Shown piece by piece: positions 1 through 45,366 of a stretch of DNA of 45,366 bases. Location: positions 1-45,366 of the forward strand of contig JANXSR010000189.1 of NCBI GenBank assembly GCA_025352625.1, given 5' to 3'. Made by a program: the position numbers and the translations under genes. Below the pieces are notes generated by a model. It was given only the letters and a program-made list of their open reading frames with translations, searched no databases and had not been told where the DNA came from. The DNA comes from Ferruginibacter sp. (GTDB lineage: Bacteria; Bacteroidota; Bacteroidia; Chitinophagales; Chitinophagaceae). The stretch's first letter is position 1, and every line of letters begins with the position of its first letter.

Positions 1-403
1 CAGAATATTTTTGGATGTGTTCCTGTAAATATGGATATGAGGTTTCTGTCTGAAGAATAAATTGTTTTTGATTTTTTATGTCGCTTCTTTCTATGAGATT
101 GTGAATTCCTTTTGCATCATCCTCGAAACTTTCATTTATGTAAAAGTCTCTCAGCGCACAAAGTATCATTGTAATTGTTGTCAGTCTTTGCTGTCCGTCT
201 ACAATTCCGAAGTTGCCAGGAGTTGATTTGTAAACAACAAATGAACCAATGAAATAGTCCGTTTCGCTTTCGATAATTGCATCGTGTAAAAACTCATTAA
301 TATTATCCTTCTCCCATGAGTAAGGTCGTTGAAATCTCGGGATTTGATAATATCCCGTTTCAAGAATTTGCTTTATTTCTTTGTCTATGCAAGTTATTTT
401 CAC
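1..403 (-). CDS. DUF262 domain protein (GmrS-like), N-terminal part
   Basis: This gene runs off the left edge, so only about 134 N-terminal residues are visible. The translation contains YYQIPRFQRPYSWEKDNI near residue 18 and IVDGQQRLTT near residue 65, the two signature motifs of the DUF262 (GmrSD N-terminal) fold, whose DGQQR motif belongs to a ParB-like nucleotidase/NTPase site. DUF262 proteins include the type IV restriction enzyme GmrSD and the phosphorothioate-sensing defence protein SspE, so a role against modified foreign DNA is the likeliest function, but the deciding C-terminal domain lies outside the window. I chose the GTG at 403: an in-frame TAA lies at 431-433, no ATG occurs between it and the conserved region, and the sequence after GTG (KITCIDKEIKQIL) matches a normal DUF262 start. 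Confidence 0.85.
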   Translation of the reverse strand, partial: MKITCIDKEIKQILETGYYQIPRFQRPYSWEKDNINEFLHDAIIESETDYFIGSFVVYKSTPGNFGIVDGQQRLTTITMILCALRDFYINESFEDDAKGIHNLIERSDIKNQKQFILQTETSYPYLQEHIQKYS

Positions 404-591
404 TGCTGCTATTTTAGTTTTAAAGGTCGTTTAAATGTCAAGCCTTATAAATTTAGTACTGCCGGCGATAGGGTTGCAGCCAACTCGTGTATTTACGCAA
501 GTTGTAAGTTTAAATATTTGTAAACGAATATAAGTGTTTGTTAATGGCTAAAATATTAATTGCAATAAAAATTTGCTTAAGCTTTAAAACC

Positions 592-618
592 AAAAAGCCA
601 CTCCAGGGAGCGGCTTTT
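592..618 (-). terminator. Stem-loop terminator after the S10 peptidase gene
   Basis: A stem of about 12 base pairs with one mismatch (AAAAGCCACTCC against GGAGCGGCTTTT) lies just beyond the stop codon of the minus-strand peptidase gene. Read on the minus strand it is followed by a T-rich tract, as expected for intrinsic termination. A second hairpin with nearly the same GAGCGGCTTT arm lies at 4566-4588. Confidence 0.6.
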
Positions 619-649
619 ATTTAACGAGGCAGGTCTATAAAATGGATAT

Positions 650-2176
650 CTATTTCATCGACTCCAAAATAAATGCAGCAACATCTTTTTTAAATAAAAC
701 TGCAGAGGGCGGTTGTATATACATCATATGCCCGGCTTCGTAATATTTATGGGTAACATTTTTCATAATTTCTTTTTCAAGCCCCAGGTGATCGAAGGTA
801 TATTCCGTTCCAAAGAAAGGCGTGGCGAGGTCGTAATACCCATTTAACGTAAGTATTTTTAATTTGGGATTGCGGCTCATGGCTTCAGCCAGGTCTACCC
901 CTGTATTGGGCGTAACAGGATCGCCTGCGCCGCCGTTCATTTTATGTTTCCAGTCCCAGTCGAAGCCTTCTGCACTGTAGGCCGAAACATGGTAACTATT
1001 GCTTTTATCTACTTTTAGTTCTTCATAATAATAGTTCATAAACATAGCAATAAAAGCCGGGCTGATGGCGGTACTTTGCGGATCGAAGGAACTGGATTCA
1101 CTCAGCAGGTTTTGGTTAATGCCTTTATACCGGGAGTCAAGCCGGCCAACCGACAGGTGTTCCTCTCTCAATAATTCCTGTGTAAACTGTGGCTCACTAA
1201 CCCGGAGGTTTGCTTTTAATAAATACGCTTTACTTAAACCGGTATACGATGATAATTTTGTGGCTACACTGTTTTTTTCTTCCTCTGTTATCCGGTGGCC
1301 TTTTATTAAAGCGGTGGAATATTCACCTTCGGCAAAGGTTCTTACTTCTTTTAAAAAAGCTTCCAGGCTGGCAGGCCTGGCAGCTACCTTTTTATGGTAC
1401 CATGCTGTTGCTGCGTAAGTAGGCAGGTGCATTACATAAGATATATCATCACCTTGCTGAAAGGTTAGGGTACGCAGGTCGAGCACTACCGAAACAAGGA
1501 TTACGCCATTCATGCTAATGCCCATATTTTCCTGCAGGTAATCTACCACACCTGCACTACGCATGGTACCATAACTCTCTCCCAGTAGGTATTTTGGCGA
1601 GTTCCATCTTGCATTGTCTTTAATATATTGCTTAATGAACTGGCTTACAGATTTGATGTCCTGGTCAACGCCCCAAAAATCTTTGTTCTTTGCTTTGCTG
1701 CCTACTGCCCGGCTAAGGCCGGTACCAACCGGGTCAATCATAACAATGTCGCTTACATCCAAAATGGAGTTGGTATTGTCTTCCATTTTATAGGGCGGCG
1801 GCATATTTATTTCAGGATCATCCACTACCACTCTTCTAGGTCCCATAATGCCAAGGTGAAGCCACATGGAAGAAGAGCCCGGACCACCATTGTAAGAAAA
1901 AGTTACCGGTCTTTTTGTTGCATCCGCTTCGCCATCTTTTACATAAGCTGTATAACCATACAAGGCAACGGTATCTTCTTTTTCATTTAATAAAAGCAAA
2001 GCGCCGGCAGTAGCGGTGTAGTTGATAACTTTACCGCCGATAGTAACACTGTGTTTGGTAACAGCCTTTACCGCAGGTGGTATGCGGTTGCTATCGGTTA
2101 GACGGGGCTGGGCCACTACAGTTACAGCACCTAGTAAAAAAAAGGCCCACGTAAGCGACCTAAATAAATGTATCAT
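650..2176 (-). CDS. Secreted serine carboxypeptidase, S10 family
   Basis: A 508-residue alpha/beta-hydrolase of MEROPS family S10. An N-terminal signal peptide (MIHLFRSLTWAFFLLGAVTV, cleaved near VAQ) sends it to the periplasm or outside, where such enzymes remove C-terminal residues from peptides. The oxyanion-hole motif NGGPGSSS is at 96-103. The nucleophile Ser201 sits in GESYG, the catalytic Asp449 in NGYYDLATP, and the catalytic His483 in EAGHMMY. All three triad members are therefore present and the length is normal for bacterial homologues. The gene stands alone on the minus strand, with a terminator just downstream. The exact substrate cannot be read from the sequence. Confidence 0.9.
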   Translation of the reverse strand: MIHLFRSLTWAFFLLGAVTVVAQPRLTDSNRIPPAVKAVTKHSVTIGGKVINYTATAGALLLLNEKEDTVALYGYTAYVKDGEADATKRPVTFSYNGGPGSSSMWLHLGIMGPRRVVVDDPEINMPPPYKMEDNTNSILDVSDIVMIDPVGTGLSRAVGSKAKNKDFWGVDQDIKSVSQFIKQYIKDNARWNSPKYLLGESYGTMRSAGVVDYLQENMGISMNGVILVSVVLDLRTLTFQQGDDISYVMHLPTYAATAWYHKKVAARPASLEAFLKEVRTFAEGEYSTALIKGHRITEEEKNSVATKLSSYTGLSKAYLLKANLRVSEPQFTQELLREEHLSVGRLDSRYKGINQNLLSESSSFDPQSTAISPAFIAMFMNYYYEELKVDKSNSYHVSAYSAEGFDWDWKHKMNGGAGDPVTPNTGVDLAEAMSRNPKLKILTLNGYYDLATPFFGTEYTFDHLGLEKEIMKNVTHKYYEAGHMMYIQPPSAVLFKKDVAAFILESMK

Positions 2177-2499
2177 AATTAGCTGGTTTGATGAATAATT
2201 GAGTAATATAATTATTTATTTTAAAAATGATAAGGTCTTTGTTTAATAAATAAATCCTGCCTGCTCAATGCAGTACTAAGCGGTCGTTAATTTTATTTAC
2301 CTCTGTTGGATAAATGGATTCAAATTGGTGCAAGGGTTTCCAGCCTTTTGTTAGATATTTTTATTCAGCAATAGCTTTCGAAAGGTTGGCAACCCTGAAG
2401 TATGCAACAATTTGAAATGCACCCCTGCCCGGTTAGCAGGTAGTGGTTTATAAGTATTACATTAGTATGATAAAGCTCAGTATGACAACAGTTGTAATT

Positions 2500-4476
2500 A
2501 TGAAAAGACTATTTTTTATCTCCCTGTTTTTTACTTCTATTAACAGCTTTGCAACTAAGTATTATGTAAGCCTTGCCGGCTCAAATGTTAATACCGGCAC
2601 TTCTTCCCGAACAAGCTGGAAGACGATTGGTAAAGTAAATGGCACTACTTTTAAAAAAGGAGATAGTATTCTTTTTAATAGGGGAGATAAATGGAGAGAA
2701 CAATTAATAACACCGGGGGATAATATTTATTTGGGTGCTTACGGAACCGGAGCCAGGCCTGTTATTACAGGATTTACTACGTTGACTAACTGGATAAATG
2801 ATGGCAAAGGTATTTGGCATAATAATGTACCCGAGGCTAATGCAGATTTAATTGTAGTAACCATTAATGGTAATTTACAACGCATAGGGCGTTACCCCAA
2901 TACCAATACTTCAAATGCAGGCTACCTTACAAATACAAGTGTTAACACAAATACACCCGGTATAACGGGCCCGGCTATATCAAACACAACAAACTGGACA
3001 GGTGCAGAAATTGTAATGAGAAAAAACCATTGGATAATTGACCGGTGCAAGGTTATCTCACACATCGATGGTACAGTAATTTATGCCAACCCCAAAGGTT
3101 CATCTTACGCTCCTAAAATTAAGTATGGTTATTTTTTTCAAAATGATATAAGAACGTTAGACCAGTTTGGCGAATGGTTTTTAAACCCTTCAACAAAGAG
3201 CTTGTTCGTATATTTTGGTAAAAGCAATCCTTCTTCTTTTTCTATTAAAATTTCAGTTATTGATACACTTGTTGATGTAGGCGCACACAACAATATCAGC
3301 TTCGAAAATATTAGTTTTGAAGGGGCTAATAAATTAGCGGTCAGTAGCCGGTTTGGTGCAAGGGTAGTTGTAAAAAATTGTTTTTTTAATAATAATTACA
3401 GTGCCATTTCAATGCGGAGAATTACCAGTTTTAAAATAATTAATACCACCATTACCAATACATTAAACAATGGCATCTCCATTAGTGACAATGCATCTGC
3501 TTACCAAAATATACAGCACAACACTTTTAAAAACACAGCGCTGTTTGCCGGCATGAGCGGCAGTGGAGATGGCAACGGCAGTGCTATTGCGCAAAACGGT
3601 CAACATGCAACTATTGAATACAATACAATAGTTGCAAGCGGTTACAATCCTTTAGTATTTGTGGGCAATTATGATACGGTGAGATATAATTACATAACTA
3701 ATTATAACATCACAAAAGATGATGGCGGAGGCATTTATACAGTAAGTAGAAATGTAACAGCTACAGGCAGCGATATTAGTTATAACATTATTAATAACGG
3801 CATTGGTGCAAAAGAAGGAACGCCCAACTATACAAAACCTGGCAGCACTTACGATACGCATGGTATTTATTTGGATGAAGAATCAAACCATGTAACTGTT
3901 CACGATAACTCAATCAGCAATTGTAAAGATGGTGCAGGTATTTTTATCAATCTTGGCAAAGACAATGTGATAAGAAACAACAACATTTATAACGTTAGAG
4001 TTGGGTTAACAATTACCAGGATGCCCGATAGAAATTTAATACGGAATATTATATTTACTTCAAACGTGGTATACCCCGAGGTATCAAATTTTCTTTATTG
4101 GAACGGTAGTTTAAATACACCTTCAGGTGTTTCAATTGAAACTGATATAATGGCTATGTTTAAAAGCATTGATAGTAATTATTACCGAAATGATATTGCA
4201 GCTCCATTTAACTGGATTTACCACCTAACCAACGGAGGCAAGTTTGTTGCTCCGGCGGCTATTAATTTTTCCGGATGGCAAAAATATGTTGGAAGAGATG
4301 CCCATAGTTTTGTGTTACCTGTGGCAGCAACACTTTATAAAATTAATGCCACAGCTAAGGCGGTGGTGTATGATTTAGGCGGTTACAATTATACTGATGC
4401 AACCGGTGTTAGATATGCTAACAGACTGACTTTGCGACCTTTTACAGCAAAAGTTTTATTTAAAGAAACTAAATAA
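2500..4476 (+). CDS. Secreted right-handed parallel beta-helix protein
   Basis: A 658-residue exported protein. The ATG at 2500 is preferred to upstream in-frame ATGs at 2467 and 2482 because it gives a clean signal peptide (MKRLFFISLFFTSINSFA). The mature protein starts with KYYVSLAGSNVNTGTS and WKTIGKVN, the usual opening of Bacteroidota pectate-lyase-like beta-helix proteins. The middle (roughly residues 260-520) is rich in short Asn/Ile/Val repeats such as NNISFENISFEG, GISISDNAS and VTVHDNSISNC, the rungs of a right-handed parallel beta-helix. The C-terminal 60-70 residues look like a small beta-sandwich. Such proteins bind or cleave polysaccharides, but no catalytic set can be named here. 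No type IX secretion tail is apparent. Confidence 0.8.
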   Translation: MKRLFFISLFFTSINSFATKYYVSLAGSNVNTGTSSRTSWKTIGKVNGTTFKKGDSILFNRGDKWREQLITPGDNIYLGAYGTGARPVITGFTTLTNWINDGKGIWHNNVPEANADLIVVTINGNLQRIGRYPNTNTSNAGYLTNTSVNTNTPGITGPAISNTTNWTGAEIVMRKNHWIIDRCKVISHIDGTVIYANPKGSSYAPKIKYGYFFQNDIRTLDQFGEWFLNPSTKSLFVYFGKSNPSSFSIKISVIDTLVDVGAHNNISFENISFEGANKLAVSSRFGARVVVKNCFFNNNYSAISMRRITSFKIINTTITNTLNNGISISDNASAYQNIQHNTFKNTALFAGMSGSGDGNGSAIAQNGQHATIEYNTIVASGYNPLVFVGNYDTVRYNYITNYNITKDDGGGIYTVSRNVTATGSDISYNIINNGIGAKEGTPNYTKPGSTYDTHGIYLDEESNHVTVHDNSISNCKDGAGIFINLGKDNVIRNNNIYNVRVGLTITRMPDRNLIRNIIFTSNVVYPEVSNFLYWNGSLNTPSGVSIETDIMAMFKSIDSNYYRNDIAAPFNWIYHLTNGGKFVAPAAINFSGWQKYVGRDAHSFVLPVAATLYKINATAKAVVYDLGGYNYTDATGVRYANRLTLRPFTAKVLFKETK

Positions 4477-4504
4477 GAATAATGTTTTTGTTACAAGAAA
4501 GTAA

Positions 4505-4534
4505 ACAGATAAATGCAGTACTGCATTTATCTGT
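4505..4534. repeat. 30-bp perfect palindrome between convergent genes
   Basis: A perfect 30-base palindrome with the half-site ACAGATAAATGCAGT lies 28 bases after the stop codon of the beta-helix gene. It would form a long hairpin in RNA from either strand, but no T-tract follows on the plus strand. It may end or protect the plus-strand transcript, or be a protein-binding dyad. It is followed by a separate terminator at 4566. Confidence 0.7.
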
Positions 4535-4565
4535 AACCCCGGCAGCCATTTTTGGTAATATAAAA

Positions 4566-4588
4566 AAAGCCGCTCAAGGAGCGGCTTT
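4566..4588 (-). terminator. Intrinsic terminator of the M1 peptidase gene
   Basis: A perfect 10-bp stem (AAAGCCGCTC against GAGCGGCTTT) with a three-base loop. On the minus strand it is followed by an unbroken T run, 20 bases after the stop codon of the M1 peptidase gene. On the plus strand the T-tract is shorter, so it may act weakly in both directions. Confidence 0.85.
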
Positions 4589-4607
4589 GGTATTTTTAAA
4601 AACGAGA

Positions 4608-6980
4608 TTAGTTTTTAATTTCTCTTTGCATGGGGTTAACATTGCCTGTTGCACCACCACGGCCGTTACCGGCTTTAGCTTTAAACAATTGAAAACTACT
4701 TGGCGTTACTACCGCAGGCCAGGTGTTATTGCTTTCATTGATATCTGCTGTTTCTCTAAGCGGGTCTAATTTAATAGAAGCCACTTCCTTATCTTTTAAA
4801 AACGTTTTTATCACTTTGTTTTCGTTTTTGCGCCATACCTGCACGGGTATGCGATCAACTTCTTTACTGCCATCTTTAAAAGTCCACTCAATAATAATGG
4901 GCATTACCAAACCTCCTTTGTTGCTAAAAGTAAGCTCGTACAAATTTTTGCTGCCAGCCAAATCGGTCTTTTGCTGGTTGGTAAAAGTATCTGTTACTGC
5001 AACAGGTAAAGTTATCTCTGTGGTGGTAGTGTCAACCCTGGCAAGACCTCTGTCGTACCTCCAGTAAAAATCTCTTGTGCTGGTATCTGCATCGGTAGCA
5101 AAAACAATTTTTTTATCTTCCCTGTTTCTTATTTTAGAGATATCATCAAAACTGTTTAAGGAAGGCTTTGCAACAGTTTGTTTAATGGTGTTACCTCCAG
5201 TCTTTGGATTACCACCATCTGTTGTGAGTGTAGACCATTTTACTGTATCTATAGCAATATCGCAAGGCTCGGTTCCATAAAACCAACCACGCCAAAACCA
5301 GTCAAGGTCTTCGCCACTGGCATCTTCCATAGTTCTAAAAAGATCAGCAGGTGTTGGATGCTTAAATGCCCAGCGCCTTGCATATTCTTTAAAGGCATAA
5401 TCAAATAAATCTCTGCCTACAATTGTTTCTCTTAAAATATTTAAACCGGTAGAGGGTTTGCTGTAAGCGTTTGGCCCAAACTGAATAATATTTTCGCTGT
5501 TGGTCATGATGGGTTCCAGCTGGTCTTTTGGTAACTTCATGTAATCAACAATTTTATAAGCGGGCCCTTTACCTACCGGAAATTTATTGTCCCATAATTC
5601 TTCTGTTAAATATTCGCAGAAAGAATTCAATCCTTCATCCATCCATGTCCATTGTCTTTCATCGCTGTTAATGATCATGGGGAAAAAGTTATGACCAACT
5701 TCGTGGATCACCACACCGAGCATACCATTTTTGGTGCCCTCGCTGTAAGTACCATCTTTTTCGCAACGGCCAAAATTGAAACAGATCATTGGGTACTCCA
5801 TACCATTTGCAGCTTCTAAACTTTGTGCAACAGGGTAGGGATAAGGAATGGTAAATTTAGAATAGCTTTTTATGGTATGTGCCACAGCTTTTGTGCTAAA
5901 CTTGCGGTAGAGGTTATACGCTTCTTTGCCATAGGCGCTCATGCACATTACTTTTTTGCCTTCTACTTTTACCGGCATTGCATCCCATATAAATTTACGG
6001 CTGCTGCCCCACGCAAAATCACGTACCATATTGGCTTTAAATATCCAGGTGTTGGTTTTGGTTAATTTTTGTTTTTCTCTTGCTTTGGCTTCATCCAATG
6101 TTACAATTTCTGTAACCTCTGTAGCTGTTTGCGCTTTTTGCCAGCGGGCAAATTGTGCAGGCGATAAAACCTGCTGATAGTTTTGTCCTTCGCCTGTTGC
6201 CATTACAACATGGTCTGCCGGTACCGTCATGGCTACTTTAAAGTTGCCAAAGGTTAAAGTAAATTCTCCACTACCTGCAAACTGGTGATTCTGCCAACCT
6301 TGAAAATCGCTGTATACGCAAAGGCGTGGATACCACTGTGTCATGGTGTACAGATCATTACCATCTTCCGGAAAATTTTCGTACCCACCACGGCCGCCAA
6401 ATTTCATGCGGTCGCTGATGTTATAATTCCATTCTATTTTAAAAATAAACTGCTGCCCTGGTTTTAATATTTGTGGTAACTCAATACGCATCATTGTTTT
6501 GTTGATGGTGTAACTAAGTGCTTTACCAAGTGCATCAGTAACTTTTAAAATGTTGTCGCCATATTCTTTGTCTGTTTTGCTACTGTATCTTACAATGTCA
6601 TTCTCAGTAATGGTTTTAGGCATCAGGTTACTATTTTGGTAACCTGAATTATTTTTGCTGCTGTGCTGATTTTCGTCCAGCTGAATCCATAGGTAAGTCA
6701 ACTGATCGGGAGAGTTGTTGAAATACGTTAATGTTTCTTTACCATTTAGCCTGCGATTGGGTTCATCCAGCTGGCACACGATATCATAATCGCAACGTTG
6801 CTGCCAGTACTTTGGTCCGGGTGCACCACTTGCAGTACGATATTCATTGGGCGTAGGCAGGATGGTTCCCAATTGTTCAAAACGATTGCCATGATTGCTG
6901 CCGGGATTGTTTTTAATATCCTGTGCGTTTGCACTTAGGTGGGTGCAAAAAATAAATAATACAACACAAATTTTCTTCAT
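4608..6980 (-). CDS. Secreted M1 family metallopeptidase
   Basis: A 790-residue zinc aminopeptidase-like protein with a signal peptide (MKKICVVLFIFCTHLSANAQ), so it acts in the periplasm or on the surface. The gluzincin zinc site is complete: HEVGH at 426-430, with the third ligand Glu449 in WMDEGLN. The substrate-recognition loop that reads GxMEN in classical M1 enzymes is NGMEYP here (392-397), with the key Glu kept. The N-terminal beta-sandwich includes the acidic WIQLDENQHSS region near 98-108. The C-terminal ~200 residues carry extra beta-rich sequence and a glycine-rich tail. Nearby HupE/UreJ-like and DUF6702 genes often accompany M1 peptidases in Bacteroidota, in my recollection of such loci; the functional link is unknown. 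Confidence 0.9.
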   Translation of the reverse strand: MKKICVVLFIFCTHLSANAQDIKNNPGSNHGNRFEQLGTILPTPNEYRTASGAPGPKYWQQRCDYDIVCQLDEPNRRLNGKETLTYFNNSPDQLTYLWIQLDENQHSSKNNSGYQNSNLMPKTITENDIVRYSSKTDKEYGDNILKVTDALGKALSYTINKTMMRIELPQILKPGQQFIFKIEWNYNISDRMKFGGRGGYENFPEDGNDLYTMTQWYPRLCVYSDFQGWQNHQFAGSGEFTLTFGNFKVAMTVPADHVVMATGEGQNYQQVLSPAQFARWQKAQTATEVTEIVTLDEAKAREKQKLTKTNTWIFKANMVRDFAWGSSRKFIWDAMPVKVEGKKVMCMSAYGKEAYNLYRKFSTKAVAHTIKSYSKFTIPYPYPVAQSLEAANGMEYPMICFNFGRCEKDGTYSEGTKNGMLGVVIHEVGHNFFPMIINSDERQWTWMDEGLNSFCEYLTEELWDNKFPVGKGPAYKIVDYMKLPKDQLEPIMTNSENIIQFGPNAYSKPSTGLNILRETIVGRDLFDYAFKEYARRWAFKHPTPADLFRTMEDASGEDLDWFWRGWFYGTEPCDIAIDTVKWSTLTTDGGNPKTGGNTIKQTVAKPSLNSFDDISKIRNREDKKIVFATDADTSTRDFYWRYDRGLARVDTTTTEITLPVAVTDTFTNQQKTDLAGSKNLYELTFSNKGGLVMPIIIEWTFKDGSKEVDRIPVQVWRKNENKVIKTFLKDKEVASIKLDPLRETADINESNNTWPAVVTPSSFQLFKAKAGNGRGGATGNVNPMQREIKN

Positions 6981-7055
6981 AGTTCTTTTTTAGAGATTTA
7001 AAATTAACAGAAATAACATTTCATTCAAAAATGGTTTTAAATAATTGAAACTACC

Positions 7056-7889
7056 TTACATGGACATGCCATGATACTTCACTATATATTGGCTTAGCTG
7101 ATATGGATATTTTTCGTACACGCAATTGTCTTCTGTAAAACTATATCCTTTTTTAAAATCAGCCGCAGCCTCTTCAAACAGCAACATTGCTTCTTCTTTT
7201 TTAATGTGTAATTTATGCAGGCAAACAGCTTTATAAAATTTGGCTTCTGAAAAGCTACTGTAATGTAGCAGGTCTTTATCAAAAAATGCGATGGCCTCGG
7301 TGTAGTTTTTTAATTCGTAATTAGCTATACCAAGATAAAACCAATCCATAAAATGAACTATGGGCGAGCTGCCTGGAGGAGATTCTGCTTCAACAGTTTT
7401 ATTAAGATAACTGATAGCACTGTCGTATTGATTTAGCTGCAGAAAACTGATGCCGATATAAAAACTGTAAGGGTGTTCCATTTCAGTTTTATTGCCATTT
7501 ATTTTTGTTGCATTTGCAAAATCAATGATGGCATCAGCATAGTTTTTCGAAAAAATACATTTAATAAACCCACGGTATCCCAGATTTTCTTTTGGATTAA
7601 GGGCTACTGCTTTATCTAAATATTGCATACCTACCTGGTACTTGCGGCATTTAAAATACGGCATCGCTTTTTGCTGCCACAAATAATCATCATCGGGAGT
7701 AATAGCCAGCGCACTGTCGATATTGCTTTGCCATTCGCTCGAAAAAAAGCTGTAATGAAATGCACCGTTGTTCAAAAATTTTTTTTCAACAGAATCTTTT
7801 AATGCACGACTGGTAAGCGTTTGCTGGGAAAAGCTTACCCTGCTAAACAGAATGGCGAATAAAAAAATAAACAATACTGTATGTTTCAT
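7056..7889 (-). CDS. Exported tetratricopeptide-repeat protein
   Basis: A 277-residue protein with a signal peptide (MKHTVLFIFLFAILFSRVSF, cleavage near SQQ) followed by TPR-type helical repeats. Visible repeat segments include KCRKYQVGMQYLDKAVALNP, LNQYDSAISYLNKTVEA and LKNYTEAIAFFDKDLLHY, which have the TPR spacing of small and large hydrophobic residues. It is probably a periplasmic scaffold. It lies 75 bases upstream of the M1 peptidase gene on the same strand and may be co-transcribed with it. No enzymatic domain is visible. Confidence 0.75.
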   Translation of the reverse strand: MKHTVLFIFLFAILFSRVSFSQQTLTSRALKDSVEKKFLNNGAFHYSFFSSEWQSNIDSALAITPDDDYLWQQKAMPYFKCRKYQVGMQYLDKAVALNPKENLGYRGFIKCIFSKNYADAIIDFANATKINGNKTEMEHPYSFYIGISFLQLNQYDSAISYLNKTVEAESPPGSSPIVHFMDWFYLGIANYELKNYTEAIAFFDKDLLHYSSFSEAKFYKAVCLHKLHIKKEEAMLLFEEAAADFKKGYSFTEDNCVYEKYPYQLSQYIVKYHGMSM

Positions 7890-7918
7890 GTTGAATTAAA
7901 TATTGCTTAATGTAAAAA

Positions 7919-7996
7919 TTATTTGAACTCAGGAGTGAATTTTTTATGTTTCACCAATTGAGCCAAATTTTTATCTGCTGCAATCTCTTTAATGAT
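7919..7996 (-). pseudogene. Possible orphan C-terminal gene fragment (25 codons)
   Basis: Between the HupE-like and TPR genes an open stretch of 25 codons, bounded by stops, reads KEIAADKNLAQLVKHKKF and ends TPEFK. It has the amphipathic, charged look of a real protein tail rather than of random AT-rich DNA, and has no start codon. It could be the remnant of a deleted gene. A chance open frame of this length is quite possible, so confidence is low. Confidence 0.2.
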
Positions 7997-8012
7997 TTAA
8001 AATGAAGTGACT

Positions 8013-8591
8013 TTAATGTGGCCATCTGTCAATCACCATATTCAACGCAATCAACATTGCAATGCCCGACAATGCCCACACCCACCATTTTCTATTTAGC
8101 TTCAATTTATTTACCAACAAAAAACTGATTGATAAAATAAAAGCTACTACAATAATCTGTCCGGCCTCAAGACCAATATTAAAACTTACCAATGGCAATG
8201 CAATATGTTGATCTTTTGCCAGCATAAAACGAATGGTGTTGGCGAAACCCATGCCATGTATCAATCCAAAAAATAAAGCCAAAAAATAATTTATTCTTAA
8301 TGACCTGGGTTTAAAATTGTTGACCATAAAATTAAATACACCAGTTGCAACAATGGTACAGGGAATTAAAAATTCTACCCATTTTTCATTAATCCTAATT
8401 ATATCATACACACTTAATGCCAGCGTAAGTGAGTGGCCAACGGTAAAAGCCGTAACAAGTACAAGTACCTGTTTCCAATTTTGTGCCAGGTAAATAGCGG
8501 ACAATGCTATAATAAACAATATATGATCTAGCGCACTCCAACTAATAATGTGGTGCCATCCGGTCTCAAAGTAAAAAGCAACATCATTCAT
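8013..8591 (-). CDS. HupE/UreJ-like membrane protein
   Basis: A 192-residue integral membrane protein with about six hydrophobic segments. It matches the HupE/UreJ_2 family: GWHHIISWSALDHILFIIAL at the start, then FTVGHSLTLALS and LIHGMGFANT, with conserved histidines and an aspartate in or near the membrane. Classical HupE and UreJ are nickel permeases linked to hydrogenase or urease, but this short Bacteroidota type lies next to neither, so the transported ion, if any, is unknown. The gene is divergent from the DUF6702 gene across an 82-base spacer that probably holds promoters for both. Confidence 0.82.
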   Translation of the reverse strand: MNDVAFYFETGWHHIISWSALDHILFIIALSAIYLAQNWKQVLVLVTAFTVGHSLTLALSVYDIIRINEKWVEFLIPCTIVATGVFNFMVNNFKPRSLRINYFLALFFGLIHGMGFANTIRFMLAKDQHIALPLVSFNIGLEAGQIIVVAFILSISFLLVNKLKLNRKWWVWALSGIAMLIALNMVIDRWPH

Positions 8592-8673
8592 TCAGGATTA
8601 GTTGGAAGTTTGTAGTTAATTTTGAAAATCAAATATCTTTAATTGAACTGTAAACAGCTAATTCTTTGTTTAA

Positions 8674-9186
8674 ATGGCATCTATACTTTATAAATGGTTA
8701 ATTGTTTTTTCGTTAACCGGTTTCATCAGCACACATCATCCCATTTTTGTAAGCGTTACAGAAATCAATCACAATGCCGCAAATAAATCGCTGGAAATAA
8801 GTTGTAAAATTTTTACTGATGATTTAGAGCAAACACTTCGCCAGCAAAATAAAATAAGGGTTGATTTACTTAACCCTGCCAGCAAACAAGCCATGAATGT
8901 ATTGGTAAATAATTATATTCAAAAACATTTGCAGCTAAAGGTGGATGATAAGGATGTGGTGCTGGAGTTTGTAGGGTTTGAACAACAGGAAGAAGGAATC
9001 ATTAGTTTTTTTGAAGTGAAGAATATTGCAATGGTAAAAAAGCTGGATGTTACCAATACCATTCTCTACGAATCAAGACCACAACAAATGCAAATTATTC
9101 ATGTAATGGTTAATGGCGAAAGAAAAAGCAGCCGTTTAAATAACCCGGACGAAAAGGCCAGTTTTCAGTTTGCCCCCAAACCCTAA
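8674..9186 (+). CDS. DUF6702 family exported protein
   Basis: A 170-residue protein with an N-terminal hydrophobic signal followed by HPIFVSVTEINHN, then LEISCKIFTDDLEQTLRQ, the hallmark sequences of DUF6702. The family is specific to Bacteroidota and has no known biochemical function. It is predicted to be a periplasmic beta-rich protein. It is divergent from the HupE/UreJ-like gene, and the pair is recurrent in the phylum, so the two may work together in metal or ion handling (inference). Its stop codon lies inside the left arm of the inverted repeat at 9172-9194. Confidence 0.8.
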   Translation: MASILYKWLIVFSLTGFISTHHPIFVSVTEINHNAANKSLEISCKIFTDDLEQTLRQQNKIRVDLLNPASKQAMNVLVNNYIQKHLQLKVDDKDVVLEFVGFEQQEEGIISFFEVKNIAMVKKLDVTNTILYESRPQQMQIIHVMVNGERKSSRLNNPDEKASFQFAPKP

Positions 9187-9291
9187 AGGGGAGTGAAGAC
9201 GCTGTTTCTTAATGACTATAAAAAATTCTCTTAAGTATACTTTGCAATTTTAGTGAAGTATACAAAGTACTCCCCTTTAGGGGATGGGGGC
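9172..9291. repeat. Long inverted repeat between convergent genes
   Basis: Left arm 9172-9194 (core CCCTAAAGGGGAGT) and right arm 9269-9291 (core ACTCCCCTTTAGGG) are 23-base inverted copies with two mismatches, separated by 74 bases. The left arm overlaps the end of the DUF6702 gene and the right arm ends one base before the stop codon of the CNNM-type gene. Each arm is itself nearly self-complementary (CCCTAAAGGG). It resembles the extragenic inverted repeats scattered through Bacteroidota genomes and may serve as a two-way terminator. Confidence 0.7.
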
Positions 9292-9292
9292 A

Positions 9293-10591
9293 TTACTCCT
9301 CCATATTATCCTTCAACTCTTCTGATATTTTTACGAGTAACTTATCAATGCGCTGACCATCCATATCAATAATCTCAAACTCAAATCCACGCCAGTCAAA
9401 GGTATCGCCTGTTTTGGGAATGCGTTCCAATTCGTGTAATACAAAACCAGCCACGGTATCAAATTCCTGGTCACCTTCATTCATCCATTCTGTTTTTTCA
9501 AAATGGCTGAGGAAATCATAAAAAGTAATCTGTGCATCAACCAGGTAACTTCCATCATGTCGTTCGGTAATTTCATATTCTTCCTGACCGGTTTGTGGCA
9601 CATCTCCCACAATAGCTTCCAATATATCGTTAAGGGTAATCATTCCTTCCAGCGTGCCATATTCATTTACAATAAAACAACTGTGAATTTTTGTTTGCTT
9701 TATTTTTTCGAGTAACTGGTAAGGGCTGTTGTTTTCCGGAACAAACAAGCCGGGTTTAATTAATTCTTTTAATGGAGTAGTGGCTGGTACTTTCAATAAG
9801 TCTTTAATGTAAATAATACCTTTTATGTCGTCTACCGTTTTATCACAAACCGGGTAAGTTGAGTAGGTAATCTGATCAAATTTTTCAGTAACTGATTGTA
9901 CCGTATCATCTATGTCGAACCAGGCAATTTCGGTGCGGTGTGTCATTAAAGAAGTAATGTTACGATCGCCCAAATGAAACACTCTTTCAATGATTTCTTT
10001 TTCCTCTGTTTCAATAGTACCATGTTCACTCCCTTCACTTATCATTGCTTTAATCTCATCTTCCGTAACTGCATTGTCTGATGATACCTTAACGTTAAAA
10101 ATTTTGAAGATGATATTGGAAATATTATTAAGCAACCAAACTATGGGATGCACAATGGTGGAAAGTATATTCATTGGGCCGGCAACTGCACGGGCAATTT
10201 TTTCTGCTCTTAACATGCCCAGTCTTTTGGGTACAAGTTCGCCTAATATGATAGATAAAAACGTTACCAGTATTACAATAAGAACAGTTGAAATGGTAGA
10301 AGCATAGGGCTTCAACAAATCAAATCTTTCAACAAAAGGTTTAAGGTGGGCACTAAATTTTTCTCCTGAATAAACACCCGTTAAAATAGAAATAAGCGTG
10401 ATACCTATTTGTGCAGTTGATAAAAATTTCTCAGGATTTGCAGCAAGGTCAAGTGCAGCTTTGGCTTTTAAATCGCCCTTATTGCCAAGGCTTTCAAGCC
10501 TGCCTTTACGGGCACTTACCAGGGCAATTTCGCTCATTACAAATAGCCCGTTTACTATTATAAGGGCCAATAAAATGAATACTTCTGTCAT
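9293..10591 (-). CDS. CNNM/CorC-type transporter (hemolysin family)
   Basis: A 432-residue protein with the standard three-part layout of the family. A DUF21/CNNM membrane domain (about 1-190) contains MSEIALVSARKGRLESL and the ILGELVPKRLG motif. Two CBS domains follow (about 205-330; HRTEIAWFDID, GIIYIKDLL, FIVNEYGTLEGMITLNDILE), then a C-terminal CorC_HlyC domain (about 345-425; DTVAGFVLHELERIPKTGD). Bacterial CNNM homologues are magnesium or cobalt efflux systems in which the CBS pair senses nucleotide and Mg2+. The older name hemolysin is misleading. The gene is monocistronic and convergent with the DUF6702 gene. Confidence 0.88.
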   Translation of the reverse strand: MTEVFILLALIIVNGLFVMSEIALVSARKGRLESLGNKGDLKAKAALDLAANPEKFLSTAQIGITLISILTGVYSGEKFSAHLKPFVERFDLLKPYASTISTVLIVILVTFLSIILGELVPKRLGMLRAEKIARAVAGPMNILSTIVHPIVWLLNNISNIIFKIFNVKVSSDNAVTEDEIKAMISEGSEHGTIETEEKEIIERVFHLGDRNITSLMTHRTEIAWFDIDDTVQSVTEKFDQITYSTYPVCDKTVDDIKGIIYIKDLLKVPATTPLKELIKPGLFVPENNSPYQLLEKIKQTKIHSCFIVNEYGTLEGMITLNDILEAIVGDVPQTGQEEYEITERHDGSYLVDAQITFYDFLSHFEKTEWMNEGDQEFDTVAGFVLHELERIPKTGDTFDWRGFEFEIIDMDGQRIDKLLVKISEELKDNMEE

Positions 10592-10793
10592 AATTTTTTA
10601 AACAGCTACCGCCATTTTGTACAACGGTAATTGCTGCAAATATCTACAATCTATATTAAATGGCTATTTAACGCATAAAATGCCGGTAAGAAGTTATGAA
10701 ATGCATAACTTAAATATCAATCAATACCACCCAAAAAATGCAGCTAAAAACCATAGCGAAAGATGCAATAAATGGTTACGGGCATAAATAAAA

Positions 10794-11360
10794 TTATGTA
10801 AGACCATATTGCTTGTTGAAACGCCGGCCTGTAAAATTACCCACTGCTAACCCTATGATTGTGCCACATAAAATATCAATAGGGTAATGAACGCCGATAT
10901 ACATTTGCGCATAACTGATACTAAATGCCCAAACAAAAAACAGGGATGGCCATGTGTTAAATTGCTTTTTAAATGTGGTATAAAAAAACATAGCCATCGC
11001 AAAATGATTGGCCGCATGTGCCGAAACAAAACTGCTGCTTTGTGGCAGATAGATGCCTTTAAATAATCTTATCCAGCTTGCTACCGCAGGATCGTTACAG
11101 GGACGCAGGCGAACAATATTTTGTTTGATTAAACCACTGCTTATAAAATTAGAAATGATTACTGTTGACATGGCAAAAGCAATCCACCACCACCGGGTAT
11201 CTTTATAATTAACAGCAACAAAAACCAGTAAAAATAAATACAGCGGCAACCATGTATCCTGGTTTCTCAGCAGTGGCAGCACACTATCCAGAAAGCTGTT
11301 ATGCCATTCTGAATTGATGTGTTTTAGCAAATCCTCGTCCCATTGCAGTAATGATGGCAT
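10794..11360 (-). CDS. PAP2-family phosphatase, membrane-bound
   Basis: A 188-residue membrane protein of the PAP2 (phosphatidic acid phosphatase type 2) superfamily, which removes phosphate from lipid substrates such as undecaprenyl pyrophosphate or phosphatidate. Motif C1 KQNIVRLRP is at 79-87, C2 is FVSAHAANHF around His115, and C3 is AQMYIGVHYPID with His158 and Asp162. Two departures from textbook motifs are visible: C2 has VSAH for PSGH, and the C3 arginine six residues before the histidine is Gln152. I believe both changes recur in Bacteroidota PAP2 proteins. It is divergent from the LTA-synthase-like pair, whose lipid by-product it could process (inference). Confidence 0.85.
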   Translation of the reverse strand: MPSLLQWDEDLLKHINSEWHNSFLDSVLPLLRNQDTWLPLYLFLLVFVAVNYKDTRWWWIAFAMSTVIISNFISSGLIKQNIVRLRPCNDPAVASWIRLFKGIYLPQSSSFVSAHAANHFAMAMFFYTTFKKQFNTWPSLFFVWAFSISYAQMYIGVHYPIDILCGTIIGLAVGNFTGRRFNKQYGLT

Positions 11361-11372
11361 TTTGTTAAATAA

Positions 11373-11402
11373 TTTAGCCCAAAAATAATTAATCTATTTT
11401 TG
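11373..11402 (+). promoter_or_regulatory. Bacteroidota-type promoter of the transferase pair
   Basis: The divergent spacer holds TTTA at 11373-11376 and TATTTTTG at 11395-11402, separated by 18 bases, close to the TTTG-spacer-TAnnTTTG consensus. It ends 22 bases before the ATG of the first transferase. A second TATTTTTG on the opposite strand (11380-11387) could serve the PAP2 gene. Confidence 0.45.
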
Positions 11403-11424
11403 CAACTCGTATAAAATTATTGCT

Positions 11425-13413
11425 ATGATTTTTTTTAAGCGAATACCAAGACTGGTGCGTTGGATACTTTCTGTACAGTTTCTTTTTTTAGTGGTAATGA
11501 CTGTTTTGCGTTTCCTGTTTTATTTTAGGTACAATCCTTCGGGCAAAGCATTTTCGGGCTCCGCATTTTTAATGGGGTTACGGTTTGATATAAAATTTGT
11601 TTGCATTTTAGGTGTAACCATGCTGGTATTTTGCAGTATCCCTTTTTTAAATCCTTTAAGAAACAACATAGGTAAGAAAATATGGAATGTGTTATTACCC
11701 CTGTTTTTTATGCTAACCTTGTTTTTTTATGCGGTTGATTATTTTTATTACGATTACCTGCAGCAACGTTTAAATGCATCTGTGCTTAATTATATAAATG
11801 ATGCAGGTATTTCCTTTACTATGGCAATGGAATCTTACCCCGTATTTAAAGTACTTGCTTTAATAATAATTGCCGCCGTTGCTGCAGCCTATTTTTTTAA
11901 AAAGTTATTGGTGAAATATCGCAGAGAAGAAATGTTACCCAAACCAAAAGTGATTTTTACAAGCATCCTTGTTTTTTTAATTTTTGGTATGGGTGTATTT
12001 GGCAAATTTGGTCAGTTCAACCTTCGGTGGAGCGATGCTTTTGCATTGAGTGATACATTTAAAGCCAACCTTTCTTTAAATCCTTTTCAAAGTTTTTTTA
12101 GCACACTTAATTTTAAAGATACCAGGCCGGATATAAAAAAGGTTAGAGCTGATTACTCATTGATGGCTGCTTATTTGGGCGTACAGCAACGTGATAGTAT
12201 TCATTTAAATTTTGAAAGAAATTATTCGGTTGCTAACAATAACAGTAATCAACCTAATGTAATAGTGGTTATTTGTGAAAGCTTCAGTATGTATAGAAGC
12301 AGCATGAGTGGTAACCCGCTTAACACAACGCCGTATTTTAATGAACTGTGTAAGAAGGGCGTTTTTTTTGACCGTTGTTTTACACCTTCTTACCCAACGG
12401 CCCGTGGTGTATGGGCCACCGTTACAGGCATACCAGATGTACTAGGCGATAACAACCGCTCTGCAAGCCGCAATCCCGAAGTAGTAAATCAGCAATTGAT
12501 CATCAATGATTTTAAAGGGTATGAAAAATTTTACTTCTTAGGCGGCGATCCTACATGGGCAAATATTAAGGGTGTACTATTAAATAATATAGATAGTTTA
12601 CAATTGTACAGCCAGGAAAATTTTAAAGCAAAAAAATTAAATGTGTGGGGCATTGATGATAAGAATTTATTTTTAGAAGCCAATAATCTATTAGCCAAAC
12701 AGCAAAAGCCATTTTTTGCAATCATTCAAACAGCAGATAATCACCGCCCTTATTCAATTCCCGCAGAAGACATGCATCTTTTTAAAAAGGTAACTTATCC
12801 GGATGATACCATTCATAAATATGGATTTGAAAATATCGAACAGTTGAATGCATTTCGCTACACCGATTTTTGTTACCAACAATTTTTTGAAGCGGCGCAA
12901 AAGGAAAAATATTTTACCAATACTGTTTTTATTTTTGTAGGTGATCATGGTATTGCGGGCAATGCCACGGCTATCTATCCCAATAGCTGGACAGAACAAC
13001 GGCTCAGTAACGAGCATGTGCCTCTGCTGTTTTATTCACCTGCATTACTACAACCAAAGTTGATGCATGAAGTTTGCTCGCAGATAGATATTATGCCGTC
13101 GGCAGCAGGATTATTAAAAATACCGTATCATAATAATTCGATGGGCCGCAACTTGTTTGATACGGTATCCTCCACAGAAAAATACGCCTTTATCATTGAC
13201 CATGAAACAAAAAATATCGGTTTGGTTAATGGGCAATATTTCTTTAATAAAAATATTAAAACTGGCAAAATAAGTCTTGTTTCTGTTACAGATAATAACT
13301 CAATTGTACCCTCTGTAAAAACGGATAGCATTAAGGATAACCTTGGTAAGTTAACCGATGCGTATTATGAAACATCGAGGTATTTGTTGTTTAATAATAA
13401 ACGAAAGCGGTAA
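11425..13413 (+). CDS. LTA-synthase-like phosphoglycerol transferase, copy 1
   Basis: A 662-residue inner-membrane protein with about five N-terminal membrane segments (to about residue 195) and a C-terminal sulfatase-fold domain facing the periplasm. Key residues of the alkaline-phosphatase superfamily are in place: metal ligand Glu285 (ICESFSMYRSSMSGNPL), nucleophile Thr325 (YPTARGV), Asp507/His508 (FVGDHGI) and His531 (NEHVPLLFY). The Glu-to-Thr spacing of 40 is close to that of Staphylococcus LtaS. Members of this family move phosphoglycerol or phosphoethanolamine from phospholipids to glycans; the acceptor in Bacteroidota is not established. Directly followed by a paralogue. Confidence 0.87.
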   Translation: MIFFKRIPRLVRWILSVQFLFLVVMTVLRFLFYFRYNPSGKAFSGSAFLMGLRFDIKFVCILGVTMLVFCSIPFLNPLRNNIGKKIWNVLLPLFFMLTLFFYAVDYFYYDYLQQRLNASVLNYINDAGISFTMAMESYPVFKVLALIIIAAVAAAYFFKKLLVKYRREEMLPKPKVIFTSILVFLIFGMGVFGKFGQFNLRWSDAFALSDTFKANLSLNPFQSFFSTLNFKDTRPDIKKVRADYSLMAAYLGVQQRDSIHLNFERNYSVANNNSNQPNVIVVICESFSMYRSSMSGNPLNTTPYFNELCKKGVFFDRCFTPSYPTARGVWATVTGIPDVLGDNNRSASRNPEVVNQQLIINDFKGYEKFYFLGGDPTWANIKGVLLNNIDSLQLYSQENFKAKKLNVWGIDDKNLFLEANNLLAKQQKPFFAIIQTADNHRPYSIPAEDMHLFKKVTYPDDTIHKYGFENIEQLNAFRYTDFCYQQFFEAAQKEKYFTNTVFIFVGDHGIAGNATAIYPNSWTEQRLSNEHVPLLFYSPALLQPKLMHEVCSQIDIMPSAAGLLKIPYHNNSMGRNLFDTVSSTEKYAFIIDHETKNIGLVNGQYFFNKNIKTGKISLVSVTDNNSIVPSVKTDSIKDNLGKLTDAYYETSRYLLFNNKRKR

Positions 13414-13495
13414 GCTGAAAATGGCATACTCCCAAATTCAAAAAATCATCGCTATTTTTAGGCAGGTACAGGATTAAAAAAATATTAAAATAATT

Positions 13496-15481
13496 ATGCT
13501 CACCAGGTGGAGATTTCCAAAAACAATTCAGTGGATCATAAATTTATTTATTATCTACCTCTGCATATTTACGGGCTTTCGTATTGTAACCACAATTTGT
13601 TTTAAACCTGCTGCTACAAAAGTTATTGAGTTGTTTCCTTCTTTCTGGCTGGGCCTTCAATATGATTTAAGGTGGATAGCAATTGTTTTATTACCCATTG
13701 CCTGTATCTCGCTGTTTCCGGGCTTTTCACCTTTTTATTCTGAGCGTAGTAAAAAGGGGTGGGCCATTTACCTGGCCATTGTAACACTGCTGTTACTTTT
13801 TTTCTTTGGTGCCGATTTTGGCCATTTTGCTTATGTAAATACAAGGTTAAATGCAAGTGCCCTCAACTTTGCCGAGGATGCTAAAATATCTTTTGAAATG
13901 CTGTGGCAAAGTTATCCGATGGTTTGGATTGTGGCAGGTTTGTTAGGCGCTGTTGCAATGATGGCATGGATGTTTACCAAAACGCATGTGAGCGTAGAAG
14001 AACGCAATATTAATATTCACAAGTTTAGTTACAACAGACGATGGCACCTGGCTGCCATTATTTTATTGGCGTGGTTTGTATTTGGTTTTTTAACCCTTAC
14101 TCCTTTAAAGTGGAAAGATGCATTTGCTTTAAATGATAATTTTAAAAGTTACCTCGCCTTAAATCCTTTACAAAATTTTTTTACTACACTGCAATTTCGA
14201 AAACCTGCTGTGGATGAAGGAAAGGCAAAAAAATATTATGGGGTAATACACAATTTTTTACAACTAGATAAAACCGGTTCACCTGTTAAGGAATACGAAC
14301 GAACCATCAACCCGGGAAGTAAATCGTTGGAAAGCCAACCCAATATTGTACTGGTAATATGCGAAAGCTTTAGCATGTACAAAAGTAGTATGAGCGGCAA
14401 CCCTTTAAACAGTACACCTTATTTTAACGAACTTACGGAACAGGGTGTTTTTTTTGATCGTTGTTTTTCCGCATCATTTGGTACCGCAAGAAGTGTTTTT
14501 GGAACACTTACCGGTATACCGGATGTGCAGCTATCCAAATTCAGTAGCCGCAATGAACAATCACTGAATCAATACAGTATCATTAATAATTTTGAGGGGT
14601 ATGATAAATTTTATTTTTTAGGCGGCAGCAGCGACTTTAATAATTTTAAAGGGCTTGTTGCAAACATAAAAGATGTGCAGGTGTATGAAGAAGGGAAATT
14701 TACTTCACCCAAATTAAACGTGTGGGGCATTAGCGATAAAAATTTATTTTTAGAAGCAGACAAGGTAATGAAGCAACAAAAAAAGCCTTTCTTTACCATC
14801 ATACAAACATCCGATAATCATCGCCCATTTTCAATTCCGGAAGAAGATAAGGATTTTGTGAGCCGCATGATAAGTAATGAGGAATTACATAAATATGGTT
14901 TTGAATCGCTGGCAGAATTTAATGCTTTTTGTTATACAGATTATTGCTATAAAAAATTTATTGAGGCAGCTAAACAATCTCCTTATTTTGATAATACCAT
15001 TTTTGTTTTTGTAGGCGATCACGGTGTAGAGGGTAATGCAGCAGCCATGTATCCGGCAGCATGGACAAACCAACGTTTAAATGATGAGCATGTACCATTG
15101 TTATTTTATGCACCTGCTTTACTTTCGCCCAAAAAAATTACAACCACTGCTGCGCAGATAGATTTGCTTCCTACACTCGCCGGTATGATACATCAGCCTT
15201 ATACCAATAAAACACTTGGCAGAGATCTGCTGCATTCAGATGGAAAAGAAAATGCTGCTTTTATTATACACCACGATGAAGGCAAAATTGGAATTGTAAA
15301 TGATGATTTTTTTTACACAAAAAACTTATGGATCAATAAAGAAGAACTGGTACCTGTTAGCCTTGCTACTCCAGTATTGACTATGCAACAAACAGATTCT
15401 GTAAAGCGGCATTTATCAGAATTAACTTCTGCCATGTACGAAACAGCCCGGTGGATGCTGGTGAATAATCATGGCAGGTAG
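13496..15481 (+). CDS. LTA-synthase-like phosphoglycerol transferase, copy 2
   Basis: A 661-residue paralogue of the preceding gene with the same architecture: five N-terminal membrane segments, then a periplasmic sulfatase domain. Active-site equivalents are Glu290 (ICESFSMYKSSMSGNPL), Thr330 (FGTARSV), Asp508/His509 (FVGDHGV) and the His in DEHVPLLFY. Long blocks are nearly identical between copies (SMSGNPLN, KLNVWGI, KNLFLEA), while the membrane part and the residues around the nucleophile differ (YPTARG against FGTARS). This suggests an old tandem duplication with divergence in lipid or acceptor choice. The 82-base spacer after copy 1 suggests co-transcription. Confidence 0.87.
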   Translation: MLTRWRFPKTIQWIINLFIIYLCIFTGFRIVTTICFKPAATKVIELFPSFWLGLQYDLRWIAIVLLPIACISLFPGFSPFYSERSKKGWAIYLAIVTLLLLFFFGADFGHFAYVNTRLNASALNFAEDAKISFEMLWQSYPMVWIVAGLLGAVAMMAWMFTKTHVSVEERNINIHKFSYNRRWHLAAIILLAWFVFGFLTLTPLKWKDAFALNDNFKSYLALNPLQNFFTTLQFRKPAVDEGKAKKYYGVIHNFLQLDKTGSPVKEYERTINPGSKSLESQPNIVLVICESFSMYKSSMSGNPLNSTPYFNELTEQGVFFDRCFSASFGTARSVFGTLTGIPDVQLSKFSSRNEQSLNQYSIINNFEGYDKFYFLGGSSDFNNFKGLVANIKDVQVYEEGKFTSPKLNVWGISDKNLFLEADKVMKQQKKPFFTIIQTSDNHRPFSIPEEDKDFVSRMISNEELHKYGFESLAEFNAFCYTDYCYKKFIEAAKQSPYFDNTIFVFVGDHGVEGNAAAMYPAAWTNQRLNDEHVPLLFYAPALLSPKKITTTAAQIDLLPTLAGMIHQPYTNKTLGRDLLHSDGKENAAFIIHHDEGKIGIVNDDFFYTKNLWINKEELVPVSLATPVLTMQQTDSVKRHLSELTSAMYETARWMLVNNHGR

Positions 15482-15554
15482 CTGCTTAAAATTACGGGGT
15501 TGGAAACCTTACCAGGCTTTATTTTTTGGGATATTTTAAAAACATTTGGAACTG

Positions 15555-15571
15555 AAGCTATGGGGTAGCTT
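15555..15571 (+). terminator. Weak stem-loop after the transferase pair
   Basis: AAGCTA and TAGCTT form a 6-bp stem around a five-base loop 73 bases after the second transferase stop codon, followed by a short T/A-rich stretch. It is a weak candidate for the terminator of the two-gene operon. Confidence 0.3.
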
Positions 15572-15596
15572 TAATTTGCGGAGTTGGTCGTTTAAA

Positions 15597-16346
15597 CTAT
15601 TCTATAAAATACCAAGGTATTCCAAGCAACCCTTCCTTGTAGTCAATTGAAACAGTCTGTCCAATTTCTGTGTCTGCATATTGACTACTTGGAACTGAAA
15701 TATTTTCTGCATCGTGATGATTACCCCAAGGTTCAACTCTCAAGTAATAAGTTGTTTGTCGCCTACCCCTACTTATGGATTTGTCAATAACTTTTGCCTG
15801 ATAAACCTTGGCTTGAGAGTTGTCATAAACACAATTCACCCCATAAGTTGCCGCATAACTGTAAATGGCAATATTTCCGACAACTGTAAAATAAATAAGC
15901 CATTTATTTCTGTTTGATTTGTCAACAAGTTTGTGTGTGGCACCGAGAAGCGATAATAAAATAATAAAGCCAACTGTCCCAACCTTAATAATACTGTAAA
16001 AACTTTCAAACTCGTAGTCAATTAAAACCCTTATAAGAATTACAAGTCCGGGAAATTCTATGAAGTCAGCAAGGTCGTATTTTTCTTCTCCTGATTGAGT
16101 GCTTATTGAAACTAAAGAAGCTAAACTTGGTCGAGAAAGTCCGTTTATAATCAGTCCTAAAATAGGCAACGCTAAAACAACAGTAAAGACAACGCTGTAA
16201 GGATGTGGGTAAAACCAAAACCAAATGCAAAGTCCAATTGTGAGCCATTCAAGCCAGTCAAGTTTGTGAAGTGTAATAGTTGAAAATAGTGTTGACTTAT
16301 TCCTACTGGTATTCTTAGTATTTCTTTGCAACTTTCTTTTTCTCAT
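15597..16346 (-). CDS. Membrane protein of unknown function
   Basis: A 249-residue protein I do not recognise. A basic N-terminus (about 20 residues, many Lys/Arg) precedes about five hydrophobic segments between residues 30 and 175. The last ~75 residues form a soluble beta-rich stretch (QAKVIDKSISRGRRQTTYYL, then VPSSQYADTEIGQTVSIDYK) resembling the extracytoplasmic beta-domain of DUF3592-type membrane proteins. It lies alone on the minus strand between the transferases and the methyltransferase. Its region uses slightly different phrasing from its neighbours and may be an accessory insertion, but nothing proves transfer. Confidence 0.6.
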   Translation of the reverse strand: MRKRKLQRNTKNTSRNKSTLFSTITLHKLDWLEWLTIGLCIWFWFYPHPYSVVFTVVLALPILGLIINGLSRPSLASLVSISTQSGEEKYDLADFIEFPGLVILIRVLIDYEFESFYSIIKVGTVGFIILLSLLGATHKLVDKSNRNKWLIYFTVVGNIAIYSYAATYGVNCVYDNSQAKVYQAKVIDKSISRGRRQTTYYLRVEPWGNHHDAENISVPSSQYADTEIGQTVSIDYKEGLLGIPWYFIE

Positions 16347-16398
16347 AAGTAGAAGGCTTTGTAAAAATGGCTACCATCGGGTTGATAAAGGCAAATAT

Positions 16399-17142
16399 TT
16401 ACCTGATTTTTTTTGCAATCATAATCAGCCGGGGTGATTTCTTTACATCGTAGTTGCCAAAATTATAATCGCCAAAAATTTCCTGTATTTGTAAACCCTG
16501 GTAGGCAAACATTTCTGTAAAGTCTCCTAAAGAAAATTTAGCTACTTTTTCACTGTAGATCAATGGCTCCTGCAATGCCTCATCTTCTACTATAATTTTT
16601 TTATAAAAATGAGTCTCATCAAACCATTTTGTAATGAAATAGTTAATCCCGTCTATCTCCTTATCAAACTGGTGCACAAGGTGGTCTTCAGCATAATGAA
16701 CATTTAAATAATCCAATACAAAACAGCCTTCTTTTTTTAAAGACTGTGCAATTGTTCTGATGGAATTATCATGCTCCCGCCTTGTTGAAAAATAGCCAAA
16801 ACTTGTAAAAAAATTAAATGCATAGTTATAGTAATTGATATAAAAAGGAAGGCGCATATCGTGCAGGTAAAAATGTAGCTTTTCTGTTTCGCTCAGCAAG
16901 GCCTCGCTAATGCTATCTTCACTAAGATCAATACCGGTTACATCAAATCCTTTTTCTGCCAGGTGAATGGCATGTCTTCCTTTACCACAAGCAACATCCA
17001 GCATTAAAGATCCTAGCGGAGGATTTAATTTATCAATTAATTTATCTATAAACCGGGCAGCTTCCTGCTCATCTCTGTTAAAATAGAGTTGATGGTAATA
17101 AGGTGAATTAAACCAATTTTTAAACCAGGGCAGTGCTTGCAT
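16399..17142 (-). CDS. Class I SAM-dependent methyltransferase
   Basis: A protein of about 247 residues with a Rossmann-fold methyltransferase core. Motif I reads MLDVACGKGRHA (about 47-58), followed by the acidic motif II VTGIDLS (about 68-74). Motif IV and post-motif regions include FNFFTSFGYFS. I place the start at the ATG at 17142 rather than at a TTG at 17166 that would overlap the upstream gene; the ATG gives the family-typical MQALPWFKNWF beginning. It is the last gene of a minus-strand set with surE and a small membrane protein. The substrate is unknown. Confidence 0.82.
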   Translation of the reverse strand: MQALPWFKNWFNSPYYHQLYFNRDEQEAARFIDKLIDKLNPPLGSLMLDVACGKGRHAIHLAEKGFDVTGIDLSEDSISEALLSETEKLHFYLHDMRLPFYINYYNYAFNFFTSFGYFSTRREHDNSIRTIAQSLKKEGCFVLDYLNVHYAEDHLVHQFDKEIDGINYFITKWFDETHFYKKIIVEDEALQEPLIYSEKVAKFSLGDFTEMFAYQGLQIQEIFGDYNFGNYDVKKSPRLIMIAKKIR

Positions 17143-17158
17143 AGTTAGAACTGATTTA

Positions 17159-17455
17159 TTAACCAAAAAATTTAATGAGTAATGCAGCTACTGCATAGAT
17201 CACCGTTACTAAAAAAATACCTTTGGCAGTTTTGTCAATTCTGGCATTAACATACAAAGTAAACAGCAGTGCGTTGGCAAAAAGCGAAATGCTTATCCAT
17301 GCTGTTATAAGGTTATGGTTTAATGTCATCCATTGGTACATTTCCTTTAAGGTAAACATATTGTATTTAAGCAACTTAAAAATACTAAACCCAATTACAG
17401 GACCAATAAGGCCTAATAAAGTACCCAGCCAAAATTTATCTTTTTTAAATATCAT
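17159..17455 (-). CDS. Small three-helix membrane protein
   Basis: A 98-residue protein with three hydrophobic segments (around 10-30, 48-68 and 78-96) and a short basic N-terminus (MIFKKDK). I recognise no family. Its ATG overlaps the stop of surE in an ATGA arrangement, so translation is probably coupled to surE, and the methyltransferase follows 16 bases after its stop. The tight spacing suggests one operon, but a functional link to nucleotide metabolism is not evident. Confidence 0.65.
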   Translation of the reverse strand: MIFKKDKFWLGTLLGLIGPVIGFSIFKLLKYNMFTLKEMYQWMTLNHNLITAWISISLFANALLFTLYVNARIDKTAKGIFLVTVIYAVAALLIKFFG

Positions 17456-18240
17456 TTTATTTTCCAGGTTTTTTCTAATTGTGTTTTTAAAGTATAATTG
17501 GTTAAATCAAATTGCACAGGCACCATACTGATGTAATTGTTTTCAAGCGCCCAAACATCTGTATCTCTTCCTTTATCAAAGTTTACAAAAGCACCCGTAA
17601 GCCAGTAATAACTTTTACCATGCGGATCTTTACGTTGTCTAAAATCTTCTTCGTATTTGGCATAAGCCTGTCTGCATACTTTAACACCTTTTATCAATTC
17701 CATAGGAATAGCAGGAATATTTACATTTAATAAAAGATGTTTGTCCATTTTTTTCTTCAAAAAAGTACCTACAATTTCTCTTACATAATGTCTGGCCGGT
17801 GCAAAATCTGCTTCGTAATTATAGCTCATTAAAGAAAAGCCAATGCTGGGAATACTCTCAATACAGGCTTCCATGGCTGCACTCATGGTGCCACTGTAAA
17901 TTACATTAATGGAATGGTTAGCGCCGTGGTTGATACCACTAAGGCAAATATCAGGTTTACGGTGTAATACTTTGTCAACAGCCAGTTTTACACAATCTAC
18001 CGGGGTGCCACTTGTTTGCCATGCTTCCACCCCTTCAAACATATCCACTTTATTCATTCTTAACGGGTGGCCAATGGTTATTGCATGGCCCATGCCACTT
18101 TGAGGTTTGTCTGGTGCAACCACCACTATTTTACCAAGCCCTTTTACGGCTTCCACCAAATTGCGTATACCGGGCGAAGTAATACCATCATCATTGGTAA
18201 TTAATATTACAGGAAGTTTTGTTGATGTAGCTTTCGCCAT
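17452..18240 (-). CDS. surE: 5'/3'-nucleotidase SurE
   Basis: A 262-residue cytoplasmic enzyme that dephosphorylates nucleoside 5'- and 3'-monophosphates and is linked to survival in stationary phase and stress. The family signature ILITNDDGITSPGI places the metal-binding Asp17/Asp18 near the N-terminus. Ser48 lies in KPQSGMGHAIT, and Asn104 in SGINHGANHS completes the metal site. Length and motif order are normal. It leads a probable operon with a small membrane protein (4-base ATGA overlap) and a methyltransferase. The short AT-rich direct repeat at 18263-18298 lies just upstream. Confidence 0.95.
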   Translation of the reverse strand: MAKATSTKLPVILITNDDGITSPGIRNLVEAVKGLGKIVVVAPDKPQSGMGHAITIGHPLRMNKVDMFEGVEAWQTSGTPVDCVKLAVDKVLHRKPDICLSGINHGANHSINVIYSGTMSAAMEACIESIPSIGFSLMSYNYEADFAPARHYVREIVGTFLKKKMDKHLLLNVNIPAIPMELIKGVKVCRQAYAKYEEDFRQRKDPHGKSYYWLTGAFVNFDKGRDTDVWALENNYISMVPVQFDLTNYTLKTQLEKTWKIK

Positions 18241-18262
18241 AGGTTTTAATTGAGGAGGTTTT

Positions 18263-18298
18263 AATGGATAATTTTTTAATTGATAATGGATAATTTTT
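18263..18298. repeat. Short AT-rich direct repeat
   Basis: The 14-base unit AATGGATAATTTTT occurs at 18263-18276 and again at 18285-18298, upstream of surE. Short low-complexity units such as TTGATAATGGATAA are widespread between Bacteroidota genes. No function is evident. Confidence 0.55.
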
Positions 18299-18426
18299 CA
18301 ACCAGTAAATGTTTGCTGAATCAATAAGTTTTTGTTTTTTGATTCAGCTCATTTTTTTTCTTTCATTTTTAAATCTTCCTATTTCTAAGACAATTAAATT
18401 GGACAGCATTATCTATAAAAAAATTA

Positions 18427-18885
18427 TCAGTTTATTCTAAACCATGGTCTTGCAATGGCTTCCCTGAAAGGCCATGGTATGGAAGCCAGAATTAATATAA
18501 TTGCCAAACCAAAAAAAATCAACATTTTCTTATGTTTCGCATTATCTGTTGTAGCTCTTTTTACAGACGCCCTGCCAATGTGTACCAATACCCAGGCCAG
18601 CAACATCATGGTTAAATGTTCCATCGTAAAAAAACGGGTGTAGGGATCCTTCATATTATTCCCTAAATCTTTTAACCTGCTGAACCATCCATTACTGAAA
18701 TACAAAACCAGGCCTAATAACAACTGGATATCACAAGTGATCATAAAGAAAAGATTGCTGCGATTATCATTTGCAGTAAAATTTCTTTTGCCAAAATAAC
18801 CGGTCAGACTGTTTAATAAGGTCCATAAACCAAATAATAATACTGCCCAGCGAAGCAGATTGTGAAGTATCAATACTATTTGCAT
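18427..18885 (-). CDS. Four-helix membrane protein, cytochrome b-like
   Basis: A 152-residue protein with four transmembrane segments. Histidines lie near the start (ILHNLLRW, residue 8) and in helices 3-4 (MEHLTMMLLAWVLVHIGRAS), so the arrangement could bind heme as in small cytochrome b561-like proteins; homologues are sometimes labelled 'cytochrome B'. That label is not proven: no complete heme motif is diagnostic here. The sequence RWAVLLFGLWTLLNSLTGY is typical of an uncharacterised Bacteroidota family. The gene is monocistronic. Confidence 0.6.
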   Translation of the reverse strand: MQIVLILHNLLRWAVLLFGLWTLLNSLTGYFGKRNFTANDNRSNLFFMITCDIQLLLGLVLYFSNGWFSRLKDLGNNMKDPYTRFFTMEHLTMMLLAWVLVHIGRASVKRATTDNAKHKKMLIFFGLAIILILASIPWPFREAIARPWFRIN

Positions 18886-19140
18886 ATTATTTATTTTTTA
18901 CAAAAGTAAGGGCAATCAAATTCATCTTTACATATTTATTCAGCAGCCCTTAAGGTATTAAAAGCATGGGTACAAACTAGTAGCCTGCTGAAATTCTCAG
19001 GCATTGAAAACGATACAGGTACTGTTTTGTTGTGGGAGATTTTTTATCTTTTGAAATTGCATGCAGCAGGTTAACAGGCAATGCCTAGCATTCAAATTAA
19101 ATGCGTTATCAATTGAATCTATTAATAGAGATAAATTAAC

Positions 19141-19485
19141 TTAATAAGTAACTACTGCATTTTCCGGGCTTATAAATACTACATAGTTGCCTGCTTTATG
19201 GTGTACGCCTTCAATTCTTAAATTCTTATTTGGAATGTATTCAAATGACTCTTTACCATCTTCAAACATGGTGGGTAATTCATCTATTCTTATATCACGG
19301 CTTAGTAAATAAACCATACCGGATTTATCGGGGTAACTGGTTACAATGTGCACTTCACTTTCTATTTTAATATTTATGCCACCTACAATAAAATCAATGG
19401 TAGCATTAAAACAGTCGGCACCTGCCGGGTTGGTAAGATGGAAATCCTGAATAAAAGTTCTAAGGGATTTGGATGCATACTTCAT
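19141..19485 (-). CDS. Small protein of unknown function
   Basis: A 114-residue soluble protein without signal peptide or membrane segment, and no family I can name. The sequence alternates short beta-like stretches (FIVGGINIKIESEVHIVTSY, NYVVFISPENAVVTY), suggesting a compact all-beta fold. It stands alone between the cytochrome b-like gene and the hemN region, with empty flanks on both sides. Confidence 0.5.
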   Translation of the reverse strand: MKYASKSLRTFIQDFHLTNPAGADCFNATIDFIVGGINIKIESEVHIVTSYPDKSGMVYLLSRDIRIDELPTMFEDGKESFEYIPNKNLRIEGVHHKAGNYVVFISPENAVVTY

Positions 19486-19626
19486 ACGCCGAATTTAAAA
19501 ACATATTTTTAAAAATAAAAATATTAAATATTATTCACTATAAACGATCCTTTCTTCTAAAGCATTGGTATGTTAAAAATATTTCAATAACACTTTAAAA
19601 GTGTATGTTATAAAGCATGTCCTAAT

Positions 19627-19640
19627 ATGATTTTAATCAT
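19627..19640. promoter_or_regulatory. Candidate Fnr/Crp-family binding site
   Basis: ATGATTTTAATCAT is a perfect dyad containing TGAT-N4-ATCA, the core of the Fnr consensus TTGAT-N4-ATCAA; only the outermost bases differ. It lies 281 bases upstream of hemN, a gene under Fnr-type oxygen control in many bacteria. Given the AT-rich context it could be chance. Confidence 0.35.
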
Positions 19641-19675
19641 TCATTGCCTTGCTTTTTGCTGTTAAATTGCAGGCT

Positions 19676-19700
19676 TCCTACTTTGCGAAACAAGGTAGGA
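19676..19700. other. Stem-loop between hemN and its minus-strand neighbour
   Basis: TCCTACTTTG and CAAGGTAGGA form a 10-bp stem (one G-T pair) around loop CGAAA. No T-tract follows on either strand, so it is not a standard terminator. It could be a leader structure or protein-binding dyad. Confidence 0.4.
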
Positions 19701-19920
19701 TATTGCATTTTAAAACAGTATTAAATTCATCTGTTAACAGGTTACAAATTGAGGTGCATAATAGTGTTTATAGCTAAATATTATTATTTATATAATTAAG
19801 CATGCAACCTCAAAGAATGAATCAGCAATATTTTACCTGCTGGTAAACCCTGAAGATACGTACTGAAATTATTTTATTTGATAAATTAAAAAGCCCATCA
19901 ATAGAGATAAAAATATTATT

Positions 19921-21291
19921 ATGAGTACTTCAATAATTGATCTGTTACAAAAATATGATGTTCCCACACCACGGTACACAAGTTACCCAACGGTGCCTTA
20001 TTGGGATTTTTCAACTCTCGATGAAGCCAAGTGGAAACAATCTGTCGTGGATACCTTTAATGCAGAAAATGGCGAACTGTGTATTTACATTCATCTTCCT
20101 TTTTGCGAAAACCTGTGTACTTTTTGTGCCTGCACTAAACGCATAACCAAAAATCATGCAGTTGAAGATCCTTATTTAGCAGCCGTGCTAAAAGAGTGGA
20201 GTATGTACCGATCCCTATTGCCTGCTGCACCTGTTATTAAAGAGATTCATTTGGGAGGAGGAACGCCCACTTTTTTTAGTGCTGATAACCTTGTTAAATT
20301 AATTAGAGGCATCACAAAAGATGCGATTGTGAAAGAAGACCACGAATTCAGCATAGAAGTGCATCCCAATTATACAACCGAAGAACACATTGAAAAATTG
20401 GCCGGCGCAGGGTTTAACCGTATTAGTTTAGGCGTGCAGGATTTTGACCCAAAGGTTCAGTTTGTGATAAACCGTATTCAATCATTCGAGCGTACAAAGG
20501 AAGTAGTTGAATGGGCAAGAAAATATCATTACAACAGTATTAATATTGATTTAATTTATGGCCTTCCACACCAAACAGTTGATAGTGTGAAGTTTTCTGT
20601 AGATAAAATTACCAGCCTGATGCCGGACAGGATTGCATTTTATTCTTACGCACATGTACCCTGGAAAAGCAAGGGGCAACGGCGTTATACAGAAGCAGAC
20701 CTCCCCCTTGCGGCCCAAAAATGGGAGATGTATCATACAGGAAAAGACCTGCTTGAAGCTGCAGGCTTTGCAGGTATTGGAATGGATCATTTTGCATTAA
20801 AAGAAGACAAATTGTTTACCGCTGCAAAAACCGGCAACCTTCACCGCAACTTTATGGGATACACCACCACAAAATCTAAATTGATTATTGCGTTGGGTGT
20901 TTCAAGTATTGGTGACGCCTGGAATGCATTTGCGCAAAATGAAAAAGAAGTAGAGGCCTACGAAGAAAAAATTAATGAGGGGAAATTACCATTGGTAAAC
21001 GGACATTTATTAAGCGGTGAAGATATTATTATCCGTAAAAAAATTCTGGAATTGATGTGCGAAAATAGTACCACCATCAACAGCGAAAAGCTAGACCCGG
21101 AATTTGTGGAAAGTATCTTTTTTAAATTGAGAAAATTGGAAGCTGACGGATTAATAAATATAAACGGAGCAACCATTTTGGTTACAGCAAAAGGAAACTC
21201 TTTTATAAGAAATATTAGTGCGGCTTTAGATGCAAAACTCTGGAAAAATGAAATAAAAAGAGATGCAAATATTTTTAGTAAAGCTATTTAA
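19921..21291 (+). CDS. hemN: Oxygen-independent coproporphyrinogen III oxidase
   Basis: A 456-residue radical SAM enzyme that converts coproporphyrinogen III to protoporphyrinogen IX without oxygen, in heme synthesis. The cluster motif is FCENLCTFCAC with Cys62, Cys66, Cys69 and Cys71, the numbering seen in E. coli HemN. It is preceded by the HemN-specific PRYTSYPTVPYW segment, and followed by the SAM-binding HLGGGTPTFF and by INIDLIYGLPHQT. The C-terminal HemN domain is present. These features separate it from HemW-like proteins. It is followed after 85 bases by a 607-residue protein on the same strand, so the two may form an operon. Confidence 0.93.
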   Translation: MSTSIIDLLQKYDVPTPRYTSYPTVPYWDFSTLDEAKWKQSVVDTFNAENGELCIYIHLPFCENLCTFCACTKRITKNHAVEDPYLAAVLKEWSMYRSLLPAAPVIKEIHLGGGTPTFFSADNLVKLIRGITKDAIVKEDHEFSIEVHPNYTTEEHIEKLAGAGFNRISLGVQDFDPKVQFVINRIQSFERTKEVVEWARKYHYNSINIDLIYGLPHQTVDSVKFSVDKITSLMPDRIAFYSYAHVPWKSKGQRRYTEADLPLAAQKWEMYHTGKDLLEAAGFAGIGMDHFALKEDKLFTAAKTGNLHRNFMGYTTTKSKLIIALGVSSIGDAWNAFAQNEKEVEAYEEKINEGKLPLVNGHLLSGEDIIIRKKILELMCENSTTINSEKLDPEFVESIFFKLRKLEADGLININGATILVTAKGNSFIRNISAALDAKLWKNEIKRDANIFSKAI

Positions 21292-21376
21292 TTTTTGTGT
21301 TTAACAATTAAAAATGCAATGGTATAACAAACTATCAATCAAATAATACATCAGGCGTTTAATAAATAATTTAATA

Positions 21377-23200
21377 ATGAAAAACCTTCAACTGCATAAA
21401 TTTCATATCCCTGTTATGGGGCTGGCATACACCATTGACTCTCCTGTAAAAGTAGCCCGTTTTGGTATTTCATCCGTTATCTCCATTGTGGAAGATAATT
21501 TAATTGAAATGATGAGAAGGCACTATTATCCTACCATTGATCAGACTTATTTTCCTATTGATACCAATGAAGAAGATTATCGTGCAAAGCGGATTACGGA
21601 TTATTTAAATCTTGTAAATACCATTGTGCAAAACCAGGTAGAAAAACTAAAGCAATCAGCCTTTGAAACAGGTACAGAAATTGTTCAGTATTTTGAGATG
21701 TTGCCAGATGACAGCATGCTGAAAAAATTATACCTGCAAATGATATCAGTCAGCAATGCATCCGAGAAAGAAAAACTGTCAACTTATTTGAGAAGCCAAA
21801 TAGTACCAGGCAGTATTGATGTAAATATCATGACAAAGACTGACAGAAATAATATTAATAAAGAAGGGGAGTTAATAGAAGATGGTTCGGATGCTGTTGC
21901 CGCATTACGGGGCTATGCAAAAAGTAATTTGAGACATTCATCCATCGTTTTTTCTGCAGGTATGAATCCAAGGCTTTACAACTACCTGGAAAAATGTCCC
22001 GAATTTGACGTGAATGAAGACAATGCTTTTGATAAGAAAATAATTATTAAAGTGAGTGATTACAGATCGGCTTTAATACAAGGTAAATACCTGGCAAAGA
22101 AAGGAATTTGGGTAAGTGAATTCAGGATTGAATCGGGGTTGAATTGTGGCGGTCATGCATTTGCAACAGACGGCTTTTTGCTGGGGCCAATAATGGAGGA
22201 GTTTAAAACTAAAAAGCAGGAATTGATTGATACCCTTTTTGAAATTTACAATGCTGCCCTTTCTAAAAAGAGCGGTAAAGTATTTATGTATCCGCCTCTT
22301 TTAAAAATAACCGTGCAGGGTGGAATTGGTACAGCAAAAGAAGATAGTTTTTTACATGATTATTATGGCGTGGAAAGCACCGGTTGGGGTACTCCGTTTT
22401 TGCTGGTGCCGGAAGCAACTACAGTTGATGAACGAACATTAAAATTACTTAGTACTGCAACAAATAAAGACCTGGTACTAAGTTATAATTCTCCTTTGGG
22501 TGTAAGATTTCATTACCTTAAAGGAACCACTGCTGAAATAGAAAAGATGCAACGAATTAGCGATGGCAGACCCGGAAGCCCCTGTACAGAAAAGCATTTG
22601 GCATTTAATACTGAGTTTACAACTGAACCTATTTGTACTGCTTCCCGTAAATACCAGAAGTTAAAAATTGAACAATTAAAATCGCAGGCATTGCCTGAAA
22701 AGGAATACCAGAAACAATTGACAAGTATAACTGCCAAGGAATGTTTGTGTGTAGGATTAAGCAACGCTGCGGCCCTCAATTACGGAGAGACATTGGTGAA
22801 GAATCTGGACGCCGTAAATATTTGTCCCGGCCCCAATATTGCCTATTTTAACAAGGTAGTGTCTCTGCAAACAATGACGGATCATATTTATGGACGAGTA
22901 AATATTATGGAGGAGGTACACAGGCCAAATATGTTTATTGCCGAACTGATTTTATACATTGATTACCTGAAAGAGCAGCTGGAAAATGACAACGCACTAG
23001 AATCTGATGTTAAAAGAAAAAAATATTATGTTGATTTTTTTAATAACCTGCATGCCGGCATCAATTATTATAAAAATTTGCCAAAAACTGTAGAACCGGA
23101 TTATACTCTTTTTTCACAATCACTTACTGTTGCGGTGGATATTTTAGAAAAGCTTACTTGCCAATATTCAATTTATACTCGTGAAAAAATAATTTCATAA
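21377..23200 (+). CDS. Putative divergent NMO-like flavoprotein with Cys cluster
   Basis: A 607-residue cytoplasmic protein without a firm family match. Several segments recall nitronate monooxygenase-type FMN TIM barrels: an opening IPVMGLAYTIDSPVKVARFG (11-30), ESGLNCGGHAFATDG (252-266; compare the FMN-contacting AGGH motif), VQGGIGTAKED (313-323) and GWGTPFLLVPEAT (336-348). Cysteines at 403, 420, 456, 458 and 483 follow the barrel and could hold an iron-sulfur cluster (CTEKHL, PIC, KECLCVG, NICPGPN). It follows hemN on the same strand, which suggests a redox role under low oxygen. The fold call is inference from short motifs; the C-terminal ~100 residues are helical and unassigned. Confidence 0.5.
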   Translation: MKNLQLHKFHIPVMGLAYTIDSPVKVARFGISSVISIVEDNLIEMMRRHYYPTIDQTYFPIDTNEEDYRAKRITDYLNLVNTIVQNQVEKLKQSAFETGTEIVQYFEMLPDDSMLKKLYLQMISVSNASEKEKLSTYLRSQIVPGSIDVNIMTKTDRNNINKEGELIEDGSDAVAALRGYAKSNLRHSSIVFSAGMNPRLYNYLEKCPEFDVNEDNAFDKKIIIKVSDYRSALIQGKYLAKKGIWVSEFRIESGLNCGGHAFATDGFLLGPIMEEFKTKKQELIDTLFEIYNAALSKKSGKVFMYPPLLKITVQGGIGTAKEDSFLHDYYGVESTGWGTPFLLVPEATTVDERTLKLLSTATNKDLVLSYNSPLGVRFHYLKGTTAEIEKMQRISDGRPGSPCTEKHLAFNTEFTTEPICTASRKYQKLKIEQLKSQALPEKEYQKQLTSITAKECLCVGLSNAAALNYGETLVKNLDAVNICPGPNIAYFNKVVSLQTMTDHIYGRVNIMEEVHRPNMFIAELILYIDYLKEQLENDNALESDVKRKKYYVDFFNNLHAGINYYKNLPKTVEPDYTLFSQSLTVAVDILEKLTCQYSIYTREKIIS

Positions 23201-23246
23201 GTGTAACTAATTGTAGGTTTATACCTTTTAATTTATTGACAGCATA

Positions 23247-23399
23247 TTATTGCGGGCACAAACGGCAGGGGCCTACACCAGTATAGTTTGCAAATATGCC
23301 GGATGAAGGGAATCTGCTATCTAACTTGCCGCCAATACCAAAAATAACGTAGCCCGAAGCCGGAGACATAACAGGGCGGCCAACATACTGCCAGCCAAA
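23247..23399 (-). pseudogene. Out-of-frame C-terminal tail of the beta-propeller gene
   Basis: In the frame one base off from the gene at 23321-24904 the minus strand reads FGWQYVGRPVMSPASGYVIF, then GKLDSRF and NYTGVGPCRLCPQ before a TAA at 23247-23249. This is a natural continuation after AVST in the upstream frame if a single T is added to the TTT run near 23397-23399. The tail supplies a seventh propeller blade plus a Cys-containing end. An almost identical tail sequence at 26878-26991 confirms that this frame was once coding. Confidence 0.8.
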
Positions 23400-24904
23400 G
23401 TGGATACAGCATGATTTTTCATTGTTAAAATATTATGCATAACAATGTTTGCTGCGGGTACTCCTAAATTGGTTGCATTGGTAGAAAAGGCTACCCAACT
23501 TCCATCAAATGAAATGGCAATTTTTTCACCCTGCCCAATTGGGCTGTCGCCATTGCCCTGCTTGCCATCATTGGTATTGCTAACCATAATGGTAGTGTTG
23601 GTAGTAATATCGTATACAAAAACATCCTGGTAATTGTTAGCATCGCCGGGCACCATATTGGTTGCGGTAGTGGCAAAAGCAATGTAGCGGCCATTTCCCG
23701 AGATAGCAGGAGACACAACCCTGTTAGCACTTTCATTGCCCTGCTCCCTTTCTTTTCCATCAGCAGTAAGGCTTACTCTTTTCAGTAAGGCTTTATTTTT
23801 CTCCCATAAAAAAATATCCCAAATACCATTGTTGTCATTTGGAACCAACGTAGAAGTATGGGAGTAAAAAGCAATTCGGTTACCATCCTGTGAGATAGAA
23901 GGTTTAGAACCGCCGCCACCTTTGTGAGCTAATGGATCTATGCTGATCATAATAGTAGTTCCCCTTTGAAGGTCTCGTAAAAAGACATTGTTATTTGAAA
24001 CTCCTTTTTCTGTTAATGAAATATTGCTTGCAGTAGATGTAAATGCCACCATGTTTCCATCACCGGAAATAGAAGGCTCATAACTTTCTGCATTGGCTTC
24101 TTTACCACCTTCACCAATACTTACTGTTTCAATTTTATTGGTAACAGCATGCCAAACAAAAATATCCCGTATACCATTTTTATCAGTCTCTACTAAATTA
24201 CTGGAGTAAGATTCAAAAGCAACAGCAGAACCGTCGGCAGCAATTGCGGGTGCAAAGCTATCGCCATTGCCTTCTATTCCATTTGCTGCAGCGCTTATTA
24301 ACTTGGTAACGCCGGTATTGCGGTCACGCAAAAAAATCTGGCGGTGTTTTCCCGGCGAGCCTGCAAAGCCTGCAGATGAGGAAACAAACACTACATATCG
24401 GCCATCTTCGCCAGCAGCACCACTAATATCTGCATCACCACTTTCATAAAAAGTACTGAAGGTAGCGTCGTTGGAACTGCGGCTTATCAGGTCATAAGTA
24501 AAATCGCAACCAACCCTGATAGCGTTGGCATCTTTAGGCATTGTTCCTGCACCTCCAGCATATACGTTGGCGGTTTTACCGGCAGGAATATTTTTGAGTG
24601 TAACGGAAAATTTGGTGCTGTCCTTTAGCGGGGCTGGAAAATTAAAAGCCATATTGCTAAACGCTTCGCCACTTTTTTTGGGTGCTGATAAAATGAGGTC
24701 ATTTTTACCATTGTACTGCACTGTTAGTGTTGTGCCTGATGGAGCTCCCAGCTTTCCATTCAGCAAGGTGCCACCGCCTGCGCCTGGATTTGAATTTTTA
24801 TAAGCGGTAACATTGCTAACAGTTTTTTTTGTTTTAACTGACGGTTGCGCATCTGTTGCATTTACAACAAAGCAAAGCAAAACAAAGCCTGGTATTTTTT
24901 TCAT
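23321..24904 (-). CDS. Secreted PD40/TolB-like beta-propeller, frameshifted at 3' end
   Basis: A 527-residue exported protein with a signal peptide (MKKIPGFVLLCFVVNATDAQ), a glycine-rich N-terminal beta domain of about 110 residues, then six repeated WD40-like PD40 blades. The repeat core is seen in PAIAADGSAVAFESYSSNL, PSISGDGNMVAFTSTASNI, PSISQDGNRIAFYSHTSTL and PAISGNGRYIAFATTATNM. TolB-type propellers are periplasmic binding or scaffold modules. The last ~20 residues (LAGSMLAALLCLRLRATLF onward) do not look like the rest and arise from a one-base deletion; the true seventh blade continues in another frame to 23247. The translation product as written is thus a truncated propeller, unless this is a sequencing error. 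Confidence 0.75.
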   Translation of the reverse strand: MKKIPGFVLLCFVVNATDAQPSVKTKKTVSNVTAYKNSNPGAGGGTLLNGKLGAPSGTTLTVQYNGKNDLILSAPKKSGEAFSNMAFNFPAPLKDSTKFSVTLKNIPAGKTANVYAGGAGTMPKDANAIRVGCDFTYDLISRSSNDATFSTFYESGDADISGAAGEDGRYVVFVSSSAGFAGSPGKHRQIFLRDRNTGVTKLISAAANGIEGNGDSFAPAIAADGSAVAFESYSSNLVETDKNGIRDIFVWHAVTNKIETVSIGEGGKEANAESYEPSISGDGNMVAFTSTASNISLTEKGVSNNNVFLRDLQRGTTIMISIDPLAHKGGGGSKPSISQDGNRIAFYSHTSTLVPNDNNGIWDIFLWEKNKALLKRVSLTADGKEREQGNESANRVVSPAISGNGRYIAFATTATNMVPGDANNYQDVFVYDITTNTTIMVSNTNDGKQGNGDSPIGQGEKIAISFDGSWVAFSTNATNLGVPAANIVMHNILTMKNHAVSTLAGSMLAALLCLRLRATLFLVLAAS

Positions 24905-25357
24905 ACTGATGTTATTTGTTGATATAAAAATACCCCCGGTGCATGGTTGTTGTTATCCTGTAAAACAGGGAATTTTCTGCAGAATGGAAAAGAATAATGG
25001 CTATTTTTTATGCCTCTTTTAGTTTTGATACGGGCAAATTCATCTTCGCAGGCAGCTTTGCTGTCAGTAATAATTTCAGGATAACTATCACTGCCATTGC
25101 TGTAATCTTCTTTAAACGAATCGATATGTACCATTTTGCCGGTTACATTTTTGTAGAGCCGGGCTGTATAAAGGTGATAGATTGCCCGCAGTCAGCTTCG
25201 CTTCAAGCTTTTTTAAATTGTCCTGTATACGGTTAAGCGGTCATAAAAATTTTTACCACCCTGGTAATCTTAAATAGTTTTTTACAAGCGTTTGCCGGGT
25301 TGCCGGGGCTGACAGTACCGCAGGAAACAACAGTAAAGCGGATAGAATTGTACGCAT
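24901..25357 (-). pseudogene. Decayed exported-protein gene with 441-aa-family segment
   Basis: The stretch upstream of the propeller gene reads as a broken gene in at least three frames. From the ATG at 25357 comes a good signal peptide (MRTILSALLLFPAVLSAPAT) that hits a stop at 25253. Other frames continue with GGKNFYDRLTVYR and DNLKKLEAKLTAG. The final frame contains LYKNVTGKMVHIDSFKEDYS then NGSDSYPE. This last part matches AKENATDKTVHIVLFKKHYS and NGSGRYLE in the protein encoded at 27010-28335, with an 18-base identical DNA run (ACTGCCATTGCTGTAAT plus one flanking C). It is thus a recent, damaged relative of that gene. Confidence 0.7.
24925..24976 (-). promoter_or_regulatory. Shared inverted-repeat promoter element, site 1
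   Basis: The inverted repeat CCTGTAAAACAGG (plus strand, within 24955-24976) is followed on the minus strand, after exactly 22 bases, by TATTTTTA (24925-24932), a near match to the Bacteroidota TAnnTTTG element. It sits 51 bases upstream of the propeller gene's ATG. Three other copies in the window have the same spacing. Confidence 0.55.
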
Positions 25358-25380
25358 GTTTACATTTTTGATGTAAGGGT

Positions 25381-26784
25381 TTATTTAGCCAATCCATATT
25401 TTGTGTAAATGCCTGAACCGGGATAATCAGCATCCAGCAGATTTAAAATTCTTGCTCCTTTTATACACGACCAAAAGGCATGATAAGTGCGTGCCCTGCT
25501 TTCTATCATGGTGAAATGTACCTGCCAGTTAGTAGGAACAGTAAATGTTCCGGATGACTTTACCTGATTGACTTTTGCAGAACCTACCATACCTTTTACC
25601 ACCAGCAGTTTCCAGTTGTAAGTATTGCCAGCTCCAAAAACAAACTCTTCGTTACTTTGGTTCATGTTCATGCCGGCGTAATTGCCTGTGTAAACATTGT
25701 ACAGTTGCTGTATGCCGGTGAAATCACTGGTCCATTTTTGTTTAAAATCTGCTGCAGCAACGGCAAATTTGTTGTACACTTTCATATTCGCCAGTGGGTT
25801 CATCAGGTCACTATCGGTATCCCATTGTACGGTTTCGGGATCAAATTTATATTGCTGAATAAAACTGTTTTTGTCAGGCGTTACAAATTCAATCCAGCCT
25901 TCACCCTGGCGAAATAGTACTACAAAAACGTCTTTGCCGCTGCTGTTTTCTTTTGCATACCCCATGCCCAGGTAAGGCCGGTTGTAAGTACTTATGTAAG
26001 TGGTTTTATAATTTTTTAAATTACTGTATCGTGGTGCTACCAATATGTTCCATACGGCATTGGTCAATGGTGCCGGATCGGCAGCGAAAACGGTACCGTC
26101 TTTGGGGTAATGCAACAGCACTTTTATATCTCCTTTGGTTACTTCTACCCAATCTTCTTTTACAACACTTGTCCAGCCATCATCAAAATTGGTAGTGGAA
26201 AATGAATAGCCGTCGGCGCTCATATTATTTGCAGGCACAACAGGTGTTGTGGTATTGTCAGAGGTCATGCCCGTATCTGAATTTGTTGTTGTTTCCGTTT
26301 TGTTCAACTCAAGAGAGCCGAGCAACGCTTGTATAGCTTCCACATATCGTTGCTTGTTGGTGACTGCCAAAATACTAACTGACTTGCCATATCCCGTGAA
26401 GGTGGTAAGTAATGCCATTGCAGCTGCATTATTAAAAATAAATTTACCGGCTCCGCTTTTTATTTTCCATCCATCTGCTTCAACTACACTATCACTTCCG
26501 GGAGCCTCGGTTATTTTATATGGAGTAGCTGCCAACTCCTTCCAACTCTCATCAAAATCTGTCTCAGCAGTTCCTTTGGTAACGGTGCTTCTGTAAACCC
26601 CTATCTGGCACCAGCTGGTATCTTTTTTATTAGTGGTGGTATACATCACTAAATTATTTTTTGTTTCTTTTTTCCAGCCTTTTGGCGGAGTATATGTTGT
26701 TGCATCAAAGGTTTCTTTATCCTGGGCAGCAACATTATTTGTCACTAGTGTAAGACAAATAATAATTGATAAAAAATATTTCAT
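25381..26784 (-). CDS. Secreted protein with DWVEVTKG domain, family A
   Basis: A 467-residue exported protein of unknown function. The ATG at 26784 is chosen over an upstream TTG at 26814 because it gives a proper signal peptide (MKYFLSIIICLTLVTNNVAA). An N-terminal domain (about 25-160) opens with YTPPKGWKKETKNNLVMYTT and ends GKSVSILAVTNKQRYVEAIQ. A Thr/Asn-rich linker follows (about 161-190), then a C-terminal domain (about 195-467) with the motif DGWTSVVKEDWVEVTKG and LLHYP. The C-terminal domain is shared with the gene at 27010-28335, and the start of the N-terminal domain recurs in the fragment at 30388-30618. No catalytic motif is visible. Confidence 0.75.
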   Translation of the reverse strand: MKYFLSIIICLTLVTNNVAAQDKETFDATTYTPPKGWKKETKNNLVMYTTTNKKDTSWCQIGVYRSTVTKGTAETDFDESWKELAATPYKITEAPGSDSVVEADGWKIKSGAGKFIFNNAAAMALLTTFTGYGKSVSILAVTNKQRYVEAIQALLGSLELNKTETTTNSDTGMTSDNTTTPVVPANNMSADGYSFSTTNFDDGWTSVVKEDWVEVTKGDIKVLLHYPKDGTVFAADPAPLTNAVWNILVAPRYSNLKNYKTTYISTYNRPYLGMGYAKENSSGKDVFVVLFRQGEGWIEFVTPDKNSFIQQYKFDPETVQWDTDSDLMNPLANMKVYNKFAVAAADFKQKWTSDFTGIQQLYNVYTGNYAGMNMNQSNEEFVFGAGNTYNWKLLVVKGMVGSAKVNQVKSSGTFTVPTNWQVHFTMIESRARTYHAFWSCIKGARILNLLDADYPGSGIYTKYGLAK

Positions 26785-26877
26785 CTTTTTATTTTTAAGT
26801 GTTTTTGTATGCAACCCTAGCGAGGTATTTTTTATTTAACGTTAACATTAAAAGTATTACCTGGTTAAGGTTAAAAG

Positions 26878-26991
26878 CTATTGCGAACATGAGCGGCAAG
26901 GCTCAACACCGGTATAGTTGTCAAATATGCCCGGGAATGTAAACCTGCTATCCAGCTTGTCCCTCAACGCTATTGGCGATTGGTGAACGCT
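26878..26991 (-). pseudogene. Isolated remnant of a propeller C-terminus
   Basis: The minus strand reads LRDKLDSRF, then FPGIFDNYTGVEPCRSCSQ and a TAG stop. It closely matches the propeller tail GKLDSRF, SSGIFANYTGVGPCRLCPQ at 23247-23399 at both protein and DNA level. The rest of that second propeller gene is gone: the remnant lies directly between the 441-residue gene and the upstream region of the 467-residue gene. Confidence 0.75.
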
Positions 26992-27009
26992 TTAATTTTC
27001 AGCAGCTTT

Positions 27010-28335
27010 TTACTGCTGTTTTACTAATGTGAATACCGTATTTAAGCGGTCCTTTAAAATAAGCGCCCTGCCTCCTTTCACTGCTTCGAAGTAGCTGTCG
27101 TATTTTTCCGTAGCACCTTCAAAACGGTTGGTGAGTGTAATATTCCAGTTGGTAACAGTTGATTTTCCTTTATACACCTGGTTGGAGAATTTCATATTGC
27201 CCACCATTCCAGATGCGCCGGAGTGCTGGCTCTGGTAATTACTGCCAGCCAAAAAAGTAAACTCGTCGGCAGTGGATGTAGTGCTTGTACCGGCAAGGCC
27301 ACCCGTGTTTACATAATAGTAGCTAATGGATGCATAATCCGTGGTGCTCCATTTGCCGATAATATCATTTGCAGCAACAGAAAATTTATTGCGGTATTGC
27401 ATGTTGGCCGTTTTATCCCAGCCCGATTCGTCGCTGTGGTAAGCACCGAATTCGTTTTCGTAATCTGATTTTGTGGTTGATACAAATTCAAGATAGCGGC
27501 CACTGCCATTGCTGTAATGTTTTTTAAACAACACAATATGTACGGTTTTGTCTGTAGCATTTTCTTTGGCATCGGCTTCCATAAAACTGATGGATTGCCA
27601 GCTCTGGATTGTTCGCCATGCAAAATTTTGAACATTGTTGTAGCGTGGTGCTACCAGCGTGTTCCATGCTGCATAATCACTTTCTTTAAATACAGAGTTG
27701 TAGGCATCTGCAATTTTATTTGGATAATGCAGCAATATTTTCATGTTCCCTTTTGTAACTTCTACCCAATCTTGTCTCACGGTACTTGACCAGCCATCTT
27801 CCCAATTAGTGGTAATAAAGGTGAACGCGGTTGCGGAAGAAACGGTGCTGTTACTAGCGGTTACAATTGCCGTTGTTGCCACCGCTGCGGTGTTGCTTTT
27901 TGGCGACACCCTATTTGTATCGGCTTTAATTGTTATTAGTTCTGTTTCACCAAAATAAATTTCATGCGTTTTCTTTTGAGCCTGAAAATGAGCCATCAGT
28001 TTTTTGTTATTTTGCCGTAACCACAAAAAATCTGTCTCACCTTCAATAGAAGACACCTCCCAATTTGCTTTTTGCAATGCCGCTTTTAAAGAGTCCATTG
28101 TAAAGGATACCGGAACATACAGCACTTCAACATTTTTAACGGCTAAGCCTTTTTTTTGGCTCACCATTTCAAGTAAAATTTTAGCTCCGCCTTTAAACAG
28201 CGAGCGCCTATCTTGCTTACTGCCCATTGGTAATTGTATGCCGGTAGACGAGGAGCTATCAATTGGAGCCACCTTATTTTGTGCAGTTCCTTTCATAACA
28301 ACTATCAAACAAAGGGTAATGCAAATTAATTTCAT
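27010..28335 (-). CDS. Secreted protein with DWVEVTKG domain, family A paralogue
   Basis: A 441-residue exported protein (signal peptide MKLICITLCLIVVMKGTAQ) of unknown function. The first ~135 residues form an independent domain (KILLEMVSQKKGLAVKNVEV; THEIYFGETELITI) unlike that of the neighbouring paralogue. After an Ala/Ser/Thr-rich linker (about 140-170) comes the shared C-terminal domain with DGWSSTVRQDWVEVTKG (about 180-196), LLHYP, WNTLVAPRYNN and VKGGRALIL. The combination of different N-terminal modules with one shared C-terminal domain suggests domain shuffling among secreted proteins. The putative promoter at 28423-28474 lies just upstream. Confidence 0.75.
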   Translation of the reverse strand: MKLICITLCLIVVMKGTAQNKVAPIDSSSSTGIQLPMGSKQDRRSLFKGGAKILLEMVSQKKGLAVKNVEVLYVPVSFTMDSLKAALQKANWEVSSIEGETDFLWLRQNNKKLMAHFQAQKKTHEIYFGETELITIKADTNRVSPKSNTAAVATTAIVTASNSTVSSATAFTFITTNWEDGWSSTVRQDWVEVTKGNMKILLHYPNKIADAYNSVFKESDYAAWNTLVAPRYNNVQNFAWRTIQSWQSISFMEADAKENATDKTVHIVLFKKHYSNGSGRYLEFVSTTKSDYENEFGAYHSDESGWDKTANMQYRNKFSVAANDIIGKWSTTDYASISYYYVNTGGLAGTSTTSTADEFTFLAGSNYQSQHSGASGMVGNMKFSNQVYKGKSTVTNWNITLTNRFEGATEKYDSYFEAVKGGRALILKDRLNTVFTLVKQQ

Positions 28336-28422
28336 GTGTTATGTTTTTTTGTAGATAATTAAATGCTGATTTGTGTGGTGCCTGTGTAATGGTGTAACCG
28401 GCAACATACAAAATCATTTTCT

Positions 28423-28474
28423 CAAATATAGTTGCCCGTTCAGCATTTTAGCATCCTGTAAAAAGTGGATTTTT
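28423..28474 (-). promoter_or_regulatory. Shared inverted-repeat promoter element, site 2
   Basis: ATCCTGTAAAAAGTGGAT (from 28453) is followed on the minus strand after exactly 22 bases by TATATTTG (28423-28430), a full match to TAnnTTTG. The right half-site is degenerate (GTGG for CAGG). It lies about 118 bases upstream of the ATG of the 441-residue protein gene and its upstream end touches the stop codon of the preceding gene. Confidence 0.6.
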
Positions 28475-30365
28475 ATTGGGTAGTAATTTTTACATTGCTG
28501 ATGTAAACGTTGATATTGTCGGCATCAGTGGTGGTGTTGGTCCAGTTAATAAAATTAAATTTTGTAGCAGCGGGCAAACCGCAGGTTACACATTTATCGC
28601 CATACCCCATTTTGAAATCAGTTGAAGCCGCTACCTTTTTATCGTTAATTAAAATAGTAACCACACCAGCTTTTACTTTTAACGTTACATGAACACTTGT
28701 TTTTTTATTGGTGAATTCCCGTAAAGGGTACTCGTACGAAATACCTTCCTGGCCGTTTTGCGTATTGGCAGAAGGAGCGCTATTTATTTTTACAGATAAC
28801 TCTCCCCTGTAATTATTATTATCATAATCGGCTTCATTGCCCGAAGCGATTTTAACGGTTATAGTTGTACCGTTTCCACCCGATGTTTCCACGCCATCTG
28901 TTGTAGCATTGCGGGTGTTTAATGACAGTGTTGCAGCGCCACCGGTACGGGAGCTAAAACCGCCGTCAGTTGCCATGTCATATTCCAGCGTAAAATTTTC
29001 AGGTAGTGGCTTTTTTAAAAGAGAAGGGTTTACCGGTGTACCATAACCCAGCTTCAGCCATTTCCCTTCCTGGTTTTTAATTGTGCTTACAGTGGCATGT
29101 TTTCCAAACCGTTTAAAATACCAGTTGGATGGGTCGCCGCCTTCTGTACCCGAAGAAAAATCGTCGAAGAAAAACGCATCCGGGTACCTAGAAGAAGCGC
29201 TGGCTGCAGGCTTGAGTGCTATGGCATTCTTTTTTCTGTAACCATCCAGCCTCGCTTTTAATTGTTCTTCATTCGCAGGTTTGTATGCTACACCTTTTAC
29301 CTTTTCCGGATCAAAGAAATAGTTGTAGATGTAATCATAATTCAAATTCTGGGTAATGGCTGTGTACATTTCATACAACTGGTTACCATTTTCTTTTGTG
29401 TTATATCTAAACCACACCGAGATCCATTGCGGCTGGGCTGTTTTACATTTCTCCATTACATCTGCCGGAACTTTGTATAATGGAAAATATTGTTTTCTGC
29501 TTTTTTCAATATCGCTGATGGCGAAAGGGTCCATATCTCCAAAAAAATCGCTGATAATCGTTGGCTGCATGTTGTGTAAAACTGCAGGTTCGTTCAGGCG
29601 GTCTTTATATTTTTCTTTCCATTTGTGTATGGCATTGCGGTAACGGTCAAATTCTTTTTGCTGATATTGATAAGCATCTTCCCTGCTTTTTGTATCCGAC
29701 CACTGGCTGTTGATCTGTTCTTTTTTATTTTGTAACTCCTTGTCAAGCGAAGCTTCTGATGCATCAAGATATTCGCCCATGGTTACTGCTACAAATGGTA
29801 ATTTATTGTTGGGAGCAAGAAACACACTATGCAGTTCATTGATATGCGTAATGTATTTATAAACGTTTGGATGAATTCTGGGGTCGGCACCTTTGTGCAT
29901 CTCCCAATCAAAATAGCCATCGGGAGGCCAGGTAAAATAATAATTGCCGGAGCCATTCAAAAATTTCACTGCATAACTGGCAGGGATATTATTGGCCGTG
30001 ATGCCGAAGGGTGTATTTTCTTCATCAATGGGTTTAAAATGTCCTTTTTCATCCAGGTACTCTTTTGAAAAAGTTACATTCCATACCATAAAATATACAC
30101 CATACCGCACGCTGAAATTTTGCCGGGTTACAGTACCCAGGCCACCTACGGGCGTGTAAGTTTTTTTCATCCACTCTACAAACAGGTTGGTAATGTCTAT
30201 TCGTTTTTTTTGTACCGGGTCTGTAGTTGGTTTTAAAGAGTTATCGAATTTATTGTTGCTCCACCAGCCAATCACGCTGTCTTGTATGCGCTGTTCAGCC
30301 GTGAGTTGTGCAAAGGCTATTGCACCGATAGAAGTGAACAATAATGTGAATACAATCTTCTTCAT
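28473..30365 (-). CDS. Secreted protein with C-terminal lectin-like domain, family B
   Basis: A 630-residue exported protein (signal peptide MKKIVFTLLFTSIGAIAFAQ). The N-terminal region includes LFVEWMKKTYTPVGGLGTV (61-79) and PFVAVTMGEYLD (190-201), followed by a charged helical, coiled-coil-like stretch (about 203-255). Family motifs CKTAQPQW (307-314) and YDYIYNYFFDPEKVKG (343-358) come next. From FFFDDFSSG (398) onward the protein is beta-rich and resembles a concanavalin A-like lectin/LamG domain that binds glycans. A Cys pair occurs late (KCVTCG). A paralogue with the same layout is at 32140-34005 and a relative lacking the lectin domain is at 30756-32012. The function is unknown. Confidence 0.75.
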   Translation of the reverse strand: MKKIVFTLLFTSIGAIAFAQLTAEQRIQDSVIGWWSNNKFDNSLKPTTDPVQKKRIDITNLFVEWMKKTYTPVGGLGTVTRQNFSVRYGVYFMVWNVTFSKEYLDEKGHFKPIDEENTPFGITANNIPASYAVKFLNGSGNYYFTWPPDGYFDWEMHKGADPRIHPNVYKYITHINELHSVFLAPNNKLPFVAVTMGEYLDASEASLDKELQNKKEQINSQWSDTKSREDAYQYQQKEFDRYRNAIHKWKEKYKDRLNEPAVLHNMQPTIISDFFGDMDPFAISDIEKSRKQYFPLYKVPADVMEKCKTAQPQWISVWFRYNTKENGNQLYEMYTAITQNLNYDYIYNYFFDPEKVKGVAYKPANEEQLKARLDGYRKKNAIALKPAASASSRYPDAFFFDDFSSGTEGGDPSNWYFKRFGKHATVSTIKNQEGKWLKLGYGTPVNPSLLKKPLPENFTLEYDMATDGGFSSRTGGAATLSLNTRNATTDGVETSGGNGTTITVKIASGNEADYDNNNYRGELSVKINSAPSANTQNGQEGISYEYPLREFTNKKTSVHVTLKVKAGVVTILINDKKVAASTDFKMGYGDKCVTCGLPAATKFNFINWTNTTTDADNINVYISNVKITTQ

Positions 30366-30387
30366 AAAAAAGTGTTGGTAAGTTTTA

Positions 30388-30618
30388 TTATATTTTTTTC
30401 CTTCTCAGAATACCTGTTAAACTCCAGGTAAAAAGCTTGGTGATATGGCACGAAACGCCTTTTTTACTGTCAATAATTACATAGGTAAGGTGGTTAGCTT
30501 TTACTTCTTTATTCCACCCTGCTGGTGGGGTATAACTAACCAGGTCGCAGGTTGCGTTTTGTGTGCAGGTAAGTGAAGTGACCATAACTAACCGGGTGCA
30601 AAAAAATATTTTATTCAT
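30388..30618 (-). pseudogene. Truncated copy of family A N-terminal domain
   Basis: A 76-codon frame begins with a signal-like sequence (MNKIFFCTRLVMVTSLTCTQ), then LVSYTPPAGWNKEVKANHLT, clearly related to TTYTPPKGWKKETKNNLVMY in the 467-residue family A protein. It breaks off after about 50 residues of the domain and ends in unrelated basic sequence (TGILRRKKI). It looks like a truncated gene copy, though it could still yield a small secreted peptide. It is 22 bases upstream of the family B gene and follows promoter site 3 closely. Confidence 0.6.
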
Positions 30619-30621
30619 GTG

Positions 30622-30673
30622 CTAAAATAAATGACTTAACTATTTTTTAATGTCCTGTAAAAACAGGATTTTT
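30622..30673 (-). promoter_or_regulatory. Shared inverted-repeat promoter element, site 3
   Basis: The clearest copy: TCCTGTAAAAACAGGA is a perfect inverted repeat (30653-30668) with a flanking A/T tract. On the minus strand it is followed after exactly 22 bases by TATTTTAG (30622-30629), one base off TAnnTTTG. It would drive the truncated gene at 30618 and the family B gene behind it; a start there would lie at or near the first ATG. Confidence 0.6.
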
Positions 30674-30755
30674 TAGGTTGCCGATGAAAGTTGCAACAAT
30701 GTGCACATTTTTTGTAGCCCATTTTAATATGAGTTGTTTTTAAATGCAGCATTAA

Positions 30756-32012
30756 TTACCTGTTTAAAAGAGCTTCCAGGGGCGTTAGTGCACCAGGTTG
30801 CTTAATTAGCTTAGCAACCTTCTGCATATGAGGGTAACTACCCTTTGGCAAGTGCACCAAGATAAGCTGCGGAACATCCGCACTAAGTGATTTATTGAAA
30901 TAAGCTGGATTTAACGATGCCACATAAGTTCTCGTTTCGTCTTCTTTGGCATACGTAAATACGTCAAGTTTATCTACATATTCCCTAATCCCTTTGCCGG
31001 TATAGGAACTATAACCATAGAATCCACTAAAGCTTAGAGATAGCCATTCCTGCGGCTTTTTTAAATATTCCTGCAACACTTCTTTCGCTTCTGTTGTTTC
31101 TTTTTCTATTCGGGCTATATGTTTATCAAATTTTTGTCTTTCAGTTTCCCATGTTTCTATTAACCTTTTACGGTAAGGAGCCATTTGTTCAGGAGAAGAA
31201 GTTTTTGAATTATCAATACGTTTGAGTTGGTCATCTAAATTTGCCTTGTTGGCGGCTTCGGCAGCCGGAGTATATGCCAGCTTTGCAGAAGCCATCTCCC
31301 TGTTTTTATAGTCATCCACGTCTTTGAGCAATTGTTGTAAATATTCTTTGCGGGTTATGGGAAGAAATACAGGTTGATCGCTGTTGCGGATGATAATGAA
31401 ATCGTGTTTGGATTTATAGATGGTGTCATAAACATTTGACATTGCGATCTGCTCGTAATAATCAAATTTTCCTTCAGTTCGATTCTTTTCAAACATCACA
31501 AAAGTATATTTCCCATTGATGGTAAATACACCCACATCCGTGCATAGCGGAGAGAAAAAAACATTATTAAAATACACTGCAGCAAATGAACCACTTTCGC
31601 CTTCTGTAAAGATTTCATTACGGTTCTCATAACAGTAATAAGCATAAAATCGCATTTTAGAAGTGTAACATCCTTTGATGCCTGTCGCCTTAAAAAAGTG
31701 CTCTGTAAATCCAGATGCGTAATCAAAAAAATAATCGTTGGAATAAGCCAGTTTAGCGCCGGTAAAGTTTTTTAATATTCCTTTTATCCAATTTTCTGCA
31801 GTGGTTAATTGAGGTTTAATTTTGGCAATGCTGATGTTAGCTTTTGGATCTTCATAAGAACGGCTATAAACATCCTGAAACCTAACAGATTCGGAAGGTT
31901 TATTTGCAGCCCTTGTATTGCAATCCTGGCTAAAGCAAGCCTGCATTATGAAAAGGTAAAACAGGGTAAGCAATGAATTGCGAAGCAGGGGCAGCATTGT
32001 TGACTTTTTCAT
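30756..32012 (-). CDS. Secreted family B-related protein without lectin domain
   Basis: A 418-residue exported protein with an N-terminal signal (hydrophobic LLTLFYLFIMQACFSQ). Its core matches the family B layout: a beta-rich N-terminal part, then PVFLPITRKEYLQQLLKDVD, the equivalent of PFVAVTMGEYLD in the 630-residue protein, followed by a charged helical stretch (about 235-320) and a beta-rich segment ending ADVPQLILVHLPKG. It stops where the paralogues continue into the lectin-like domain. The N-terminus contains several cysteines (DCNTRA, GCYTSK, YCYENR). No enzymatic motif is seen. A weaker copy of the shared dyad lies about 97 bases upstream of its ATG. Confidence 0.65.
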   Translation of the reverse strand: MKKSTMLPLLRNSLLTLFYLFIMQACFSQDCNTRAANKPSESVRFQDVYSRSYEDPKANISIAKIKPQLTTAENWIKGILKNFTGAKLAYSNDYFFDYASGFTEHFFKATGIKGCYTSKMRFYAYYCYENRNEIFTEGESGSFAAVYFNNVFFSPLCTDVGVFTINGKYTFVMFEKNRTEGKFDYYEQIAMSNVYDTIYKSKHDFIIIRNSDQPVFLPITRKEYLQQLLKDVDDYKNREMASAKLAYTPAAEAANKANLDDQLKRIDNSKTSSPEQMAPYRKRLIETWETERQKFDKHIARIEKETTEAKEVLQEYLKKPQEWLSLSFSGFYGYSSYTGKGIREYVDKLDVFTYAKEDETRTYVASLNPAYFNKSLSADVPQLILVHLPKGSYPHMQKVAKLIKQPGALTPLEALLNR

Positions 32013-32108
32013 ACAATTACATTTATTGTTGTTGCTTTAATATTCTCTTTTGTAACGCCTGTCGTTCCATAATAAGTTATGAGATTTGCGTAATTTAAAA
32101 GGAATGCA

Positions 32109-32130
32109 ATACTGTAAAACAGAGATCTTA
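32109..32130 (-). promoter_or_regulatory. Weak copy of the shared dyad, site 4
   Basis: ACTGTAAAACAGA contains the inner inverted repeat CTGTAAAACAG but lacks the outer bases, and no TAnnTTTG-like octamer sits at the 22-base spacing. It lies 97 bases upstream of the 418-residue protein gene. It may be a decayed copy. Confidence 0.3.
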
Positions 32131-32139
32131 TGCCTCTTG

Positions 32140-34005
32140 TTAATTCTTAATTATCTTGATGTTACTGATATAATATTTATCATTCTTTCCCGAATTATAA
32201 CTGTAAAATGACAGCGCATTGAATAAGTGAGCTGCCGGAATAGCTTTTTCATATTCCGCTATTTTAGTATCATCAATAAACACCTGCAACATTTCTTCTT
32301 TCTTTTTAATAGTTACAGTAATGCGGTTATTTTTTTTGTTGTTGGAAAAGCCTGGAGCAACAAAGCTATTAGCGCCGTTTGAATAACCCGGCGGCGACGG
32401 GAATTTTGTTTCCAGCGACACATCTCCATCTCTTCCATCATAGCCGGGGCGAAGTCCCAAATCCAGCCATGATTCTGCATTACCAGCGGTAGTCTCTTTG
32501 GCCAGTTTGAAATGTAATTGTTTGGCACCCCAGGTAAAATTTTGAGCAACTACTACATCGTAACTCAACGTAAAATTTTGTGGTAATGGGGTTTTAATCT
32601 GACTGGGTGTTAATGTATAATCTGCCACTACAGCCCAGTTACCTTCTAAACCATCCAGATTGTTAATAATACTGCGGCTGCCAGCAGCACCTATCTTACT
32701 TTTCCAGTCAATAGGTATTTTACCAACAACTGATGTAGAAAAATCGTCAAAGAAAAAGACGTTTTTATCTGTATTGTTTTTCTTAAATGCTTCTGATGCC
32801 TCAGTAACTACTACTGCTTCTTTGTAGGTAGGAGAACGACGTGGTTGATAGGGTTGGCCTTTTACTTTCTCAGGATCAAAGAAAAAATTATAGACATAAT
32901 CAAAATTAAAATTGTTGAGGACGGATTCGTGTAAGTGGATATTATACGGTTGGTTAGGCATACTCATTGTCCACTTGATTACAAGCCACTGGGGCTGGTC
33001 TGTTTTGCAAAGTTCTTTAGCGGGCTTTGACACTTTCAAAATAGGAAAGGTGGTGTGAATACCTTCCTTTCCATAAATATCTTTATTGTCGAAAAAATCA
33101 TTGTAATCTTCGGTTGCATTTATAAAGCTCCAAATGTCAATCTGTGTTGAGCGTTCCAATTCAGCAATATCATTCCATTTGCTTTTATATTTTTCTTTAA
33201 GGCGGGCAAGATTTTTTTGAGCCTTTGCTAAATTTTCCGCTGATACAGCTGTTACTTTTTGCCAGGCCGGTAATTGCTTTTCGGCTTGCGTAAAAAACTC
33301 GCCAATCGTTATTTTTTCAAAAGGCAGTTCTTTGTCTTTAGTTATTATAACAACATAGCCATCATGTGGTATGTAAAAATGTTTATACGCTGATAGATTT
33401 TTGTTATTAGAAAATCCCATTAAATCACTTGCAGGTTTGTCATCAGTATTATATCCTTTTGAGTTGCCGGAAAAATCAAGTAGCATAAAATAATATGCTT
33501 CTGTACTTGAAATAAAAGGTACCGGCTTGCTGATTGATTCCAGTCCATTGGCTTCAATACGCCAAATATCTGACAGGTTATTTTGTGGTACATATTTCCC
33601 CTGTGCATCTTTTTTTAAAAACATATAGATTTTTGATAATGCACCATACAAATGAGGCAGCGCACTCAGGTTCATATTTATTGCATTGCCCAATTGGCTG
33701 TTTGTGCCGCTGAATTCAGGTATGTAATTTTGATAATAGCCAGCATCACCAAGGCAGCCTTTGGGTAGATAAGATTGTTGCATCCATTCCACAAACTTCT
33801 GGCTATAGCCTATTTGTTTGGCACTGTAAATTCTATTGCCAAGTTGTTTTCCTTTTGGCGCTTCGGTATGTTTGCGAATAGTCATCCAGCCGATATCAAT
33901 GTCAGCAATGCTCTCAAGTTTGAAGCCAATGCGGTCAACGTACACAGGCTGTGCCTGCGCTGATAAACCAGCTGCTATAATCGCCAGGAGTAGTGCTTTT
34001 CTCAT
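32140..34005 (-). CDS. Secreted protein with C-terminal lectin-like domain, family B paralogue
   Basis: A 621-residue exported protein (signal peptide MRKALLLAIIAAGLSAQAQ), paralogous to the 630-residue gene at 28473-30365. Matching blocks in the same order are KFVEWMQQSYLPKGCLGDA, PFEKITIGEFFTQAEKQL with a following helical stretch, CKTDQPQWLVIKW, FDYVYNFFFDPEKVKG, and FFFDDFSTSVVG at the start of the lectin-like domain. Identity is moderate, so the duplication is not recent. The upstream region (34006-34185) shows only a partial likeness to the shared promoter dyad. Function unknown; glycan or surface binding is plausible from the C-terminal domain. Confidence 0.75.
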   Translation of the reverse strand: MRKALLLAIIAAGLSAQAQPVYVDRIGFKLESIADIDIGWMTIRKHTEAPKGKQLGNRIYSAKQIGYSQKFVEWMQQSYLPKGCLGDAGYYQNYIPEFSGTNSQLGNAINMNLSALPHLYGALSKIYMFLKKDAQGKYVPQNNLSDIWRIEANGLESISKPVPFISSTEAYYFMLLDFSGNSKGYNTDDKPASDLMGFSNNKNLSAYKHFYIPHDGYVVIITKDKELPFEKITIGEFFTQAEKQLPAWQKVTAVSAENLAKAQKNLARLKEKYKSKWNDIAELERSTQIDIWSFINATEDYNDFFDNKDIYGKEGIHTTFPILKVSKPAKELCKTDQPQWLVIKWTMSMPNQPYNIHLHESVLNNFNFDYVYNFFFDPEKVKGQPYQPRRSPTYKEAVVVTEASEAFKKNNTDKNVFFFDDFSTSVVGKIPIDWKSKIGAAGSRSIINNLDGLEGNWAVVADYTLTPSQIKTPLPQNFTLSYDVVVAQNFTWGAKQLHFKLAKETTAGNAESWLDLGLRPGYDGRDGDVSLETKFPSPPGYSNGANSFVAPGFSNNKKNNRITVTIKKKEEMLQVFIDDTKIAEYEKAIPAAHLFNALSFYSYNSGKNDKYYISNIKIIKN

Positions 34006-34185
34006 TTTAATTTTATTATTGTTAGTACTTTATTCCACAAACGGCATGAAGAAAGACTGGCCGAAAACAACATTTGTAAAAAGACATTTAACCCAACTAA
34101 AAAAAAGAAACGATCAATTTTTTTTACTTACTCCATCGTCATAAATTCTTATTGAAAATGTATTACGCTATAATCGTTTTAATCA

Positions 34186-35193
34186 TCAATATTTAATTAC
34201 ACTTTTGGTTTTATCTTTTATTTTATTAAAGAACGATTTCTTCTCTTTTGTTTTCGGGGTTGTAACGCTATCGGCCTGGCTGGCGGTCGCAGGATTGTTA
34301 ACCACCCCGGGCTGGCTTTGATTGTCGTTACTTGTTGACGGCGCTGCATTGTTATTTGACGGCGTTGTATTGTTGGCTGCTGGTGCGGCGCTGTTATCGT
34401 CCATTTTTATTTTATTCTTCGGGATGATCTCTCCTTTAAGCCATTCTTTTACAAAGACCGTTACCACATCATTTACTTCTTTACCAGCACGATAAATCGC
34501 TTTCCACTTTAAGTTTTTCTTTTCATAAACAGGGTTAACAAATTTTGCCCTGTCACCAGTAGTGGTAAGCTTTGCAGTAAAATCAACCGTGGCAACTAAC
34601 TGCAGGTATTCCTGTAATTTTTTCTTTACCAATATTGTCGGGTCGGAGGGATAGGCTTTTTCCCAAAGCTCCTTATCCGGAAAAGGCTTTTTTGCAGTCT
34701 CCAGCATGGCATCCAAACTTTTTTGATCAGCATCCAGTAGTAACTGTTGCTCTGCTACGTACTTGGTATCTGTTTTATAATTCTTTATATTTTTACCATA
34801 CACAATGATATTTCCCCTGAGCGTGGCTATCGTTTTCCCATCTGCCATCAATGGTAAAGCTTCTTCCCTGCGTTTATTATAATCAGCAATAAACGCTTCA
34901 CTGCTTACATATTTTTTTACATAGTCGCACAGCTCTTTAGCGACGCCGGTTTTATCTCCCGAAATAATCGACGGCAGCATTTTTACATAAGGTATTTTAA
35001 AAGATTCATCTTCGGATTCATCGCTGTTACTGACTGGCCCGGTTGAAAAACTGCCGACAAAATTGTTAAGGATAAACCATTGAGCAGACTTTTGTTCCAT
35101 GCCGAGCCGTTCAATAATTTCGTTTGTAATTTTAAAGGCGCTCATTACAAAAAGCAAGGTAATGATTGCAATAAAAACTTTTTTATTTTTCAT
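34186..35193 (-). CDS. Exported protein with low-complexity linker, unknown function
   Basis: A 335-residue protein with an N-terminal hydrophobic segment (VFIAIITLLFVMSAFKI) that may be a signal peptide or a membrane anchor. The middle (about 60-250) is largely helical and charged. A disordered Asn/Pro/Ser/Ala-rich linker (about 258-308; e.g. AANNTTPSNNNAAPSTSN) leads to a lysine-rich amphipathic tail (KKSFFNKIKDKTKSVIKY). I recognise no family. It starts 14 bases after the stop of the large TPR gene upstream, so both are almost certainly in one transcript. Confidence 0.65.
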   Translation of the reverse strand: MKNKKVFIAIITLLFVMSAFKITNEIIERLGMEQKSAQWFILNNFVGSFSTGPVSNSDESEDESFKIPYVKMLPSIISGDKTGVAKELCDYVKKYVSSEAFIADYNKRREEALPLMADGKTIATLRGNIIVYGKNIKNYKTDTKYVAEQQLLLDADQKSLDAMLETAKKPFPDKELWEKAYPSDPTILVKKKLQEYLQLVATVDFTAKLTTTGDRAKFVNPVYEKKNLKWKAIYRAGKEVNDVVTVFVKEWLKGEIIPKNKIKMDDNSAAPAANNTTPSNNNAAPSTSNDNQSQPGVVNNPATASQADSVTTPKTKEKKSFFNKIKDKTKSVIKY

Positions 35194-35207
35194 TGTTTAA
35201 GATTTTA

Positions 35208-37688
35208 TCAGTTAAAAATATTTTTTCCGGCAGCAGGTGTGGCTGGCGCCTGCATGCCCGAACTTAAAGACAGCCGTAAACCATTTTGTTGTATATCTTT
35301 TAATATTGCCGGTGCGTTTTCCATTTCATCGACCAGCTGCATAATTTTGTCCATATCTTGTTTAAACAATCGCTTCTCATCCATCTGATCCATTTCCTTC
35401 ATAATTTTTTGCATATTGTTTTCCCGTTCTTTCATCTCTTCATATTGATCCATTTTATTAACCTCCTCCATCATTTTGTCTAACGATTTTTTCAATGCTT
35501 CCTGTCCGGCGATTTTCTGTTCCAACTCTTTTATTTTTTCTATCACATGTTCATACGCTTCCAGCTCTTTCACCTTTTTCATCATTCTTTCTAATTCCTT
35601 TTTTAAAATATCTTTTGATGATTTTACATCGTCGCAATCGGAACTCATCATTTTTTTAAGCAGGTCATTCGCCAGCATATCTTTTAAGCGGGGCAGCGGG
35701 GTCAGTTCGTCATCAGCACTTGCTTTAGGTTTGTTGTTGATTTTTTTCAGCATATCTGTCAGCCTGTTATCGATGGCTTTGTTAACGGCAGCGTCGCTTG
35801 GTACGGGTGTTGTTCCGTTTTTTGCATTGATCCTTTTCATGGCATTCAGCAAACCATTATCCATCGCTTTATCAACATCTGCGGAGGAAGGTGTAACACT
35901 GCCATCGGCAGTTTTTGCAGAAAAGCTATTGCCAGGTTGCGCTATTGAATTATTACCAGCTCCATAAGCGATAGAAGTGTTGGGCACTTTAACAGCCGCA
36001 TTTTTTTTAATGCCGAGGTTATTATTATCAAAGTTTTTTACCGCATTGGAAAGCTGCTGCCACTCACTTCCCGTGGGTATGCTTACTACAGCCGGGCAAT
36101 AAAAGTTAGGGACTTCCGGCATAGGCACATTCATTTTTCCGTCAGATTTTTGGTTGACGCATGTTTTGGCTATGGCTTCCTGATCGCTCAATGCATCACT
36201 ATAGAACCCCTTTAATGCGCCGGTCCAACCGACGCATTCTGTGAGTACACTATTTTTCGGGTTGCCAGCAATATACCACGACCAGGTGCAGAACGCATTT
36301 AGCCACATCCTGAATTCCTCAATACGCTGTGCATGAAACGCCCTTATAAGTGGGTTAACATGCTGCAGAAATTCATTGTTCCTTCTGTCGTAATCCGGGC
36401 ATTTATCATTTTCGCCCGACTTGCTGCTGATCTTTCTTTGCTGATCAATCTCTTTTCGTAATGCTTCATATTGTTTCTGTTTTTCCTCGCTCCAGGTTTT
36501 CATGTAGTACATCAGTATTTTTTCAACAATCACTGCAGTCTTACTCATCATATTCAATCCTTTAATACTTTCATTGGCCATTGTTTTCACAAATTCTTCT
36601 TCGCCTTTATCCTGCAGATTATCCAGTTCTTTACCGGCTGCATTCTGCAGGCCTTCTATTTTTTTGTCCAATGCTTCCAGCATATCACCATAGCTGTTTT
36701 TTATCCTCATATCATTTTCATAACCATTTACATTATCTGATAAATCAGGAATCTTAATCCAGTCCTTTGGAAAATATTCATAGATGGTGATGGCTTTTTT
36801 TATTTTATCAAAATCTATTTTTTCAATACGGCTCTGTCCATTATTATTATTCAACAATTTTTCTGTAAAGGGGTTGGCATTAGATTCCAACGATTTAACA
36901 TAGGCATCATTTGCTTTAATTGGGTCGCCAAAAAGTTCCTCCATTAAACCACCGCAATCCATTGCTTCGGTATGGCCAGGGTTGATGCGGATAGCCATAC
37001 CCGAATAAAGGCGGGCACTGTCTGTTTCACCCAGCCCCAGCCATGCGTATGCCATATTGTTTAATACCGTACTGTTAGAAGGCGCATCATCTGTCAATTT
37101 ATTTAACACAGGTATGGCTTGTTCGGGATATCCATATTGTGTAAGTAATGAAGCCAGGTTATTTTGTGCGTTTAAATTACCGGCATCTGCCTGTACAGAC
37201 TTTGCAGCAATTGCCATGGCAGCCTGCGGATGCCCCTGTAACATGCATAGCACGGCAGCATTTTCCAACTGTGCTGAAGTAGCCGCTTTTGCAGCGATTG
37301 ATTTAATCAATGCAATTTCTGCAGCATCTCCTTTTGCAATAATTTTATTGTACAGGTTGCCGGCATAGGGTGATACCTCGGCAGCGGTTAATTTCTTTTT
37401 GGATGTAGCATTTATTTTTGAAACATCTTTTTTAACTACCAATTGCTTGTTGGCGGTAAATTCAGTGTAGTCAGCTGTTCTAGCATTCTGATCCATCAGC
37501 GCCGGCATAATTCCACCCATCATTTTTTTCATCTCCGCTTTTTCTTCAGCACTCATATCCTTCGTCGCTTCCTCCATCATCTTATCCATCTCTTTTTGCC
37601 CGGGCGCTTTTTGTTTTGGTTTAGGCTGCGCAATAGAAGTTTGAAAAAAAAGAATCAATAGACCGGTGATTAAAAAAAACTTTTTCAT
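35208..37688 (-). CDS. Large exported TPR and coiled-coil protein
   Basis: An 826-residue protein. The ATG at 37688 is chosen over 37706 because it gives a signal peptide (MKKFFLITGLLILFFQTSIA). A Met/Lys/Glu-rich segment follows (about 30-60), then TPR-like repeats (about 130-260; NLASLLTQYGYPEQAIPVLN, NNMAYAWLGLGETDSARLYS), a long mixed region with several cysteines, and an internal imperfect repeat (DVDKAMDNGLLNAMKRINAK against AVNKAIDNRLTDMLKKINNK). A C-terminal coiled coil of about 130 residues is made of Lys/Glu/Met heptads. It is the first gene of the minus-strand array, divergent from the histidine kinase across a 348-base spacer. Probably a periplasmic assembly scaffold. Confidence 0.7.
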   Translation of the reverse strand: MKKFFLITGLLILFFQTSIAQPKPKQKAPGQKEMDKMMEEATKDMSAEEKAEMKKMMGGIMPALMDQNARTADYTEFTANKQLVVKKDVSKINATSKKKLTAAEVSPYAGNLYNKIIAKGDAAEIALIKSIAAKAATSAQLENAAVLCMLQGHPQAAMAIAAKSVQADAGNLNAQNNLASLLTQYGYPEQAIPVLNKLTDDAPSNSTVLNNMAYAWLGLGETDSARLYSGMAIRINPGHTEAMDCGGLMEELFGDPIKANDAYVKSLESNANPFTEKLLNNNNGQSRIEKIDFDKIKKAITIYEYFPKDWIKIPDLSDNVNGYENDMRIKNSYGDMLEALDKKIEGLQNAAGKELDNLQDKGEEEFVKTMANESIKGLNMMSKTAVIVEKILMYYMKTWSEEKQKQYEALRKEIDQQRKISSKSGENDKCPDYDRRNNEFLQHVNPLIRAFHAQRIEEFRMWLNAFCTWSWYIAGNPKNSVLTECVGWTGALKGFYSDALSDQEAIAKTCVNQKSDGKMNVPMPEVPNFYCPAVVSIPTGSEWQQLSNAVKNFDNNNLGIKKNAAVKVPNTSIAYGAGNNSIAQPGNSFSAKTADGSVTPSSADVDKAMDNGLLNAMKRINAKNGTTPVPSDAAVNKAIDNRLTDMLKKINNKPKASADDELTPLPRLKDMLANDLLKKMMSSDCDDVKSSKDILKKELERMMKKVKELEAYEHVIEKIKELEQKIAGQEALKKSLDKMMEEVNKMDQYEEMKERENNMQKIMKEMDQMDEKRLFKQDMDKIMQLVDEMENAPAILKDIQQNGLRLSLSSGMQAPATPAAGKNIFN

Positions 37689-37706
37689 ACCTGTTAATTT
37701 ATACAT

Positions 37707-38036
37707 GCACTGTTTATTAGAAAAATTACTGCAAGCTGTTGTATACTATTTTATTGCTGAAGTAAAATGATCTTTTTTCGTATTGTTATTATTTTATCTT
37801 TACTGCAAATGCAGGATGTATTATGTCAAAATTTATTCAATTAGCATATCCGTTTTGCATTGGTGAACAAGAGGAAGCGACGATGGCAATGCTGTATTTC
37901 ATTGTGCTTAATTTCGTTTTGTAAAAATGTCATATTTATAGCAACGGACGTATCCCTGAAAAACAGGATTTTTAATGCACAAAAAATCATGGAAAAAAGG
38001 GATAGCATATTTTTTTTAAGTAATTAGTTTTACAAG
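37707..38036. other. Divergent regulatory region, array versus two-component system
   Basis: No coding sequence is visible. The spacer separates the first array gene (minus) from the histidine kinase (plus). It contains shared promoter site 5 at 37922-37973, directed toward the array, which implies a leader of about 230 bases for the TPR gene. The rest is AT-rich. No terminator or riboswitch was recognised. Confidence 0.5.
37922..37973 (-). promoter_or_regulatory. Shared inverted-repeat promoter element, site 5
   Basis: CCTGAAAAACAGG followed by an AT-rich tract (plus strand, within 37952-37973) has CATTTTTA on the minus strand at exactly the 22-base spacing (37922-37929). The octamer is a weak match to TAnnTTTG. 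The element faces the array but also lies 64 bases upstream of the histidine kinase start, so one bound protein could affect both directions. Confidence 0.45.
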
Positions 38037-40019
38037 ATGAAATCAACACTGTTTACAGTTTTAATTTTTTTGTTGTGTGAGTCAGGGATAGTATATGCGC
38101 AGCAATATAATAAAGACAGTGTGCAGCACATCATTGAGGGTATTCGTAAAATGCCCCTTGATACTTCGAGCCTGAGACAATTGAGAGAACTGGGTTATGA
38201 TCTTAGGGAAACAGACAGTGCAATGTCAAAGCACCTGCTGGACGAGGCATTAACTAAAAGTATCGCTTTCGGCGAAACGGATGCTATCACGAACAGTTAC
38301 CGGATGCTGGGCCTTTGGTACAGCTATTTTAGTTTAAGAGACAACGCGTTGGATTGTCAGCGGGCATCATTACAATCAGCAAAACGTAATAATCATTTAT
38401 ACCTGGAGGCGGGAGCCAATTTTAATATCGGCAATATTAAATACTGGAAAGGCGAATACGATAGCTGCATTGATTATTATTTAAAAACAGCGGCATTGTA
38501 TGATGACCCAACAATATTCAATGATAAAACGCTACAGCAAAAAATACTGGATAAAAGGAAGTCTGACTTGTATTGCAATATGAGTGCTGTATTCAATACG
38601 TTGAAAAATTTACCGAAGGCAGATGAGTATATCGACAAGGCCTTAGCTATTGCAGAAAGTATTAAAAATGATGCGGCTTTTGCTTTTTACATACAACAAA
38701 AAGCCGATAATTATTTTGAAAACGGCGATGTAGAAAAAGCATTACGCACCCGCCTGAAATATTTACCAAAACTTGAACAAGGCATTTTACCAAAAACGTA
38801 TTTGCAGGGAGCTTATCAAAATATTGCACAGGAGTATTTTGAGATGGAGAAAATGGATTCATCTAAAATGTTTGCACAAAAAAGTTTGCAAACATCTGAT
38901 GAATTACACATTAATGACGGCATTGCCGGTGCCAACTGGCAGTTAGCAAGAATTGCTTTAAAGGAAAAGCAGTTTACTTTGGCAGGCAGTTATTTGGATA
39001 AAAGCAGTAGTTATTATTTACAAAGCGGGGATCCTGCGGATAAAAAAGATTACTTCGATGTAATGCGGCAGTTACTATTTGCCGAAGGAAAGTATAAAGA
39101 GGCTTACAGCTATTATGAAAATTATATTTCATTAAACGATAGCCTGCTGAATGGCGAAAGAACCAGGCAGTTCTCCGACCGAGAGGCCAAATACCAGTCA
39201 GAGAAAAAAGATACCCAGATACAATTACAGCAAGCATCCCTCAAACAAAAAAATACCATTAATTATTTATTGGCAGGCGCCGCAATAGCATTATTGACCA
39301 TTGGTTTGTTGATAGTACGTAATTATAAACACCAGCAAACGATTCACCAACAAAGGATAAATGACCTGGAAACGGAAAAGCAACTAACTGCTACTGAAGC
39401 TGTATTAAAAGGCGAAGAACAGGAACGAACAAGACTGGCCAAAGATTTGCATGATGGACTCGGTGGAATGCTCAGTGGTATAAAATATTCGTTTCAAAAT
39501 ATGAAAGGCAACTTAATAATGACGCCTGACAATGCACAGGCTTTTGAACGCAGCATGGATATGCTGGACAGTTCTATAAAGGAAATGCGCAGGGTGGCAC
39601 ACAATATGATGCCGGAAGCGCTGGTAAAGTTTGGACTAGACACCGCATTAAAAGATTTTTGTAACGATATTAATTTATCCGGCGCATTGCAGGTATCTTA
39701 CCAGTCAATTGGGCTCGAAAATGTAGTGATAGACCAAACAACGGCTATTACTATTTACCGCATTGTGCAGGAATTAATTAATAATACAATGAAACATGCA
39801 GCTGCTAAAAGTACCATTGTGCAGGTAACAAAAACAAATGGCCAGCTTTCAGTAACAGTAGAAGATGATGGTAAAGGTTTTGATACAAGTATTTTAAAAC
39901 AATCAAAAGGGATTGGCTGGGATAATATTAAAAACCGCATCGATTTTTTAAAAGGAAAACTGGATGTTAGATCAGAAACCGGCAAAGGAACTTCTGTGTT
40001 GATAGAATTAAATGTATGA
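38037..40019 (+). CDS. TPR-containing sensor histidine kinase, NarX-like core
   Basis: A 660-residue membrane kinase. A signal sequence (MKSTLFTVLIFLLCESGIVY) is followed by a periplasmic TPR sensor region (about 60-375; KNLPKADEYIDKALAIAESI), a single transmembrane helix (about 408-427), a short coiled coil, a HisKA_3 dimerisation domain with phospho-acceptor His472 in AKDLHDGLGG, and a HATPase domain with ELINNTMKHA (579-588), DDGKGFD (610-616) and GIGWDNIKNR. All catalytic boxes are present. The stop codon overlaps the start of the response-regulator gene (ATGA), so the pair is co-translated. Periplasmic TPR sensing suggests that it monitors a protein or peptide outside the cytoplasm, possibly the array products (inference). 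Confidence 0.9.
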   Translation: MKSTLFTVLIFLLCESGIVYAQQYNKDSVQHIIEGIRKMPLDTSSLRQLRELGYDLRETDSAMSKHLLDEALTKSIAFGETDAITNSYRMLGLWYSYFSLRDNALDCQRASLQSAKRNNHLYLEAGANFNIGNIKYWKGEYDSCIDYYLKTAALYDDPTIFNDKTLQQKILDKRKSDLYCNMSAVFNTLKNLPKADEYIDKALAIAESIKNDAAFAFYIQQKADNYFENGDVEKALRTRLKYLPKLEQGILPKTYLQGAYQNIAQEYFEMEKMDSSKMFAQKSLQTSDELHINDGIAGANWQLARIALKEKQFTLAGSYLDKSSSYYLQSGDPADKKDYFDVMRQLLFAEGKYKEAYSYYENYISLNDSLLNGERTRQFSDREAKYQSEKKDTQIQLQQASLKQKNTINYLLAGAAIALLTIGLLIVRNYKHQQTIHQQRINDLETEKQLTATEAVLKGEEQERTRLAKDLHDGLGGMLSGIKYSFQNMKGNLIMTPDNAQAFERSMDMLDSSIKEMRRVAHNMMPEALVKFGLDTALKDFCNDINLSGALQVSYQSIGLENVVIDQTTAITIYRIVQELINNTMKHAAAKSTIVQVTKTNGQLSVTVEDDGKGFDTSILKQSKGIGWDNIKNRIDFLKGKLDVRSETGKGTSVLIELNV

Positions 40020-40636
40020 CAAAAATAAAGGTATTTATTGTAGACGATCATTACATGGTGATTGAAGGGATACGGTCACTTCTGCAAAATGAGGAGGGAA
40101 TAGAATGGTCTGGTCATGCTACCAATGCTGCATCCTGCCTGGCTTTTTTGCAACAGCAATTGCCTGATGTAATTTTAATGGACATCAATCTTCCAGACAA
40201 AAACGGAATAGACCTTTGTAAGGAAGTGAAAGAAAAATATCCCTCCGTTTTTATATTGGGTCTTAGCACATTTAACCAGCAAAGCTTTATACAAAAAATG
40301 ATGAGTAATGGAGCCTCAGGCTATGTATTAAAAAATGCCACGCAGGAAGAACTGATGGAAGCTATTGAAACTGTATCAAAAGGAAAAACCTATTTAAGTG
40401 ACGAGGTTGCAGCCTCTTTGCGAAAAGAAGTACCATCTGAAATACCAGTTGTAACAAGACGTGAAAAAGAAGTATTGTTGTTGATTGCAGATGGCCTTAC
40501 CAATGCAGAAATTGCTAAACAGCTTTTTTTAAGTACCACCACTGTTGATACCCATAGAAAAAATTTACTTGCAAAATTTGATGTAAAAAATACAGCCTCT
40601 TTAATTAAAAGAGCAGCACAGTTGCAATTGCTTTAA
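40016..40636 (+). CDS. NarL/LuxR-type response regulator
   Basis: A 206-residue regulator: receiver domain (about 1-120) with acidic pocket Asp10/Asp11, phospho-acceptor Asp56 in LMDINLP, switch Thr85 and Lys106, then a C-terminal LuxR-type helix-turn-helix (about 143-205; VTRREKEVLLLIADGLTNAE, TTTVDTHRKNLLAKF). It begins at an ATG overlapping the kinase stop codon by four bases. NarL-type regulators usually bind inverted repeats as dimers and activate from sites next to the promoter, which fits the dyads found in the array. It converges on the next gene with only 8 bases between stop codons. Confidence 0.93.
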   Translation: MTKIKVFIVDDHYMVIEGIRSLLQNEEGIEWSGHATNAASCLAFLQQQLPDVILMDINLPDKNGIDLCKEVKEKYPSVFILGLSTFNQQSFIQKMMSNGASGYVLKNATQEELMEAIETVSKGKTYLSDEVAASLRKEVPSEIPVVTRREKEVLLLIADGLTNAEIAKQLFLSTTTVDTHRKNLLAKFDVKNTASLIKRAAQLQLL

Positions 40637-40644
40637 TCAAATAA

Positions 40645-40995
40645 TTATTGCAACGTAATTTCATCTGGCTGAGTAACCACAATTTCAATTTTTCCTTTGT
40701 AGTCTTGTAAAGTGCCGGTAACACAAATCTTTTTATTGTCGTAAAGCGAGGCCGGGGTTTCTTTAAAGTTTGGCAGATCTTTTGCAAATATTACAATCGT
40801 TAATGGCGAATTAGGATAAGATGCACCCATGTTAATGAATGTCATTTTTTCCAATGCCTTAACACCAAATACTTCTGAGCATACTACTGCTTTTTCACCG
40901 ATATGACTACTAACAGAATCAACAGGTACTTTTGTTTGAGCAAATAAGATATTAGTGAAAGTGGTGAAGGCAATGACGAGGATTATTAAACGCAT
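40645..40995 (-). CDS. Exported OB-fold (tRNA_anti-like) protein
   Basis: A 116-residue protein with a signal peptide (MRLIILVIAFTTFTNILFAQ) followed by a small OB-fold-like domain: HIGEKAVVCSEVFGVKAL, FINMGASYPNSPLTIVIF and ICVTGTLQDYKGKIEIVV, ending in QPDEITLQ. The pattern is that of periplasmic relatives of nucleic-acid-binding OB folds. In this location it more probably binds small ligands or peptides. It is convergent with the response-regulator gene and monocistronic. Confidence 0.7.
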   Translation of the reverse strand: MRLIILVIAFTTFTNILFAQTKVPVDSVSSHIGEKAVVCSEVFGVKALEKMTFINMGASYPNSPLTIVIFAKDLPNFKETPASLYDNKKICVTGTLQDYKGKIEIVVTQPDEITLQ

Positions 40996-41081
40996 TGTAC
41001 AAATTTAGGCAAATAGTTAATTATTATTTTACCTTTTGAAACTATCAATAGTAATAATTTTTAAAAGAGTAAACAATCAGC

Positions 41082-41849
41082 TCAGTTGGCACCTATGATT
41101 GTATAAAACGATTCAATTGCGGCAAGTAATAAATTAGCTGTAATTTTTTCTCCTTCTTTAACAGTGGCTTTAACCTGCTTTGCGATTATTTGAATATTGG
41201 CACGGGATAGCACATACTTTTTTGAAATAAATAATAAATCCACATCATCAGCCAGGGTAACGGCTTCAGTAAAGGAGTTTTGCCACAGTCTTAGTCTCTC
41301 AGCAGGTGTTGGCACAGGAAAATTAATTACAAAATGAAACCTTCTGATAAATGCTTTATCTATGTTCCCTTTTACATTCGAGGCGAGTATTGCGAGCCCT
41401 GAATATTCTTCCATTCGTTGCAGCAGGTAATTAACTTCGGTATTGGTATAGCGGTCATGTGCATCTTTAACATTTGATCGCTTACCAAATAAAGCAGTTG
41501 CTTCATCAAAAAATAATATCCAGTTTTTATCTTCAGCTTTGGCAAAAATTTGTTCAAGATTCTTTTCAGTTTCACCAATGTATTTGGATACCACTTTTGA
41601 AAGATCAATTTTATAAACAGGTTTGTGAAACTCTTTTCCCAGTAATTCTGTAGTAAGCGTTTTGCTTAAATTTGACTGGCCGGATAAAAATATGCGGCAG
41701 CCTGTTTTTGATGTTGTATTTACACCCTCATTCGAATTTTGTTTAAGCCAGTTTTTTATTGCTGCAATTTTTTTTAGTGCTGCTTTACCCAGCACTAAAT
41801 CATCCCAGGAAAGATCAGTTGAGAGGAGTGATTGATTAGCAGTTGCCAT
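41082..41849 (-). CDS. AAA-family ATPase with altered P-loop
   Basis: A 255-residue single-domain AAA ATPase. The Walker A position reads GQSNLSKT (57-64), that is GxxxxSKT, with Ser62 where nearly all members have Gly. Walker B is ILFFDEATALFG with Asp115/Glu116, sensor 1 is Asn158 (LAILASNVKGNID), and the arginine-finger region is FIRRFHF (Arg169/Arg170). The layout (FFDEA, then RRFHFVINFPVP) resembles ATPases found with contractile injection systems and similar CDC48-like ATPases in Bacteroidota, but no sheath, tube or baseplate genes are nearby. It may be an orphan. Confidence 0.8.
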   Translation of the reverse strand: MATANQSLLSTDLSWDDLVLGKAALKKIAAIKNWLKQNSNEGVNTTSKTGCRIFLSGQSNLSKTLTTELLGKEFHKPVYKIDLSKVVSKYIGETEKNLEQIFAKAEDKNWILFFDEATALFGKRSNVKDAHDRYTNTEVNYLLQRMEEYSGLAILASNVKGNIDKAFIRRFHFVINFPVPTPAERLRLWQNSFTEAVTLADDVDLLFISKKYVLSRANIQIIAKQVKATVKEGEKITANLLLAAIESFYTIIGAN

Positions 41850-42102
41850 GTGTAAATGTAATAATATTATTTACCAAAAGAAAGTACATTGGGATAACTT
41901 TTTTATTAACAGCGCACCGCTAAAGGTATGATTTGGATATATTTTTTTCTTTCTAAAAGCCCGGATAAGCGTATTTTAAAAACAAAGAGTAGACGATTAA
42001 TTTTTAGATAACTTTTGCTCAGTTAAAAAGCAATTATCCACTCGGCGATGTTAACAATAAGGAGTACATGCAGGGTGTTATAATATTATGGCAGCACATC
42101 AC

Positions 42103-42678
42103 TTAAAAAACATTTTCACACAGGTCAATCATTTCTCTTCCTATCTCTGGTAAAAGGTTACTGTCTTTACCCTTATCCATTAAAATTGTTGCCACAGTTG
42201 TATAATACCAGGCCTGTTGTTCTTTACTGGCATTAAAACGACTCCATAATTTCTCGCCAATTTTTTTATGATCATACACAATCGAACGAAGGTTATCCAA
42301 TTTATCAGCAGCAGAAACCAATAACTGGTCAACCGAGGCTTCGTGTTGCAAAAAGTAAATGGTATGCTCTTTTCTTTCCCGCCAGGTACTTTCTTTTTCA
42401 ATGGCTTTCTTTTCCAGTTTATCCAATTCTGTAGCACCTCTTACAATTTCAGCAACTTGTTTACCAAAGTTTTTTTCAACATCATCAATCGTAACTGTTG
42501 TGTCTTCTACCACATCATGTAACAGGGCAGCAGCCAATACCTCATCGCTGCAATTGTTTTCAGCAACAATCCTGCATACATTTAGCAGGTGTACCATGTA
42601 AGGAATTTTAGTGCCCTTGCGATGCTGGTGTTGATGTTGCACTGTAGCAAAAACAAGTGCTTTTGAAACTATACTCAT
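42103..42678 (-). CDS. HD-domain hydrolase, MESH1/SpoT-like
   Basis: A 191-residue HD phosphohydrolase. HRKGTKIPYMVHLLNV supplies His30, ALLHDVVEDT supplies His54/Asp55 and SAADKLDNLRS supplies Asp125, the metal ligands of the (p)ppGpp hydrolase fold of SpoT and MESH1. There is no synthetase or regulatory TGS/ACT domain, so it is a stand-alone small hydrolase, possibly a small alarmone hydrolase. Substrate specificity cannot be settled by sequence alone. The gene is monocistronic, with AT-rich spacers on both sides. Confidence 0.82.
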   Translation of the reverse strand: MSIVSKALVFATVQHQHQHRKGTKIPYMVHLLNVCRIVAENNCSDEVLAAALLHDVVEDTTVTIDDVEKNFGKQVAEIVRGATELDKLEKKAIEKESTWRERKEHTIYFLQHEASVDQLLVSAADKLDNLRSIVYDHKKIGEKLWSRFNASKEQQAWYYTTVATILMDKGKDSNLLPEIGREMIDLCENVF

Positions 42679-42868
42679 TCTTTAGTTTTTAATTTAAGCC
42701 AGTACCGGGATTGATGTTTTTAACTTATTGTTTAGATGTTCATCAATTCATAAGGCTAAGTTACTGATGTCCGCAGATTATCTAAATTAATCAATCATTT
42801 GATGGGTGCAAAATATGCCTTATTGAATAAAGAAAAAGCATCTTGCTTTATAGCCCTCTTTGATAAAA

Positions 42869-42897
42869 AAAGGCTCGTGTTATTAACACGAACCTTT
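42869..42897 (-). terminator. Intrinsic terminator of the YceI operon
   Basis: A 13-bp stem with one mismatch (AAAGGCTCGTGTT against AACACGAACCTTT) and a three-base loop, followed on the minus strand by an unbroken T run. It lies 26 bases after the YceI stop codon and ends the operon that starts beyond 44855. Confidence 0.85.
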
Positions 42898-42922
42898 AGA
42901 AAAATTATATGTTTACTTTTTA

Positions 42923-43483
42923 TTACCTGTTATAGGGCTCATACTGACAATTAACTGAAACAACCACTGTTTCTGAAATTTGATTTGCCACAACAGCAGG
43001 TATCTTAATATTATAGTCCGCAAGCTTTACAGTAAACTTTGACTCTGCACTTACTTTTTTATCTGCAATGTGAATGGTTGCAGGGATAGTTACTTTATTT
43101 GTAACGCCATGCATAAGGAGACTTCCAGTAACTGTTACATTATAATTACCCTCTTTATTAAAATCAACCATCGAAGGATCAGTGATGGTGCCCTGAAAGA
43201 TAGCTTTCGGAAACTTGCTGCTTTCTATATAATTCTCATTAAAGTGTTCCTGCATCAATGCCTTTTCAAATTTAAAACCTGTATTAAGTACCTGAAAAGC
43301 TACCTCATTTTTTTGTGGATCAATGATGCTGAAAACTTCATTATTGTTGGCATCAATATTTTCAGCTGTTGTCTTTGAGAAAAAATTAATTTTTCCGTTA
43401 CGGGTAAATAACTTTCCCTGTGCATTAACGCCGGCAGTTGATAAAATAAGCATTGCCATGACGATTACTTTTACTTTTTTCAT
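42923..43483 (-). CDS. YceI-family periplasmic lipid-binding protein
   Basis: A 186-residue protein with a signal peptide (MKKVKVIVMAMLILSTAGVN, then AQ) and the YceI fold: KINFFSKTTAENIDANNNEV, ALMQEHFNENYIESSKFPKA and GSLLMHGVTNKVTIPATI. YceI beta-barrels bind long isoprenoid chains such as quinones in the periplasm. It is the last gene of an operon with a beta-barrel DUF5777 gene (6 bases upstream) and a cytochrome c lipoprotein gene, a setting that suggests a redox or quinone-linked role. Confidence 0.88.
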   Translation of the reverse strand: MKKVKVIVMAMLILSTAGVNAQGKLFTRNGKINFFSKTTAENIDANNNEVFSIIDPQKNEVAFQVLNTGFKFEKALMQEHFNENYIESSKFPKAIFQGTITDPSMVDFNKEGNYNVTVTGSLLMHGVTNKVTIPATIHIADKKVSAESKFTVKLADYNIKIPAVVANQISETVVVSVNCQYEPYNR

Positions 43484-43489
43484 AAAATA

Positions 43490-44434
43490 TTATTTGTGTT
43501 TTTTGAGTGAGAAAATTCTTGATAAATTAAAACCCCACCTGAAGCGCCATTGCTTCCAGCTGGTAGTGGTATATGGAATAAACTGGTTTTCCAGTATGGC
43601 GGTACTGTTGGTGAATGTGAAATCAAATACATGCCCACCCGTTTCAAACTCAATTCCAGCTCCGAGCGGATTGTAAAAATTTAGACCGTTAGCTTTAAAG
43701 CTGTTGGTACTCGCTGTACTCCTGAAAACTTTATAATAGTCAGCAATAAGAGCCATCCGTTTATTCAGTTTAACACGACCGCCAATACCGATGGCATAAA
43801 TATTATTCTGATCATTGTTGATTACATAGTTAGTGTGAATAAAGGTTGGCATTACCATGAGAGAAAAGTTATCTGAAAATTTCCTGGCAATTAATAATTG
43901 ATTGGTAAATGACATACGGTCACTGAATGAATTAAAATGATCAGGTGTATTTGGCTTACTGTTAGAAGCCATTGAACTTACTACGGCACTGCTGAAAGCG
44001 GTAACAGTAACAGGCATACTGTTATCGTCTGTTTGACGAAGTACTTTGTACTTCAATGAGCCTTCATATAGCTGTCTTACTGAAGTTGCACCTTTCGAAC
44101 GGCTGATACCTGCAGTGAGCCGATTGGTAATTCCATAGTCAAAACTTATTTTTACATCGGTGGAATTTTCGAGGCCAAAAAAACTTTTCTCTCCCCCAAA
44201 TTCTCCTCCTATATCACCAAAACGATGTGATACCCTGAAATCGAGGTCATGCTTTCCCAATGTTTCAATGGTACGGGAGTTTACCAGCTGAGTACCTTTA
44301 AAAGTTGCATAAGTTAATTGTTTCTTTCCTGCCTGTTGCCGGCTTACCTCTTTGTCTAATAAATTTGTAAGACTATCCTGGGCTAGCATTGTTTTAGCCA
44401 AAAAAAATAACATCGTGGTCAGTATATACCGCAT
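43490..44434 (-). CDS. DUF5777 outer-membrane beta-barrel-like protein
   Basis: A 314-residue protein with a signal peptide (MRYILTTMLFFLAKTMLAQD), then the DUF5777 signature: ATFKGTQLVNSRTIETLGKH, DFRVSHRFGDIGGEFGGEKS and FFGLENSTDVKISFDYGITN, followed by alternating amphipathic strands to an end reading GFNLSRIFSLK. It is predicted to be an outer-membrane beta-barrel of unknown function, common in Bacteroidota. It lies 6 bases upstream of yceI and 40 bases downstream of the cytochrome lipoprotein, so one operon is likely. This conserved trio suggests that DUF5777 works with periplasmic electron carriers. Confidence 0.82.
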   Translation of the reverse strand: MRYILTTMLFFLAKTMLAQDSLTNLLDKEVSRQQAGKKQLTYATFKGTQLVNSRTIETLGKHDLDFRVSHRFGDIGGEFGGEKSFFGLENSTDVKISFDYGITNRLTAGISRSKGATSVRQLYEGSLKYKVLRQTDDNSMPVTVTAFSSAVVSSMASNSKPNTPDHFNSFSDRMSFTNQLLIARKFSDNFSLMVMPTFIHTNYVINNDQNNIYAIGIGGRVKLNKRMALIADYYKVFRSTASTNSFKANGLNFYNPLGAGIEFETGGHVFDFTFTNSTAILENQFIPYTTTSWKQWRFRWGFNLSRIFSLKKHK

Positions 44435-44474
44435 GCTTTTTTGTTTAATGATTAATAAATTTTGTTACTGATTT

Positions 44475-44855
44475 TTATTCCGGCGATCCCCTTTTTATCC
44501 AGGCCCTGAACAAATTTTTATCTGCATCTGAAAATGGTTTTCTTGGTGCAGGAGGCATTGAATTTTCAACAATCGTTTCCATTATCCTGGTACCATATTG
44601 TACAGCATTTTCATAGGTGTTTGTGTTGTACCAATATTGGGGTGCCGAGCCGGTTTTGCCATGGCAGGAGCTACAACTGTTTTTCAACACATTGTGTATG
44701 TAATTGGTGTAGGTTACGTTTGTATCGGTTACTCCTTCTATTGCAAAATTGGGGGCATTTACTACCGCATCCCCTTTTTTGGAACATGCCGCCAGCAAGA
44801 CTATACTGCAGATAATACAATAGTATCCACAGCGTATATTTAATATACGTTTCAT
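44475..44855 (-). CDS. Monoheme cytochrome c-like lipoprotein
   Basis: A 126-residue protein with a lipoprotein signal peptide ending in LLAAC (lipidated Cys24), a heme-attachment motif CSSCH at 61-65 (NSCSSCHGKTG) and a candidate distal methionine Met100 (VENSMPPAPRKPFSD). It ends in LFRAWIKRGSPE, as in small planctomycete- and Bacteroidota-type c-type cytochromes. It would sit on a membrane facing the periplasm and carry electrons. It is the second gene of the operon, 25 bases after the IS-disrupted OB-fold gene. Confidence 0.82.
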   Translation of the reverse strand: MKRILNIRCGYYCIICSIVLLAACSKKGDAVVNAPNFAIEGVTDTNVTYTNYIHNVLKNSCSSCHGKTGSAPQYWYNTNTYENAVQYGTRIMETIVENSMPPAPRKPFSDADKNLFRAWIKRGSPE

Positions 44856-44880
44856 GATAATAACTTAAAATGGTTATTGA

Positions 44881-45228
44881 TTAATTGAGTAAAAAACTTT
44901 TGATGATAATAACATCATTAAGGTAACCTGTGCATATGCCTTTTATGGTAACAGTGTCTCCGGGTTTTACTTTTTTTAGCGACTTATCCATTGTACAGGC
45001 AATGCCAAACATCGGATCACCTGCGTCTAATATTATTTGTGACGGCGCATTTAGATTTTGTTTTACTTCTAATACCTTTCCACTTACCTCCAATGCTTTA
45101 TTGAGATATGCTTTATTGGCCGCTTGTTCATTAAGACTATAGTCTTTAAAAAGATCAGTGGCATTTACATGTTGTCCTGTAAGTGCTGCAACATCCTCAA
45201 CAGGCTTGTTGTATTCATAATATGCAAC
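44881..45228 (-). pseudogene. OB-fold gene with N-terminus removed by IS insertion
   Basis: The minus strand encodes about 115 residues: YYEYNKPVEDVAALTG, a helical linker (LFKDYSLNEQAANKAYLNKA), then an OB-fold reading LEVSGKVLEVKQNLNAP, QIILDAGDPMFGIACTMD and DTVTIKGICTGYLNDVIIIK. Related proteins start with a membrane anchor just before the YYEYNKP-type segment, but here the frame passes straight into sequence matching an IS end at 45229 and meets a stop without any ATG. The gene is therefore disrupted; only an internal TTG could restart translation, in the OB domain. Upstream expression of the whole operon may also be altered. Confidence 0.7.
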
Positions 45229-45366
45229 GGCTTTGTTGCATGAATAAAATTTTCAAGATAGCTACCCTATCCTGATTTATAGTTAAGCTATCTTCTTACT
45301 TATCGGTTTTGTTGTTTGGAGCATAATGTTGAGTATTTTACATCCAACAGCCACCTCGGTCTTTTG
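45229..45366 (-). mobile_element. IS5-family-like insertion sequence, one end
   Basis: From 45229 the sequence starts GGCTTTGTTGCATGAAT, close to the terminal inverted repeat of IS903-type IS5 elements (GGCTTTGTTGAATAAAT). The element extends beyond the right edge, so the other end and the target duplication are not visible. It carries the tail of a transposase gene reading out of the window and an internal inverted repeat (AAGATAGCT at 45255-45263 and 45286-45294) near that gene's stop codon. Confidence 0.65.
45283..45366 (-). CDS. Transposase, C-terminal end (partial)
   Basis: The last 27 codons of a gene that begins beyond the window: KTEVAVGCKILNIMLQTTKP then ISKKIA and a TAA at 45283-45285. 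Endings of the form LNxM, short spacer, then IA-stop are common in IS5-family (DDE) transposases. Its position, just inside a GGCTTTGTTG terminus, supports that call. No catalytic residue is in view. Confidence 0.55.
   Translation of the reverse strand, partial: QKTEVAVGCKILNIMLQTTKPISKKIA

Follow-up and report, generated by a model that had tools for sequence, protein, structure and literature searches.

A 16-bp inverted repeat (dyad) at a fixed distance from a Bacteroidota-type -7 box recurs beside a TPR histidine kinase/NarL-type response regulator operon in Ferruginibacter sp. and in many of its relatives. We consider it highly probable that the dyad is the site of a dimer of that regulator (40016..40636), through which it would activate its own operon together with a small regulon of genes for secreted-looking proteins. 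The window, which is the whole stretch of DNA analysed (45,366 nt), corresponds to the entire contig C128; the assembly totals 4.92 Mb and is divided into 480 contigs. In the proposed mechanism the TPR histidine kinase at 38037 would partner the NarL-type response regulator at 40016, whose dimer would bind the dyad just ahead of the -33 element (roughly -51 to -36) and from this one fixed position would activate housekeeping-type promoters in a class II-like manner. Six promoters located in the genome carry the site, all before proteins that look secreted by their first residues, and back-to-back dyads in the divergent region would enable the regulator to drive its own kinase-regulator operon. 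The features of the window are as follows.

23321..24904, minus strand: predicted target of E1, a PD40 beta-propeller-like protein with a signal-peptide-like start
24925..24932, minus strand: E1 -7-like box TATTTTTA, 20 nt before the start codon of 23321..24904
24956..24971, minus strand: dyad E1, TCCCTGTTTTACAGGA
27010..28335, minus strand: predicted target of E2, with a signal-peptide-like start, paralog of 25381
28423..28430, minus strand: E2 -7 box TATATTTG
28454..28469, minus strand: dyad E2, TCCACTTTTTACAGGA
28473..30365, minus strand: probable downstream target of E3, 630 aa, with a signal-peptide-like start
30388..30618, minus strand: probable 76-codon remnant resembling the N-terminus of 25381, first frame after E3
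30622..30629, minus strand: E3 -7-like box TATTTTAG, ending 3 nt before the first start codon
30653..30668, minus strand: dyad E3, perfect, TCCTGTTTTTACAGGA
35208..37706, minus strand: predicted target of E4, a TPR protein with a signal-peptide-like start
37922..37929, minus strand: E4 -7-like box CATTTTTA, about 215 nt before 35208..37706
37953..37968, minus strand: dyad E4, which is dyad A of the divergent kinase/target region, TCCTGTTTTTCAGGGA
37987..38002, plus strand: dyad B, TCATGGAAAAAAGGGA, which faces the kinase operon and is separated from dyad A by 34 bp
38025..38032, plus strand: kinase-promoter -7-like box TAGTTTTA, 22 bp after dyad B and 4 nt before the start codon
38037..40019, plus strand: sensor histidine kinase (TPR, HisKA_3 and HATPase)
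40016..40636, plus strand: NarL/FixJ-type response regulator (receiver and GerE HTH), the proposed dyad binder

The initial annotation reported near-identical elements at 24955, 28453, 30652 and 37952, each separated by exactly 22 bases from an octamer similar to TAnnTTTG. The coordinates hold for the 16-bp cores, all on the minus strand, and so does the spacing, which at all four sites consists of the core, one base and 22 bases. The word near-identical was generous, as E1 to E4 carry 3, 2, 0 and 3 mismatches to its core; one of the four octamers fits TAnnTTTG in full, but the others miss it by 1, 1 and 2 positions, an imperfection in three of four boxes that is expected of activated promoters and also of chance. 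The window contains a fifth core match (2757, 2 mismatches) that falls within the frame 2443..4476 and lacks a box, with at most 3 of 6 positions fitting at offset 22. That the arrangement is not accidental, as had been claimed, is borne out by these five core matches (3 mismatches allowed): 100 shuffles averaged 0.62, and none of them reached 5. A composite profile based on 91 promoters from elsewhere, the window and the own-genome locus L119 being excluded, scores E1-E4 at 30.4-38.9, the next place in the window being the second dyad (5.6) and the best of 30 shuffled windows reaching 15.7; among the 67 regions behind the dyad profile that underlies this composite, one was the E4 region. With the own-genome control and the spacing shuffles given below, these comparisons led us to reject chance as the origin of the dyads, and a known structured RNA was rejected because the window has no Rfam match at gathering scores.

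In the organism's own genome (4.92 Mb) a search for the dyad alone, with 2 mismatches allowed, gives 23 places and its reversed control 4, and outside the window the box is present at only one of the dyad places with up to 2 mismatches. A looser composite, relaxed to admit a second site on contig C116 that a profile scan had already found, gives 6 places at 0-1 mismatch, namely the four in the window and two on C116 (L119, 568 and 2409, plus strand), and 12 further places at 2 mismatches; the control gives 11 in all. The genes behind the two C116 sites encode proteins of 155, 328 and 1190 aa with secreted-like starts, the longest having matches to DUF7452 and Peptidase_M19. Because composite places at 0-1 mismatch are so few, the system resembles a small regulon, with some six target promoters, and not a genome-wide repeat; an element scattered over the genome at no fixed spacing, the observation that was to have overturned the initial annotation, is not what the own genome contains. 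The assembly is 93% complete by a tool's estimate, so more dyad promoters may exist. The initial annotation had overlooked the second dyad toward the kinase, the two C116 sites and the 76-codon remnant behind the 30652 promoter.

The link between the dyad and the regulator at 40016, at the outset a guess from nearness, is now backed by comparative association. Several of 20 loci with relatives of the TPR protein had a dyad of the same spacing beside regulator homologs. A search of 195 genomes of the family for dyad plus box (at most 1 mismatch) yielded 41 places, spread over 31 genomes, where the reversed control yielded 7. Of 20 regions followed up, 10 have the site next to a homolog of the kinase or regulator (L108, L109, L111-L117, L127), 5 have it elsewhere (L118, L119, L123, L124, L126) and 5 have no site under the limits of the script. 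The regulator itself has matches at 85 places in these 195 genomes; regions around 78 were taken, the other seven being among the weakest, and were joined by two more distant matches to make 80 loci, from which L110 (kinase cut by the locus end) and 12 loci with no kinase frame called were removed to leave 67. A dyad profile was learned on the 67 kinase 5' regions without the box. At a threshold score of at least 19 it places the dyad in 54 of the 67, pointing away from the kinase in 53, and 13 have no dyad at that score; 0 of 670 shuffled kinase 5' regions reach it. A control with paralogous NarL pairs, in which 0 reached score 19, comprised 4 regions only and was replaced, being too small, by a survey of intergenic regions (kinase homologs at blastp E <= 1e-10, profile score at least 19). 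In this survey, which is in-sample in that it uses the loci of the profile training, the dyad is found in 51 of 71 kinase-homolog 5' regions versus 25 of 479 other regions, the latter divided into 8 of 95 divergent, 17 of 281 tandem and 0 of 103 convergent gaps. The 25 include regulator genes with no neighbouring kinase frame (L114, L160, L162, L164), two of the window sites and other solo sites.

The spacing is equally regular. A box fitting at least 4 of 6 positions stands at offset 22 in 40 of 52 dyads picked without regard to the box and is missing there in 12; the next-best count, 13, belongs to offset 21, a one-base shift from 22. With at least 5 of 6 positions required, offset 22 has 30 of 52 (next-best offset, 2). 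When the window is left out, the box is at 22 in 29 of 50 dyads, and in 24 of 35 genera when counted by genus; in 2000 shuffles no offset had more than 6. In 34 of 53 ortholog sites the first ATG, reading frame disregarded, lies 14-33 nt past the place of the box. Covariation of the dyad arms is modest, 1.58 of 3 variable pairs being complementary versus 1.28 in shuffles (sd 0.10, highest 1.62 of 5000).

A scan of contigs from named genomes provided 80 loci, of which 58 were held out after removal of 19 duplicates of earlier loci (12 of them with the site) and 3 that were too short; a few of the 58 are near-identical to each other, and L262 and L265 share one site. The dyad is present in 47 of these 58 loci and the best dyad points away from the kinase in 47 of 47. 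The box is at offset 22 in 35 of 46, with at least 5 of 6 positions in 14, and the next offset, 21, has 11. The combined dyad-and-box test is passed by 37 of the 58 held-out loci and failed by 21, among which L256, L282, L284 and L314 have the box one base nearer, and others, for example Niabella and two Arenibacter loci, show nothing. A box at offset 21, either a spacing variant or drift, is seen in L180, L256, L282, L284, L311 and L314. The passing loci come from Flavobacteriaceae (Lutibacter, Gelidibacter, Mariniflexile, Maribacter and one of three Arenibacter), Prolixibacteraceae, Cytophagales (Chryseolinea and a MAG), Pedobacter and Chitinophagaceae, and include the named strains Gelidibacter algens, Mariniflexile maritimum, Flavihumibacter petaseus, Chryseolinea serpens and Pedobacter sp. 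AK013. Dyad plus box also occurs in 4 of 10 loci from other families of the same order (L240, L241, L243, L244). Homologs of 40016 have the dyad beside them, at the same spacing, at many loci of the Chitinophagaceae, and some records from the Flavobacteriaceae, Prolixibacteraceae, Cytophagales and Sphingobacteriaceae show it as well. A close regulator is sparse across the phylum, with 4 of 296 genomes at E <= 1e-66, all in the window's own family.

A site held rigidly beside the promoter is expected of an activator that touches RNA polymerase (class II), and the dyad stands next to the -33 element at one such distance (40 of 52; 35 of 46 held-out). With the -7 box at -12 to -5, as in a flavobacterial start-site map (PMC9723704), the dyad would span about -51 to -36, with its centre near -43.5. 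The dyad therefore abuts the -33 element, but does not cover it as the initial annotation had it; in 19 of 53 ortholog sites the 17-mer ends on a base that is also the first of a TTG. The class II activator that was postulated fits this geometry, and on this reading binding and activation are predicted. The same regulator could instead repress, the dyad being an operator from which it blocks RNA polymerase at -33: the site does abut that element, and repression is possible at autoregulated two-component operons. We regard repression as improbable, because a repressor is less expected than a polymerase-touching activator to keep an exact spacing to the box across genera, and because the target-side boxes are weak (at least 5 of 6 positions in 14 of 46 held-out loci versus 29 of 38 on the kinase side), as at activator-dependent promoters.

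The kinase and regulator have matches to PF00072, PF00196, PF07730 and PF02518, all above the Pfam cut-offs, and are thus a HisKA_3 kinase and a NarL/FixJ regulator by their domains. Their operon is divergent from the E4 target, and the intervening region carries dyad B in addition to dyad A; E1-E3 have no second dyad. Among 97 dyad-plus-box promoters, which were chosen with the box at 22 and were for that reason excluded from the spacing test, 39 have a second dyad 18-75 bp further upstream (score at least 10), comprising 38 of the 60 with a kinase or regulator homolog in divergent orientation versus 1 of 37 others, and a kinase-side box stands at offset 23 from the second dyad in 29 of the 39. 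In the held-out loci the second dyad is present in 38 of the 47 with a dyad, at a dyad-dyad distance of 36-38 bp in 32 of 38, and on the kinase side 30 of 38 have the box at 23 while 10 have it at 22, counts that can overlap. Since the core, one base and 22 bases equal the core and 23 bases, target and kinase promoters share their geometry. The kinase promoter of the window deviates, in that the spacer after dyad B is 22 bp, 23 being commonest elsewhere, and the start codon of the kinase follows 4 nt after the box. The distances from the boxes of E3 (3 nt to the first start codon) and E4 (about 215 nt to its gene) likewise speak against the reading. The putative site of the regulator is therefore found at its own promoter with target-promoter geometry, and with two back-to-back dyads, one per promoter, the kinase-regulator operon is very probably itself under the control of the regulator. 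By the argument used for target activation, the mirrored kinase promoter points to positive autoregulation.

The doubled dyad often lies beside the same sensor and regulator genes in relatives, and is thus very probably the landing site of that regulator. Another regulator, encoded elsewhere, might bind the dyad and control both the operon and the targets, and paralogs of the regulator are indeed many; we find this very improbable, since the dyad tracks the kinase and regulator homologs across genera and into other families and classes, is doubled beside their operon, and has arm bases that vary together with recognition-helix residues (1-2 independent changes, with receiver columns close). 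This joint variation was measured over 53 sites and 183 variable columns in three tests of association (with arm pair 3+12, with arm pair 2+13 and with the four bases together), in which residue 178 of the regulator ranks 1st, 3rd and 1st, residue 175 ranks 4th, 2nd and 2nd, and residue 179 ranks 14th, 53rd and 20th. Residues 175, 178 and 179 align with K179, K182 and N183 of DevR/DosR, the three core DNA-binding residues of DosR (PMC5999986). The ranks support the regulator at 40016 as the binder, but shared descent can also produce ranks like these. Asn at 178 goes with A at base 12 in 16 of 16 cases, and Asp or Glu with G in 34 of 37, a link that reflects 1-2 independent changes on the tree; receiver-domain columns 91 and 94 score close behind residue 178, and E1-E3 break the rule by having A at base 12 despite D178. 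A strict code between residue 178 and base 12 was rejected on these grounds, and the link is kept as a hint. That the dyads are intrinsic terminators is scarcely credible: E1 and E3 do read on the plus strand as a short stem followed by T, a terminator scan does flag 24956 and 30652 on that strand, and the region has 23 terminator-like places versus 16.8 (sd 4.6) in shuffles, but these readings of E1 and E3 are antisense to the neighbouring genes, orientation and distance to the -7 box are fixed, and the dyad at score at least 19 is found in 0 of 103 convergent gaps of related loci, the expected setting of 3' ends, on which count we rejected the terminator reading, as the initial annotation had.

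Between 23321 and 37706, 6 of 8 proteins have no Pfam match at E <= 0.001, and members of two paralog pairs, 25381/27010 and 28473/32140, are among the genes behind the sites. A regulon of secreted proteins was anticipated by the initial annotation; secreted-like starts, judged by eye for the signal-peptide-like starts of the target proteins, do occur behind all six promoters, from which secretion itself is presumed. The 76-codon frame at 30388..30618 matches the N-terminus of 25381 with E = 5e-8 within the window's proteins and is probably a truncated paralog or gene remnant, and 34186..35193 lies 14 bp after the E4 target 35208..37706. The protein of 25381-26784 and its homologs in many loci share an N-terminal domain of about 180 aa followed by differing C-terminal parts; the predicted fold of this family (mean pLDDT 77) has weak matches only, to PsbP and similar small domains, with a best E of 1.6e-4 and, for the best PsbP matches, a TM of 0.5-0.6 of the target. 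In L112 a giant 1947-aa CARDB protein with a Por_Secre_tail sorting domain (1886-7729) lies behind a dyad promoter, and genes of similar size (2043-2125 aa) occupy this position in L113, L114 and L116. L201, L183 and L174 have five, four and three dyad promoters per 13-14 kb locus, mostly of the arm type TCATC..ATGA, so that a local multi-promoter layout recurs. Elsewhere in the window, 11425-13413 and 13496-15481 (plus strand) are tandem paralogs, 43% identical, the second with a sulfatase domain.

The nearest described system encountered is FimS/FimR of Porphyromonas gingivalis, also a member of the Bacteroidota, in which the sensor kinase has periplasmic TPRs and FimR binds a promoter upstream of mfa1 and activates surface-protein genes, with no significant difference between binding with and without phosphorylation (PMC1974823, PMC11053733). 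The likeness lies in a TPR sensor kinase and a regulator at target promoters, which is predicted here; the difference is that the parts of those reports bearing on FimR mention neither a dyad nor a fixed spacing nor a divergent promoter that is doubled. The regulator at 40016 is presumed to depend on phosphorylation. By model scores the kinase falls outside FimS (NF053520, 41.3 bits at a cut-off of 600), and the pair falls outside MctS/MctR (NF052443, 140.6 vs 700; NF052445, 191.4 vs 300). DosR/DevR, NarL and VraR, which are NarL-family response regulators, have the same receiver and GerE architecture, but their half-sites differ from the window dyad and the promoter here is of the Bacteroidota -33/-7 type instead of -35/-10. 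DosR binds DNA as a dimer (PMC5999986), and where it has K182, residue 178 here is D, E or N. The housekeeping sigma promoter of Bacteroidota has TAnnTTTG at -7 and TTTG near -33 (PMC7366714, PMC9723704), and the window boxes are variants of the former; here, in difference, the -7 box is mostly weaker on the target side and a dyad is added immediately upstream of -33. In searches of open-access papers we found no description of the dyad, the spacing or the mirrored promoter, nor a defined binding site of a Bacteroidota NarL-type response regulator. NarL-family control and class II-like geometry are known in kind, and their proposed combination in a mirrored layout at Bacteroidota promoters is one that we have not found reported.

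It is possible, and we put this forward tentatively, that the pair belongs to a widespread undescribed class of Bacteroidota TPR-kinase/NarL-type systems. The class would use a portable promoter module (A-tract, dyad, 23 bp and -7 box) that is mirrored at the kinase operon (dyad-dyad distance about 37 bp) and copied before fast-changing genes for secreted proteins, paralogous systems being insulated from one another through joint change of the arm bases and of recognition-helix residues 175 and 178. For Ferruginibacter sp. and its relatives, what began as an observation on sequence alone now amounts to a regulon that can be tested, with predictions for its regulator, the site, the geometry and an autoregulatory circuit. 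It offers a route to assigning a regulator to unannotated secreted proteins, and the related loci would form a natural set for the study of joint change in a regulator and its site.
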